From Sorangium cellulosum (GTDB taxonomy: Bacteria > Myxococcota_A > Polyangia > Polyangiales > Polyangiaceae), in contig NZ_CP012673.1 in assembly GCF_002950945.1 (NCBI RefSeq), forward strand, positions 6,834,501-6,898,500: DNA of 64,000 nucleotides, given 5' to 3'. The notes below the pieces were generated by a model. The model worked only from the letters and a program-made list of their open reading frames with translations. It did not search any database and was not told the DNA's origin. Both the position numbers and the translations under genes were made by a program. Of the stretch, positions 1-64,000 are shown piece after piece. Position 1 is the stretch's first letter, and every line of letters begins with the position of its first letter.

Positions 1-1323
1 GCAGACTCGGTCCTTCCAGCCGAGGCAGCCGAGCTCGCCGCCCACGGCGAGGTTCATGATGAGGTACATGGGCTGGCGGTACTCGGTCGCGCCCTCTCCG
101 ATGCTGAACACACAGGCCGGCGTCCCGCCGTCCTGCGGCAGGTCGTCGATGTAGATCGCGAAGTGGTCCTCGTCCCAGAGGAATCCCCACGTGTGCCAGG
201 CGTGGTAGTCGACGGTCACGCCGTCCCAGGTCGACCGCGCGCCGCCCACGTCGGCGTCGCACTTCGCGTCGCCGCCGTTGGGCCACGCGCTGCAGGCGTT
301 CGGCTCCCAGCCGCCGGGGTTCGCCGCGAGCTCCCCCGCCTCGGGCCGCTCGCGCCAGAGCGCGTTGAACCCCATGGCCTTGTTGTCGGGGTACAGGGCG
401 GGGTTCTCCTTGATCTGGGTGTACTCCATCACGTCGATCTCGCCGTTCATCGGCCATCCGACGCTGTCGTCCACCCCTCCATCCTTGAGGGCGCCGTTCG
501 CGCCGAGCAGCCAGATGGCGGGCCACAGGCCGTTCGGCGGGACGTCCCCCGCCGCGAGCTCGGCGAAGGGCATACGCGCCCGGAACTCGAGGTAGCCGTA
601 CCGGAGCTCGACCTTCTCGTCCGTGCTGAGGCGGCCGGACGTATACGACATCCCGTTGGCGGGCGGGTTGGCGATGCCGGTGTGCGGTGCGCACTCGTCG
701 TGATCCCAGACGCCGTTCTGGTTCTGGTCGCTCAGGCAATAGCCGTCCATGCAGGTCCCGTTCGCGTCGCAGTCCGCGGCGCCCGCGCACGTCTTCCAGA
801 CCACGCAATCGAGGGGCTCTTGCCGCGCGAGCAAGGTGAGCTTTCCGTCCTCAACGCAGTAGTTCCAGGTGTCGGGGTGGTCGGTGCACTCGCGGTTCGT
901 GTAGGCCTGCTGCTCGAAGTTGACGCCCAGGTTTTCTTTGCTCCAGAACCCGGAGTTGATCTGCGATCTCGGCTGGCCTGCGCCGAGATCGCCGCCGAAG
1001 TCGTCGGCCCATGTAAGGGTGTGCGTCTCGCCGTGGATGACGATCGACGGGCCGGCAGGCTCGCTGCCGCCGGCTCCGCTGCCCGCACCACCGCCGCCGC
1101 TGTCCGCACCACCACCACCGCCGCTGCCTGTGGTCGCCTGCGTCGCATCACCCGTGCTCGAGGTGGTCCCGGTGGGCTCGCCGCGGCTGTCCCCATCCCC
1201 GCAGCCGAACACGACGAGGCCGAGCGCGAGCCCGCCGTAACCGACGGCCCCCGGTAGCCAGGTGGTTGCGCGGGTGCACGCGCGTCGTCCATGATAGTTC
1301 CCGTCGCGGTTTTTGTTGCGCAT
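1..1323 (-). CDS. Family 16 glycoside hydrolase-like lipoprotein (3' end beyond window)
   Basis: The frame opens at ATG 1323 and is still open at base 1, so 441 residues are visible and the C-terminus is missing. The N-terminus has a hydrophobic stretch ending in a lipobox-like LVVFGC, then a Gly/Ser/Thr-rich linker, so an exported lipoprotein is likely. The GH16 catalytic motif EIDVME lies at residues 295-300 (bases 424-441); its two glutamates are the nucleophile and the acid/base. A late strand motif LIMNLAVGG near bases 30-70 is also typical of GH16. Between linker and catalytic site there is a Cys/Asp-rich insert (bases about 690-830) with the look of a small calcium- or disulfide-stabilised loop. 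GH16 enzymes cut beta-glucans, agar, carrageenan or similar polysaccharides; the substrate cannot be told from this. It is divergent from the next gene. Confidence 0.85.
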   Translation of the reverse strand, partial: MRNKNRDGNYHGRRACTRATTWLPGAVGYGGLALGLVVFGCGDGDSRGEPTGTTSSTGDATQATTGSGGGGGADSGGGGAGSGAGGSEPAGPSIVIHGETHTLTWADDFGGDLGAGQPRSQINSGFWSKENLGVNFEQQAYTNRECTDHPDTWNYCVEDGKLTLLARQEPLDCVVWKTCAGAADCDANGTCMDGYCLSDQNQNGVWDHDECAPHTGIANPPANGMSYTSGRLSTDEKVELRYGYLEFRARMPFAELAAGDVPPNGLWPAIWLLGANGALKDGGVDDSVGWPMNGEIDVMEYTQIKENPALYPDNKAMGFNALWRERPEAGELAANPGGWEPNACSAWPNGGDAKCDADVGGARSTWDGVTVDYHAWHTWGFLWDEDHFAIYIDDLPQDGGTPACVFSIGEGATEYRQPMYLIMNLAVGGELGCLGWKDRVC

Positions 1324-1863
1324 GGCGCAACCATACACAAGACGAAGAGCGTGCTCCAGGTTCAACGAGGAGCCCCCGGAGAGCGTTGCCCCAGGCCCTC
1401 GCCGGAGCCACCAGAGAAACATGACATCTCCACACACGTCAGCTTGAATGTCGACGCCCTCGCGGTCCTCACCACGTCTCGACGAGGACCTCTCTGCTCC
1501 TGCGGCTCCGCACGAAGCGGCGAGGCGCACGATCGCGGCAATGAAGGAGAAGTGTCCACGGCGACATATCTCCTCGTTCTGACTGTCGGCGAGCTTCGCC
1601 GTCAACATGTCAGCGAGTTATGCAGCGGTTACGAGTCTGCCCCGAAAGCGCATCCCGGCTGACCATGACGCGCCGCGACGACGCGTGGCGCCCTTCGGGG
1701 CGAGCTCAGGAGTGCTTACGACGCGGTCGCAAAACTTCGATTTTATTAAATTCATTCACCCATCACATCTCGCCTTGAAAGTCCCGGGATCGAAGCCTTT
1801 CCCTTTGATCTGAAGGGGGCCGAGAGGTATACTTTCTCTCTCACCACACCTTGGTCGTGATCT
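1324..1863. other. Divergent intergenic region
   Basis: No convincing gene lies here; short frames on both strands lack family features. The right part (about 1735-1860) is clearly less GC-rich than its surroundings and carries the promoter candidate listed separately. The promoter of the GH16 gene should lie in the left part but I see no clear site. Confidence 0.5.
1805..1833 (+). promoter_or_regulatory. Candidate sigma-70-type promoter
   Basis: TTGATC (1805-1810) and TATACT (1828-1833) are separated by exactly 17 bases and lie 31 bases upstream of the ATG at 1864. This is a good match to the housekeeping consensus in otherwise GC-rich DNA. Confidence 0.5.
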
Positions 1864-2403
1864 ATGAAACTTCAATTCTCAATAATCGCCACCGCAACAA
1901 TCGTCGCCATGCTGTCACCTCTTGCAGGCTGCTCGGGAGGCTCGGGAGGTTCTGACGGTGGAGGCGGCTCGGCAGCCGAAGGCACGGGCGGGGCTGGCGG
2001 GACGGGCACCACAGGGGTCACCAGCAGCTCGACCGCCGAAGGAACCGGTACTGGCGGCTCGACGGCCCCTCCCACCTTTGACACGATCCGGGCGGTCGTC
2101 GTGCAAGCGAACTGCGCCGATTCGAGCTGCCACAACGGCGAGGCGGAACCGAGACTGCAGGACGACGACACTCTCTACACGACCCTGACCACACACGTGT
2201 CCGTGGCCTGCGGCAACATTCCGGTCGTCACCCCCGGCGATCCAGAGCGGAGCGCCCTCGTCAAGCTCATCAAGGGACCTTGCGGGGAGGTCGAGCGCAT
2301 GCCCCGCGGCTGCGTCTCCGAACCCGTCTCAGAATACAATTGCCTGCCCCAAGAATACATCGACGCGATCGAGCAGTGGGTCGCCGACGGCGCGCCCCAC
2401 TGA
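1864..2403 (+). CDS. Small lipoprotein with a heme-like CX4CH motif
   Basis: This 179-residue protein begins with a signal peptide and a lipobox (LAGC at about residues 20-23), followed by a Gly/Ser/Thr linker of roughly 40 residues. The C-terminal 110 residues contain a CADSSCHNG segment, that is Cys-X4-Cys-His rather than the usual CXXCH of cytochrome c, plus four more cysteines. Lipoproteins of this type occur in many myxobacterial copies and resemble cytochrome c-like domains with a widened heme site. Covalent heme binding is an inference and the widened spacing makes it uncertain; a disulfide-bonded domain is the alternative. It stands alone between the divergent GH16 gene and the group II intron. 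Confidence 0.75.
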   Translation: MKLQFSIIATATIVAMLSPLAGCSGGSGGSDGGGGSAAEGTGGAGGTGTTGVTSSSTAEGTGTGGSTAPPTFDTIRAVVVQANCADSSCHNGEAEPRLQDDDTLYTTLTTHVSVACGNIPVVTPGDPERSALVKLIKGPCGEVERMPRGCVSEPVSEYNCLPQEYIDAIEQWVADGAPH

Positions 2404-2545
2404 GCGGTCGAGGCGTGGGCGTAGGCTCTGTCTGCCGAATGTCGCGAGCGGCCCGAGCCTAGAACACCGCTCACGTTGCTCGAGCGAAAAATGAACCGGT
2501 AGAGTAGCGGGGGCCGGCGTTTCCGCCGGCTACCCCGCCCTCGTC

Positions 2546-2578
2546 ACACCGGACGTGCGGATTTCCCGCATCCGGCGT
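2546..2578 (-). ncRNA. Group II intron domain V
   Basis: Read on the minus strand this folds into a hairpin with an eight-pair lower stem, a two-base CG bulge and an upper stem closed by a GAAA tetraloop (core GGATGCGGGAAATCCGCACG). This is the catalytic heart of group II ribozymes. It follows the maturase stop codon by about 45 bases, the usual layout. Confidence 0.85.
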
Positions 2579-2624
2579 TCCCGGACACGTCACCATGAGC
2601 ATGCGCAGTCCAGCCACGAGCCGC

Positions 2625-3980
2625 TCATGGCGCGATCAGACCGAGGTCATGAACGTGCTTGAACAAGCTCACCCCTACGGGAGGCCGATAGGGACGTTGG
2701 CTGCGGCGCTGGAGGTGTCGGACCATGCGCTGCTCGGCGAATCGGACGAGTTTCCTGCGCGCTTTCGCTGGTTGTCCCTTGGAGAAGTAGCCAAGCCAGC
2801 CGCGCAACAGCGCGTTGACCCGTTCCACGACGTCCTTGATGGGCATCCAGCAAAATCGCACGCTGGTGAGCTCGCGCAGTTTGTCCCGCGCTCGCTGCTG
2901 TGCCTTGCTCGAGGCCTCTGCTCGCCAGTACCGCGGCCCGTCACCTGGTCGGTGGCTGCGGCTCCATCGGAACGTGTAGCCGAGGAAATTGAGCGTGGCG
3001 TCCTCGTCCTTCATCTGCACGACCTGCGTCTTTTCTCGGTTGATCACCAAACCGAGCCGCCGCTCGATCTTCTCCTCGACGAACCCGACGATGCGGTGAT
3101 CGATGAACCTCGCCATAACGACGAAGTCGTCGGCATACCTCACCAGCCGCGCTTTCGCCCAGGTCGCCGGACCGTTCTTGGAAAAGAACGCCCGATCGAA
3201 CCAGTGAAGGAACGCGTTGGCTAGCAGCGGTGAGATCACGCCCCCTTGCGGGACGCCGCTCCCCGGCCGCCGCGGCGGACCCTTCCCTTCCTGGACGGGT
3301 GCCCGCAAGAACAGACGGATGAGGCGGAGCATCGACCCGTCGGCGAGCCGTGTTTCGAGCCCCTTCATCAGCTTGTCATGCGGGATCGAATCGAAGTAGT
3401 CTTGCAGATCCGCGTCATACACCGCCGTGTAGCCCTCGCGAAGGTTCGCTTGGACCTCGTCGATCGCTCCATGGGCTGACCGCTTAGGCCGAAACCCGTA
3501 CGAGCAGTCCAGGAAATCCGCGTCGAAGATTGGTTCCAGGAGGAGCAGCGCCGCGGTCTGCACCACGCGATCACGGATCGTCGGGATGCCGAGCGGGCGC
3601 TGCTTTCCGTTAGCCTTCGGGATGTAGACACGCTTCACCGGCTGGGGACGGTACGTCTTCGCGCGCAGTTCCTCGCGGATGACCGCGAGGAACGATGCAG
3701 CGCCACCCTCCGCATTCACGATCTGGTTCATCGTGATGCCGTCGACACCCGGTGTTTCACAGCCGTCGCTGGCTGCCACCGTCGCGATCGCCGTCTCCAG
3801 CACGTCCACCCGTAGCAGGTGGCCGTAGAGCGCATAGAACCGGAACTCCGGCTGCTGCTTGGCCTTCTGGCCGAGCTTGAACCGCAGGGCGGCGAGTTTC
3901 GGAGGCATCGGTCCACGTGGGTCCTTGCGGGCCTGGTCGACCGCAGTCTCCTGTTCCGTAGTGGGATCGTCACGATCCAA
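2625..3980 (-). CDS. ltrA: Group II intron reverse transcriptase/maturase
   Basis: The 451-residue protein is encoded inside the intron. It has the reverse transcriptase fingers and palm with the catalytic YADD at residues 282-285 (bases 3126-3137), the upstream [10 protein letters not shown] block, and a FLGYTF segment leading into the thumb. The maturase (X) domain follows, with GWLGYFSKG. The protein stops shortly after the X domain, so no HNH endonuclease is present. The frame is uninterrupted and all key residues are intact, so it could be active in splicing and retrohoming. Its base composition is somewhat less GC-rich than the neighbours, in keeping with transfer. Confidence 0.95.
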
Positions 3981-4019
3981 TCGGCTCTCCTCTCATTGGT
4001 TCATGCGTGTGTCCGGCAG

Positions 4020-4051
<32 letters not shown>

Positions 4052-4441
4052 GTCGCTACTATGAGCCCCGCCGACTTCCGACGCCGCCGCTTGCCGGTTA
4101 CCCGGGGCGTTGGGTTCCACCCACGGTCGTCGGATCTCTCAGGTTCCTGGCTTGACTTTCGGCGTGCGCTGCCCCCAACCATCCCGGGAAGCCCGGCGCC
4201 TGTACGTGCCCGTTGCTACGTCGCCGGTGACAGACCGCCCAGCCTTGGGGAGGAAGGCCACTTCCGTCGTTTGTAACGAGACCGAATCGGGTTCATTGCT
4301 TGCGGCCCACGCCTTCGGCTTCCAGGGCTTCGACGCTCAGGTTACCCCAAGCCGCCGCCTGGTCGCCTACATGTCGAACGGGCAATTCACATGGCCAACA
4401 CCTCACAGTTGACGAGTCAAGTCAGGCTTGGCCTGACGCAC

Positions 4442-4495
4442 CCAAGGCGCGGAGGACACCAAGACATCTTCTTCTTGGCGTCCTCCGCGCCTTGG
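4442..4495 (-). terminator. Long terminator-like hairpin, intron insertion site
   Basis: Arms 4442-4463 and 4474-4495 pair over 22 bases with a single mismatch, around a ten-base loop. On the minus strand the stem ends exactly where the intron begins. With the intron removed the stem is followed by CGGTTCATTTTTCGC, so the pre-insertion structure resembles a rho-independent terminator. Confidence 0.7.
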
Positions 4496-4573
4496 CGGGT
4501 CGATCGGGCAGGATGGTCTTCTCTGGGCGGAGCTTCCCCCTGACAGCTCGCGCCCGTGCTGGGCGCACCAAGG

Positions 4574-4603
4574 AAAAGGCCCCTCCCGAAGGAGGGGCCT
4601 TTT
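4574..4603. terminator. Bidirectional intrinsic terminator
   Basis: A perfect 13-base stem (4574-4586 with 4591-4603) with a CGAA loop has an A-run on one side and a T-run on the other, so it can work in either direction. It lies 43 bases behind the stop of the minus-strand DUF1552 gene and probably ends that operon. Confidence 0.85.
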
Positions 4604-4645
4604 GCATCGTCTCGCTCGATCCGGTCGACCCGGCGCAGGCGACAA

Positions 4646-6241
4646 TCAGCCGCTCGCGCGAAGCTCCTTGAACTCTCCCGGATTCTTGATGGATGCCGCA
4701 TTGCTCTCGTTGGCGAAGAGCTTGGTGTCGTCGTACTTGCCGAAGTGAGTCACCTCTGCCGTGCCACCCTTCGCCGGGAAGCCGTCCGCGCCGGCCTTCA
4801 CGCCGATGGCGTTCATCAGGTTGCAGAAGTACTTGTTGATCGGCGCGTTGGCGATATCCGCCGGCGTCCCGGTCCCATCCAGGTCGGCGTTGCTGACGTC
4901 CCCGTCGCCCGGTCCGCAAGCCCCCTCGCTGTTGCCGCGGGTCAGGTCAGCCTTGCCGTCGAACACGTTCACGGCCTGGCCGACCTTGAAGTAGCCTCCG
5001 CAGCTCCCCGCCTGGATGATCGGAAGGTTGTTGAGGTTGTGGCTGTTGCCGTCCGAATCTTCCTGGAACCAGACGGTCGCGGTGTTGTCGAGGAGCTTCC
5101 CGTCGCCCTCGTCGAAGCTGTCGAGCCGACCGACGAGGTAAGCAAACTTCTTCGCGTACCAGTCATCGATCTGCGCGATCATGTCGTTCACGCCGGCAAG
5201 GCAATCCCCGCCCATGAAGGCGGTGCCAATCCGGTGAGAGATGCCGTGGGTGTCCTTCTCGTGGTTTACGCCGTCCCACTTGAAGATCATGGTCCCGGGG
5301 AACTTCATGAAGATGACGCGGTTCTGGTCGCAGATGGCCGTGAGCACCGCGAGATCCATCATGATGTTCGTCGACTTCGACAGGTCGACGCCGAGGCCGC
5401 CGCCTTGCGACGCCGCCTGCACGGTCTGGCTCGTCAAGCCGAGCGCCGCCGCGGTCTCCTCGCTGCACTGGGCCCTGACCGTGCCCGTCGTCTGGTGGAG
5501 GAGATCCATCCAGTCAGCGAGCTTCTGCTTGTCCGCCTGGCTCATGTCGTACCTCTGGAGGGTCGACAGGTCGTCGCGCACGATGTCGATGACGCTCTTG
5601 CCGCGGACCACCTTGTACGTGTCCGGCGACATGGATCCCTGACCGAAGAGGTTCGTGAGATTGTTGAAGATCGTCGTCGGAGACCCGATGCCCGAGAAGA
5701 TCTCACCGGGCTTGCGGTACGAGAAGTTCGACATGGAGTCGGTCCTCACCCCGCCGATCTGCATCAGGAGGGGGTCCACTCCATTGGGGTTGACCTGCTC
5801 CGCGCAGACGTGATCGAGCGAACGACCGGTCGACTTGGCGCCGAACTTGTCGCTCTCGGGCGTCACCGGGTAGCAGGTGAAGTACGATCCCATGACCTGC
5901 GTGTGGGGATCGTTGTTCTGGCCGTGGGTCCTCCCGAAGCTCCACTCGTTCATCGCCCGGATGCCGCGGGGCATGAGGAGCTTGGACGCATAGGGGGCGA
6001 GGTGCTTGAGCGTCGTCGCCTCGTAATCGGCGGCGGTCAGCGCGCCATGCGACTTCGCCGGGAACCATCGGTTCGTCAGGCAGCCATAGTGCGTGAAGAG
6101 CACGATCAGCCGCTTCGGAGCTCCGCCGCCGGCCGGCTGCGCCTCTGCTTCACGCTCCGCGACGGAGCTCAAGAAAGGTGCAGCAACAGCGGCTCCACCC
6201 AGGCCTCGGAGAAAGATTCTGCGGGTCAGATTCTTCGTCAT
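4646..6241 (-). CDS. DUF1552 family exported protein
   Basis: The 531-residue protein opens with a twin-arginine signal (TRRIFLRGLGG, residues 7-17), followed by a hydrophobic stretch and an Ala-rich cleavage region, so it should be exported folded by the Tat system. The body matches the DUF1552 family found in myxobacteria and planctomycetes, including the early VLFTHYGCLTNRWFP segment. Members look like alkaline phosphatase/sulfatase-fold proteins but no reaction is established. It is the second gene of a minus-strand operon, 15 bases behind the DUF1592 gene; the two families almost always travel together. A strong terminator follows. Confidence 0.85.
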   Translation of the reverse strand: MTKNLTRRIFLRGLGGAAVAAPFLSSVAEREAEAQPAGGGAPKRLIVLFTHYGCLTNRWFPAKSHGALTAADYEATTLKHLAPYASKLLMPRGIRAMNEWSFGRTHGQNNDPHTQVMGSYFTCYPVTPESDKFGAKSTGRSLDHVCAEQVNPNGVDPLLMQIGGVRTDSMSNFSYRKPGEIFSGIGSPTTIFNNLTNLFGQGSMSPDTYKVVRGKSVIDIVRDDLSTLQRYDMSQADKQKLADWMDLLHQTTGTVRAQCSEETAAALGLTSQTVQAASQGGGLGVDLSKSTNIMMDLAVLTAICDQNRVIFMKFPGTMIFKWDGVNHEKDTHGISHRIGTAFMGGDCLAGVNDMIAQIDDWYAKKFAYLVGRLDSFDEGDGKLLDNTATVWFQEDSDGNSHNLNNLPIIQAGSCGGYFKVGQAVNVFDGKADLTRGNSEGACGPGDGDVSNADLDGTGTPADIANAPINKYFCNLMNAIGVKAGADGFPAKGGTAEVTHFGKYDDTKLFANESNAASIKNPGEFKELRASG

Positions 6242-6256
6242 GTTCGTACTTCCTTC

Positions 6257-7930
6257 TCAGTTTCCACGGACTCGCAGACGGAAAGAATCTGCTTGGGTAA
6301 GATCAGCGAGTAGATTGACGATGGTATAACCGTCGTTGGACAGCTTGGCGTTGAGCCCATCAACGACGCAGGCGTCCTTCGAGTTCGGCGTCCGTCCAGT
6401 GGCGAAGGCGACCCACTGCTCGGCATAGTGGCGCTTGGCGACCGGGCCAGCACCGAGCTCGGTCATCAGCTCGGCGGGCGTCGTGATCTTCTTGATGTTG
6501 TTCTCGCCGAAGAAGACGTCGCCGGTCGTGTCGAGCTGACCACCGAGCGGATCGACGGTCTGCACCTTGCCGATGGAGTCGAACCTCTCGAGCACGAAGC
6601 CCGGCGGATTGACCATGGCGCTGTGACACTCGACGCACCCCCCCGGGGAGGTCAGCGCCTCGATGACCTGACGCTGCGTGGTGAAGTTACCCTCGGGGAG
6701 CGGCGTCTCCTCCGCACCGGGCGCCGGCTGCAGGGGGACCCCGAGCAGCTTCGTCGTGATGAACGCGCCCCGGAGGATCGGGCTCGTGGAGGCGTAGCTC
6801 GAGTAGGAGCTCAAGAAACCAACGCGGGTCAAGAAGCCCGGCCGCTCGTTCGGGTCGAGCTCCACCCGCGTCAGCTCCGTGCCGTAGTCCGCGGCCTTGA
6901 GCCCGTAGAGCGGAGCGGTGTCCTTGTTGACGTAAGCGACGTTGCTCAGGAAGATGTCCTTGAACGACCCACCCTGGAACGTCACCTCCTCGAAGAAGGC
7001 GTCGATCTCCGCCATCATGGGAGCGACCACGTCCGGGGAGTACTCGGGGTACTTGGTCGTGTCGTGTTCGAGGGTCGCCCAGTGCGCCCCCGGCCGAATG
7101 TCCGCGTAAACACGATGGAAGGTGGCCACGAGCGGCGCCGTCTTCTCCCGGTTCCCGATCATCCGCTGCGCCTGCGCCAGGATCTGCTCCTTGGTGGTGA
7201 GCTGGCCGGCGTCGGCCGCGGCGTTCAGCTCGTCATCCGGAACGGAATCCCAGAGCAGGAACGAGAGCCTCGTCGCCACTTCGTGGTTGGAGAGCTTGTA
7301 AGCGCCGCCTTCCTTATCCTCCGCGAGCTCGGGGAGCATGAGGAACGAGGGCGAGGCGAGGAAGGCGTAAAGGATGGCCTCAGCGATCTCCGCGGGCGTG
7401 CCCTGCGGCTCCAGCGTGGCGAGCCGCATGAAGCGCTGCACCTCTTCGTCCGTCACAGGACGGCGGAAAGCCTTGCGACCGAACGTGCGAATCGTCGTCT
7501 CCAGGCACCCCGCGGCCGCCGGATCACAGCTGATGAACCTGGACTTGTTCGGCCCGGCCATCACCTCGGCGGCGACACGTTCGGCAGCCACGAGGTAGGA
7601 GTTCCACGCGATGTCGTTCAGGCTGCCCTCTTGGTCGGGAACGAGGAGCGCGGACGGCGGGTTGTTGCCTTCGCTCGCCAGGCCCTCGACGCCGAGCAGA
7701 TCCTTCACCACCGCGTCGTACTCCCGGTTCAACAGGCGCGGGAGCTGGGTCGTCGTCGGGATGCCAGGGATGCAGACGTCCGGGTCCCCTGGGTCCTCAG
7801 TGTCCCCCGGACCGACGGGGTTATCCTCCTCGCCAGCGTCGGCGATGTCGCCGGTGCAGCCAGCGAGGAAAGCCAATGAGGTGATAAAAATCGTCGTACC
7901 GATGTACGATAGGTGCCGTAACGTTCGCAT
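6257..7930 (-). CDS. DUF1592/DUF1588/DUF1585 multidomain lipoprotein
   Basis: I place the start at ATG 7930 (557 residues) because it is followed at once by a signal peptide with lipobox FLAGC; an upstream ATG at 7966 would put twelve hydrophilic residues ahead of it. After a short acidic linker come the domains typical of this family: a DUF1595-like region with LNREYDAVVKDLL and RTFGRKAFRRPVTDEE, DUF1592 in the middle, DUF1588 with the cytochrome-like CVECHSAMVNPPGF, and C-terminal DUF1585. The CVECH motif is a regular CXXCH and could hold heme c. It is co-transcribed with the DUF1552 gene downstream. The function is unknown; an envelope redox or degradative role is only a guess. Confidence 0.85.
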   Translation of the reverse strand: MRTLRHLSYIGTTIFITSLAFLAGCTGDIADAGEEDNPVGPGDTEDPGDPDVCIPGIPTTTQLPRLLNREYDAVVKDLLGVEGLASEGNNPPSALLVPDQEGSLNDIAWNSYLVAAERVAAEVMAGPNKSRFISCDPAAAGCLETTIRTFGRKAFRRPVTDEEVQRFMRLATLEPQGTPAEIAEAILYAFLASPSFLMLPELAEDKEGGAYKLSNHEVATRLSFLLWDSVPDDELNAAADAGQLTTKEQILAQAQRMIGNREKTAPLVATFHRVYADIRPGAHWATLEHDTTKYPEYSPDVVAPMMAEIDAFFEEVTFQGGSFKDIFLSNVAYVNKDTAPLYGLKAADYGTELTRVELDPNERPGFLTRVGFLSSYSSYASTSPILRGAFITTKLLGVPLQPAPGAEETPLPEGNFTTQRQVIEALTSPGGCVECHSAMVNPPGFVLERFDSIGKVQTVDPLGGQLDTTGDVFFGENNIKKITTPAELMTELGAGPVAKRHYAEQWVAFATGRTPNSKDACVVDGLNAKLSNDGYTIVNLLADLTQADSFRLRVRGN

Positions 7931-8714
7931 ACCGTGACTATTCCCGGACCGTGTCGAAGTGATCACTGGAGCAGCCCGGAAGGCTGCGGCTGTGGACGAG
8001 CTCGAAGCTAGCCCTCGGCGAGCTCACCGGTGTCGTGCCGATCGTTTCCTTTGGCGGCGTGATAGTGAAGCACCGGCGTACGAGCGGCGCGCTGATCCGC
8101 GCTTTGATCTCGAGGGCCGTGCCTCCGCCCGGCGAGGCGGCGGCGTGCACGACGCCTCGGCGCTCCACCACGGTCGCACGGCAGCGTCCGCCGCGAGTCC
8201 ACCTGTCAGTTGTCCGGACGGCGAGCGCGCCGCTCAGGTCGGTGCCACGCGGCCGTTGCCAACCTCTTTAAGGAGTGTCCGACGAGAGCCCGTTCGGCCG
8301 CCGGAGACCGGCACTCCTTGTGCGAACGCGCTTCCTTCACGAATCCAGTACATCGAAAAATGTGCAAGCAAGCCACCCGAGCCTCGAGTCGATCGTGGAC
8401 GGACGCACTGCACGACCCGTGATGGGGTGACTACGCCCCTGGAGTCGTGAGCGAGCTCCCCCACCCCACCGGACCAAGATGTGGTTCGAAGAGGTCCTGG
8501 CCCGGCCGGGCGCATCGAGTCGCTCGTCGAGATGACCCGCGTGGCGGCCGCCGAGGAAACGACGGTTATCGCGGAGGAGGACCCGGGAGTCGCCGGTTGA
8601 CGGGAACGCTCATGGTCCAGGCTCCAGGAGGTTGGCGCTTGCCTGTGGGAAGCCAAGCCGCTAGCGTGAGCCGCTAGAAAACCACTCTCCCTGGACCTCG
8701 CCCTCCGCACAACG
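7931..8714. other. Intergenic region, 784 bp
   Basis: This gap separates the divergent DUF1592 gene and the next lipoprotein gene. Several open frames exist on both strands but they show only composition-driven Arg/Ala/Pro-rich translations and no family signature. A nine-base direct repeat (AGCCGCTAG, about 8657-8678) lies about 40 bases before the ATG at 8715. I see no RNA gene. Confidence 0.4.
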
Positions 8715-9650
8715 ATGCAATCGAAGTCCTTCCTCGTCATTGGGGCTGTCGCTCTCGTCCTCCCTCTCGCATGCTCGGGGAGCCCCCGTGATGTTGGCGC
8801 GGGCGCCGGCGGGAACGGGCCCGGCAGCGGCGGGGACACTTCCAGCGGCGGCTCATCGGCGAGCGGTGGAGCCCTCCCGCCCGCTGGCGGGGCCACGAAC
8901 AGCGGAGGCGCGGGCGGCGGCGAGGCGGGAGCTGGCTCGATCGGCCCGGAAACGAGCGGGGGCGGAGCGGGCGGGGACCCCGGCGAGGCGCTGCTCTTCG
9001 TGCCGGAAGGCTTGTCCAACACCGAGCTGGACGGGCAAGAAGGGGGGCTCACGCTGGTGGCCTTCACCCTGGCGCAGGGGGCGACCGGCCCCGAGCTCTA
9101 CGCCGCCGTCAGGAATGACGGGGAGACCCCGGCCTGTGACCCCGGCATGATCGTTCACTTCATCGACAAGGCCGAGCAGCTCGTGACAACCTGGGGCGGT
9201 GGATTGCGGAGTGGGCAGCTCTATCAGCTGAGCGACGGCTCCGGCGTGATCATTCCTTGCGTCGCCCCGGGCGAGATCGCGATGGCTGCCTCGACGGATC
9301 TTCCCGGCGACATCGCGATCGAGGAGCTCGGGTACTTGAAGCACGAGTTTCCGGCCTTCACCGTGGACGTTGTTCCCCTCGATGCCATCACCGTCAGCGG
9401 CGTGGAGACCGTCCGCAGGGGCGCCGGGAGCGCCTACACGGGCACGCTCGAGAACGGGCTCGATGTAGCGGTGAGCGACCCCGAGATAACGGTCTTTCCC
9501 GTGAATCGAGTCGGACGGCCGCTGGGCGTGGCGACGAGCAGCGCAGCTGCCGATATTCCCCCCGGCGGGACCTGGACCTTCGAGACGACGACGGTGGACG
9601 ATCTCGGCGTTGATCACGTCGTGTGCCCGACCGTCTCGGCTCCTCCTTAG
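8715..9650 (+). CDS. Putative lipoprotein with FxLYD-like domains
   Basis: The 311-residue protein has a signal peptide with lipobox (LACS at about residues 18-21) and then some 75 residues almost wholly Gly/Ser/Ala/Thr, a surface spacer common in myxobacterial lipoproteins. The remaining 210 residues look like two beta-sandwich repeats. The second (about residues 235-300) has the pattern of an FxLYD domain: an aromatic/Gly start, a segment about tissue-neutral residues, and a DIPPGGTWTFET strand. I do not firmly recognise the family. It is a single gene, with about 240 bases before the kinase gene. Confidence 0.65.
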   Translation: MQSKSFLVIGAVALVLPLACSGSPRDVGAGAGGNGPGSGGDTSSGGSSASGGALPPAGGATNSGGAGGGEAGAGSIGPETSGGGAGGDPGEALLFVPEGLSNTELDGQEGGLTLVAFTLAQGATGPELYAAVRNDGETPACDPGMIVHFIDKAEQLVTTWGGGLRSGQLYQLSDGSGVIIPCVAPGEIAMAASTDLPGDIAIEELGYLKHEFPAFTVDVVPLDAITVSGVETVRRGAGSAYTGTLENGLDVAVSDPEITVFPVNRVGRPLGVATSSAAADIPPGGTWTFETTTVDDLGVDHVVCPTVSAPP

Positions 9651-9889
9651 AAGAAGCGTCAGTCGACCTCTCCGTGGGCGAAGTGCACCCAGCCCGCGCC
9701 CCGAGGCATTACGCAAACCACCCCGGCCTACAGCGCGGCCAGCATCAGCGCGTCAGCCGATCGTCTCCGGCACGTGCTGCACGACAACATGGGGCATAAT
9801 GCTACATCAATGAGCCGCAAAACGGCATCTTTCCAGTGCTACGGATTATCGCTCTCCTGGCAGGAAGTGATAACGAATGAGCACTGGCG

Positions 9890-11509
9890 TTGACGGACCT
9901 GCGCGACAGCGGCTACGATTGCTCAGGATCGCCGCGTCCTCCTGACGGTGGCGGCGCTGTGCTCATCAGCCTGGGGCGAGACGCCGTGAAGGAGCTCGAT
10001 ACGCCGGTACATGTGGGAGACGTCCTGCTCGACAAGTACACGGTGGAGCGCGTACTCGGCCGTGGCGGGATGGGGATGGTCGTGGCGGCGCGCCACCGTG
10101 AGCTCGGGGAGCTCTTCGCCATCAAGCTCCTCCTGCCCCGGGCGCTCGCCGACGCCCAGGCCGCGGAGCTGTTCCTGCGCGAGGCGCGCGCCGCGGTGCA
10201 GCTGAAGGGCGAGCACATCGTCCGCGTCCACGACGTCGGCAAGCTCGAGACCGGCGCCCCCTACATGGTGATGGAGCACCTCGTCGGGGGCGACCTCCAG
10301 CAGATCGTCTTTGAGCGCGGGCCGCTGCCCGTTCGCGAGGCGGTGGACTACGTCCTGCAGGTCTGCGACGCGCTGGCCGAGGCGCACGCCCAGGGGCTCG
10401 TGCACCGCGACCTCAAGCCGGCCAACCTGTTCCTCACGCGCCGGACGAACGGGGCGCCGTTCGTCAAGGTGCTCGACTTCGGCATCTCCAAGCGGATCAA
10501 GCCCGACGCCACGGATCTGACCAACACCCTCGTCCTGCTCGGCTCCCCTTTCTACATGGCGCCAGAGCAGATGAGGCGCGCCAAGCACGTGGACACCCGG
10601 AGCGACGTCTGGTCGATGGGCGTGGTCCTGCACCATCTGGTGACGGGGAGGATGCCCTTTCCCGCAGAGACGCTGACGGAGGTGGTGGCGCGCGTGCTGC
10701 AAGAGGAGCCGATCCCGCCCAGCCGGCAGCGACCGGGGCTCCCCGACGAGCTGGACACGGTGGTGGCGCTGTGCCTGCAAAAGCGGCCGGAGCACCGGTT
10801 TCAGGCGATCGAAGAGCTGGCCGCCGCGCTCCGCGTGCTCACTTCCGTCGACGGGCCGGATCCCGCGGCGCCTGCGACCATGAGATCGTGCACCGACGCG
10901 GCGCCGGCGCTGGCGGACACGCAGGCCGCGCTGGACCCGACGTCCGTGCGCACGTCGCGGCCCACGGCGGAAGCGCCGGCGCCAAGCTGGGGACACGGTA
11001 TGGCGCCGTCCCTCCTGGAGTCCGTCGAGCGCGCGGGGCCGGCGGCGCGCTCGAGCGACCGGGCGTGGAGCAGGCTGCGCGGGTTCCCCCGGAGGGCGTC
11101 GGTTGCGGGCGCGGCGCTGGCCGCGCTCGCAATCGGGATCGGCTGGCTGCCCTTATCACAGCAGCAGCGGTCCGCTCCGGCAGCAGCGGCAATCGCGGCG
11201 CAGGAGATCCCCGCTGCCGTCGTGCCCTCGGCCGGATACGAGGTCCCTGCCCCGGCCACGACGGACACCGCGACGCCCAGCGCTGTCGATGGCTCCCCGC
11301 CGCCGGCGCCGCCTCCGAGCGCCTCCGCGCCGTTGGCGCCGGACGGGCCGGCGAGCTCGTCGAGCGCGCCGCTGCGGCGGAGAGCGCCGGCGGCGCGCCG
11401 CCTGGGCCCGGCGCCGGCCCGGGGGCCCAGCACGACGGCGGCGGGCGCGGCCGGCGCCACGACCGCGGCGCCGGCGATGCCGCCCAGGAAGTACGAGGGA
11501 ATCTACTGA
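9890..11509 (+). CDS. Serine/threonine protein kinase
   Basis: The kinase domain spans about residues 50-310 of 539 and looks active: Gly-rich loop GRGGMGMVV, lysine in AIKLL (K79), catalytic HRDLKPANLFL (D174) and DFG (D196). An Ala/Pro-rich region follows, then one membrane segment (about residues 403-422) and a Pro/Ala-rich tail outside. This is the common Hanks-type receptor kinase layout with an N-terminal cytoplasmic kinase. The annotated start is TTG 9890; GTG 9959, which removes 23 poorly conserved residues, is an equally good choice. It is the first gene of a three-gene operon with a signal-peptide TPR-like protein and a lipoprotein, an arrangement suggesting that they act in one envelope-sensing unit. 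Confidence 0.9.
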   Translation: MTDLRDSGYDCSGSPRPPDGGGAVLISLGRDAVKELDTPVHVGDVLLDKYTVERVLGRGGMGMVVAARHRELGELFAIKLLLPRALADAQAAELFLREARAAVQLKGEHIVRVHDVGKLETGAPYMVMEHLVGGDLQQIVFERGPLPVREAVDYVLQVCDALAEAHAQGLVHRDLKPANLFLTRRTNGAPFVKVLDFGISKRIKPDATDLTNTLVLLGSPFYMAPEQMRRAKHVDTRSDVWSMGVVLHHLVTGRMPFPAETLTEVVARVLQEEPIPPSRQRPGLPDELDTVVALCLQKRPEHRFQAIEELAAALRVLTSVDGPDPAAPATMRSCTDAAPALADTQAALDPTSVRTSRPTAEAPAPSWGHGMAPSLLESVERAGPAARSSDRAWSRLRGFPRRASVAGAALAALAIGIGWLPLSQQQRSAPAAAAIAAQEIPAAVVPSAGYEVPAPATTDTATPSAVDGSPPPAPPPSASAPLAPDGPASSSSAPLRRRAPAARRLGPAPARGPSTTAAGAAGATTAAPAMPPRKYEGIY

Positions 11510-11562
11510 GCGCGTGCCCGCACGGCATCCCAAGCCCGACCCACGGGAGGAGTAAAGCACTG

Positions 11563-12552
11563 ATGTTCTCAGCGGATCGAGGCGCGCACGTGCTCGCCCC
11601 AATCGCACTTGCCGCGGCCCTGCTCGTGCCCGGCCCGGCGCACGCCCAGGAGGTCGACAGGCACGCCGCCGTGACCGCCCAGGCGCTTTACGATCAGGCC
11701 ACCGCGGAGATGGATGCCGGGAGCTTCGCGAGCGCGTGCAGCAAGCTGGAGGAGGTCACGCGGCTCGTGCCGGACGGGCTGGGCGCCAAGCTGACGCTGG
11801 GCCAGTGCTACGAGGCGTGGGGAAAGCTCGCGAGCGCCTGGGCGCAGTACACGATCGTCGAGGCCCTGGCGGCCAAGGCGGGGCAGGCGGAGCGATCGGC
11901 GCGCGCGGGCGCGTGGGCCGCGGCGCTCAAGCCCAGGCTCGCGACGCTGACGGTCGACGTCCCGGAGGCGCTGCGGGCCTACCCAGGGCTCGAGATCACG
12001 CGCGACGGCGTGCAGCTCGGCCAGGCGCAGTGGGGCGCGTCGCTGCCGGTGGACACGGGAGAGCACGAGATCGTGGCGACGGCGAGGAACCGCAAGCCGT
12101 GGAAGCGGTCCGCCGTCGTGACGGCCGACGGCGAGGCGGTGTCGGTGGCGATCCCCGCCCTGGAGCCCGACGGGCTCGACGCGCCTGCGATCGCGCCACG
12201 AAGGCCGCGCTCCGCGACGGGGGGCGCCCAGCGCACGGCGGGCCTCGTGGTCGGCGGAGCGGGGCTGCTCGCAGCCGGCATCGGCGTGTTCTTCGGGGTT
12301 CGCGCGGTGGTCAAGCTGAACGAGAGCAATACGGCTGGCCATTGCCACGATGGAAACATCTGCGATGACATCGGGTACGAGGCGCGCGAGCAGGCCGTCG
12401 CGGCAGGCGACGTGAGCACGGTGCTGCTCCTCGCCGGCGGCGCCGTGCTCGCCGGCGGCGTCACGCTGTTCCTGACGGCGCCGGCGCCGGAGCGTCCGGG
12501 CGCGCACATCGCCCTGGGGCCGCGCGGGATCACCCTGCGAGGGGGCTTCTGA
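11563..12552 (+). CDS. Exported TPR-like protein with two C-terminal membrane segments
   Basis: The start is ATG 11563, preceded by a GGGAGGAG ribosome binding site at 11545-11552; the frame is open far upstream but only because it overlaps the kinase gene in another frame. The 329-residue product has a signal peptide ending AHAQ (about residue 29), a tetratricopeptide-like helical region (about residues 35-110) and a beta-rich part resembling a PEGA-type surface domain (about 125-190). Two hydrophobic segments follow, with a Cys-containing loop between them. Proteins of this form sit beside kinase genes in Sorangium-like genomes; no biochemical role is known. Its stop overlaps the next start. 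Confidence 0.8.
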   Translation: MFSADRGAHVLAPIALAAALLVPGPAHAQEVDRHAAVTAQALYDQATAEMDAGSFASACSKLEEVTRLVPDGLGAKLTLGQCYEAWGKLASAWAQYTIVEALAAKAGQAERSARAGAWAAALKPRLATLTVDVPEALRAYPGLEITRDGVQLGQAQWGASLPVDTGEHEIVATARNRKPWKRSAVVTADGEAVSVAIPALEPDGLDAPAIAPRRPRSATGGAQRTAGLVVGGAGLLAAGIGVFFGVRAVVKLNESNTAGHCHDGNICDDIGYEAREQAVAAGDVSTVLLLAGGAVLAGGVTLFLTAPAPERPGAHIALGPRGITLRGGF

Positions 12553-13385
12553 TGCGACGTCGCCAGCGCAGGACGGACGGCGGAGCCATGGCGCGTATGC
12601 CTTTGGCGGCGGCAGCCGGCGCGCTCTGCGCCGCCGCGGTATGGCCCGGATGTAATGCCATCGTCGGGATCGAGGCGCCCGTGCGAGAGGACGCCACGGC
12701 GGCGACGGAGGCCGGCAGCGGGAGCGCTGGAGCCGGCGGCGCTCAGCCTGACTGTACCCTCCTGGAGGTATCGCCGGAGGAGACCCTGGAGCTGTCGATG
12801 ATCGACGACATGGAGGATGGAAACATCGGCATCCTCAAGGGTGACGGCGCGACCCCTCGGCAGGGGGCCTGGTTCACGTACAGCGACGGCTCCGAGGGCG
12901 GAGCGCAAGAACCTTCCGACCTGGCCGAGCTCGTCGCGGCGATGATGCCTGCGCGCGGCGACAGCGAGAGAGCCGTGCACACGAGCGGCAATGATCTTTT
13001 TACCAAGTGGGGAGCCGGCACCGGCTTTCGTTTGAACGGCGCCTATTACGACGCCACCGACTACCGTGGCATCACCTTCTGGGCCCGCGCCGAGGAAGGG
13101 TCGCCCACGGGTCTGTCCGTGACGTTCGTCGATCAGCAGACCGATCCGGGCGGCGGGATCTGCGGCGACAAGAAGGGTCAGGTGCCCTGCTTCGACCACT
13201 TCCACACGAGTGTCCCCCTGACGTCCGACTGGAAGCACTTCAAGGTTCCTGTCGGGTGTCTCGTCCAGACGGGATATGGCCTCTTCGAGGCGCCCGCGCA
13301 GGACAGGATCCAGGCCATACAGTTCAGCTTCGGTCCGGGCCAGGCCTTCGACTTCTGGATCGACGACGTCGCGTTCTACAAATGA
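12552..13385 (+). CDS. Putative carbohydrate-binding lipoprotein
   Basis: Stop and start overlap as TGATG with the preceding gene, so the two are translationally coupled. The 277-residue protein has an N-terminal hydrophobic stretch with lipobox-like VWPGC (about residues 30-34); ATG 12588 is a possible later start. The C-terminal 170 residues have the pattern of a jelly-roll binding module of the CBM11/galactose-binding-like kind: DMEDGN at its start, a central YRGITFWARAEEG strand, and a final FDFWIDDVAFYK. Such modules bind sugars; this one has no catalytic domain. It ends seven bases before the end of the convergent HMG-CoA synthase gene and marks the left limit of the polyketide cluster. 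Confidence 0.75.
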   Translation: MRRRQRRTDGGAMARMPLAAAAGALCAAAVWPGCNAIVGIEAPVREDATAATEAGSGSAGAGGAQPDCTLLEVSPEETLELSMIDDMEDGNIGILKGDGATPRQGAWFTYSDGSEGGAQEPSDLAELVAAMMPARGDSERAVHTSGNDLFTKWGAGTGFRLNGAYYDATDYRGITFWARAEEGSPTGLSVTFVDQQTDPGGGICGDKKGQVPCFDHFHTSVPLTSDWKHFKVPVGCLVQTGYGLFEAPAQDRIQAIQFSFGPGQAFDFWIDDVAFYK

Positions 13386-13392
13386 CGACAGG

Positions 13393-14643
13393 TCAGCTCC
13401 ACGCGTACTCGCGGTGGAACCCCTTGATCGCGGTGAGGGTCAAGAGCCCCTGCCCCTGGAAGAACCGCTCGTACAGGTCGCCGAACGGGGCCCGATCGAC
13501 CGTCTTGTCCTTCAGCCCGAAGCACCACTCGGCGTTCAAATCCAGGATCTCGTCGTAGCGGGGCACGTCCAGGCGCACCCGCCGGCTCAGCCGACCGGCG
13601 ATGTCCATGGTGTCCAGGATCTGGCGCGCGCTCGCAGGGACCAGCCCGCTGAAGAACTCCGAGGAGCAGCCAGAGCCGTAGGAGAACATCCCGACGCGGT
13701 TGCTGGGCCCGAGAGGAGCGCTCGCGATGACGCCACAGAGGGCGAGGAACACCGTGCCTGCGTAGATGTTGCCCACCTCGGTGCAGTAGTGCAGCGACGG
13801 CGCGACCCGCTTGCGGAAGTCCTCCTCGATCTCGGCCGCGCCTGCGCCCTGCATCCGACGCATCATTCGCCGGTGTGCGCCCTTGACCATCCCCGCGAAC
13901 GGGGTGTGAAAGGCCAAGTAATCGAAGGTATCGCGGAAGCTGGCCCCCTCGACGTGGTTCGCATATTCCTTGAAGCTCTTCTCGAGGCAGTCCAGGTACG
14001 AGAGCAGGGACAGGTCCGGATCCCCCGTCTCCAGCTCGGCCATGGGACGGCAGACGTCCATCACTTCGTAGCTGTGGCGGCCGCTCGCGCCGGGATCGAT
14101 CTCCCAGAGGACGGGGCGATCGCTGATCAGCATGGCGACCGCGCCCGCAGCTTGTGCGGGCTCGGCGTAGGTGTCCCTCGCGACCGCACGGGCGATGTCC
14201 GTGCAGATCAAGAGCACCTTGGATCCCGGCGAAAAGCCGGACGCCGCGATGGCGCAGGCGACCTGCAAGGAGCCAGCGCCGGCGTAGCAGGCCTGCTTCA
14301 CCTCCATCAGCCGGCAGTTGGGATGGAGGCCGAGCAAGTCGTGGACGTAGGTGCTGAGCGACTTCCCGAAATCGACAGGCGACTCGGTCACCGTGATCAC
14401 CGTCTCGATCCGGTTCCGCTCCTCGGGCGTCAGGCGATCGATGAACGGTTTCGCTGCGTTCACCGCATACGTGACCGCATCCTCGCAGGGCAGCCCGACC
14501 GACTTCTTGTTCATGTTCAGGTTGTCGAGGCGGCTGACGTCCAGCTTCCTCGCCTCGAACATGTCCTTGACGGAGACGTATGTCGGCCCCGCATACAGGT
14601 TGATCGCCTCGATCCCGACCCGTGTATTTCGCATGATCTTCAC
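13393..14643 (-). CDS. HMG-CoA synthase homologue for polyketide beta-branching
   Basis: The 416-residue protein is a HMG-CoA synthase of the PksG/TaC/LnmM kind. In beta-branching it joins an acyl group on a donor ACP to the beta-keto group of a growing polyketide. The catalytic triad is present: E87 in TESPVDF, C119 in KQACYAG and H246 in AFHTPF (numbered from GTG 14643; ATG 14634, at good spacing from a GGAG, may be the true start). It is the last gene of a five-gene operon with the donor ACP, two enoyl-CoA hydratases and a LnmK-like protein. That context, rather than the sequence alone, excludes a role in mevalonate synthesis. Confidence 0.93.
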   Translation of the reverse strand: MKIMRNTRVGIEAINLYAGPTYVSVKDMFEARKLDVSRLDNLNMNKKSVGLPCEDAVTYAVNAAKPFIDRLTPEERNRIETVITVTESPVDFGKSLSTYVHDLLGLHPNCRLMEVKQACYAGAGSLQVACAIAASGFSPGSKVLLICTDIARAVARDTYAEPAQAAGAVAMLISDRPVLWEIDPGASGRHSYEVMDVCRPMAELETGDPDLSLLSYLDCLEKSFKEYANHVEGASFRDTFDYLAFHTPFAGMVKGAHRRMMRRMQGAGAAEIEEDFRKRVAPSLHYCTEVGNIYAGTVFLALCGVIASAPLGPSNRVGMFSYGSGCSSEFFSGLVPASARQILDTMDIAGRLSRRVRLDVPRYDEILDLNAEWCFGLKDKTVDRAPFGDLYERFFQGQGLLTLTAIKGFHREYAWS

Positions 14644-14649
14644 GCTCCG

Positions 14650-15612
14650 CTATGATCTTTGCCTGGGAGGCAGCGAGATGCGTCGAGGCGCGATCGGCGC
14701 CGGCGACAGCGGCTGGAGGACCGCCTCCTTCGGCCCCAGCCGCAGGGGCTGTCGCCGGATCGGCGCCGGCGTGTCGGCCTGCGTCCTCTGGCGCATCTCG
14801 AGCTCTGCAGCCAGGACCCGCGGCAGCGCGGCGAGCTTTCGACCCGCGAGCTCTCGCTTCAGCACGACGAGCGACTCCCTCGGCTTCTCCGCCAGCCGGC
14901 GCGCGATCGCCAGCGCCTCGGCCCCGACCTCCGCCTTTGGCCGCACGGCGAGCGACACCCCGCGTTCGCGCAGCTCGCGGCCGGTATACGAGCGTCCGAG
15001 GAACATCATCTCCGTCGCGAGCGGCCCTCCGAGCTGCTCCTTCAAGACGAAGGTGGCGCCCAGGCCGGGCGTGATCCCGAAGTTCATGGAGCTCGCGCTG
15101 TAGGTGCTCTCCTCCGCCAGCACGACCACGTCGGCGAAGAGCCCGAAGCAGAGGCCGGCGCCCGCCGCGTGTCCCTGCATGGCCGCGATGACGGGGACAT
15201 CGCAGCGCAGGAGCCCCTCGCAGAGGAACGGATGCCCCGAGAAGGGCGCCTTGCCGTCGTCGACATCGGGGAGACCGGCCTCCGCGCCCCCAGTCAAAAA
15301 GACATCCTCCCGCCCTTCGAGCACGACGACCTTGATCTCCGGCCGCGCGACGATCTCCTGGAAACGAGCGACCAGCGCGAGCACCACGGCCTCGGAGAGC
15401 GCGTTGTGGTGCGCGGGATCGTCCACCTGCACCCAGGCGATCGCCCCGTCGATGAGCCGCAGTCTCACCGCGTCGCCCGCCGGGGCTCGGGTCCGCCACG
15501 CCCGCTCCGTCGAACCCACGACGTCGCCGGACGTCGCATCCAGACGGTGTGAGGTGTCTCGCGAGGCGCTGTCGCGCGCGGCCAACGCCGGCTTGCCGTG
15601 GTCTACATCCAT
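14650..15612 (-). CDS. ECH2-type decarboxylase of the beta-branching cassette
   Basis: This is a crotonase-fold protein of 320 residues. The GHAAGAGLCFGLFADVVVL and NFGITPGLGATFVL segments are those of PksI-like ECH2 enzymes, which decarboxylate the glutaconyl-type intermediate left by ECH1. About 50 residues precede the crotonase core and a basic, Pro-rich tail of about 40 residues follows it; both exceed the family norm, so a downstream start is possible. It lies six bases ahead of the HMG-CoA synthase gene. The split into ECH2 here and ECH1 at 16722-17531 follows the known cassette logic. Confidence 0.88.
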   Translation of the reverse strand: MDVDHGKPALAARDSASRDTSHRLDATSGDVVGSTERAWRTRAPAGDAVRLRLIDGAIAWVQVDDPAHHNALSEAVVLALVARFQEIVARPEIKVVVLEGREDVFLTGGAEAGLPDVDDGKAPFSGHPFLCEGLLRCDVPVIAAMQGHAAGAGLCFGLFADVVVLAEESTYSASSMNFGITPGLGATFVLKEQLGGPLATEMMFLGRSYTGRELRERGVSLAVRPKAEVGAEALAIARRLAEKPRESLVVLKRELAGRKLAALPRVLAAELEMRQRTQADTPAPIRRQPLRLGPKEAVLQPLSPAPIAPRRISLPPRQRS

Positions 15613-15622
15613 CGACGCTTCC

Positions 15623-15646
15623 CTTGTGGGCTTGTGGGCTTGTGGG
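15623..15646. repeat. Three tandem 8-base repeats
   Basis: CTTGTGGG occurs three times head to tail in the 79-base gap between the LnmK-like and ECH2 genes, followed by a degenerate fourth copy. On the coding (minus) strand it reads CCCACAAG and sits just upstream of the ECH2 start, so copy number could affect translation. Confidence 0.7.
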
Positions 15647-15691
15647 CTTCCGGGCTGCTCGTCCGGTCGGGCCTGACCGGGAGGCGGGGCG

Positions 15692-16702
15692 CTAGCCAGC
15701 GCCTGTCAGCAGGCGTAGGGCAGCGCTCGCTGGATCGGTGAGGGCCTTGACCGTGAACACATCAGCGATCCTCACGCCGTCGCGGCGGCGGGACAGGGTC
15801 GACCACATCCGCAGGTGATCCGGGCCGCTCGCATCCACCCTTCGGAGCTGGAAGGTGAGCTCGTCACCCGCATCGGCGTTACCGTAGTAGTAGACGTCCC
15901 GGGCCATCGGAGCGACCTCGAGCGCAGCGTCGCGCTCGTACCCTGCCTTCCGCAGGCGCTCGTTGAGGAACAGCCGCTCGCAGACGTCGTGGATCCGCGG
16001 GTAGGACGCGAAGTAGAGGAGGCTCGCGCCGTTGAAATCGTGGTACGGGTTCACCGTGTAGGTACGGGCATCCACGTCGCGATCGACCCAGTCGAACGCC
16101 GTCCCGCCGAGCTCCAGCACGGTGTCTCGGACAGGCTCCGTCGCCTCCAGCGCGAGGCCCTTGATCTTCTGATATCCCTGCCCGAAGGGCGGCAAGATCG
16201 AGTGGCTATGGCAGCGCGATCGCGCGATCTGCTGGGGCGTCGCTCGGGCCAGGGACTTGTTGTCGGTAGCTCGCGTGATGAAGACGCTCGCCATCTCGAC
16301 CCGGACCTCGCCCGCGGCGCCGAGGAACGTCTGCTCGCTGAAGAAACGTTTGTCCCCGAACCGGCTCAGCGCGCCGGTGACGGTGAGGGTCTCGTTCTCG
16401 GCGTACCGGGTCAGGGGGATGGTGCTCTCCATCCGGATCCGCATGAAGCTGGCGTAGAGCCGCTCGCCCCCGCGGTCCGCGAGCTGCCCCGACGGCACGC
16501 CCAGATCGCCGCAGAGCATGCGCCAGTGGATGTCACCGGCCTCCTTCAAGAGCCATCGTTCGGACAGCCCCTCGAACAACATCTGAGGCATGCCCAGGGT
16601 GTACGTGGCTCGGTAATCGAAGCCCTGGGACGACGTCCCCTGAGGTCCGGTCTGCGACTCGGTCAACTGCTGCGACTCGGTGAACGACGGATCGACTGCC
16701 AT
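15692..16702 (-). CDS. LnmK-like bifunctional acyltransferase/decarboxylase
   Basis: The 336-residue protein has the signature start of the LnmK/Pnap_2097 family (GLSERWLLKEAGDIHWRML, about residues 45-63) and the length of a double hot-dog fold. LnmK takes methylmalonyl-CoA, loads it on a partner ACP through a tyrosine and decarboxylates it to propionyl-ACP, which the HMG-CoA synthase then adds to the polyketide. Its place between ECH1 and ECH2, with a discrete ACP and no decarboxylating KS, supports the same job here. I have not located the catalytic tyrosine with certainty. The extreme N-terminus contains a repeated TESQ element. Another hot-dog enzyme of unknown specificity is the alternative. 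Confidence 0.75.
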   Translation of the reverse strand: MAVDPSFTESQQLTESQTGPQGTSSQGFDYRATYTLGMPQMLFEGLSERWLLKEAGDIHWRMLCGDLGVPSGQLADRGGERLYASFMRIRMESTIPLTRYAENETLTVTGALSRFGDKRFFSEQTFLGAAGEVRVEMASVFITRATDNKSLARATPQQIARSRCHSHSILPPFGQGYQKIKGLALEATEPVRDTVLELGGTAFDWVDRDVDARTYTVNPYHDFNGASLLYFASYPRIHDVCERLFLNERLRKAGYERDAALEVAPMARDVYYYGNADAGDELTFQLRRVDASGPDHLRMWSTLSRRRDGVRIADVFTVKALTDPASAALRLLTGAG

Positions 16703-16721
16703 AACGCTCTCATGGTGCCGC

Positions 16722-17531
16722 TCAGGACCGCCGCCCCCGCGGCGAGCCTGGCCGGCCTCCCTCCCATGGAAATGTGCCGTGTCGGACGAAGTTCTCTATC
16801 GCGCCGCGGACCTCCGGGTCGTTCATGGCGCGGTCGGTCTCCTGCATGGCGCGGGCCTCCTGGGCCTCCGCGATCCCCGCGATGTCGCCGAAGTAGCGCT
16901 TGATGCGCCCCAGGGTGCTCGGCGTGAGCCGGGAGACCTTCAGCCACAGCCGTCGCTGCACCTCCTCGGGTCGCTCCGTGACCTCGTCCACGAGGCCGAT
17001 GTCGAGCGCTTGCGAGGCGGTCAGGTTCTCGGTGGTCAGGCACAGCCGCTTCGTGTGATGCAGGCCGATCCGGCGCGACAGGTGCAACCCCACGCACGCT
17101 GGGACCAGCCCCCACAGCGCCTCCGGGAGGCCGAAGGTCGAGCGCGGGGTGGCGACGACGACGTCGCTGACCGCCACGAAGCCGAGCCCGCCTGCGCGGA
17201 CCTGACCATCGACGCTGGCCACGACCACGGCGGGGAGCGATCCGAGCCGGCGCAGCGCGTCCATGTAGGCCGCAGATCCCTCGGGCCCGCGGCGATCGAG
17301 CCCGTCCTCGAAATCGAGGCCGCTGGAGAAGTAGCCCTGCTGGCCCTCGAGCACGACCATCCGGCACGACGGGTCGCGCTGCGCCTCGTCCAGCGCGTGA
17401 GCGAGCTCCCCCAGGAGACGGGAGTTGAAGCTGTTCCTCTGCTCCGCCCGGTCGAAGACGACAGTCCGGCGGCCCTCGGCGACGTGGACCCGGAGCGTCT
17501 GGTAACTCGTCTCGATCCCGAGGTGGCTCAT
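16722..17531 (-). CDS. ECH1-type dehydratase of the beta-branching cassette
   Basis: This 269-residue crotonase-family protein is closest in pattern to PksH-like ECH1 enzymes, which dehydrate the HMG-type intermediate during beta-branching. The segments QVRAGGLGFVAVSDVVVA and EALWGLVPACVGLHLSRRIG match that group, including the conserved LxPACV. It lies 27 bases behind the donor ACP gene and 19 bases ahead of the LnmK-like gene, in one operon. Confidence 0.9.
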   Translation of the reverse strand: MSHLGIETSYQTLRVHVAEGRRTVVFDRAEQRNSFNSRLLGELAHALDEAQRDPSCRMVVLEGQQGYFSSGLDFEDGLDRRGPEGSAAYMDALRRLGSLPAVVVASVDGQVRAGGLGFVAVSDVVVATPRSTFGLPEALWGLVPACVGLHLSRRIGLHHTKRLCLTTENLTASQALDIGLVDEVTERPEEVQRRLWLKVSRLTPSTLGRIKRYFGDIAGIAEAQEARAMQETDRAMNDPEVRGAIENFVRHGTFPWEGGRPGSPRGRRS

Positions 17532-17558
17532 CCTGAAGCTCCGCAGCGAGGCCGGCGC

Positions 17559-17804
17559 TCAGCCCGAATGCGCCCGGTACACCAGATCGACCAACCCGCC
17601 AATGTCGCGGACCTTGCCGAGCTCCACCAGCGGGATGCTGATGCCGAGCTCGTCGGAGAGCGACGTCGCGATGTCGGCGCGATCGACCGAATCGGCGCCC
17701 AGATCTTTCAGGGTCACGCCGAGGGAGATTCGGTCCTGCGTGACGCCGGGAATCACGCGTACGATGTGTTGCTTGAGCAGAGCAAAGATTTCTTCCCGCG
17801 TCAT
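17559..17804 (-). CDS. Discrete donor acyl carrier protein
   Basis: The 81-residue protein is one ACP domain with phosphopantetheine serine S39 in LGADSVDRADI. Discrete ACPs with this GADSVD motif serve as the acyl donor in beta-branching cassettes (AcpK, TaB/TaE, LnmL). It is the first gene of the cassette operon; the 230-base gap upstream, to the frameshifted reductase, should hold its promoter unless both are co-transcribed. It should be primed by a phosphopantetheinyl transferase that is not in this window. Confidence 0.92.
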   Translation of the reverse strand: MTREEIFALLKQHIVRVIPGVTQDRISLGVTLKDLGADSVDRADIATSLSDELGISIPLVELGKVRDIGGLVDLVYRAHSG

Positions 17805-18034
17805 ACCGTCCTTTCAAACGCTGGCGACGTGACGTCGAACTCGATGCCAGCGAGGAGGGAGTTCATGCTGAGGTCTCGGCGAGCCAGCATGAGCAAAGGC
17901 GATTCCTGCATCCGGGATCGCCGAACTCATATCACACGCGGTCGAGCCGCTCAATCGGGTTCTGCGCACCGCGCTCCCCTCACCTGCCCTCACCACCTCG
18001 CTGCGCGCGCGGCCTGCACCGGCGATGCCCGAGC

Positions 18035-19055
18035 TCAGGGATCGGCGATCTTCAAGAGCTGCTTGCCCCGGTTCTCGCCCGCGAAGAGCCGGCGAAGCGC
18101 CTTCGGGGCGTTCTCCAGCCCCTCCTGGACATCGACATGATCCTTGATCTGCTCCGCCGCGACCCACGCGCTCAGGTCTTTGACAGCCTCGCCGAAGCGC
18201 TTGGCATAATCGATGATAACGAAGCCCTCCATCCTGCCGCGCTGGATGATGAGGTTCATGTAGTTCCTCGGCCCGCGCGGGAGCTCCGCGGCGCCGTAGC
18301 TGGAGATGGCGCCGCAGAGCACCACCCGCCCCCGGAAGGCGAGCTCCGCGAGGGCGGCGTCGAGGATGGGACCACCCACGTTGTCGAAGTAGACGTCGAT
18401 GCCGTTCGGGCACAGCTCCCGGAGGCGGGTCCGGACGTCCTCGGACTTGTAGTCGATGGCGCCGGTGAAGCGGGCCTCTCGGAGGAGCCATGCGCATTTC
18501 TCGGCGCCGCCCGCGATGCCGATCACGCGGCATCGCTTGATCCTGGCGATCTGCCCGACGACCGAGCCCGTCGCGCCGGCTGCCCCGGAGACGACCACCG
18601 TCTCGCCCTCCACGACGCGCCCGACGTCGAGCAGCCCGAAGTACGCCGTGAGCCCGGTGAGCCCGAGCGTGCTCAGCGCCCGCGTGATCGGCATGCCCGG
18701 CGGGAGCTTGGTGACCCCCCCCGGCGACCGTGGCGTCCACCAGCGCGTAATCCTGCCAGCCGAACAGGCCTTGCACCAGATCGCCGCGAGCATAACCAGG
18801 GTGCCTGGAGTCCACGACGCGCGCCACGGCGAGGGAGCGCATGACATCGCCGATGCGGACAGCAGGGAGGTAGGTGTCGTGCGCGATCCACTCGCGCTGG
18901 GTCGGGTCGATCGAGAAGTAGAGGTTGCGGACCAGGATCTGACCGCTCGCCGCGGGCGCGGGGATGGGCTCCTCCACCCAGCGGAAGAGGCGATCATCGA
19001 CAGGTCCAGCGGTACGTGCAGCCAGGCGCCACTGTCGATTGATGCCCTGTGTCAT
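18035..19055 (-). pseudogene. MDR-family NADPH reductase with a frameshift
   Basis: Two frames together encode a protein of about 339 residues of the medium-chain reductase family (CurA/PTGR-like, zinc-free). The first (from ATG 19055) gives the GroES-like part up to YALVDATVAGG; the second gives the Rossmann part with VVSGAAGATGSVVGQIA and ends IADP at 18035. The break falls in a run of eight C on the plus strand (18715-18722); seven would restore one frame. Both halves are otherwise well conserved, so either the mutation is recent or it is a sequencing error. Such enzymes reduce enones, and one could tailor the polyketide, but no link is shown. Confidence 0.8.
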
Positions 19056-19174
19056 CGCGCGCGGCTTCATATCATGAAGCCGCATGCGCCGCAACGGCGA
19101 GCGCCTCGGCCGGTGAAGATGTCGCGGTGGGGTCGGTGATCCGCGAGCGCGGGCCGTCGACTACAGGAGAACGC

Positions 19175-19513
19175 TCACGGGTTCAGCATCGGAACGCGGA
19201 TCAGCCGCCGCAGCTGGACCTGCTTCGAGCCCGTCCGCGCGGACCGGATGAGATTGGGCCCGAAGTCGAGGGCCCAGCCATCACGGCGCTTGTGCGACGA
19301 GCGCTCGTGCCGATTGAGGTAGGCCTGGGCCATCGCGAGGTGCGCCTGGGCGAAGGCGCGGACCCACCGCTCCGGCTGCTTGAGCAGCGTCGAGCGCTTG
19401 CGCTTGCTCCCCTTGTCCTGCCGGTAGACCTCGAGAGAGGTCGCCGTGCCTCCTCCCGGCGCTGCGTTGAGGACGACGATCTTGCGGACTGCTTTGTGAA
19501 ATTCTCTTGCCAT
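19175..19513 (-). CDS. Small basic protein of unknown function
   Basis: The 112-residue protein is rich in Lys/Arg (KAVRKIVVLN, KGSKRKRSTLLK) and has no signal peptide or membrane segment. A strong ribosome binding site (GGGAGG on the minus strand, about 19519-19525) lies six bases before ATG 19513. It resembles small conserved proteins annotated as DUF6312, but I hold that loosely. It is divergent from another small gene at 19772 with an equally strong ribosome binding site, and the pair sits between the reductase and the AT gene. No role in polyketide synthesis can be claimed. Confidence 0.65.
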   Translation of the reverse strand: MAREFHKAVRKIVVLNAAPGGGTATSLEVYRQDKGSKRKRSTLLKQPERWVRAFAQAHLAMAQAYLNRHERSSHKRRDGWALDFGPNLIRSARTGSKQVQLRRLIRVPMLNP

Positions 19514-19771
19514 TCGTGCCTCCCTGATGCTCTCTTTACTGCCGAGAAAATTCAGCGTACCACAATGAAGCGCGTTCCACGCAAAAGTGCGACGGATCGC
19601 GATTGTCAGCGGGACGTTTTTGCCGGAACGGAATCCGCATCGTCACCTGGCGGGGTCGGCTCAGGCCGTTGATCGATCGACCGCGCAGGGGGGGCGTCTC
19701 CGAACCTCTCGACGCAACGAAGGTCCTCGGAGCAAGCAGCGGACGCGACCGATCATATTAAGGAGGCCACG

Positions 19772-20029
19772 ATGACCGTCACCTACAACGTATCCACCTC
19801 GACAGCCACCCCCGCCACGACCGCCGCGGACCCCTTGTCCTCTGCGACGTTCGTCGACCTCGGCAAGCAGAAGCGCAAGGATATCAAGCGGTTGCGGAAA
19901 GGCCAAGGCCCGCTCGCGCAGGCCGTGATCGACACCGTCGCCGAGCTGAAGGCATCTGGCAGCGCGCTCAGCGGGCCGGTCGTCGTCGTCGTCGAGGAGA
20001 AGGCGCGGAAGGGTCTGCGCTTCTTCTGA
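19772..20029 (+). CDS. Small protein of unknown function, DUF6200-like
   Basis: This 85-residue protein has a Thr/Ala-rich start and a conserved-looking core (FVDLGKQKRKDIKRLRKGQG, then a helix and a VVVVVEEK strand). A near-perfect ribosome binding site AAGGAGG (19760-19766) precedes the ATG at ideal spacing. The core resembles small proteins grouped as DUF6200; this is a weak recognition. The divergent partner at 19175-19513 has a similar basic/beta pattern (AVRKIVVLN), so the two may work together. Confidence 0.65.
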   Translation: MTVTYNVSTSTATPATTAADPLSSATFVDLGKQKRKDIKRLRKGQGPLAQAVIDTVAELKASGSALSGPVVVVVEEKARKGLRFF

Positions 20030-20364
20030 CGGTCGACGCCGTGGCCGTGCGCGGTCCCGCAATCCCGCCGTCACATAAAGTTCACTGAGCTCGCCGCGGC
20101 TCCCCAAAGCGAGACCCGAGGCAGCAGTCATGGCCTGGCGGCTGAGGACGAGCACGTCGCGGCGCCGGGGCAGCCCGTCGGGTCCTGGCGCGGACCGTCC
20201 TGCAGGACTGCTTCCTCACGCCCCCTCCTGTACTACCCTCCAGATCCGTGTTCGCTATAGTCGCGATCGCGTTCGCCCCGTTGGTGCACGGGATGGTTCC
20301 CTGTCGACGGGAACACGGCTAGGGGGCGGCTACGCATCGGGGTGAACGAACGCTTGCCACGGGG
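20030..20364. promoter_or_regulatory. Leader region of the AT gene with an inverted repeat
   Basis: This 335-base gap has no credible gene. A perfect inverted repeat GTTCCC/GGGAAC (20296-20301 and 20309-20314, seven bases apart, centred on GTCGAC) lies about 50-70 bases before the start of the thioesterase-AT-AT gene, where a promoter or operator is expected. I see no clear -35/-10 pair. Confidence 0.4.
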
Positions 20365-23292
20365 ATGCACAGGGATCTTCACATGAACAGCAGGTTGATC
20401 GGCGGGCTGAAGGACAGCCCGTGGTTCTTTCGCGTGGTCGCGCGGCCGGATGCGCCGGTCCGCCTCTTTTGCTTCCCTTATGCCGGCAAGGGCGCCTCGG
20501 TGTACATGCACTGGGCAGAGGCCCTGCCCGGCGTGGACGTGGTCCCGATCCAGCTCCCGGGCCGCGAGAACCGCATCAAGGAGCGGCCTGCCGAGCTGCT
20601 CTCTCCGCTGGCCGAGGAGATCGTCGGCGCGATGGCGCCGCTGCTCGATCGCCCCTTCGCGGTCTTCGGGCACAGCATGGGGAGCCTCCTCGCCTTCGAG
20701 GTCGTGCGGCGGGTGCGCGCCCGGTACCGGCAGGAGCCGTTGCACCTGTTCGTGTCGGGCCGCGGCGCGCCGCACCTGCCGCCTCGGTCGGCCGATCTGC
20801 ACAGGCTCCCGGACGCCGAGTTCGCCGCCGCGATCCAGAGCACGTACGGCGGGATCCCGGACGTCATCCGAGGCGACCCGGAGCTGCTGCGCATGTTCCT
20901 CCCGGCGCTGCGCGCCGACCTGGGCATGCTGCATTCCTATGCCTTCGAGCCCGGGCCCAAGCTCTCGTGCCCGACCAGCGTCTTCGGCGGCGATCGCGAT
21001 CCACACGCCCGCGTCGACGAGCTCCGCGCGTGGGAGGAGCTGGTCGAGGGGCCGTTCCGCCTGCGCATGTTCGAAGGCGATCATTTCTTCGTGAACAGCC
21101 AGCGCGCTGCGCTCGTGCGCGCGATCGCAGCAGAGCTCGATCCGGTCGTCCGAGGCGGCGAGAGCCGCCCCAGCGCGGCGGCCGGAGCGGACACCCAAGA
21201 GGCACGGCAGACGCGCACCGTCTTTGTGTTCCCAGGGCAAGGTTCGCAGGCGAGAGGCATGGGCAAGGCGCACTTCGACGCCTTCCCGCGTCAGGTGGCC
21301 GAGGCCGAGGAGATCCTCGGCTACTCGCTCCGCCGGCTATGCCTCGAGGATCCAGCGCGCGAGCTGAGCCAGACGCAGTACACCCAGCCCGCGGTGTTCG
21401 TCGTCAGCGCGCTCGCCTACCTCGCGCGCCTCGACGGCGGTGGGGCGCTGCCCGACGCGGTCGCTGGCCACAGCCTCGGCGAGTACACGGCGCTCTTCGC
21501 GGCCGGCGTCTTCGACTTCGCGACCGGCGTCCGCCTGGTTCGCCGGCGTGGCGAGCTGATGAGCCAGGCCGAGGGCGGAGGCATGGCCGCGGTGATCGGG
21601 CTGCCGATCGACGCGATCCGCCTCGCGCTCGAGGGCGCGGGGCTCGGCAGGCTCGAGGCCGTCAACCTCAACAGCCCGCGCCAGACGGTGCTCGCCGGCG
21701 CCCTGGAGGACATCCAGCAGGCGGGCCCTGTGCTCACGGCGGCCAAGGCGCGCTACGTGCAGCTGAAGGTGAGCGCTGCGTTCCACTCGCGCTACATGGA
21801 GCAAGCGCAGCGCGACTTCGCCGCGTTCGTGGCCGGCTTCCGCTTCGCGCGGCCGCGGATCCCGGTGATCGCGAACTGCACGGCGAGGCCGTACCCTGAC
21901 GACGAGGCGGGGATCCGCGATCTCCTCGTGCGGCAGATCACGAGCCCCGTGCGCTGGTACGAGACGATCTCGTACCTGCTCGCGTCGCCGGGCGTCGCGT
22001 TCGAGGAGATCGGCCCCGGCAACGTCCTCACGCGGCTCATCACCGAGATCCGCGAGGAGCCGCTGCCGATCGACGCCTCCGCGCGCGGCGCGACGCCGCG
22101 CGACGTCGCGCCTCCGTCCGCGCCGCACGCCTCATCGCCGCGCGACGTTGCCGTCGCGCCTCCGCCCGCGCCGCACGCCTCATCGCCGCGCGACGTTGCC
22201 GTCGCGCCTCCGCCCGCGCCGCACGCCTCATCGCCGCGCGACGTTGCCGTCGCGCCTCCGCCCGCGCCGCGGCCTTCGCTCCCGCGCGATGGAATCGTCT
22301 TCCTCTACACCGGGCAGGGCTCGCAGTACTTCGGGATGGGCGCCGGGCTCTACGAGGACGACCCCACGTTCCGCGCGGTCATCGACCGCTGCTCCACGCT
22401 CGCCGCGCCGCACATCGGCGGCTCGCTCGCCGACATCCTCTACCGGGCGCCGAAGCCGTTCGCTGCGTTCGATCGGCTGCTTCACACGAACCCCGCGCTC
22501 TTCGCCGTGGGCTGCGCGCTCACGCGCGCCCTCGAGGTGCACGGCGTCCGCCCCGACGCCGTGCTCGGCTACGGTGTCGGCGAGTACGCGGCCGCGGTCG
22601 CCGCCGGCGCCCTCAGCCTCGACGACGGCCTCGCGCTCTCGATCGAGCAAGCCCGCCTGCTCGACGAGCGCGCGCGCAGCGGCGCGATGCTCGCCGTCTT
22701 CGACAGCCCCGAGATCATCGCGCGCCACCCGTCCGTGTTCTCCGGCTGCGAGCTCGCGGGCGTCAGCTTCCAGCGGCACTTCGTCATCAGCGGCCCGGCA
22801 CCCCAGATCGCCGAGGCGACGCGGAGCCTGAAGGCGCTCGGCATCGTGACCTTCCCGCTCCCGATCCACCACGCGCTGCACTCGTCGCTGATGGACGACA
22901 TCGAGATCCCGTTCCGGCGCTTCGCTGGCCGGCTCGCGCTCAGGCCCCCGCGCGTCGCCATCTTCTCGCCCGCCGCCGGGAGCTTTCTGCCCGAGGTCAC
23001 GACCGACACGCTGTGGCGCGCGTGCAGGGCGCCGGCCGCGTTCTCCAGCGCCATCGACGCGCTCGAGGCCCACCGGGTCCGCCGTTACGTCGATGTCGGC
23101 CCGTCGGGCACGCTCGCGAGCTTCATCAAGCACAAGCTCGGAGACGGCTCGCGCACGGTCACGCTGCTCACGCGCTTCGGTGCAGACCCGAGATCCGTCG
23201 AGGCAACGGCGAAGGATCTCTCCTCGCGCGCGCCGACGCCAGGCCACAGCCCCGACACGAGCTTCCGCGGACGAGGGGAGCATCGCCTCTAG
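20365..23292 (+). CDS. Thioesterase-acyltransferase-acyltransferase fusion (trans-AT)
   Basis: The 975-residue protein has three parts. Residues about 20-265 are a type II thioesterase (nucleophile S104 in GHSMG, late GDHFF), which clears stalled acyl groups. Residues about 285-575 are a malonyl-type AT (GQGSQ, nucleophile S370 in GHSLGEYTAL, FHSRYM) and should supply all PKS modules, none of which has its own AT. A linker of three 16-residue repeats follows. Residues about 645-940 are a second AT-fold domain with GQGSQ and His839, but at the nucleophile position it reads GYGVG, with Gly737 replacing Ser. That domain is likely inactive as a classical AT; a structural role is possible. ATG 20383 is an alternative start. 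Tandem ATs in which the second proofreads or is silent are known in trans-AT systems. Confidence 0.93.
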   Translation: MHRDLHMNSRLIGGLKDSPWFFRVVARPDAPVRLFCFPYAGKGASVYMHWAEALPGVDVVPIQLPGRENRIKERPAELLSPLAEEIVGAMAPLLDRPFAVFGHSMGSLLAFEVVRRVRARYRQEPLHLFVSGRGAPHLPPRSADLHRLPDAEFAAAIQSTYGGIPDVIRGDPELLRMFLPALRADLGMLHSYAFEPGPKLSCPTSVFGGDRDPHARVDELRAWEELVEGPFRLRMFEGDHFFVNSQRAALVRAIAAELDPVVRGGESRPSAAAGADTQEARQTRTVFVFPGQGSQARGMGKAHFDAFPRQVAEAEEILGYSLRRLCLEDPARELSQTQYTQPAVFVVSALAYLARLDGGGALPDAVAGHSLGEYTALFAAGVFDFATGVRLVRRRGELMSQAEGGGMAAVIGLPIDAIRLALEGAGLGRLEAVNLNSPRQTVLAGALEDIQQAGPVLTAAKARYVQLKVSAAFHSRYMEQAQRDFAAFVAGFRFARPRIPVIANCTARPYPDDEAGIRDLLVRQITSPVRWYETISYLLASPGVAFEEIGPGNVLTRLITEIREEPLPIDASARGATPRDVAPPSAPHASSPRDVAVAPPPAPHASSPRDVAVAPPPAPHASSPRDVAVAPPPAPRPSLPRDGIVFLYTGQGSQYFGMGAGLYEDDPTFRAVIDRCSTLAAPHIGGSLADILYRAPKPFAAFDRLLHTNPALFAVGCALTRALEVHGVRPDAVLGYGVGEYAAAVAAGALSLDDGLALSIEQARLLDERARSGAMLAVFDSPEIIARHPSVFSGCELAGVSFQRHFVISGPAPQIAEATRSLKALGIVTFPLPIHHALHSSLMDDIEIPFRRFAGRLALRPPRVAIFSPAAGSFLPEVTTDTLWRACRAPAAFSSAIDALEAHRVRRYVDVGPSGTLASFIKHKLGDGSRTVTLLTRFGADPRSVEATAKDLSSRAPTPGHSPDTSFRGRGEHRL
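22126..22269 (+). repeat. Three tandem 48-base repeats in the AT-AT linker
   Basis: Three near-identical 48-base units encode ASSPRDVAVAPPPAPH and bridge AT1 and AT2. A degenerate partial copy precedes them. The high identity suggests recent copy-number change. Confidence 0.85.
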
Positions 23293-23446
23293 CGACGCCG
23301 AGATCACACGACGGACGCGCGGCCACGCCTCGCTGCCCGCGGGCGCGTAGAAGCGTGGACGAAACCGTCGATGGACGGGTGAAGCTCAGCCCCACGGGCG
23401 AGAAGACAACGGCGCCGGACGCACGTAGAGTGGCGCCCGCCTGCAA

Positions 23447-23466
23447 GGGACCACCCTTCAGGTCCC
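23447..23466. promoter_or_regulatory. Inverted repeat before the first lipocalin-like gene
   Basis: GGGACC (23447-23452) and GGTCCC (23461-23466) form a six-base stem with an eight-base loop, ending 28 bases before ATG 23495. It could be an operator or a leader hairpin. Confidence 0.35.
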
Positions 23467-23494
23467 AGTCTTCACAAGAGGGGGAGCATAATCG

Positions 23495-23857
23495 ATGAGC
23501 GATCGCAACGACGATGCGACGGACGCGGCGTACACCCGGCTGCTCGTGGGCAAGTGGCAAGGCGATGAGACAAGCAAGCCGATGGATTGGCATCACATCA
23601 CGATCTTCAATGCTGACGGCACATGGCTCGGCTTCGGGGCCGGCGAGAAGAACGGCGTCTTCCAGCCGTTCTTCAACAGCGGGACCTGGTCCGTCAAGGC
23701 TTCGTGCGTGAGCCTCAAGGTGGAGGAGTCGCCCATGATGCCGTCGCTCGTAGGGCAGGAGCTCAGCTACGTCACCCTCTCGGTCGACGCGAACGCGTGG
23801 GTCTGGAAGACCTCCGCGGGGAGCGTGATCACGAGCCGTCGCTTCGGCAAATCCTGA
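23495..23857 (+). CDS. Lipocalin-like small protein, paralogue 1
   Basis: The 120-residue protein begins after a GGGGGAG ribosome binding site. It has the GKWQGDE start and alternating strands (WHHITIFNADGTWLGFG, GTWSVKA) of a small lipocalin-like or calycin barrel, without a signal peptide, so it is probably cytoplasmic. It is about half identical to the gene at 24151-24507, and both begin MSD.....DA.YTRLLVGKW, so they arose by tandem duplication. Both point towards the end of the PKS operon. Ligand binding is a guess from fold type. Confidence 0.75.
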   Translation: MSDRNDDATDAAYTRLLVGKWQGDETSKPMDWHHITIFNADGTWLGFGAGEKNGVFQPFFNSGTWSVKASCVSLKVEESPMMPSLVGQELSYVTLSVDANAWVWKTSAGSVITSRRFGKS

Positions 23858-24087
23858 GCCCCGGCGGGCTGCGTGCCCGCAGCGTCGTGATCCGCGCCTC
23901 CACGGCGACGTCCTCGACGACGACATCTCCCCCCACCTCCGCCGATGCAGAAGCGGGCCGATGGATGGTCATGGCGGAGAGGAACCACCGTGGATCACCT
24001 CGGCGACGCAGGACCGCATGGTTCCGCCGAGACACAAACTTGCCATGCAGGTGACATCGTCGGCCGGCGCCCTTAAGATGGGTGATT

Positions 24088-24128
24088 GTCTGCAGGGATT
24101 TTTTCTGCAGACCTCAGACGAGAGTCTG
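24088..24128. promoter_or_regulatory. Two nested hairpins built from GTCTG/CAGAC elements
   Basis: GTCTGCAG (24088-24095) pairs perfectly with CTGCAGAC (24105-24112) around a loop ending in six T. Immediately after, CAGAC (24115-24119) pairs with GTCTG (24124-24128). The four related half-sites alternate, so different pairings exclude each other, as in an attenuator, or they may bind a dimeric regulator. They lie 22 bases before the second lipocalin-like gene. Confidence 0.5.
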
Positions 24129-24150
24129 CGTACCAGAGGGGAGCCTGACG

Positions 24151-24507
24151 ATGAGCGATCTCGGAGACGACGCGAAGGATGCAGAGTACACCCGGCTGCT
24201 CGTGGGCAAGTGGAAAGGCGACGAGCTGGATAAGGGAATCCAGTGGCACTACATCACGATCTACAACCCCGACAGCACCCACTCGGGTTTCGGAGCCGGC
24301 CTGAAGAACGGCTCGTCCATGCCGTTCCACAGCAGCGGCAGGTGGTTCGTCAAGCACTCGCGCCTGCACGTCTGGGTGGAGGCATCACCCACCCTGCCCG
24401 CGGCCGAGAAGCAAGAGTTCATTTACCCGATCGTCTCGGTCGACGAGAAGGCGTTCCGCTGGGAGAGCACGATCGGGGAGGTGTTCACCCACCACCGCGT
24501 CGGGTGA
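24151..24507 (+). CDS. Lipocalin-like small protein, paralogue 2
   Basis: I choose ATG 24151 (118 residues) over an upstream ATG at 24082, because it aligns with the start of the paralogue at 23495 and follows an AGGGGAG site. It shares the TRLLVGKW start, the FGAG.KNG turn and the SVD..A..W.....G strand pattern with that gene. It is convergent with the FAD monooxygenase gene, 48 bases apart. Function unknown; the paired copies may bind similar hydrophobic ligands. Confidence 0.78.
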   Translation: MSDLGDDAKDAEYTRLLVGKWKGDELDKGIQWHYITIYNPDSTHSGFGAGLKNGSSMPFHSSGRWFVKHSRLHVWVEASPTLPAAEKQEFIYPIVSVDEKAFRWESTIGEVFTHHRVG

Positions 24508-24555
24508 CCCGAGGCCGAAGCGCCGCGCCGGCCGCAGGCCGCGCGGGTCCGCCCC

Positions 24556-25992
24556 TCAGGCTTCCCTTGCGCCCGGGTCGGCGGGCGAGCGCTCCACCGC
24601 CGGAGGGAGCTTGTGGCCCGCGCCGAAGCGGTGCGCGAGCACCCGGGCCATCATCCCCGGCGTGAGGATCGCGCCCGAGGGGCGGACCATGTGCATGACC
24701 TCCATCATGACGCGGGCGACGTCCGGCTGGTGCGCTGCCGCCTCGACGACGAGATCGCCATAGGACCGGAAGAGGCTCCCCGGCCATCCAACGAGGAACT
24801 TGCCCAGGATCCCCGCCTGATCCAGGCCCCGGGTCTGCGGCCACGCCGCGTCGCCGCCGACGGCGAGCCGCCACGTCTCCTCGTTCAGCTTCGCCAGCCG
24901 CTTCTGGAAGCGGCGTCCGAAATCGCGCAGGTCGCCGCCGGGCCGGGCGCGCCGGTGACGCGCGAGCTCGGCGCCGAGCGCGAGCGCGCCGAGCGCCGCG
25001 CTCGTGATGCCCTGTCCGTAAATCGGGTTGAGCGCGCACACCGAGTCCCCGACGAGGACGAAGCCGCCCGGAAAGCGGCTCAGCCGCTCGTAGTGCCGCA
25101 GCCGGTTCTCCGTCGATCCGCTGCGGTTCACCGGGCCGACCGGCTCCGCCTGCGAGAGGGCCTCGAAGAGCGCAGGGCTCGGCAGCGTGCGCGCGAAGGC
25201 GCGGAAGCTCGCCTCGTCGCCCGGGGGCTCGTCGTCCCCCATCGTGGCGAAGCAGACGAACCAGCGGTTGCCCTCGACCCGGAAGATCGCGCCGCTCCGC
25301 GGCTGGTGGGGCGCGCGGGGCATGGTCGAGAGGAGGTTCCACGACGGCGAGAAGTCCGGCCTCGGCGTGTAGAGCTGGCACGTGTAGCTGAGCGCGCTGT
25401 CGATCACGGTCTCGGCGGGGGCTTCGAAGCCGAGCTCCTTCAGCCAGGCAGCGGCCCGCGACCCGCGGCCGCAGGCGTCGACGACGAGGTCGCCCGCGAG
25501 GCGCTCGCCGGCTCCGCCGTCCTGCTGCAGCAAGACGCCGGTCACGGCGCCGCCGTCCTCGCTCGGCGTGAGCCCGACCACGCGGCGTCCCTCTAGGAAC
25601 GAGACGCCCGACGCCGCGAGGTAGCGGCGGATGTGGTGGTCGAGCAGCGGCCTCGTGCACGCGCGCACGACGAGCTGCGAGTCGAACGGCGCGAGCGCCC
25701 CGCCGCGGAAGAACAGCGTGGCGCCGCGGCCGTAGTCGAAGGTGATCGCGCCGTCCTTCTCCAGATCCGCGCCGAGGTCGGGGAAGAGCCGCTCGAGCTC
25801 CTGCCTCCCGCGCGTGAGGACGATATGGATGTGCCGGCTCTGCGGGACCCCCCGCCGGGGCGTGGGCTCCGACGGGTAGTGGTCCCGCTCGACGACCGTC
25901 ACCCGCGCGAAATGCTCCTTGAGCGTGCGGGCCACGACCAGCCCGGCCATGCTCCCGCCGACGACGATTGCGTGGCCCAACGCAGGCTGCAT
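24556..25992 (-). CDS. FAD-dependent monooxygenase-like oxidoreductase
   Basis: The 478-residue protein has an N-terminal dinucleotide-binding motif (IVVGGSMAGLVVA, about residues 9-21) and the second FAD motif GDSVCALNPIYGQGI (D316 onward), as in the group of aromatic hydroxylases, epoxidases and flavin halogenases. I see no WxWxIP motif, so a halogenase is unlikely. It is the last gene of the PKS operon, with its ATG directly after the stop of the lipase-UbiB gene, so an oxidative tailoring step (hydroxylation or epoxidation of the polyketide) is the natural inference. The ribbon after residue 330 is longer than in the shortest relatives. Confidence 0.85.
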   Translation of the reverse strand: MQPALGHAIVVGGSMAGLVVARTLKEHFARVTVVERDHYPSEPTPRRGVPQSRHIHIVLTRGRQELERLFPDLGADLEKDGAITFDYGRGATLFFRGGALAPFDSQLVVRACTRPLLDHHIRRYLAASGVSFLEGRRVVGLTPSEDGGAVTGVLLQQDGGAGERLAGDLVVDACGRGSRAAAWLKELGFEAPAETVIDSALSYTCQLYTPRPDFSPSWNLLSTMPRAPHQPRSGAIFRVEGNRWFVCFATMGDDEPPGDEASFRAFARTLPSPALFEALSQAEPVGPVNRSGSTENRLRHYERLSRFPGGFVLVGDSVCALNPIYGQGITSAALGALALGAELARHRRARPGGDLRDFGRRFQKRLAKLNEETWRLAVGGDAAWPQTRGLDQAGILGKFLVGWPGSLFRSYGDLVVEAAAHQPDVARVMMEVMHMVRPSGAILTPGMMARVLAHRFGAGHKLPPAVERSPADPGAREA

Positions 25993-28900
25993 TCAGACCT
26001 CCACCCGACTCGACCCCTGCCCACCAGGCAGCCGGACCGGCGGCTTCTTGGCGCGCGCGACGAGGCGCTGCTGCTTCACGATGGCGAAGAGGGCGAGGAT
26101 CCCGAGAGCAATCCAATACCTGCGCCCCACGTGCGGCACCTTGTCGACGAGGTTGATGATCCACCCTTCTTCCCCGAGGAGGGGCGCGGCGATCTCCCGC
26201 TCGTGCTGGCGCAAGTACACTAGGCCCATCGTGGCCGCGACGACGACGATCGCGGTACGGATGAACTTGCCCACCGAGAGGATGATCTCCTCGACGATGC
26301 TCCGGCCCCCCATGAACACGAAGAGGCGCTCCCGGAAGCGCGGCAGCACGATGGACGCATAACCGCCGATTCGCTGCGGGAGCCCGACGAGCGCCGCGAG
26401 CGCTTGGCGGTTCCCGCGGCGGGTCGCCTTTACATAATACGACTTGAGGAGCTTCGGATAATTGACCTTCGGGTAGAGGGCGCCGATGGTCATGTCGAGC
26501 GTGTGGTACGTCCTGCCGAGCTTCAGCATGCTCCAGTTCACGCGCATGCGGTGGCGCATGAGGATCTTGCCGACCTCGTCGGAGCTGCTCGCGAGCGAGC
26601 GCTGGTGGACGGGCAGCGATCGCCTGCGCGTGCGCGCGTACCAGGAGCGCATGCACGCAACCACCTCGAACTTGACCGCCTGGATGTCGATGACCGGGAG
26701 CTCGCCGCTCAGCCAGAGCATCATGTCGACCGCCTCGCTGAAGTTCTGGCGCGCGAGCGCCATGAGGTAGAGCCGGTACGCCGAGATGAACTCCGTGTCG
26801 AACGTGCCGACCGTCCCGAAGTCGAGGAAGGCGATCCGGCTGTCGCGGAGCAGCACGACGTTCCCCGGGTGGATGTCGCCGTGGCAGAGGTTGTCCTCGA
26901 ACATCTGCCGCATGAGCGAGTGGCAGAGCGTCTTCACGACCTTCTTGCAAGAGATGTTGTTCTCCTCGCACCACGCGCGCGCCCGCGCCGGGTCGGAGCG
27001 GCTGACGCGGAGGTACTCGGCCACGGATACGCCGTGGATGAACTCCATCACGAGGACGCGGTCGTTGCACAGCCTGTCGAACGGCCGCGGGACATAGATC
27101 TTGTGCTTCTTGAGCGTCCTTCGGATGTCCCGGATCGCGGCGAGCTCGTGCCGGTAATCGAGCTCGTCCTCGAGCACCTCCTGCACCTCCTTGAGCATCC
27201 CCTTCCACCCGAACCGCTCGCCGATGCCGAAGCGCTCGAACGTGTTGAACACGAACGAGATCCAGGCGAAGTCCTTGTGGAAATACTCCACGGCGTACGG
27301 CTTCTGCACCTTGATCGCGACCCAGACGCCGTTCCTGCGGAGCCGCGCCTTGTGGACCTGCGACAGGGACGCCGCGGCGGCGGGGACGTCATCGAACTCT
27401 TCGAAGGTCTGCTCCAGCGGATGGCCGAGGCAGTCTTCGATCATGCGCCGGGCGACGTCGCTCGGGAAGCCGAAGCTCCGCTCCTGCAGGTTGGCGAGCT
27501 CGTCGCAGAACTCGTTCGAGAAGAGGTCCGTGCGCATCGACAGGACCTGGCCCAGCTTGATCCAGAGCCCCCCGAGGTTCTCGAGGTAGACCCGGGTCAG
27601 CCTCGCCACCTGGACCGGCCGGCTGCGGAGCGGGATGAGGCGCAAGACGAAGACGAAGGTCCTGTACATGAGGTACAGCACCCGGAAGCGCGACGGCTTG
27701 CTGACAGGGTAGATCTCGACGGGCCTCTCCCGGCCGTCGGTCGCGATCTTCGTCGGGATGAACTTCGCTGGGAGCAGGGAAGACGGCGGCTCCATCGGCG
27801 GGCCGAAGTCGCCGACCTTCAGCGCGGCCGGAACCCAGACCGGCCGCTTCACCTCGCCGTTCGTCTTCTCGTCCGGCACCTCCACCACGATGTCGTCGGC
27901 GGCCGCGGACAGGAGGGACTTGATGTTGATCACGCCCGACAGGCCGAGGAGATGCACGTAGGCGTCGACGTGCTGGTAGAGCATCTCGGAGATGAAGCTG
28001 TCGCTCCCCTTGCGCACGGCGCCGACGAGCTTGACGGCGTCCTTCTGGATGTGCTGGTAAACGAGGCTCTCGGTCGTGAGGCGCTTGATCACGTTGTCGA
28101 ACGACATGGTGATCAGCTTGCCCGTGGCGATGGTGGGCTCGTAGATGCGCGAGATGATGTCCATCTCCGAGGCGATGCCGGTGTAAGGCACGATGTCGAG
28201 CGAGTTCGCCACCCGGTCGGCCCGCCCCGCGAGCTGCGCGTCCGAGTGGGCGGCGAAGTCCGCGTTGCCAGCGGGGATCGCGGCGAGGGTCGTCGTCCAG
28301 AGGGTCGCCTTGCGCCCGGGGTCCCAGCGCAGGGTCTCGGGGACCTCGTCCGTCCCCTGCAGGTCGGCGAGGCACAGCGCCAGCGTCCCGGCCAGCGCGC
28401 CGCCGAGGCTGTGCCCGGTGACGTCGATACGCACCGGGCCGCGCGCCTTGGCGACGCGCTCCTTGAGGAACTCGATCAGCGTCTTGCCGCTGCCGGGGAG
28501 CTCGTCGGGCGCGTGGATGGCGAGGATCTCCTCGATCCCCTTGTCGACGCCCTTCGAGATCTTGGGCTTCAGCCCTTGCGCCGGCTTGCCGTAAGGCCAG
28601 TCGACCATCGTGAAGATGTCGTTGACCTCGTTCACGTTCTCGATGGAGAAGGGGTTCGTGCCGCGGATGACCACGGCGAAGCGGTTCTTCTCCTTCAGGT
28701 GCTCGACGACGAAGACGAGGCGATCGTCGATGAACGACGCGAGCTTCGAGTTGACGACGCCCGGGCCCCACACGATCTTCCAGCGGCCGCGGACCGGCTC
28801 GAGCTCGTTCAGGAAGCGCTGGACCAGGAGGAACATCCTGGCGACATCGATGGTCGCGAGGCCGATCATCCCCACGTAGGAGATGTACGCGAGCGTCAGC

Positions 28901-28994
28901 ATCTCCTGCCGGTGCCGGAGGAGCTCCTGGGCGCCGGCGGACGCGCTCTGCGTCTTTTTCTTCGGCGGTGTCGTCTCGATCTGCGACTGGGTCA

Positions 28995-28995
<1 letters not shown>
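25993..28995 (-). CDS. Class 3 lipase-like domain fused to a UbiB/ABC1 atypical kinase
   Basis: This 1000-residue protein joins two families. Residues about 20-370 resemble a class 3 lipase, with nucleophile S196 in VTGHSLGGALAG. Residues about 440-900 are a UbiB/ADCK/ABC1 atypical kinase: KLGQ in GGLWIKLGQVLSMR, the Ala-rich loop AAAASLSQVHKA, D707 in CHGDIHPGNVVL and the DFG of FLDFGTVG. Two membrane segments at the C-terminus (about residues 925-945 and 965-985) are typical of UbiB proteins and would anchor it. UbiB proteins act as ATPases in lipid and quinone handling. Start and stop overlap as TAATG with the PKS gene upstream, so it is translationally coupled to it. Its role in the pathway is unknown; handling a lipid-like product at the membrane is one idea. 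Confidence 0.9.
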
Positions 28996-42536
<13,541 letters not shown>

Positions 42537-42551
42537 CGCTGGCTGGTCTCC

Positions 42552-45500
42552 TCACTGAGCGCTGCTTCTGGACAGCTCGAGCAGCCCGTCGAGCTCGACG
42601 GACTCACCGCTCCCGAGGCGCCTCAGCAGATCGCCCAGCTCCTCGTCGCTCCCGGTCTCGGCGACCGGCGACGTCGAGAAGTGCGCCACGGCAGGGGCTG
42701 ATGGCGGTCCGGCGGAGGCGAACGGTGACGCGGGGGCAAGAGCCGCCGGCGCGGGGGCAAGAGCCGCCGGCGCGGGGGCAAGAGCCGCCGGCGCAGGGGC
42801 AGGAGCCGCCGGCGCGGGGGCAAGAGCCGCCGGCGCAGGGGCAGGAGCCGCCGGCGCGGAGGCGGTCTTCATGAGGTGATCGAGGAGCATGCGCGGCGTC
42901 GTGAGGCTGAAGAGATCGGTCGTCTTCAGCCGCACATCGAGCTCCTTGTTGAGGTTGTTGATGATGTCGACACCCATGATGGAGTCGACGCCCATCTCCA
43001 GGAACGGCTGATCCAGATCCAGCTTGTCACGGTCGATCTGCAGGACGTTGCAGAGGCTGTCGATCACGAACCTCTCGATCCGGGCCTCCCTCTCGCCCGC
43101 GCGCGGCGGCGGCGCTGCCGGCGGCGGCGCGGCCTTGATTTCAGGCGCGGCCGGCTGCGCTGCAGGCAGCTCCGCGCGCGGCGGCGCTGCGACCGGCGGC
43201 GGCGCGGCCTTGATTTCAGGAGCGGCCGGCTGCCGCGCGGGCAGGTCCGCGCGCTCGGCGACCAGCACGGCCTGGTACCACGCGTCGGGCGACCCATCGC
43301 CCTCGCCGAACGCGCCGCCCACGGTGAAGCCCTCCTCCCGGAGGAGCCGGAACCACGTGCTGACGTTCGAGATCGGCGAGTGGGGGATCCGCTGCTCGGG
43401 GTCCGTGTAGAGCCACCATCCGTCGAGGCAGCCGAAGATGATGGTGAGCAGGTCCAGGTTCCGCGTCACCTCGTAGAGGACCATCAAGCCGCCCGGCTTG
43501 AGGAGCGACCGGGCGTGCCGGATCGTGCCGCGGATGTTCCGCGTGGCGTGCAGGACGTTGGCCGCGATCACCATGTCGTAGCTGCCCGCCGAGAAGCCCT
43601 GCTCGACGACGTCGCGCTCGATGTCGAGCACGCGGCCCTCGAGGAACGGGTGCGCGGGCTTGAACCGCCGCTGCGCGAGCGCGATGAAGGCGCGCGAGAG
43701 ATCGGTGAACGTGTAGCTGATGCGGTCCTTGAACCGCCCGCTCGCCTTGAGGACGGGCCCGGTCGTGCTCCCGGTGCCGCCGCCGATCTCGACGATCGCG
43801 ACCCGCTCGCCGGGCGGGAGCTCGGCGAGCCGCGCGCCGACGTAGGCCTCGAAGACCGTGGCGACGAGGCCGTTGAAGTACGCGGCCGTCGTGTTGCCGC
43901 CGTAGATGTTCTCCAGGTTGGACGGGTCCGCGAACAGCACGTCCGTGGCCGGGACCTCGCCGCGGAGGATCTCCGGCAGGCGCTGCGCGCACAGGCTCAC
44001 CACCTTGAGCTGCGACTTCACCTCGGGGAAGCGCTGCAAGAGGCGCTCGCGCCCCTGATCGAGCGAGGCGAGCGTCCCGCTCGCGACGAGGCGATCGATC
44101 TCGCCGGTGGAGACGAGCTCCCCCGCGTGCCGCGTCACGAAGCCCGCCTTCTCGAGGATGGTCAGCAGCGCGTCGAACTGGCGCTGCCGCGCCGGCACGA
44201 TGCGCAGGTCCGCGGCGAGCCGGGCGGGCTCGTAACGCTCTCCGCGCCCGAGCAGGCGGCCCATCCTCTGGAACGCGTCGAGCAGCAGGAGGTGCACGAA
44301 CGGCTCCAGCTCGTCCGACGCGCTCCGGAGCCTCTCGACCAGGGCGGGATCGGGCGGCGGGATGATCGCGGGCAGCTCCGGGAGGATCGACCTCCGCGCG
44401 GGGGCGAGGGGTCCGGAAGGCAGCGGCTCCGGCGCGCGAGGCTCGGGCTGGGGCGGCGCGGCGTGGCCCGCGACGATGCCGACCTGCTCCCTGCCGTGCT
44501 CGTCGAGCGCCATGCACAGGAACTGACCAGCGCGGCGATCGAGCACGCGGCGGAGCGCCTCGATGCCATCCTCCGGCGCGAAGAAGCTGACCCCCTGCCC
44601 TTCGAGGCGCGCCCTTCCGGCCGGGTCGATCTCGTTGACGTCCCACACGCCCCAGTTCACGAGCAGGACGGGGAACGGCGCGCGGCCGATGAGCGAGCAC
44701 ACGTAGGCGTCCTCGAAGGTGCTGGCCGCGGCGTAGTGGCTCCGCCCCTCGGTGCAGGCGAAGGAGAGCGCCGACGAGAAGAACGCCATGAAGTCGAGCG
44801 GCTCGTCGCGGAGGCTCTCGTAGAAGGCGACGCTGCCCACGACCTTGGGCGCGAGCACCGCGCGCAGGCTCTGCTCGTCGAGCTCCCTCAGCGTCTCGCG
44901 CGACAGCACCAGGCCGGAGTGGAAGGCGCCCGCGATGCGGCCGAAGCGCGCCCGAGCCACCGAGACCGCGCCGCGCATGCTGTCGAGATCGGCGGCGTCG
45001 GCCCGCACGTACAGCGCCTCGCCCCCGGCGGCCTCGATCTCCGACAGGAGCCGCCGCCGCGCCTCATCGAGCGGGCTGCGGCCCACGATGACGAGGCGCG
45101 CCTTGTAGCGCCGCGCGAGGTCGCGGCAGAGCTCCCTCCCGACGCCGCCGGCCCCGCCCAGGATCAGGTAAACACCCCGATCGCGGTACACCGGCGCCGC
45201 CGGCTCCGGCATCGCCACCTGGAACAGCCGCCGGACCCAGCGGCGCCCGCCGCGGATCGCGATCGGCTCGCCGGTCAACATCGGCGGCTCGCGCCGGAGC
45301 GGCTGGAGCCGCGCCGCGAGCTCGTCGGCCGATCGCAGATCCGAAAGGTCGTGGAGATCGAGATCGATCGAGGTCACCCGCGCCGTCGGGAACTCCTGGG
45401 AGAGGGTCATCGCGAAGCCGTGGAGCTCCGCGAAGTGGGGCCTCGCCGCGTCCTCGGCCCGGACGCGGTGGACGTTGGCCATCGCGATCTTGATCTCGAT

Positions 45501-48500
45501 CGGCGTCCGCCCGAGCGCGCCGTGCGCGATGAGCGCGCGCGACAGCCGGTAGAGCGCGATGACGCCGAGCTCCGTGCTGCGGCTCACCGCGCGCGGATCC
45601 AGCGGCAGCGGCTCGTTGCCAGCGCGCAGGCCGCCGAGGAAGTAGACCGTGTGGAGGGCGCCGATGCCGCGGCCCTGGAGCGACGCGAGCAGGTTGGACC
45701 AGCCCGCCGGATCCGACGCGTCGACCTCGAACGGTCCGTCGGGCCGGTGGCCGTTCGGGGCGCTCAGCGTGACCGCGATCGTGCGCCGGCCGGGGTGCCA
45801 CGCCTCGATGACACGCACCGCCGCCGAGAGCCCCTCGGGGATCACGACGAGCACCACCCCGTCGCGGTCCTCGGGCAAGGAGCCCCGGAAGATCGGCCGG
45901 ATCGGGCGCAGGTCAGGCGAGGCCTCGTCGAGCGGCGCGGGCAGCCAGCGGGGCTCGTAGCAGAGCTCCTCGACCCGGTACCTCGGCGCGCGCTGGGCGC
46001 GGGCAGGCGGCGCGTCCACCACGGCGGCGGTCGCGGCGTCGACGGCGGCGCCGACCCAGTGGCGCTCCCGCTCGAACGGGTAGAGGGGCAGCGCGACCTT
46101 CGCCGGCAGGGGATCCCGGTAGAGCTGCTGCCACGCGATCTCGCCGCCCGCGACCCAGAGGCGCGAAAGCTCCCGGGCGCGCTCGGGCGTGAGCTCCTGG
46201 AAGCCGGGAGCGGCGAGCGCGGGCGCGCCGCCGCCGACGTCGTCGCGCCGGCCGAGGAGCCCTGAGACGAGCGACCGGCCGTCCTCCCTGCCGTCGAGGT
46301 AGGCCGAGAGCTGCGCCACGAGCTCGTCGACGCTGGAGGCGACGACGGCGAGCCGCGCCGGCATCGGCGTCCGGCAGACCTGCAGCGTGAAGGCGATCTC
46401 GTCGAGGCCGGGCAGGTCCGCGGCGCCGCGGCGCTTCGCGAGGAAGGCGCGCAGCGCTTCGGCGTAGGCCCGCAGCCGCTCCTCGGTGCGCGCGGACAGG
46501 ACGACGATCTGGACGGCCTCGGGCCGCCGGAGCGGCTTCGGGGCCACGTGCTCCTCGACGACGACATGGCAGTTCGTGCCGCTGAACCCGAAGGAGCTGA
46601 CCGCGGCGCGCCTCGGCCCGCCCGCGGGCTGCTGCCAGGGGTGGAGCCGATCGCTCACGTAGAACGGGCTCTCGTCGAGCTTGGTGTGCCGGTTCGGCCG
46701 CGCGAAGTGCAGCGACGGCGGGATCTCCCGGTGGCGCATCGCGAGCAGCGCCTTGATGAGGCTCACGACGCCAGCGGCGCCCGAGGTGTGGCCGATGTTG
46801 CTCTTGACCGACCCGATCGCGCAGACCCGCCGGCGATCGGTGGACCTGCGGAACGCGGACGTGAGGGCGGCGATCTCGATCGGATCCCCGAGGGGGGTGC
46901 CCGTCCCGTGCGCCTCGATCAGGGAGATGCTCTCGGGGTCGATCCCGGCCTTGCGCCACACGTCGAGCAGCAGCGCCTCCTGCGAGGCGGCGCTCGGCGC
47001 GGTGATGCCGTTCGTGCGCCCGTCCTGGTTCATGCCGGAGGCGCGGATGATCCCGTCGATGCGGTCGCCATCGCGGAGCGCGTCCTCGAGCCGCTTGAGG
47101 ACCACGGCGCCGACGGCCTCGCCCGGGACGATCCCGTCGGCGCCGTCGTCGAACGCACGGCACTGGCCGGTCGGCGAGAGCATGCCGGCGCGGCTCATCA
47201 TGATGTACGGCCGCACCGTCAGGTACAGCGTGACCCCGCCGGCGATCATGAGGTCCGCCTCGCCGGTGACGAGCTCCTGGCAGGCCTTGTGGACGGCCAC
47301 GAGCGACGAGGAGCACGCGGTGTCGAGGCTCACCGCCCCGCCCTTGAGGTCGAGGAAGTAGGCGATGCGCGCGGCGAGGATCGAGGTCGCGTTGCCGATC
47401 ATCGCGTGCGCGCGGTACTGGTCGTCGCCGCCCGACTCCCGGAGGATGTCCTGGTAGTCGCCGCCGAGCACCCCGATGCAGACGCCGCAGCGCGCGCCGC
47501 GGGCCTTGCGCGCGTAGCCGGCGTCCTCGAGCGCGGCCCAGCACGCCTCGAGCATCAGCCGCTGCTGCGGGTCCATCAGCCGACCCTCGGCCGGCGCGAT
47601 CCCGAAGAAGCCGCCGTCGAACCGGTCGACGCCCTCGAGGAAGCCGCCCCACTTGCTGAGGGTCTTGATGGAGTCGCTCGACGCGCCCGCCTCGTAGTAA
47701 CGCTTGGCGTCCCACCGGTCGCCCGGGACCTCCCGGACCGACTCGACGCCGCCGCGCAGGTTCTCCCAGAACGAGAAGACGTCGCCGGCGCCAGGGAAGC
47801 GGCCGGCCATGCCGATGACCGCGACGCACCCGGACGAGGGCGCGGCGGCGCGCGCTTCGTGGTGCTCTGCGGCGCGCGGCGCGGGCCGCCGCTCGGCGTA
47901 GATCTTGGCGACGTGGCGGGACAGGTCCCGCACGCTGGCGTGGTCGTAGAGGGCGTGGACCTCGAGCGAGAGGCCGAGCTCGCGGTTGATGCTCTCGAGG
48001 ACCTGCAGGCCCTGGAGCGAGTCGACCCCGAAGTCGGCGAAGCGCGCGTCGATGTCGAGCTCGTGCGGCTGCATGCGCAGCACGCCGCGCACGATCTCCG
48101 CGACCCGGGCGGCGACGTCGGCGACCGGCGCCGAGGCCTCCCGCGCGCCGGCGGCGGGCGACGACGCCCGCGAAAGGGGCGCGGCGCCCCGGATCACCTC
48201 GCTGTAGCTGCGCGAGCCCACGAAGGCGGCGAGGTTCTCCTCCGCGACCGCGGCCTCGGCCTCGTCGGGGCGGGACTTCCGGAGCGTCAGGGCGACGTAG
48301 CGGAACAGGCCCAGGGCGAGCGCCTTGCCGAAGCGCAGCCACCCGCGGTGCATCGGGGCGACCTGCTCGAGCGCGGGGTGCGCCCGGTGCAGCGCCGCGA
48401 GGTTCTCCTCGAAGCGGGGATCGTCGAGGAAGTTCGCCACCTCGCGGCTCGCGTCGACGCAGGACTCCACGCGCAGCCCCGAGCGCGCGAGGCAGCGGGC

Positions 48501-51500
48501 GAGCTCCGCCTCGGTCGAGGTGTAATGCCCGAGCTCCGGCTTGTGCACGGGCGCCGCCGTCCTCGCCACGACGTCGGCGAGCAGGACGCGGCCCGAGTCG
48601 CTGAGGTGCCGGGCGATGTTGGAGAACAGGCCGTCCTTGTCCTGGATGTGGACCCCGACCTCGAACCCGATGACGAGGTCGTAGCGGCCCGGGAACGGCG
48701 TCCGGGAGCTGTCCGCCTCGTGCACGCACACGCGATCGGAGAGCCCCGCGGCGTCGATGCGCCGGCGCGCGACCTCGACCTGCCGGGAGGTGATGTTGAA
48801 CCCGTCGGCGCGGAGGTTCGGGTAGGCCCGCGCCAGCGTCATGAGGTCGGTCCCGAGCCCGCAGCCGATGTCGAGCGCGCGCGTCGCCCGCGTCAGGTCG
48901 ACGCCGCGGAAGAGCATCTGCTTGAGCTCTTGCTGCTTCTCGAGGGCGAGCCGGTAATGCTCGGCGTGGCGCTCCGGATCGGCGAAGGTCAGCACCCACG
49001 AGAAGCCGTCGACGCGCTCGGTGAACGGGGCGAGGATCAGGTGGTCGTTCGCGCCGCTGCTGCTCGAGACGTCGAGCGCGGACAGCACATGGTTGTAGTA
49101 GCCGGCGGCGGCGTTCCCGCCCGCCGCCGCGGCCGGCGCCTCCGCCGCCGCCCTGGCGGGCAGCGCCTCTGCGGCCCTCGTCGGCAGCGGCCCTGCGGCC
49201 CCCGCCGGCAGCGGCCCTGCGGCCGTGACCACGGCGTCGTCGTGCGGCCAGCAGCGGCGCCGCTCGAACGGGTAGGTCGGGAGCCGGAGCCGCCGCCCGG
49301 GCGGCCCGCTGGTCAGGCCGAGCGCGTCGGCCGACGCCCCCTTCACGAAGCGCCGCGCCGCCTCCTCGAGGTCCCGCGGCGGCGGGCTCGCGGCGGCCGC
49401 GCCGTGGCCGTCGTCCGCGGCCGCGGTCCCGGCGAACGTCGGGCACGCGGGCCGCTGGCCAGCGGCGAGCGCGCCGAGCGCCGCCGCGAGCTGCTCCTTG
49501 CTCTCGACGACCAGCGCGAGCCGCTCGGCGAAGTGCTCGCGCCCGATCGTGAGGGTCCACGCGAGGTCGCCGAGCCGGATCGGCTCCGCCTCCTGCGCCG
49601 CCTCGGTAACGAGGAAGCGATGCAGCCGGCGCACCTGCTCGACGAGGCCGTCGCGCGTCCGCGCGGTCAGGAGCACGAGCTCCGCGCGCGGGGCGCGGGC
49701 GCCGAGCTCGGCGCTCGCCCGGGGCGCGCCCGCCTCGGCCTCCAGGACAACGTGCACCATGGTGCCGCCCACGCCGACGGAGCTGATGCCGGCGCGGCGC
49801 ACCGCGCGCGTCCCGCCCGCGCCGCCTTCGACCCACACGGGCTCCCACGGCGTCGGCTCGCTCGGCAAGGCGAGCGTCGAGCGCGCGAGGTTGACCTCCG
49901 GGTTGAGGCGATCGGGGAAGCGCACCGGCGCGACGCGCCCGTGCCGCATCTGCAGGAGCACCGCGGTGAGCTGCGCGACGCCGGAGGCGCCCTCGGAGTG
50001 GCCGAGGTGCCCGCTCAGGGCGCTGACCGCGCAGCGGAGGCCGCGCGCCGCGGCCTTGCCGCCGTAGACCTGCTGCAGGGCCGCCCACTCCGCGGCGTCG
50101 GCCAGGGAGGAGCCGGTCGCCTGCACCTCGACGAGCCCGACGGTGCCCGGATCCACGGCGCTCTGCGCGAGCGCCTCCGCCGCCACGGCGGCCTGCTCCT
50201 TGGGCGAGGGCAGCGACGCGCCGCCCCCCTTGCCCTTGTGCCGGATCTTGGATCCGAGGATCACCGCGTGGACCGGATCGCCGTCGCGGAGCGCGTCGCG
50301 CAGCGGCTTCAGCACGACGACGCCGACGCCCTCGCCCGGGATGAACCCGTCCCCGTCGGCCGCGTAGACGCCGCGGTCCGGCCGCGCGCCGAGCAGCCTC
50401 GCGCGGCTCAGGTTCACGAACTTGGAGGGGTGCAGGTACAGGTTGGCGCCGCCGACGAGCGCTGCCTCGCAGTCCCCGGAGCGGATGCTCTGGCAGGCGA
50501 GGTGGAGCGCCACGAGCGACGACGAGCACGCGGTGTCGACCGCGAAGCTCGGCCCCAGGAGATCGAAGAAGATCGACAGGCGGTTCGCGACGCGGAAGTG
50601 GGCGCCGTCGAGCGCGGGGGCCCCGCGGCTGTCCTGCTCGCGGGTGAGCAGCGGGTAGGTGTGCGTCGTCATGCCCACGAACACGCCGACCGGGCGGCCC
50701 CGCAGGCTGGAGGGGCGAATGGCGGCGTCCTCGAGCGCCTCCCAGGCGGTCTCCAGGAGGAGCCGCTCCTCGGGGCTGGCCTGCTCGGCCTCGAGGGGCG
50801 TCATCTGGAAGAACAGCGGATCGAAGCGGTCCACGCCCTCGAGGAACGCCCCCGAGGCGCGCTGCCCGTCGGCCGTGCGCCACCGCTCGGCGGGGACGGC
50901 CGTGATGCCGCTCTGCCCGGCGAGGAGGCGCTGCCACAGCTCCCCCGGGTTGCGCGCGCCGGGGTAGCGGCCGGCGATCCCGATGACGGCGATCGCGTCG
51001 TCGTCGCGCGAGGTCGCGGCGGGCGCGGGCGCCCGGCGCGGCTCGGGCCGCAGGCCGCCGTCGAAGGCCAGAGGGTCCTGGCGCTCGACCGGGATCGCCG
51101 GGGCGGCCGCCTGCTGCGCGCTGCCGGCCCCTCGGTCATCGCCGGCCGCTCCGGCGCCGCTGGCCGCGGCCTCGCCGCCTCCGCGGCGCCCGAGGACCGA
51201 AAGGACCCGCTCGCGGTGCTCCGCGAGCAGGAACGACGAGAGCGCCTGCACGCTCGGGTGGGCCAGCACCGTGGCCGGCGAGATCTCGGCGATGTCCTCT
51301 TCCAGCCGGGCCTTGAGGTGGCTGAGGACGATCGAGTCGAACCCGTAATCGGCGAAGGCCACGTTCGGCGCGATGCTCTCCCTGGGCCTCCCCGTCACGT
51401 CGGCGATGAGGTCGCAGACGTACGCCTCGGTGCGGCGCTGCAGATCGCCGCCGCGGCTCGCGTCGTCGCTCCGCGCGGCGGCGTCGCTCCGCGCGCCGGC

Positions 51501-54500
51501 GAGGCGCTCGCCGAGCGCGGCGCCGCCGAGCAGATCGTCGGCGCGGTCGAGGCGCCCGTAGAGCACCACGACCTGGCTCGAGTCCGCGCGCAGCGCGCGC
51601 TCGAAGGCCTCGATCCCCTTGTGGGTGGGCAGCTGCGCGACGCCGGTCTGGGCGCGGACGTGGTCGGCGAGGACCTGCTCGACGCGCGTGCCGCCCTCCT
51701 CCCAGAGGGGCCAGTCGACCGAGAGCGACTTCCCGCGGCGCTTGCCTTCGGCCCGCAGGCGCTCCCGGTAGCCCATGTACTCGTCCTGGAAGCCGGTCGC
51801 GAACACGTAGTCCGTCTGCGTCGCGCTCCCGATGAGCCCCGCCAGCGAGGAGGTGACCGCGAACCAGTCGAGCGGATCGTCGCTGGTCGCCTCGTCGAGG
51901 AGGACGGTGCCGTGGACCTTCGGCGCGAGCACGGCCTCGATGTCCTCGGCGCGCTTGTGCGCCAGGTGGCCGTCGCGCTGCACCATCGCGCAGTGCAGGA
52001 CGCCGTGGATCTCGCCGAGGAACGCCCTCGCCTCGCGGAGGAGCGCCGCCACGTCCTCGCGGCGCGACACGTCGGCGCGGACGTACCGGACGCGCCTGCC
52101 AGCGCGCTCGTGCGCGGCGAGCTCCGCGCGGAGCGCGGGGTCGGGCTCGGAGCGCCCGCAGAGCACGAGGCGCGCGTCGAACCGCTCGGCGAGGTGGCGC
52201 GCGAAGAGGCGGCCGACGCCCTTGCTGGCGCCGGCGATGACGTAGGCGCCGCCCATGCGGATCGCGGGCGCCCCGTCGCGCCGCGGCGCGGGCCCGCTGC
52301 GGGAGAACCGCCGCGCGAGCCTCCGGCCGTCGCGGAGCCAGACCTCGGGCGCGGCGTCCCGCGTCTCCTCCCAGATCCTGTCCGCGAGCGCCTCGGGCGC
52401 GCCGACGACGTGGACGACGCGCGCGATGACGCGCGAGCTCTCCGAGCGCAAGCTCCTCGCGAGGGCGGCGAGCGGGGCGTAGAGCGGCAGCGACGCGGGA
52501 TCTTCCCGCGACGGCTGCCGGTCCACGACGAGCAGCTGGGTCGACGCGGCCGACGTGCGGGCGAGCAGGGCCTGGCAGAGGGCGACGACGGGGTAGAGGC
52601 CGGCGTTGAGCTGGCGCCGGATCGCCCACTCGCCGCTGCCCGGCGGCGCAGCCGCGGGGCACAGCAGGATGTGCGTCGGGGTCGCCCCGCGCGCTTCGAG
52701 CGCGTCGAGCAGCCTCTCCCAATCGTCTCGCCGGGTGGCGTCGACCTCGTAGCGCCCGTCCTCGAGGGCGTGGAACGCGCTGCCGAGGAGGGCGTGGGTG
52801 AACTTCCAGGCCGGCTGCACGCGCGCCACGACGGCGCGCAGCGCCTCGGCGAAGCGCCCGTCGGCGTCGAGGACGAGGACGGAGCCCCCCGGCAAGGCGC
52901 CGCCGTCCGCGGGCAGCGGCGCTTCCCGCCAGGCCGGCTCGAAGAGCGCGAGCTCCGCCCCGGGTGAGGGCGGCGGAGGCGGCATCGCTCCGTGACCCAT
53001 CGACCCGCTCGCGGCGCCGCCCGCCGCGCCATTGGCGCCGCCCGCCGCGCCGTTGGCGCCGCTGCCGGCTGCCAGCGCCACCGGCGCTGCCGCCGCCGGC
53101 GCCCAGCCGTGCTCGCCCGCGCCGTTCTCGCCGCTGCTCGCCGCCAGCGCCACCGGCGCTGCCGCTGCACGCGCCACCGGCGCTGCCGCTGCACGCGCCA
53201 CCGGCGCTGCCGCTGCACGCGCCACCGGCGCTGCTTCTGCCAGCGCCACCGGCGCTGCCGCCACCGGCGCCCAGCCGTGCTCGCCTGCGCCGTTCTCGCC
53301 GCCGCCTGGCGCGGCCTCGCCGCGGGCAGGGCGGATCCAGTGCCGCGCGCTGGCGAAGGGGTAGCCCGGCAGCGGCGTGCGCCGCCGCGCCTGGCCGCGC
53401 CACAGCGCGGGCCATGCGATCGAGGCGCCGCTGATCCAGCGGCGGCCGAGCTCCTCGAGCTCCTGCGCGCTCCGCGGCTCCCCGGGATCGAGGGCCTCGG
53501 CCGTGACCTTCGCGGCGACGCTGGCGAGGACGCCGGAGCCAGGATCGCCGCGCAGCCAGCCGCGCAGCCGCGCGGCGAGCTCCGACAGATCCGAGGCCAC
53601 CACGGCGAGGCGCGCGGCGAACGGCTCCCGCCCCACCTGGAGGGTGTACGCAACGTCCGCGGGCTCGCGGGGCCCCCGCGGCGCCGGCTGCTCGAGGTGC
53701 TCGGCCAGGGCCTCCGCGTACGCGCGCAGGCGCTCGTCGCTCACCGCCGAGAGCACGAAGAGGTGCGGCCCCTCGGCGCGGCGCTCGGCCAGCGGCGCCT
53801 CCGGCGGCACGTACTCCTCGACGAGGACGTGGGCGTTGCTGCCGCCCGCGCCGAACGCGCTCAGGCCCGCCCGGCGCGGGAGCGTCTGGCGGACGCCGTC
53901 GCGCTCCTCGCTCCGCGGTGCCCAGGGCGCGAGCTCCCGCTGGACCTGGAAGGGCACAGAGGCCCAGTCGACGTTCGGGTTGAGGCGATCGGCGTGAATC
54001 GAAGGAACGAGCTTTCCGTGCTGCATCTGGAGGATGACCTTGGTGAGGCCGGCGATGCCGGCCGCGGACTCGAGGTGCCCGATGTTGGACTTCACCGATC
54101 CGAGGGCGCAGGCCGGGCCGCGCGAGGGCTGCCCTCCAAAGGCCGTCGCCAGGCCGCGGATCTCGATAGGGTCGCCGAGGGCGGTGCCGGTGCCGTGGGC
54201 CTCGACGTACCCGACCGTGCCCGGATCCCAGCCGGCCGCCCGGAGCGCCTCGCCCACGACCTCAGCCTGCGCCGTGGGGTTCGGGACCGTGTAGCCGTTG
54301 GAGCGACCGCCGTGGTTGACGCGCGAGGTGACGATGGTCGCGTAGATGGTGTCGCCGTCGGCGATGGCCTTCGACAGCGGCTTGAGCAGCACGGCGCCGA
54401 CGCCCTCGCCGGGGACGTAGCCGTCGCCGCCCGCGCCGAAGCTCCTGCACCGCCCGTCGGTCGCCCCGAAGCCTCCCTGCCCGAGGAGGAGGAACTTGTG

Positions 54501-57500
54501 GGGGTGCAGCGACAGGTTCACGCCGCCGACTAGCGCGGCGTCGCACTCCCCGTTCCGGATGCTGCCGACGGCGAGGTGAAGCGCCGTGAGCGACGAGGAG
54601 CACATGGTGTCGACCGCGAGGCTCGGGCCGCGCAGGTCGAGCACGTGGGAGACCCGGTTCGCGATCGAGGCGAACGACGACCCGGGCGGCATGCCGTCCG
54701 CCCCGGCCTCGCCCCCCGTGACGAGGGGGTACTCGCCGTACATCACGCCGACGAAGACGCCGACGCGCGCGCCGCGCAGGCTGGCCCGCGTGTAGCCAGC
54801 GTCCTCGACGGCATGCCAGGCGGTCTCGAGGAACAGGCGCTCCTGCGGATCGAGGATCTGGGCCTCCCGCGGCGTGACCATGAAGAACTGCGCGTCGAAG
54901 CGATCGACGCCGTCGAGGAAGCCGCCCCAGCGCAGGTAGGTCTTCCCCGGCTTGTGGCGCGTGGGGTCGTAGTACGCGGAGTGATCCCAGCGATCGGCGG
55001 GGATCTCGCGGATGCAGTCCCGGCCTTCCGCGAGGTTGCGCCAGAACGCGGCCAGATCGTTCGCCATCGGGTATCGCCCGCTCATCCCGACGATGGCGAT
55101 CGGCTCGTCGGTCCCGCTCGAGCGCCGGCGGGCCGGCGCGTCGCCCGGACCGACCATGGCGGCCGGACCGACGGCGGCCGGACCGAGCGTGGTCGCCGGC
55201 GCCCTGGACGCGGCGGGCGGAGCCTGCGCAGCGGAGGTCGCCGCGCTCTCGGCGGCGCTCGACGGCTCGGGCGACCTCGGGGCGAAGGCCCGGAGGCACG
55301 CCTCCCGGCGGTGCGCCATCAGGTAGCGCCCCAGCTCTGCGACCGACGGGTACTCGAAGAACAAGGTCTTTGGCAGCTCACCGAACGTGCGCTCAAGCGC
55401 TTGCGTCATGTGCATCACCATCACGGAATCGATACCCAGCTTGTGAAACGGCTCCCGCGCGTCGATCTCCTCGGGGCGCAGGCTCACCTCCACCGCGACG
55501 ACCTCCTTGATGAGGCGCTCGATCGCGGCGATCGGGACGTCGTCACCGCCGCGCGCGGCGCCGCCGCCGAGCGCAACGTCGCTGCCGCTCGGAGCGTCGC
55601 CCCGTGAAGCAGCGCCGCCCCCCCGCGCCTCGGGCAGCGGCGGCGCCGCCCTCCGATCGCGCGAGCGCCACGCCGTCCGGATCTGCGCCGCGTCGCCGTC
55701 GACGACGAGGAGCTGCGGCGCGCCGAGCCCGAGCCCCGCCTCGAACGCCTCGTAGCCCCGATCCGGCGTGAGCGGGACCAGCCCTGCCTCGTCCCGCAGG
55801 CGCTGCTTCGTCGCAGGGTCGACCGGCATCCCGGCCACGTCCCACGCGGACCAGACGAAGGAGACGGTCTGCCCCCGCCGCTCGCCCTGCGATCGGCGCC
55901 GCTCGCGCACGCCAGCGAGGTGGTCGAGGAAGCTGTTCGCGTAGGCGTAGTCCGCCTGGCCCGGGTTCCCGCGCACGACCGTCCACGACGAGCAGAGGGC
56001 GAAGAAGTCGAGCCGCTCGTCGCGCGTCGCCTCGTCGAGGTGCAGGGCGCCGAGGATCTTCGGGGCGAGCACCGCCATCATCTCGGCCGGCGCCTTGCGG
56101 AGGAAGAGGCTGTCGCGGATCGTGCCCGCCGCGTGCACGACGCCGTCGATCGACCCGAACCGCGCCCGGGCCGCGTCGATGAGCCGCCGCACCGCGGCGC
56201 CGTCGCGCACGTCGGCGGGGACGTAGAGCGCCTCGCCCCCGAGCGCCCTGAGCGCCTCGAGGGCCCGCTCGACGCGCTCGTCCGCCGGCGAGCGGCCGCA
56301 GAGGACGAGGCGCGCCGCGAGCCGCGCCGCGAGCCGCTCCGCGAGCGCGCTGGCGATGCCCCCGAGGCCCCCCGTGATCACGTACACGCCCCGGCGCTTG
56401 AGGAGCGCCGCCGGTCCCGTCGTCGGTCGCACCTCGTCCCAGGCGCGCATCTGCCGCGCCCCGGCGCGGTACGAGACCGTGCGCTCCTCGTCCGGAGCAG
56501 CGGCCTCGCGCAAGAGCAGCGCGGCGCTCTCCTCCGCGCTCGCCGACGCGGGCAGCGCGACGACGCGCAGGTGCAGGCGGGGATCCTCCAGCGCCACGCA
56601 CTTGCCGAGCTCGCCGAAGGCCGCGACCTCTGGGGCGAGCTCCTCGCCCGCGCCCTGGATCGCGCAGAGGACGCGGACATCCTCGGAGCCGGCGGCCAGG
56701 AGCGCGCGGCACCAGAGGACCACGGACGAGAAATCGCCCTCGAGCCACGCCAGAGCGGCGGCGGCGTCGATGCTCGTGCGCTCGTCCCAGCGGAAGACGA
56801 CGACGCGGGGAGCGCGCCCTCGCCTCGCCTGCGCGTCGAGGAGCGCGCGGAGATCCTCCTCGCAGGTCGGCCTCACGGTCCACCGGTCCTCGCCCTCGAG
56901 GCAGGCGTCGCCCGGCACCACCAGCGTCGCGGAGCACCCGCGCGCCCGGAGGGCGCGGACCAGCCGATCGTCGCGATCGACGACGAGCACGTCGCCGGCC
57001 GGCGGCTCCGCCGGCGGCGCGGTCAGCGGCGCGAGGCGCCACACGGGGCGCAGGAAGAGCCGGTCCGGCGCACTCGGCCCAGGGCGAGGCTCGATCCGCC
57101 GCACCTCGACGTCATCGATCGAGAGCAGCAGGCGGCCCGCGGCGTCGGCCATGCGGATGCGGAACCTCAAGGCGCCGTCGCCCTCGCGACCGCGGCCCCG
57201 AGGCCCGGCGAACGTGACGTGCGCCGCGCACGACCGAGGCCACGGCGTCGCCCAGGCCGCGCCGGAGATCGAGGACGGGACGTACAGGGCCGGCGCCCCG
57301 CCGAGCTCCTCGACCAGCGGGGCGATGGCGTGCAGCGCGCCGTCGAGCAGCGCGGGGTGCAGGAGGAGCTGCTCGTCGCCCTCCTCCACCGAGGGGAGCG
57401 ACAGCTCCGCCAGCACCTCGCCCGCGCCGGAGAGCAGCCGCTCGATGACCCGGTGGGCGGGTCCGACGTGGAGCCCGACGCCCTCGAAGCGCTCGTAGCA

Positions 57501-60500
57501 GACCTCCCCGGCGAGCGCGGTCGGGCAGCGCGCGCGGATCGCGTCGAGGTCGAGCCCCGCGCCCGCGTCGAGCGCGGCCGCGTGGTCCCCCGAGAGGAGC
57601 GAGCCCCGGGCGTGCACGCGGCGATCGCCGTCCGGCCCGAGCGTGTAGAGCTCCGCCTCGACGACGCCGCCTGCGGCAGCGAGCCGCGTCCGCAGCACGA
57701 CGGGCGCCTCCGCGACGACGAGCGGCGAGGACCAGCGGAACGAGCGGGCGCCCCACGCCTGCGCCCCTGCCTGCGCCGACGCGGCGCGGGCGATCTCGAG
57801 CAAGGCCGCGCCGGGCAGCACCCCCTGGCCGCCGAGGCGGTGGTCGCGGAGGAAGCGCGACCTCTCGTCGAGCCGGGTCAAGAGCTCGCACGCCTCGAGC
57901 GTGGAGGCGTTCTCGTCGAGCAGGGGGTGCAGCCGCGCGCCCGCGGAGGCCGCCCCGCGCTCGCCGCCCCGCGCGCGCGGCGCGATCCAGTACCTCGTCC
58001 TGGCGAACGGATACGCCGGCAAGGAGAGCACCCGGCGCCCGCGGCTCTCGGGCAGCAGGCGGAAGTCGACGTCCGCGCCCTTCACCCAGAGCTCGGCCAG
58101 GCGCGCGCGGTCGCCCCGGGCGACGAGGCCCTCGATGACAGGGCGGAGCTCGTCGCCGTCGAGCGGGAGGGCGTCCCCCTCGGCGAGGACATGGAAGAGG
58201 GGTCGCTCGGCGCTCGCGTCGCCGCGCGCGAAGCGCGAGAGCGCGTCGCGGAGCTCCTCGAGGGAGCTCGCGAGCACCACGAGGCGCGCCTCCATCGCCT
58301 CGCGCCCGACCTGGAGCGAGTAGGCGATGTCGGCCAGGTCGGGCCTCGATCCCGACGCCGGCCCCTCCGCGAGGTGTCGGTCGAGCCACGCGGCGAGGTT
58401 CTCCGCGTGCGCCCGGAGCCGCTCCTCGTTCCTCGCGGACAGGGGGACGATCGCCGGCGAGGACGGCGGAGCCGGCGCGATCGCGGCGGCCCCGGCCGCG
58501 CCGGCGGTGAGCTCCTCGACGACGACGTGCGCGCCCTCGGGGATGAACTCCTCGACGACGACGTGCGCGTTCGCGCCCCCGGCGCCGAACGAGCTGATCC
58601 CGGCCCTGCGCGGGGCCACGCGGCGCTCCCCCTGCCCCTCGATGACGGGGCGCTGCCACGGGCCGGCCTCGCGCTGCAGGCGGAACGGCGTGCGCTCGAA
58701 GTCGATCCGCGGGTTCGGCGGATCGGCGTGCAGCGTGGGCACGAACTCGCGGTGCCGCATCATCAGGATCACCTTCGTGAGCCCGACGATGCCCGCCGCA
58801 GACTCGAGGTGCCCGACGTTCGACTTGACCGTGCCGATCGCGCAGGAGCCGCGGCCGGCGGCCTCGCGCCCGTACGCCTCGGCGAGGCCGGCGATCTCGA
58901 TGGGATCGCCGAGATCGGTGCCGGTGCCGTGCGCCTCGACGTAGCTCACCGTCCGGGCGTCGACGCCCGTGGCCTCGAGCGCATCCGCGATGGCCCGCGC
59001 CTGGGCGCGCGGGTTCGGCACGGTATACCCGCTCGTCCTGCCCCCCGCGCTGAGGGCCGAGCCCAGGATGACAGCGTCGATCCGATCGCCGTCCTCGAGG
59101 CTCTTCTTCAGCGGCTTGAGGAGCACCGCGCCCACCCCTTCGCCGTCGACGAAGCCGTCGGCCCCGGCGCCGAAGCTCCTCGAGCGGCCGGCGCGGGAGA
59201 GCATGTTCATCGCCTGGAGGCGGAGGAGGTGGAGCGGGTGGAGCACCAGGTTCACGCCGCCGGCGATGGCCATCTCGCACTCGCCGCGCCGCAGGCTCTC
59301 GCAGGCGAGGTGCACGGCCGTGAGCGACGACGAGCAGGCCGTGTCGACCGCCATGCTCGGCCCGTAGAGGTCGAAGGCGTACGAGACCCGGTTGGCGATC
59401 GACCAGAACGACGCGAGGCCGTCGGACGCCGCGTCGCGCGCGCTGGGATCGCCGCCGGCGAGCTCGTAGTGGGCGTTCATGACGCCGACGAAGACGCCGA
59501 CGCGGCCGCCGAGCGCCTCGATCCGCCGGCGGGGGTAACCCGCGTCCTCGAAGAGCGACCAGGCGGTCTCGAGGAAGAGCCGCTCCTGCGGGTCCATCCG
59601 GGCGGCCTCCCGCGGCGAGATGTGGAAGAGGCGCGCGTCGAAGGCGTCGACCGCGTCGAGGAAGCCTCCGGACGGGACGCGCACGTCGCTCGGCGCGGCC
59701 TCGGGGACGAGGCGCTCCCACTGCGGCCGCCGGTCGAGCGGCAGCTCGCGGATGCAGTCCCGCCCGGCCTTGAGGTTGTCCCAGAAGGCCTCGAGGTGCG
59801 CGGCCATGGGATAACGGCCGCTCATGCCGATGACCGCGATGGGCTCGCTCCGGCCGGCCTCCAGCCTGGGCCCTCGGGAGGCGGCCACACCGCTCGAGGC
59901 CGCCGCGAGCGGCTGCGCGGGTGCGGCTGCGGGCGCGCGCGCCGGCGCCGCGGCGGAGCTGCTCACGCCGAGCAGCTCGCCGAGCCGCGCCGCGTGGTGG
60001 GCGCAGAGGTGATCGGCCAGGGCATCGATCGTCTGCAGCTCGAAGAGCAGGCTCGAGGAGAGCGGCCCGAGATCCTTCTCGAGCTCCTTCATGAGCTGGA
60101 GCACGAGGAGCGAGTCGATGCCGTAGCGATCGAAGCGCGCCTTCGGGTCGATGCGCGCGGCGCTCAGCCGGAGCGGCCCCGAGAAGACCCGCCGCAGGTA
60201 GTCGATCGTCCGCTCGCGCAGCTCGGGCGCCTGGGAGCGCGCCTCCGCGGCCGGGCCTCGCGGCCGCTGCGCCTTCGGCGCCGCGTCGTCGCGCTGGCCT
60301 CCCGCGTCGGTCTGGACGGTCGCCGGCTCTCTGGCCGGCAGGGCGCGGAAGGAGGCGCCGCGGACCCGCGCGAGCACCTCCCCGTCCAGCCCCAGGACCG
60401 CGATGTAGAACCGATCCGGCCCCGACGCCCGGACGTAGGCGAAGCCGCGCAGCCCGAGCCGCGCCGACACCTCGATCGCCTCCATGGCCACGGGGACGCG

Positions 60501-63119
60501 CGGCCCGCGCCCGTCCTCCTCGCGCTCGGCGATGAGCCCGGCCACCGCCTGGATCGCAGCGTCGATCACCATGGCAGGCAGCCGGTAGGACGCGGCCTCT
60601 CGCTCCACCTCCGCCGGGAAGGCGATCTCGGCCAGCGCCTCGCCCTTGCCGACGAACAGGCGCGCGATGCCGCGGAAGCAGGGGCCGTACTCCACCCCGG
60701 CCGCCCCGAAGCGCCGGTACAGATCGTCCCCCTCGACGACGAGGTGCGCGCAGCGCGCCCGGATGTCTTCGATCGGCTGGCGCTCGGCACCGCCGCGCGG
60801 CGCGCGGGTCGCGAGCAGCCCGGTCGCGTGCACGACGGGCTGATCCTCGGCCCCGCTCTCGACGCGGAACGCGAGGTGATCGCCGGCTTGCTCGAGGGCG
60901 ACGCGGATCTCGCGCTGCTCGTCGACCCAGCAGACGTTCGAGAAGACGAGGTCCTCGACGCGGATCGCGCCCGGGTCCGCCTCGCCGGCGAGCGAAGCAG
61001 CCGCCGCGATCGCGAGCTCCACGTACGCGATCCCGGCCACGGCGGGGCGCCCGCTCACGCGGTGATCGCGCGTCAGGGGGTCCGCGGGCCGCAGGGTCTT
61101 GCGGAAGACGCCCCCGCGCTGCCCAGGGTGCGCCGCGGGCTCGGCTCCACCGAGCGAGGCCGCGGCCCGAGCGGGCCCGGCCGGCGCCGCGGCTGGCTGC
61201 CCCGCCTGGGCAGATCCCGCCGGCGCCTCGGCTGGATGCGCCGTGGCCCAGTACCGCTCCCGCGCGAAGGGGTAGTGGGGCAGCGGGAGCAGCGGGGGCC
61301 GCTCGCCGATCACCTCCCGCCACGCGACGTCGAGGCCGCCCGCCCAGGCGCGCGCGAGCTCGTCGAGCCGGCCCTGCTGGAGGAGCTCCTCGGCGCGCCG
61401 CTCCGCGTCCCCGGCGAGAGGCGCGGCGTCCCGCGAATCGCCGGACAGCGCCCCGGTGAAGAGGCCCTCCGCGTCCGACCCGCGCGCGAGGTAACGCTCC
61501 AGGCCGCCGATCACGTCGTCGATCGAGCCGGCGACGAACGCGAGCCGGTGCTCGAGCACCTCGCGCCCCACCATGAGGGTGTAGGCGAGGCGCGCGAGGA
61601 GCGCCGTCGCGCCGCCCGGGCCCTCGCGCCGCGCCGCCTCCCGGACGAAGCCGAGGACCCGCTGCGCGAGCTCGGAGAGCTGCGGCGCCGTGGCGGCCGA
61701 GAGGAGGATGAGGCGCAGGCCGGGGGCGCACTGAGCCGCCGGCCGCGGCCGGTGCTCCTCGACGAGGAGGTGCGCGTTGGAGCCGCCGGCGCCAAAGGAG
61801 CTCACCGCCGCGCGCCGCGGCTCCTCGCCCGCGGCGGTGGCGTGGGCCCTCCAGGGCGCGGCCTCCTGCTGGACGAAGAAGGGGGAGCGCGCGAAGTCGA
61901 TCTTGGGGTTCGTGCGGGACGCGTGGAGCGAGGGCGCGAGCTCGCCGTGCTCGAGCTGGAGAAGGACCTTGGTGAGGCCCGCGATGCCGGCGGCGGCCTC
62001 GAGGTGCCCGATGTTCGTCTTCGCGCTCCCGATGGCGCAGAAGCCGACCGCGTCGGTGAAGCGCCGGTAGGCGCGCGTGAGGCCCGCGATCTCGATCGGA
62101 TCGCCGAGATCGGTCCCGGTGCCGTGCGCCTCGATGTAGCTGATCGATCGCGGATCGACGCCGGCCTGCTCGAGCGCCTCGGCGATGACCTCGGCCTGCG
62201 CGATCGGGTTCGGGACCGTGTAGCCGCTGGTCTTGCCCCCGGCGTTGATCGCCGAGCCCCGGATCACCGCGCGGATGCGGTCGCCGTCGAGCAGGGCGTC
62301 CGCGAGGGGCTTCAGCAGCACCGCGCCTGCGCCCTCGCCGTCGACGAAGCCGTCTGCGCCGGCGCCGAACACCTTGGCCCGGCCCTCGGCGGAGAGCATC
62401 CGCATGCGGCTGAGGCGCATGTAGTGCAGCGGGTGCAGGATCAGGTTCACGCCCCCGGCGAGGGCCGCCCGGCACTCGCCGGCGGCGAGGCTCTGGCAGG
62501 CCAGGTGGATCGCGGTGAGCGACGAGGAGCAGGCCGTGTCGACCGCGACGCTCGGGCCGGTGAAGTCGAAGCAGTAGGAGACCCGGTTGGCGACGGCGTG
62601 GAAGTCGGAGTACGCGTGCATCTCGGCGCCGCGCGCGAACGCCTCGGCGCTGAGCCGGCCGTAGTTGCCGTTCATCACGCCGGCGAACACGCCCACCTTG
62701 CCGGATCGCGACAGGCTCCTCCGGGTGTAGCCGGCGTCCTCGAGCGTCTCCCACGCGATCTCGAGGAAGATGCGCTCCTGCGGATCCATCGCCTCCGCCT
62801 CGCGCGGCGAGATGTTGAAGAGCAGCGGGTCGAAGCGATCCACGCCTTCAAGGAACCCGCCGCGCTTCGTGTAGTAGCGGCAGAGCGCGTCGGGATCGGG
62901 ATCGAAGTAGCGGTCCGCCTCCCAGCGGTCGGCGGGGATCTCCCCGATGCAGCTCTCGCCGCTCCTGAGGCGCTCCCAGAAGGTCGCGAGGTCGGGCGCC
63001 TTGGGGTACCGGCCGGCCACCCCGACGATGGCGATGGCCGTGGGCGCTCGCCCGGCCGAGCGCTGCTCGAGCAGCCGAGCGAGAAGTTCGCGCTTTTTAT
63101 CCATGTCGTCGTCCATCAC
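42552..63119 (-). CDS. Trans-AT polyketide synthase, five modules
   Basis: The 6855-residue protein is KS-DH-ACP / KS-DH-KR-ACP / KS-KR-ACP / KS0-OMT-ACP / KS-KR-CMT-ACP, without AT. Residues count from GTG 63119; ATG 63116 or 63104 could be the true start, and the first overlaps the upstream PKS stop. The N-terminal MDKKRELLARLLEQR looks like a docking helix matching the C-terminal region of the upstream PKS. The C-terminus (residues about 6810-6855, with SDEELGDLLRRL) is a likely docking element too. KS cysteines are C197, C1262, C2840, C4198 and C5269; ACP serines S1003, S2565, S3929, S5034 and S6713. It takes the chain from a methylating module beyond the window and passes it to the three-module PKS. 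Repeats in three linkers are listed separately. Confidence 0.97.
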   Translation of the reverse strand: MMDDDMDKKRELLARLLEQRSAGRAPTAIAIVGVAGRYPKAPDLATFWERLRSGESCIGEIPADRWEADRYFDPDPDALCRYYTKRGGFLEGVDRFDPLLFNISPREAEAMDPQERIFLEIAWETLEDAGYTRRSLSRSGKVGVFAGVMNGNYGRLSAEAFARGAEMHAYSDFHAVANRVSYCFDFTGPSVAVDTACSSSLTAIHLACQSLAAGECRAALAGGVNLILHPLHYMRLSRMRMLSAEGRAKVFGAGADGFVDGEGAGAVLLKPLADALLDGDRIRAVIRGSAINAGGKTSGYTVPNPIAQAEVIAEALEQAGVDPRSISYIEAHGTGTDLGDPIEIAGLTRAYRRFTDAVGFCAIGSAKTNIGHLEAAAGIAGLTKVLLQLEHGELAPSLHASRTNPKIDFARSPFFVQQEAAPWRAHATAAGEEPRRAAVSSFGAGGSNAHLLVEEHRPRPAAQCAPGLRLILLSAATAPQLSELAQRVLGFVREAARREGPGGATALLARLAYTLMVGREVLEHRLAFVAGSIDDVIGGLERYLARGSDAEGLFTGALSGDSRDAAPLAGDAERRAEELLQQGRLDELARAWAGGLDVAWREVIGERPPLLPLPHYPFARERYWATAHPAEAPAGSAQAGQPAAAPAGPARAAASLGGAEPAAHPGQRGGVFRKTLRPADPLTRDHRVSGRPAVAGIAYVELAIAAAASLAGEADPGAIRVEDLVFSNVCWVDEQREIRVALEQAGDHLAFRVESGAEDQPVVHATGLLATRAPRGGAERQPIEDIRARCAHLVVEGDDLYRRFGAAGVEYGPCFRGIARLFVGKGEALAEIAFPAEVEREAASYRLPAMVIDAAIQAVAGLIAEREEDGRGPRVPVAMEAIEVSARLGLRGFAYVRASGPDRFYIAVLGLDGEVLARVRGASFRALPAREPATVQTDAGGQRDDAAPKAQRPRGPAAEARSQAPELRERTIDYLRRVFSGPLRLSAARIDPKARFDRYGIDSLLVLQLMKELEKDLGPLSSSLLFELQTIDALADHLCAHHAARLGELLGVSSSAAAPARAPAAAPAQPLAAASSGVAASRGPRLEAGRSEPIAVIGMSGRYPMAAHLEAFWDNLKAGRDCIRELPLDRRPQWERLVPEAAPSDVRVPSGGFLDAVDAFDARLFHISPREAARMDPQERLFLETAWSLFEDAGYPRRRIEALGGRVGVFVGVMNAHYELAGGDPSARDAASDGLASFWSIANRVSYAFDLYGPSMAVDTACSSSLTAVHLACESLRRGECEMAIAGGVNLVLHPLHLLRLQAMNMLSRAGRSRSFGAGADGFVDGEGVGAVLLKPLKKSLEDGDRIDAVILGSALSAGGRTSGYTVPNPRAQARAIADALEATGVDARTVSYVEAHGTGTDLGDPIEIAGLAEAYGREAAGRGSCAIGTVKSNVGHLESAAGIVGLTKVILMMRHREFVPTLHADPPNPRIDFERTPFRLQREAGPWQRPVIEGQGERRVAPRRAGISSFGAGGANAHVVVEEFIPEGAHVVVEELTAGAAGAAAIAPAPPSSPAIVPLSARNEERLRAHAENLAAWLDRHLAEGPASGSRPDLADIAYSLQVGREAMEARLVVLASSLEELRDALSRFARGDASAERPLFHVLAEGDALPLDGDELRPVIEGLVARGDRARLAELWVKGADVDFRLLPESRGRRVLSLPAYPFARTRYWIAPRARGGERGAASAGARLHPLLDENASTLEACELLTRLDERSRFLRDHRLGGQGVLPGAALLEIARAASAQAGAQAWGARSFRWSSPLVVAEAPVVLRTRLAAAGGVVEAELYTLGPDGDRRVHARGSLLSGDHAAALDAGAGLDLDAIRARCPTALAGEVCYERFEGVGLHVGPAHRVIERLLSGAGEVLAELSLPSVEEGDEQLLLHPALLDGALHAIAPLVEELGGAPALYVPSSISGAAWATPWPRSCAAHVTFAGPRGRGREGDGALRFRIRMADAAGRLLLSIDDVEVRRIEPRPGPSAPDRLFLRPVWRLAPLTAPPAEPPAGDVLVVDRDDRLVRALRARGCSATLVVPGDACLEGEDRWTVRPTCEEDLRALLDAQARRGRAPRVVVFRWDERTSIDAAAALAWLEGDFSSVVLWCRALLAAGSEDVRVLCAIQGAGEELAPEVAAFGELGKCVALEDPRLHLRVVALPASASAEESAALLLREAAAPDEERTVSYRAGARQMRAWDEVRPTTGPAALLKRRGVYVITGGLGGIASALAERLAARLAARLVLCGRSPADERVERALEALRALGGEALYVPADVRDGAAVRRLIDAARARFGSIDGVVHAAGTIRDSLFLRKAPAEMMAVLAPKILGALHLDEATRDERLDFFALCSSWTVVRGNPGQADYAYANSFLDHLAGVRERRRSQGERRGQTVSFVWSAWDVAGMPVDPATKQRLRDEAGLVPLTPDRGYEAFEAGLGLGAPQLLVVDGDAAQIRTAWRSRDRRAAPPLPEARGGGAASRGDAPSGSDVALGGGAARGGDDVPIAAIERLIKEVVAVEVSLRPEEIDAREPFHKLGIDSVMVMHMTQALERTFGELPKTLFFEYPSVAELGRYLMAHRREACLRAFAPRSPEPSSAAESAATSAAQAPPAASRAPATTLGPAAVGPAAMVGPGDAPARRRSSGTDEPIAIVGMSGRYPMANDLAAFWRNLAEGRDCIREIPADRWDHSAYYDPTRHKPGKTYLRWGGFLDGVDRFDAQFFMVTPREAQILDPQERLFLETAWHAVEDAGYTRASLRGARVGVFVGVMYGEYPLVTGGEAGADGMPPGSSFASIANRVSHVLDLRGPSLAVDTMCSSSLTALHLAVGSIRNGECDAALVGGVNLSLHPHKFLLLGQGGFGATDGRCRSFGAGGDGYVPGEGVGAVLLKPLSKAIADGDTIYATIVTSRVNHGGRSNGYTVPNPTAQAEVVGEALRAAGWDPGTVGYVEAHGTGTALGDPIEIRGLATAFGGQPSRGPACALGSVKSNIGHLESAAGIAGLTKVILQMQHGKLVPSIHADRLNPNVDWASVPFQVQRELAPWAPRSEERDGVRQTLPRRAGLSAFGAGGSNAHVLVEEYVPPEAPLAERRAEGPHLFVLSAVSDERLRAYAEALAEHLEQPAPRGPREPADVAYTLQVGREPFAARLAVVASDLSELAARLRGWLRGDPGSGVLASVAAKVTAEALDPGEPRSAQELEELGRRWISGASIAWPALWRGQARRRTPLPGYPFASARHWIRPARGEAAPGGGENGAGEHGWAPVAAAPVALAEAAPVARAAAAPVARAAAAPVARAAAAPVALAASSGENGAGEHGWAPAAAAPVALAAGSGANGAAGGANGAAGGAASGSMGHGAMPPPPPSPGAELALFEPAWREAPLPADGGALPGGSVLVLDADGRFAEALRAVVARVQPAWKFTHALLGSAFHALEDGRYEVDATRRDDWERLLDALEARGATPTHILLCPAAAPPGSGEWAIRRQLNAGLYPVVALCQALLARTSAASTQLLVVDRQPSREDPASLPLYAPLAALARSLRSESSRVIARVVHVVGAPEALADRIWEETRDAAPEVWLRDGRRLARRFSRSGPAPRRDGAPAIRMGGAYVIAGASKGVGRLFARHLAERFDARLVLCGRSEPDPALRAELAAHERAGRRVRYVRADVSRREDVAALLREARAFLGEIHGVLHCAMVQRDGHLAHKRAEDIEAVLAPKVHGTVLLDEATSDDPLDWFAVTSSLAGLIGSATQTDYVFATGFQDEYMGYRERLRAEGKRRGKSLSVDWPLWEEGGTRVEQVLADHVRAQTGVAQLPTHKGIEAFERALRADSSQVVVLYGRLDRADDLLGGAALGERLAGARSDAAARSDDASRGGDLQRRTEAYVCDLIADVTGRPRESIAPNVAFADYGFDSIVLSHLKARLEEDIAEISPATVLAHPSVQALSSFLLAEHRERVLSVLGRRGGGEAAASGAGAAGDDRGAGSAQQAAAPAIPVERQDPLAFDGGLRPEPRRAPAPAATSRDDDAIAVIGIAGRYPGARNPGELWQRLLAGQSGITAVPAERWRTADGQRASGAFLEGVDRFDPLFFQMTPLEAEQASPEERLLLETAWEALEDAAIRPSSLRGRPVGVFVGMTTHTYPLLTREQDSRGAPALDGAHFRVANRLSIFFDLLGPSFAVDTACSSSLVALHLACQSIRSGDCEAALVGGANLYLHPSKFVNLSRARLLGARPDRGVYAADGDGFIPGEGVGVVVLKPLRDALRDGDPVHAVILGSKIRHKGKGGGASLPSPKEQAAVAAEALAQSAVDPGTVGLVEVQATGSSLADAAEWAALQQVYGGKAAARGLRCAVSALSGHLGHSEGASGVAQLTAVLLQMRHGRVAPVRFPDRLNPEVNLARSTLALPSEPTPWEPVWVEGGAGGTRAVRRAGISSVGVGGTMVHVVLEAEAGAPRASAELGARAPRAELVLLTARTRDGLVEQVRRLHRFLVTEAAQEAEPIRLGDLAWTLTIGREHFAERLALVVESKEQLAAALGALAAGQRPACPTFAGTAAADDGHGAAAASPPPRDLEEAARRFVKGASADALGLTSGPPGRRLRLPTYPFERRRCWPHDDAVVTAAGPLPAGAAGPLPTRAAEALPARAAAEAPAAAAGGNAAAGYYNHVLSALDVSSSSGANDHLILAPFTERVDGFSWVLTFADPERHAEHYRLALEKQQELKQMLFRGVDLTRATRALDIGCGLGTDLMTLARAYPNLRADGFNITSRQVEVARRRIDAAGLSDRVCVHEADSSRTPFPGRYDLVIGFEVGVHIQDKDGLFSNIARHLSDSGRVLLADVVARTAAPVHKPELGHYTSTEAELARCLARSGLRVESCVDASREVANFLDDPRFEENLAALHRAHPALEQVAPMHRGWLRFGKALALGLFRYVALTLRKSRPDEAEAAVAEENLAAFVGSRSYSEVIRGAAPLSRASSPAAGAREASAPVADVAARVAEIVRGVLRMQPHELDIDARFADFGVDSLQGLQVLESINRELGLSLEVHALYDHASVRDLSRHVAKIYAERRPAPRAAEHHEARAAAPSSGCVAVIGMAGRFPGAGDVFSFWENLRGGVESVREVPGDRWDAKRYYEAGASSDSIKTLSKWGGFLEGVDRFDGGFFGIAPAEGRLMDPQQRLMLEACWAALEDAGYARKARGARCGVCIGVLGGDYQDILRESGGDDQYRAHAMIGNATSILAARIAYFLDLKGGAVSLDTACSSSLVAVHKACQELVTGEADLMIAGGVTLYLTVRPYIMMSRAGMLSPTGQCRAFDDGADGIVPGEAVGAVVLKRLEDALRDGDRIDGIIRASGMNQDGRTNGITAPSAASQEALLLDVWRKAGIDPESISLIEAHGTGTPLGDPIEIAALTSAFRRSTDRRRVCAIGSVKSNIGHTSGAAGVVSLIKALLAMRHREIPPSLHFARPNRHTKLDESPFYVSDRLHPWQQPAGGPRRAAVSSFGFSGTNCHVVVEEHVAPKPLRRPEAVQIVVLSARTEERLRAYAEALRAFLAKRRGAADLPGLDEIAFTLQVCRTPMPARLAVVASSVDELVAQLSAYLDGREDGRSLVSGLLGRRDDVGGGAPALAAPGFQELTPERARELSRLWVAGGEIAWQQLYRDPLPAKVALPLYPFERERHWVGAAVDAATAAVVDAPPARAQRAPRYRVEELCYEPRWLPAPLDEASPDLRPIRPIFRGSLPEDRDGVVLVVIPEGLSAAVRVIEAWHPGRRTIAVTLSAPNGHRPDGPFEVDASDPAGWSNLLASLQGRGIGALHTVYFLGGLRAGNEPLPLDPRAVSRSTELGVIALYRLSRALIAHGALGRTPIEIKIAMANVHRVRAEDAARPHFAELHGFAMTLSQEFPTARVTSIDLDLHDLSDLRSADELAARLQPLRREPPMLTGEPIAIRGGRRWVRRLFQVAMPEPAAPVYRDRGVYLILGGAGGVGRELCRDLARRYKARLVIVGRSPLDEARRRLLSEIEAAGGEALYVRADAADLDSMRGAVSVARARFGRIAGAFHSGLVLSRETLRELDEQSLRAVLAPKVVGSVAFYESLRDEPLDFMAFFSSALSFACTEGRSHYAAASTFEDAYVCSLIGRAPFPVLLVNWGVWDVNEIDPAGRARLEGQGVSFFAPEDGIEALRRVLDRRAGQFLCMALDEHGREQVGIVAGHAAPPQPEPRAPEPLPSGPLAPARRSILPELPAIIPPPDPALVERLRSASDELEPFVHLLLLDAFQRMGRLLGRGERYEPARLAADLRIVPARQRQFDALLTILEKAGFVTRHAGELVSTGEIDRLVASGTLASLDQGRERLLQRFPEVKSQLKVVSLCAQRLPEILRGEVPATDVLFADPSNLENIYGGNTTAAYFNGLVATVFEAYVGARLAELPPGERVAIVEIGGGTGSTTGPVLKASGRFKDRISYTFTDLSRAFIALAQRRFKPAHPFLEGRVLDIERDVVEQGFSAGSYDMVIAANVLHATRNIRGTIRHARSLLKPGGLMVLYEVTRNLDLLTIIFGCLDGWWLYTDPEQRIPHSPISNVSTWFRLLREEGFTVGGAFGEGDGSPDAWYQAVLVAERADLPARQPAAPEIKAAPPPVAAPPRAELPAAQPAAPEIKAAPPPAAPPPRAGEREARIERFVIDSLCNVLQIDRDKLDLDQPFLEMGVDSIMGVDIINNLNKELDVRLKTTDLFSLTTPRMLLDHLMKTASAPAAPAPAPAALAPAPAAPAPAPAALAPAPAALAPAPAALAPASPFASAGPPSAPAVAHFSTSPVAETGSDEELGDLLRRLGSGESVELDGLLELSRSSAQ
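42729..42860 (-). repeat. Six 21-base repeats near the C-terminus of the five-module PKS
   Basis: GCGGGGGCAAGAGCCGCC-like units start at 42729 and recur every 21 bases six times, encoding APAPAAL units between the last ACP and the C-terminal docking region. Confidence 0.85.
43104..43247 (-). repeat. Two copies of a 75-base repeat between CMT and ACP
   Basis: GCGGCCTTGATTTCAGG occurs at 43129 and again at 43204 within longer similar units that encode QPAAPEIKAAPPP. It lengthens the CMT-ACP linker of module 5. Confidence 0.8.
47829..50998 (-). other. PKS module 4: non-elongating KS0-OMT-ACP
   Basis: The KS keeps C4198 but HGTGT is replaced by QATGS (Q4333), the mark of a non-elongating KS0. 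The methyltransferase (DIGCGLGTD near residue 4749, later IGFEVGVHIQDKDGLFSNI) is of the O-methyl type found behind KS0 in trans-AT systems. ACP S5034. It should O-methylate the hydroxyl from module 3. Confidence 0.9.
50999..55103 (-). other. PKS module 3: KS-KR-ACP
   Basis: KS C2840, KR Y3771, ACP S3929. The KR has the B-type aspartate (HCAMVQRD) but reads TDYVFATGF, with Thr where KRs carry the catalytic-relay Asn. It should make the hydroxyl methylated in module 4. A long Ala/Gly/Pro linker with repeats joins KS and KR. Confidence 0.9.
53095..53300 (-). repeat. Nested repeats in the module 3 linker
   Basis: A GCCACCGGCGCTGCCGCT unit recurs about every 24 bases (53150-53262), and the flanking block encoding GENGAGEHGWAP occurs on both sides, about 167 bases apart. 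The pattern suggests slippage inside a larger duplication. Confidence 0.8.
55104..59843 (-). other. PKS module 2: KS-DH-KR-ACP
   Basis: KS C1262, DH complete (H1760 in DHRLGGQGVLPG, D1926 in HPALLDGALH), KR Y2391 with the B-type aspartate (HAAGTIRD), ACP S2565. It should give a double bond. Behind the KS core the segment AHVVVEE is duplicated with a ten-residue spacer. Confidence 0.92.
59844..63040 (-). other. PKS module 1 (in window): KS-DH-ACP
   Basis: KS C197, H332 and H372, all intact, so elongating. DH with H686 and D853, but the first motif reads HRVSGRPAVAG, with Ala where active DHs have Pro. ACP S1003. There is no KR, so either a KR acts from elsewhere or the DH-like domain does another job. 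Confidence 0.85.
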
Positions 63120-64000
63120 TGACCCGACCGTCCCCCGTTCAAGGTTGCGCCGGTGTGCATAAGGTCGCTGAGCAGGCTCTCGACCTGCTGATCGGAGAGC
63201 TGCGCGATCCGCCGACGCAGGTCGCGCTCGCCGCGCGGGTCGCGCTCGGCACGCAGGTCGCGCTGGTCGCGCTCGGCACGCAGGTCGCGCTCGGCGCGCG
63301 GATCGCGCCGGAGCCCCGCGGCAGCTCCGTCGTCTTCGCCGTCGCCGCCGTGCGGCCGCGGCGAGGGCGAGCTCGGGATGTGCCCCTCGCCGGGCGCCGC
63401 CTCCTGCGCCGCGGCCGCTCGGCCCGGCTCGACGCCGAGCACCTTCTCGAGCGCGGCGCGGTGCTCGGCCAGCAAGTACGCGGCGAGGCGCGCGGCGGTG
63501 TTGTGCTCGAAGAGCATCGTCGCCGGGAGCGGGCCCAGATCGCGCTCGAAGCGGGCGTTGATCTCCTGGCTGACCAGCGAGTCGATCCCGTAGCGCTCCA
63601 GGGTCGCGTCGTGCCGGATCTTGGCCGGGTCGCTCTTCAGGATCTCGCCGAGCACGCGGGTGACGTACCCGAGCGCGGGCCGGTGGAGATCGCCGCCCGC
63701 GCCCGTCGTCCCGGCGGCCGGTCGGCCCGGCTCCACGGCCGGTCGATCCGCCTCCGCGTAGGGCGCGGCGCCGCGGGCCGCCGCGGCGAGCGGGGCCGCG
63801 CGGCGCCCCTCCGCCTGCCGCAGCCGCGCCGGATCACGCGCGGCGACGAGGACGACCTGGGCTGCGTCCTCCGGACGGACGCCCGGCAGCGCGAGGGCCC
63901 GCGCGCCCGAGAAGCCGCTCTCCTCGAGGGCGCGCTCCCACAAGGCGACGCTGAGCAGCGGCGCCCAGGGGAGCCGCTCGTCCTCGTAGAGCCACCAGCC
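63116..64000 (-). CDS. C-terminus of an upstream trans-AT polyketide synthase
   Basis: The frame is open at base 64000, so the gene begins beyond the window. The first visible residues, GWWLYEDERLPWAP, match the end of the C-methyltransferase in module 5 (GWWLYTDPEQRIPHSP), so the last module here ends CMT-ACP. The ACP has its serine at 63576-63578 in ERYGIDSLVSQE. A Pro/Gly linker and a charged tail follow: repeated RAERD/RGERD units, then RRRIAQLSDQQVESLLSDL, which has the form of a trans-AT C-terminal docking helix. The stop codon overlaps the start of the five-module PKS, so order in the assembly line follows gene order. A free-standing short ORF from 63943 is possible but lacks the methyltransferase context. 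Confidence 0.92.
   Translation of the reverse strand, partial: GWWLYEDERLPWAPLLSVALWERALEESGFSGARALALPGVRPEDAAQVVLVAARDPARLRQAEGRRAAPLAAAARGAAPYAEADRPAVEPGRPAAGTTGAGGDLHRPALGYVTRVLGEILKSDPAKIRHDATLERYGIDSLVSQEINARFERDLGPLPATMLFEHNTAARLAAYLLAEHRAALEKVLGVEPGRAAAAQEAAPGEGHIPSSPSPRPHGGDGEDDGAAAGLRRDPRAERDLRAERDQRDLRAERDPRGERDLRRRIAQLSDQQVESLLSDLMHTGATLNGGRSGQ
63190..63320 (-). repeat. Short repeats in the docking linker
   Basis: Units around CGCAGGTCGCGCTCGGC recur several times with irregular spacing, encoding alternating acidic and basic RAERDL motifs before the docking helix. Confidence 0.7.

Follow-up and report, generated by a model that had tools for sequence, protein, structure and literature searches.

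Genes of the Sorangium locus

The window analysed here, a stretch of 64,000 nucleotides from the Sorangium cellulosum contig NZ_CP012673.1, carries five reverse-strand genes separated by gaps of 6-79 bases, all found in the order and orientation given in the original prediction: a discrete donor ACP with the motif LGADSVDR (17559-17804; PP-binding), the putative cassette dehydratase ECH1 (16722-17531; ECH_1), an LnmK-family, AT/decarboxylase-like protein with a predicted double hot-dog fold (15692-16702; TIGR04098, 194 bits), a discrete ECH2-like protein in which R274 replaces the catalytic His (14650-15612; the second ECH_1 assignment, PRK07110 above its cut-off), and an HMG-CoA-synthase homologue, HMGS (13393-14643; HMG_CoA_synt_C/N). 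The operon thereby holds what is expected, by sequence, of an HMGS cassette, namely a donor ACP, an enzyme making the acyl-ACP (KS0 or AT/DC), HMGS and ECH1; the definition of such cassettes in the accessible text of PMC7618002 already allows either a KS or an AT/DC. No gene fixing the identity of the donor acyl group was seen near the operon.

On the forward strand, a thioesterase-AT-AT protein (20365-23292; Thioesterase and two Acyl_transf_1 domains, fabD 393 bits) represents the trans-ATs of the cluster. The reverse strand encodes an FAD monooxygenase (24556-25992; FAD_binding_3), whose homologue in Azospirillum (42.6% match, locus L023) adjoins LnmK, a cluster protein with lipase-like and ABC1-kinase regions (25993-28995; Lipase_3, ABC1; 78.9% in So0157-2), and trans-AT PKSs assigned by domain anatomy: D (28995-42536; KS-KR-ACP, KS-DH-KR-ACP, KS-KR-ACP-TE), C (42552-63119; five KS modules, one KS having Gln for its first His) and the C-terminal end of B (63116-64000), the rest of which extends beyond the window to 81616. 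The cluster itself continues to window coordinate ~96473. Beyond the window, PKS B holds a KS5-ECH2-ACP module without a KR, which on its anatomy we identify as the putative acceptor of the beta-branch.

All 15 KSs of the cluster have an active Cys (near residue 190 in the first KS of protein A), as do their 15 counterparts in So0157-2, and the claim that the window lacks a KS-Q proved correct for the whole cluster. Of 15 stand-alone KSs read from known HMGS cassettes, 14 carry Ser and one carries Thr, and the genome was therefore searched again with a Ser-type KS. No stand-alone KS without the active Cys was found in the cluster, and searching the genome for the Gln and Ser types gave none: two matches to the motif T[AG]QSSSL were obtained in the genome, neither encoding the peptide (bases read by eye, without a positive control), and the nine matches to the Ser-type query listed at E 1e-20 or better all had Cys. 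The idea that the LnmK-like enzyme stands in for a KS-Q holds insofar as no decarboxylating KS was found, but the partner replaced would be a Ser-type KS.

A named product for the cluster was not found in the literature. Rowithocin was rejected as a candidate, since its 18 modules and P450s, as given in the accessible part of PMC12800573, do not fit the cluster. In the literature on LnmK and Sorangium, as far as its text was available, LnmK occurred only in the reference list of a review.

The LnmK-family protein and the donor ACP

The protein encoded at 15692-16702 scored 194.2 bits against LnmK_bifunc (TIGR04098; cut-off 100; 193.7 in the genome search) and also cleared the sister model Pnap_2097 (TIGR04099; 167.7 bits, cut-off 125). 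Its AF2 model had a pLDDT of 86.9, and Foldseek against the PDB with this predicted model as query placed LnmK at ranks 1-7 (TMq 0.68-0.69, 20-21% identity), so that the protein is predicted to have the LnmK double hot-dog fold. Residue Y83 aligned with Tyr62 of chain 6x7l (position counted by hand), which we take to be the active tyrosine of LnmK. The equivalents of Y83 and of the loop Asn, N224, are conserved in all 3 cassette rows and all 9 lnmKLM rows. Family membership had been foreseen in the original prediction, which named a lack of LnmK similarity or of the catalytic tyrosine as grounds for refuting it; neither applies.

Judged from alignments and trees, the relation to leinamycin LnmK is nevertheless distant: identity to leinamycin-type rows is only ~22%, the separating branch has a length of 3.8-4.3, and the family tree places the protein on the Pnap_2097 side, so the substrate may differ. 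The cassette lacks the close kinship of its LnmK-like protein and HMGS to LnmK and LnmM that would make it a leinamycin-type lnmKLM set. In a careful tree, the cassette rows and the Streptomyces LnmK rows form one side of a branch (100/100); the three cassette rows are not monophyletic in the best trees, and a single clade is not rejected (p 0.397). On these tests, together with those on HMGS and the grouping of the donor ACP with LnmL, the cassette may share an origin with the leinamycin type or may have recruited its LnmK-like enzyme independently.

Pnap_2097 proteins and LnmK-like stretches preceding a KS lie on the same side of the LnmK tree as the Sorangium enzyme and keep the loop Asn, but they stand alone in other clusters (nitrilase-type in Burkholderia) or are followed by a KS. 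The nearest non-cassette relatives are of the latter kind (23 Bacteroidota and 4 Streptomyces loci among 80) and by sequence look like PKS loading domains; the Tyr62 position is Leu in all nine Streptomyces rows of such stretches. In Burkholderia anthina, a methylmalonyl-CoA mutase adjoins Pnap_2097, a hint at the substrate. A mutase query matched only at this locus and at L016 among 97 loci scanned (the 80 and 17 others), and the neighbour was therefore not used as support for the substrate.

The best NCBIfam match of the donor ACP was PRK07117, at 72.9 bits below its cut-off of 79, and in a tree with long branches and unsettled bootstrap it joins the LnmL donor ACPs (89/80). The residue before the phosphopantetheine Ser is Asp in 13 of 13 LnmK-partner ACPs, as in the window, whereas all 17 ACPs with a KS partner have Asn there (Fisher p 8e-9, rows treated as independent). 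Since the trait requires only two changes on the ACP tree, the marker, clean as it is, rests on few events. The sole Asp within the KS-type part of that tree belongs to Bacillus velezensis, and no KS gene lies between ACP and HMGS in the stretch fetched from that organism. With an ACP profile, 17559-17804 was the only discrete ACP found at window coordinates 1-104000; the same profile missed the discrete ACP of Azospirillum.

HMGS, ECH1, ECH2 and related clusters

Catalytic residues had been described as intact, which held for HMGS and ECH1. HMGS retains Glu, Cys and His in the motifs TES, KQAC and FHTPF, presumably its catalytic residues, and ECH1 retains the equivalents of Asp68 and Glu137 of PksH, aligned via a B. 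velezensis homologue in which the matching residues are all shifted by 4 from the published numbers (counted by hand). If ECH2 was meant to be included, the description was wrong, because the position of PksI His230, the catalytic His according to the accessible text of PMC7501309, is Arg in the discrete protein, in So0157-2 as well. The protein at 14650-15612 thus lacks the His of PksI/CurF-type decarboxylases. The ECH2 embedded in PKS B, 62.5% identical to it, keeps this His in both Sorangium genomes, and the embedded copy should therefore be the one that decarboxylates.

The best PDB matches of HMGS were 8s81, CurD and PksG. It forms a clade with the HMGSs of So0157-2 and Azospirillum (100/99), closest to those of KS-type cassettes (80/70); LnmM forms a separate clade (100/100), and the AU test does not reject a grouping of the cassette HMGSs with LnmM (p 0.10). 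Its unusual residues P89, two past the catalytic Glu, and V197 are both absent from the propionyl-using LnmM, and the comparison of the two for a shared propionyl mark gave one weak position (281).

The cluster is whole in So0157-2, with PKSs A to D 75-78% identical. All 15 KSs of an orphan cluster on the Azospirillum argentinense plasmid NZ_CP007796.1 are collinear reciprocal best matches of the Sorangium KSs, and a further A. argentinense plasmid, NZ_CP032325.1, also carries an LnmK-like gene and HMGS. The Azospirillum cluster shares the LnmK-like protein (49%), HMGS (68%), ECH1 (54%) and the ACP (39%), but its ECH2 lies outside the PKS modules, fused to an inactive KS in which Glu replaces the Cys and neither His remains, and carries Gln in place of its catalytic His; no second ECH2 was found in bases 1-98000 of the record. 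These ECH2 forms, embedded and keeping His, discrete and bearing Arg, or joined to an inactive KS and bearing Gln, resemble different stages of a cis-to-trans transfer via module duplication. The set had been called unusual for a myxobacterial trans-AT cluster, and its rarity is supported.

The leinamycin (LnmK-LnmL-LnmM(-LnmF)) and largimycin (LrgK-LrgL-LrgM1) sets share with Sorangium the LnmK-family enzyme, a GADS donor ACP, HMGS and ECH1, and have a donor ACP without a decarboxylating KS. They differ in their distant LnmK and in an HMGS of another clade; the leinamycin set also has no trans-acting ECH2 and the carboxylate is kept (PMC12560621, accessible text), whereas ECH2 is present in the Sorangium cassette. 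Cassettes of the bacillaene (PksF/G/H/I), mupirocin and virginiamycin type share the donor ACP, ECH1, ECH2 and the nearest HMGS, but pair a stand-alone decarboxylating KS with Asn in the donor ACP, where no such KS was found in Sorangium and the residue is Asp. Myxovirescin TaE-TaF, compared by description only, reportedly give what is expected here too, a branch of ethyl type in a myxobacterial product. Its ethyl group is named in a title cited in PMC6835853, and TaC/TaF are described in the part of PMC7618002 available.

A proposed route to the branch

Taken together, the locus most likely encodes an HMGS cassette in which an LnmK-family protein replaces the AT and the decarboxylating KS, with a methylmalonyl-derived ethyl or ethylidene branch as the most likely result, a reading to which we give a probability of roughly 0.7. 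The LnmK-family protein would load the discrete ACP with an alpha-carboxyacyl unit taken from its CoA thioester, most likely methylmalonyl-CoA, and decarboxylate this unit to an acyl-ACP, most likely propionyl-ACP; HMGS would add the acyl group to the beta-ketone carried by the ACP of KS5-ECH2-ACP, ECH1 would remove water, and the in-module ECH2 would remove CO2. Family, predicted fold, conserved residues, the failure to find a decarboxylating KS, donor-ACP type and acceptor module are the basis, all by sequence; what we infer from it is the substrate, which reactions take place in Sorangium and in what order, and the branch. LnmK is described, by analogy in largimycin, as converting methylmalonyl-CoA to propionyl-ACP (PMC9396626), and the leinamycin branch derives from methylmalonyl-CoA (PMC9570651), both as far as the accessible text goes. 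By this analogy, we favour conversion of methylmalonyl to propionyl, which would yield an ethyl or ethylidene branch, and the polyketide probably bears a short side chain, most likely of two carbons.

Were malonyl-CoA the substrate instead, acetyl-ACP and an ordinary beta-methyl or exomethylene branch would follow. We regard this as unlikely yet deserving of weight, given an enzyme so far from leinamycin LnmK, an HMGS nearest those of KS-type cassettes and no substrate-fixing neighbour seen; the donor ACP, however, falls with LnmL and not with the ACPs that partner KSs, and donor ACPs for methylmalonyl/propionyl units reportedly form a clade distinct from those for acetyl (accessible text of PMC12560621). 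The LnmK-like protein and ACP might also supply a starter unit rather than a branch donor, since the assembly line was not seen to begin with a loading module, a single discrete ACP was found (others are possible, given the Azospirillum miss) and the nearest non-cassette relatives precede KSs. This we consider very improbable: the pair shares an operon with ECH1 on one side and ECH2-HMGS on the other, the ACP belongs to the donor type, and HMGS would otherwise be left without a known donor or decarboxylase.

Less credible still is a carboxylated, leinamycin-like end point, suggested by the loss of the catalytic His from the discrete ECH2 in both Sorangium genomes and from the only Azospirillum ECH2 found; the embedded ECH2 keeps its His, and dN/dS against So0157-2 is below 1 in all five genes (LnmK-like 0.235, HMGS 0.115, discrete ECH2 0.52). 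More speculatively, and with a rather low likelihood, one propionyl-ACP might both prime the first KS and donate the branch, the discrete ECH2-like protein steering the line rather than decarboxylating, by analogy with ECHQ in aurantinin. ECHQ is reportedly such a line-steering factor.

Under the preferred reading, that of an LnmK-charged donor, the Sorangium cassette represents one variant of an established system, and an unstudied pathway of Azospirillum has it too. Our findings suggest that the LnmK solution for charging the branch donor may reach beyond the leinamycin family, to a distant enzyme in an orphan assembly line of Myxococcota and Alphaproteobacteria, and that Asp or Asn ahead of the donor-ACP phosphopantetheine Ser may distinguish LnmK-type from KS-type partners.

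Cluster layout and relatives of the cassette

The cassette lies in a 14.56-Mb genome assembled as one contig and ends a trans-AT PKS cluster that extends to about 96473 (window coordinates, which run past 64000). An ORF check recovered the five genes in the order and at the positions originally predicted, all on the minus strand: the donor ACP (17559-17804), ECH1 (16722-17531), the LnmK-like protein (15692-16702), a discrete ECH2 (14650-15612) and the HMGS (13393-14643). The trans-AT PKS proteins of the cluster are A (81594-96473), B (63116-81616, holding a KS5-ECH-ACP module), C (42552-63119) and D (28995-42536, with a TE at its end); accessory proteins (24556-28995) and a TE-AT-AT protein (20365-23292) are also part of it. 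Upstream of the ACP, a zinc-type oxidoreductase gene (18035-19094, minus strand) is frameshifted relative to the intact gene of So0157-2, another S. cellulosum genome with the same cluster. At the junction of proteins A and B (L001:18097-19998; window coordinates 81597-83498), a C-terminal KS-FMO is followed by an N-terminal ACP, which looks like a candidate oxygen-insertion (Baeyer-Villiger) module; a passage on oocydin describes such modules from other trans-AT lines. Past this cluster, the region 98339-158000 (window coordinates; L002-L005) contains a 1052-aa RND efflux pump-like gene, named by eye from the protein start, and a second large PKS cluster on both strands with FkbH-like and acyl-CoA-dehydrogenase-like genes, also named by eye.

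A related line is found on a plasmid of Azospirillum argentinense, which encodes an ACP, ECH1, a LnmK-like protein (49% identity) and an FAD monooxygenase, with an HMGS (68%) further along. All 15 Sorangium KSs are reciprocal best matches with Azospirillum counterparts in the same order. Orphan trans-AT families are reported from Azospirillum in the part of PMC7930024 consulted.

For the LnmK family, 14 of 377 Myxococcota genomes give a match at E 0.001 or better, and two exceed the LnmK cut-off, this one and one with a distant protein at 100 bits; within the genus the protein occurs in two of six genomes. At E 1e-60 or better, eight of 282 Myxococcota genomes encode an HMGS, and the seven besides this one show 35-38% identity. 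From a collection of 84,980 species, 80 LnmK-family loci were retained out of 159 confirmed; the flanking DNA fetched (10 kb at most, often less) contained an HMGS in one, that of So0157-2. A KS comes after the LnmK-like stretch in 27 of these 80 loci (23 Bacteroidota, 4 Streptomyces), resembling a loading module.

A distant member of the LnmK family

Pfam gave no match for the LnmK-like protein. Its predicted family membership held in NCBIfam, with 194.2 bits for LnmK_bifunc (cut-off 100) and 167.7 bits for Pnap_2097 (cut-off 125). A PDB sequence search matched LnmK weakly (E 0.0015), and the best seven structure matches of an AlphaFold model (27 sequences, mean pLDDT 86.9) were all LnmK entries. 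The expected active tyrosine is present: Tyr62 of LnmK (in TYLAF, counted on the LnmK chain) corresponds to Y83 (in LYASF). The decarboxylation residue of LnmK is described as a loop Asn in a passage that gives no residue number (PMC8666670); we infer that it is N216, within DVNGVGLLYFASY, which aligns with N224.

Of 121 LnmK-family loci, one yielded nothing and another just a short match; 11 of the 119 extracted sequences were excluded as remote, partial or duplicate. The loop Asn is present in all 108 remaining rows. The alignment has the Tyr62 equivalent in 3/3 cassette rows (window, So0157-2, Azospirillum), 9/9 rows with LnmK, ACP and HMGS adjacent (lnmKLM), 10/10 other Streptomyces LnmK rows, 23/23 Bacteroidota rows preceding a KS and 52/54 others; it is Leu in all nine Streptomyces rows preceding a KS, which include some genomes twice. 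These nine stretches (L024, L097, L099, L101, L107, L134, L135, L137, L138) stand at the start of PKSs; L024 adjoins a predicted elfamycin efflux gene, and the other eight loci are similar in layout. In clusters of Aquimarina and relatives (L033-L038, L041), the LnmK-like stretch and KS are followed by two to three ECH2-like stretches in 6/7, the L036 stretch ending early. In Burkholderia anthina (L026:7001-9951), a Pnap_2097 gene lies in a nitrilase-type cluster, followed by methylmalonyl-CoA mutase.

By sequence, the window protein is no near relative of leinamycin LnmK, having about 22% identity to a near-copy of it. With Streptomyces lnmKLM loci as the comparison set, a branch of 3.76 (support 100) separates the leinamycin-type rows and their kin (19 rows) from it in the 108-row tree; in a careful 49-row tree its length is 4.28, with the rows from the window, So0157-2 and Azospirillum adjoining it. 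One origin of these cassettes with lnmKLM and a separate origin both pass tree tests. Comparison with So0157-2 indicates purifying selection on the LnmK-like gene (dN/dS 0.235) and gives 0.115 for HMGS, 0.232 for ECH1, 0.249 for the ACP and 0.519 for the discrete ECH2.

The replaced KS and the donor ACP

The original observation that the window has no KS-Q gene agrees with the full cluster, where all 15 KSs align with an active-site Cys. KS Bx lacks both His and KS C10 the first, so neither should elongate. A genome-wide search for T[AG]QSSSL, run with no positive control, returned two matches, and on our reading of the bases neither encodes that peptide; with a Ser-type KS of Sandaracinus as query, the nine nearest KSs at E 1e-20 or better all carry Cys. 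In 15 known-cassette loci (plasmids, a Chitinophaga genome and three Actinomycetes genomes) the stand-alone KS has Ser in 14 and Thr in one, and therefore the enzyme replaced is a Ser-type KS rather than a KS-Q. Both His are kept in the 12 stand-alone KSs examined for them.

The residue before the phosphopantetheine Ser was compared in 31 donor ACPs. It is Asn in 17/17 from KS-type cassettes, of which the KS itself was examined in 15, L158 and L167 being assigned by an annotated KS gene and the L167 ACP being the end of a PKS rather than a discrete protein. It is Asp in 10/10 LnmL (including L139, whose recorded LnmK reading frame has an internal stop), in the three ACPs of this genome, So0157-2 and Azospirillum, and in that of Bacillus velezensis, where no KS gene lies between ACP and HMGS in the fetched stretch. 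In one Streptomyces genome the two types lie no more than about 3 kb apart: L132 is an LnmL with Asp, and L181, the ACP adjacent to a Ser-type KS, has Asn. The window ACP clusters with LnmL (89/80), and since the trait needs two changes on the ACP tree, it is a clean marker, but one based on few events. PMC12560621 describes methylmalonyl/propionyl-using donor ACPs as a clade separate from acetyl ones.

Acceptor module and the proposed branch

The KS5-ECH-ACP module lacks a KR. Its embedded ECH2 shares 62.5% identity with the discrete ECH2, and by eye the likeness seems to extend into the linker. At the position of PksI His230 the embedded domain has His and the discrete protein Arg, as also in So0157-2; between the two genomes the embedded ECH2 is 89% identical and the discrete one 62%. 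According to published excerpts, all beta-methyl-branch decarboxylases conserve this His, which is catalytic (PMC7501309), and Gln in its place is a mark of the atypical ECHQ, a reprogrammer of the aurantinin line (PMC11425284); among seven reference ECH2s the His is present in six, L170 having Phe. On this basis, decarboxylation in Sorangium should be carried out by the embedded domain and probably not by the discrete protein. Azospirillum has a 16th KS, fused to an ECH2 with Gln at the catalytic His; this KS is dead, with Glu for Cys and with Ser and Asp for the first and second His, and is closest to KS5 of the branching module (47.3%). Record bases 1-98000 yielded no second ECH2. We read the fusion as a KS-ECH2 piece probably copied out of that module.

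By analogy with LnmK (PMC9396626, PMC9570651, both consulted in part), the LnmK-like enzyme would use methylmalonyl-CoA, and the branch installed would be an ethyl or ethylidene. The sequence itself shows the family, predicted fold, residues, the lack of a detected decarboxylating KS, donor-ACP type, acceptor module and conservation. Against the proposed reading stand the distance from LnmK and the HMGS, which is nearest to HMGSs of KS-type cassettes (80/70; of the 17 tree rows so labeled, L115, L157 and L165 have no stand-alone KS in the fetched stretch) and carries P89 and V197, where 25/26 others have Gly, and Thr or Ser, respectively. Pro89 and Val197 occur in all three LnmK-cassette HMGSs. 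HMGS specificity matters, since the HMGS BonG reportedly yielded no product with propionyl-ACP (PMC12560621).

The principle is known, because the definition of the HMGS cassette in the consulted part of PMC7618002 already covers KS0 or AT/DC. Within the literature searched, which covered few subscription papers, what appears new is the donor-ACP Asp/Asn marker and a distant LnmK-family enzyme in a cassette role outside the leinamycin family, together with ECH2, in a line common to two phyla.
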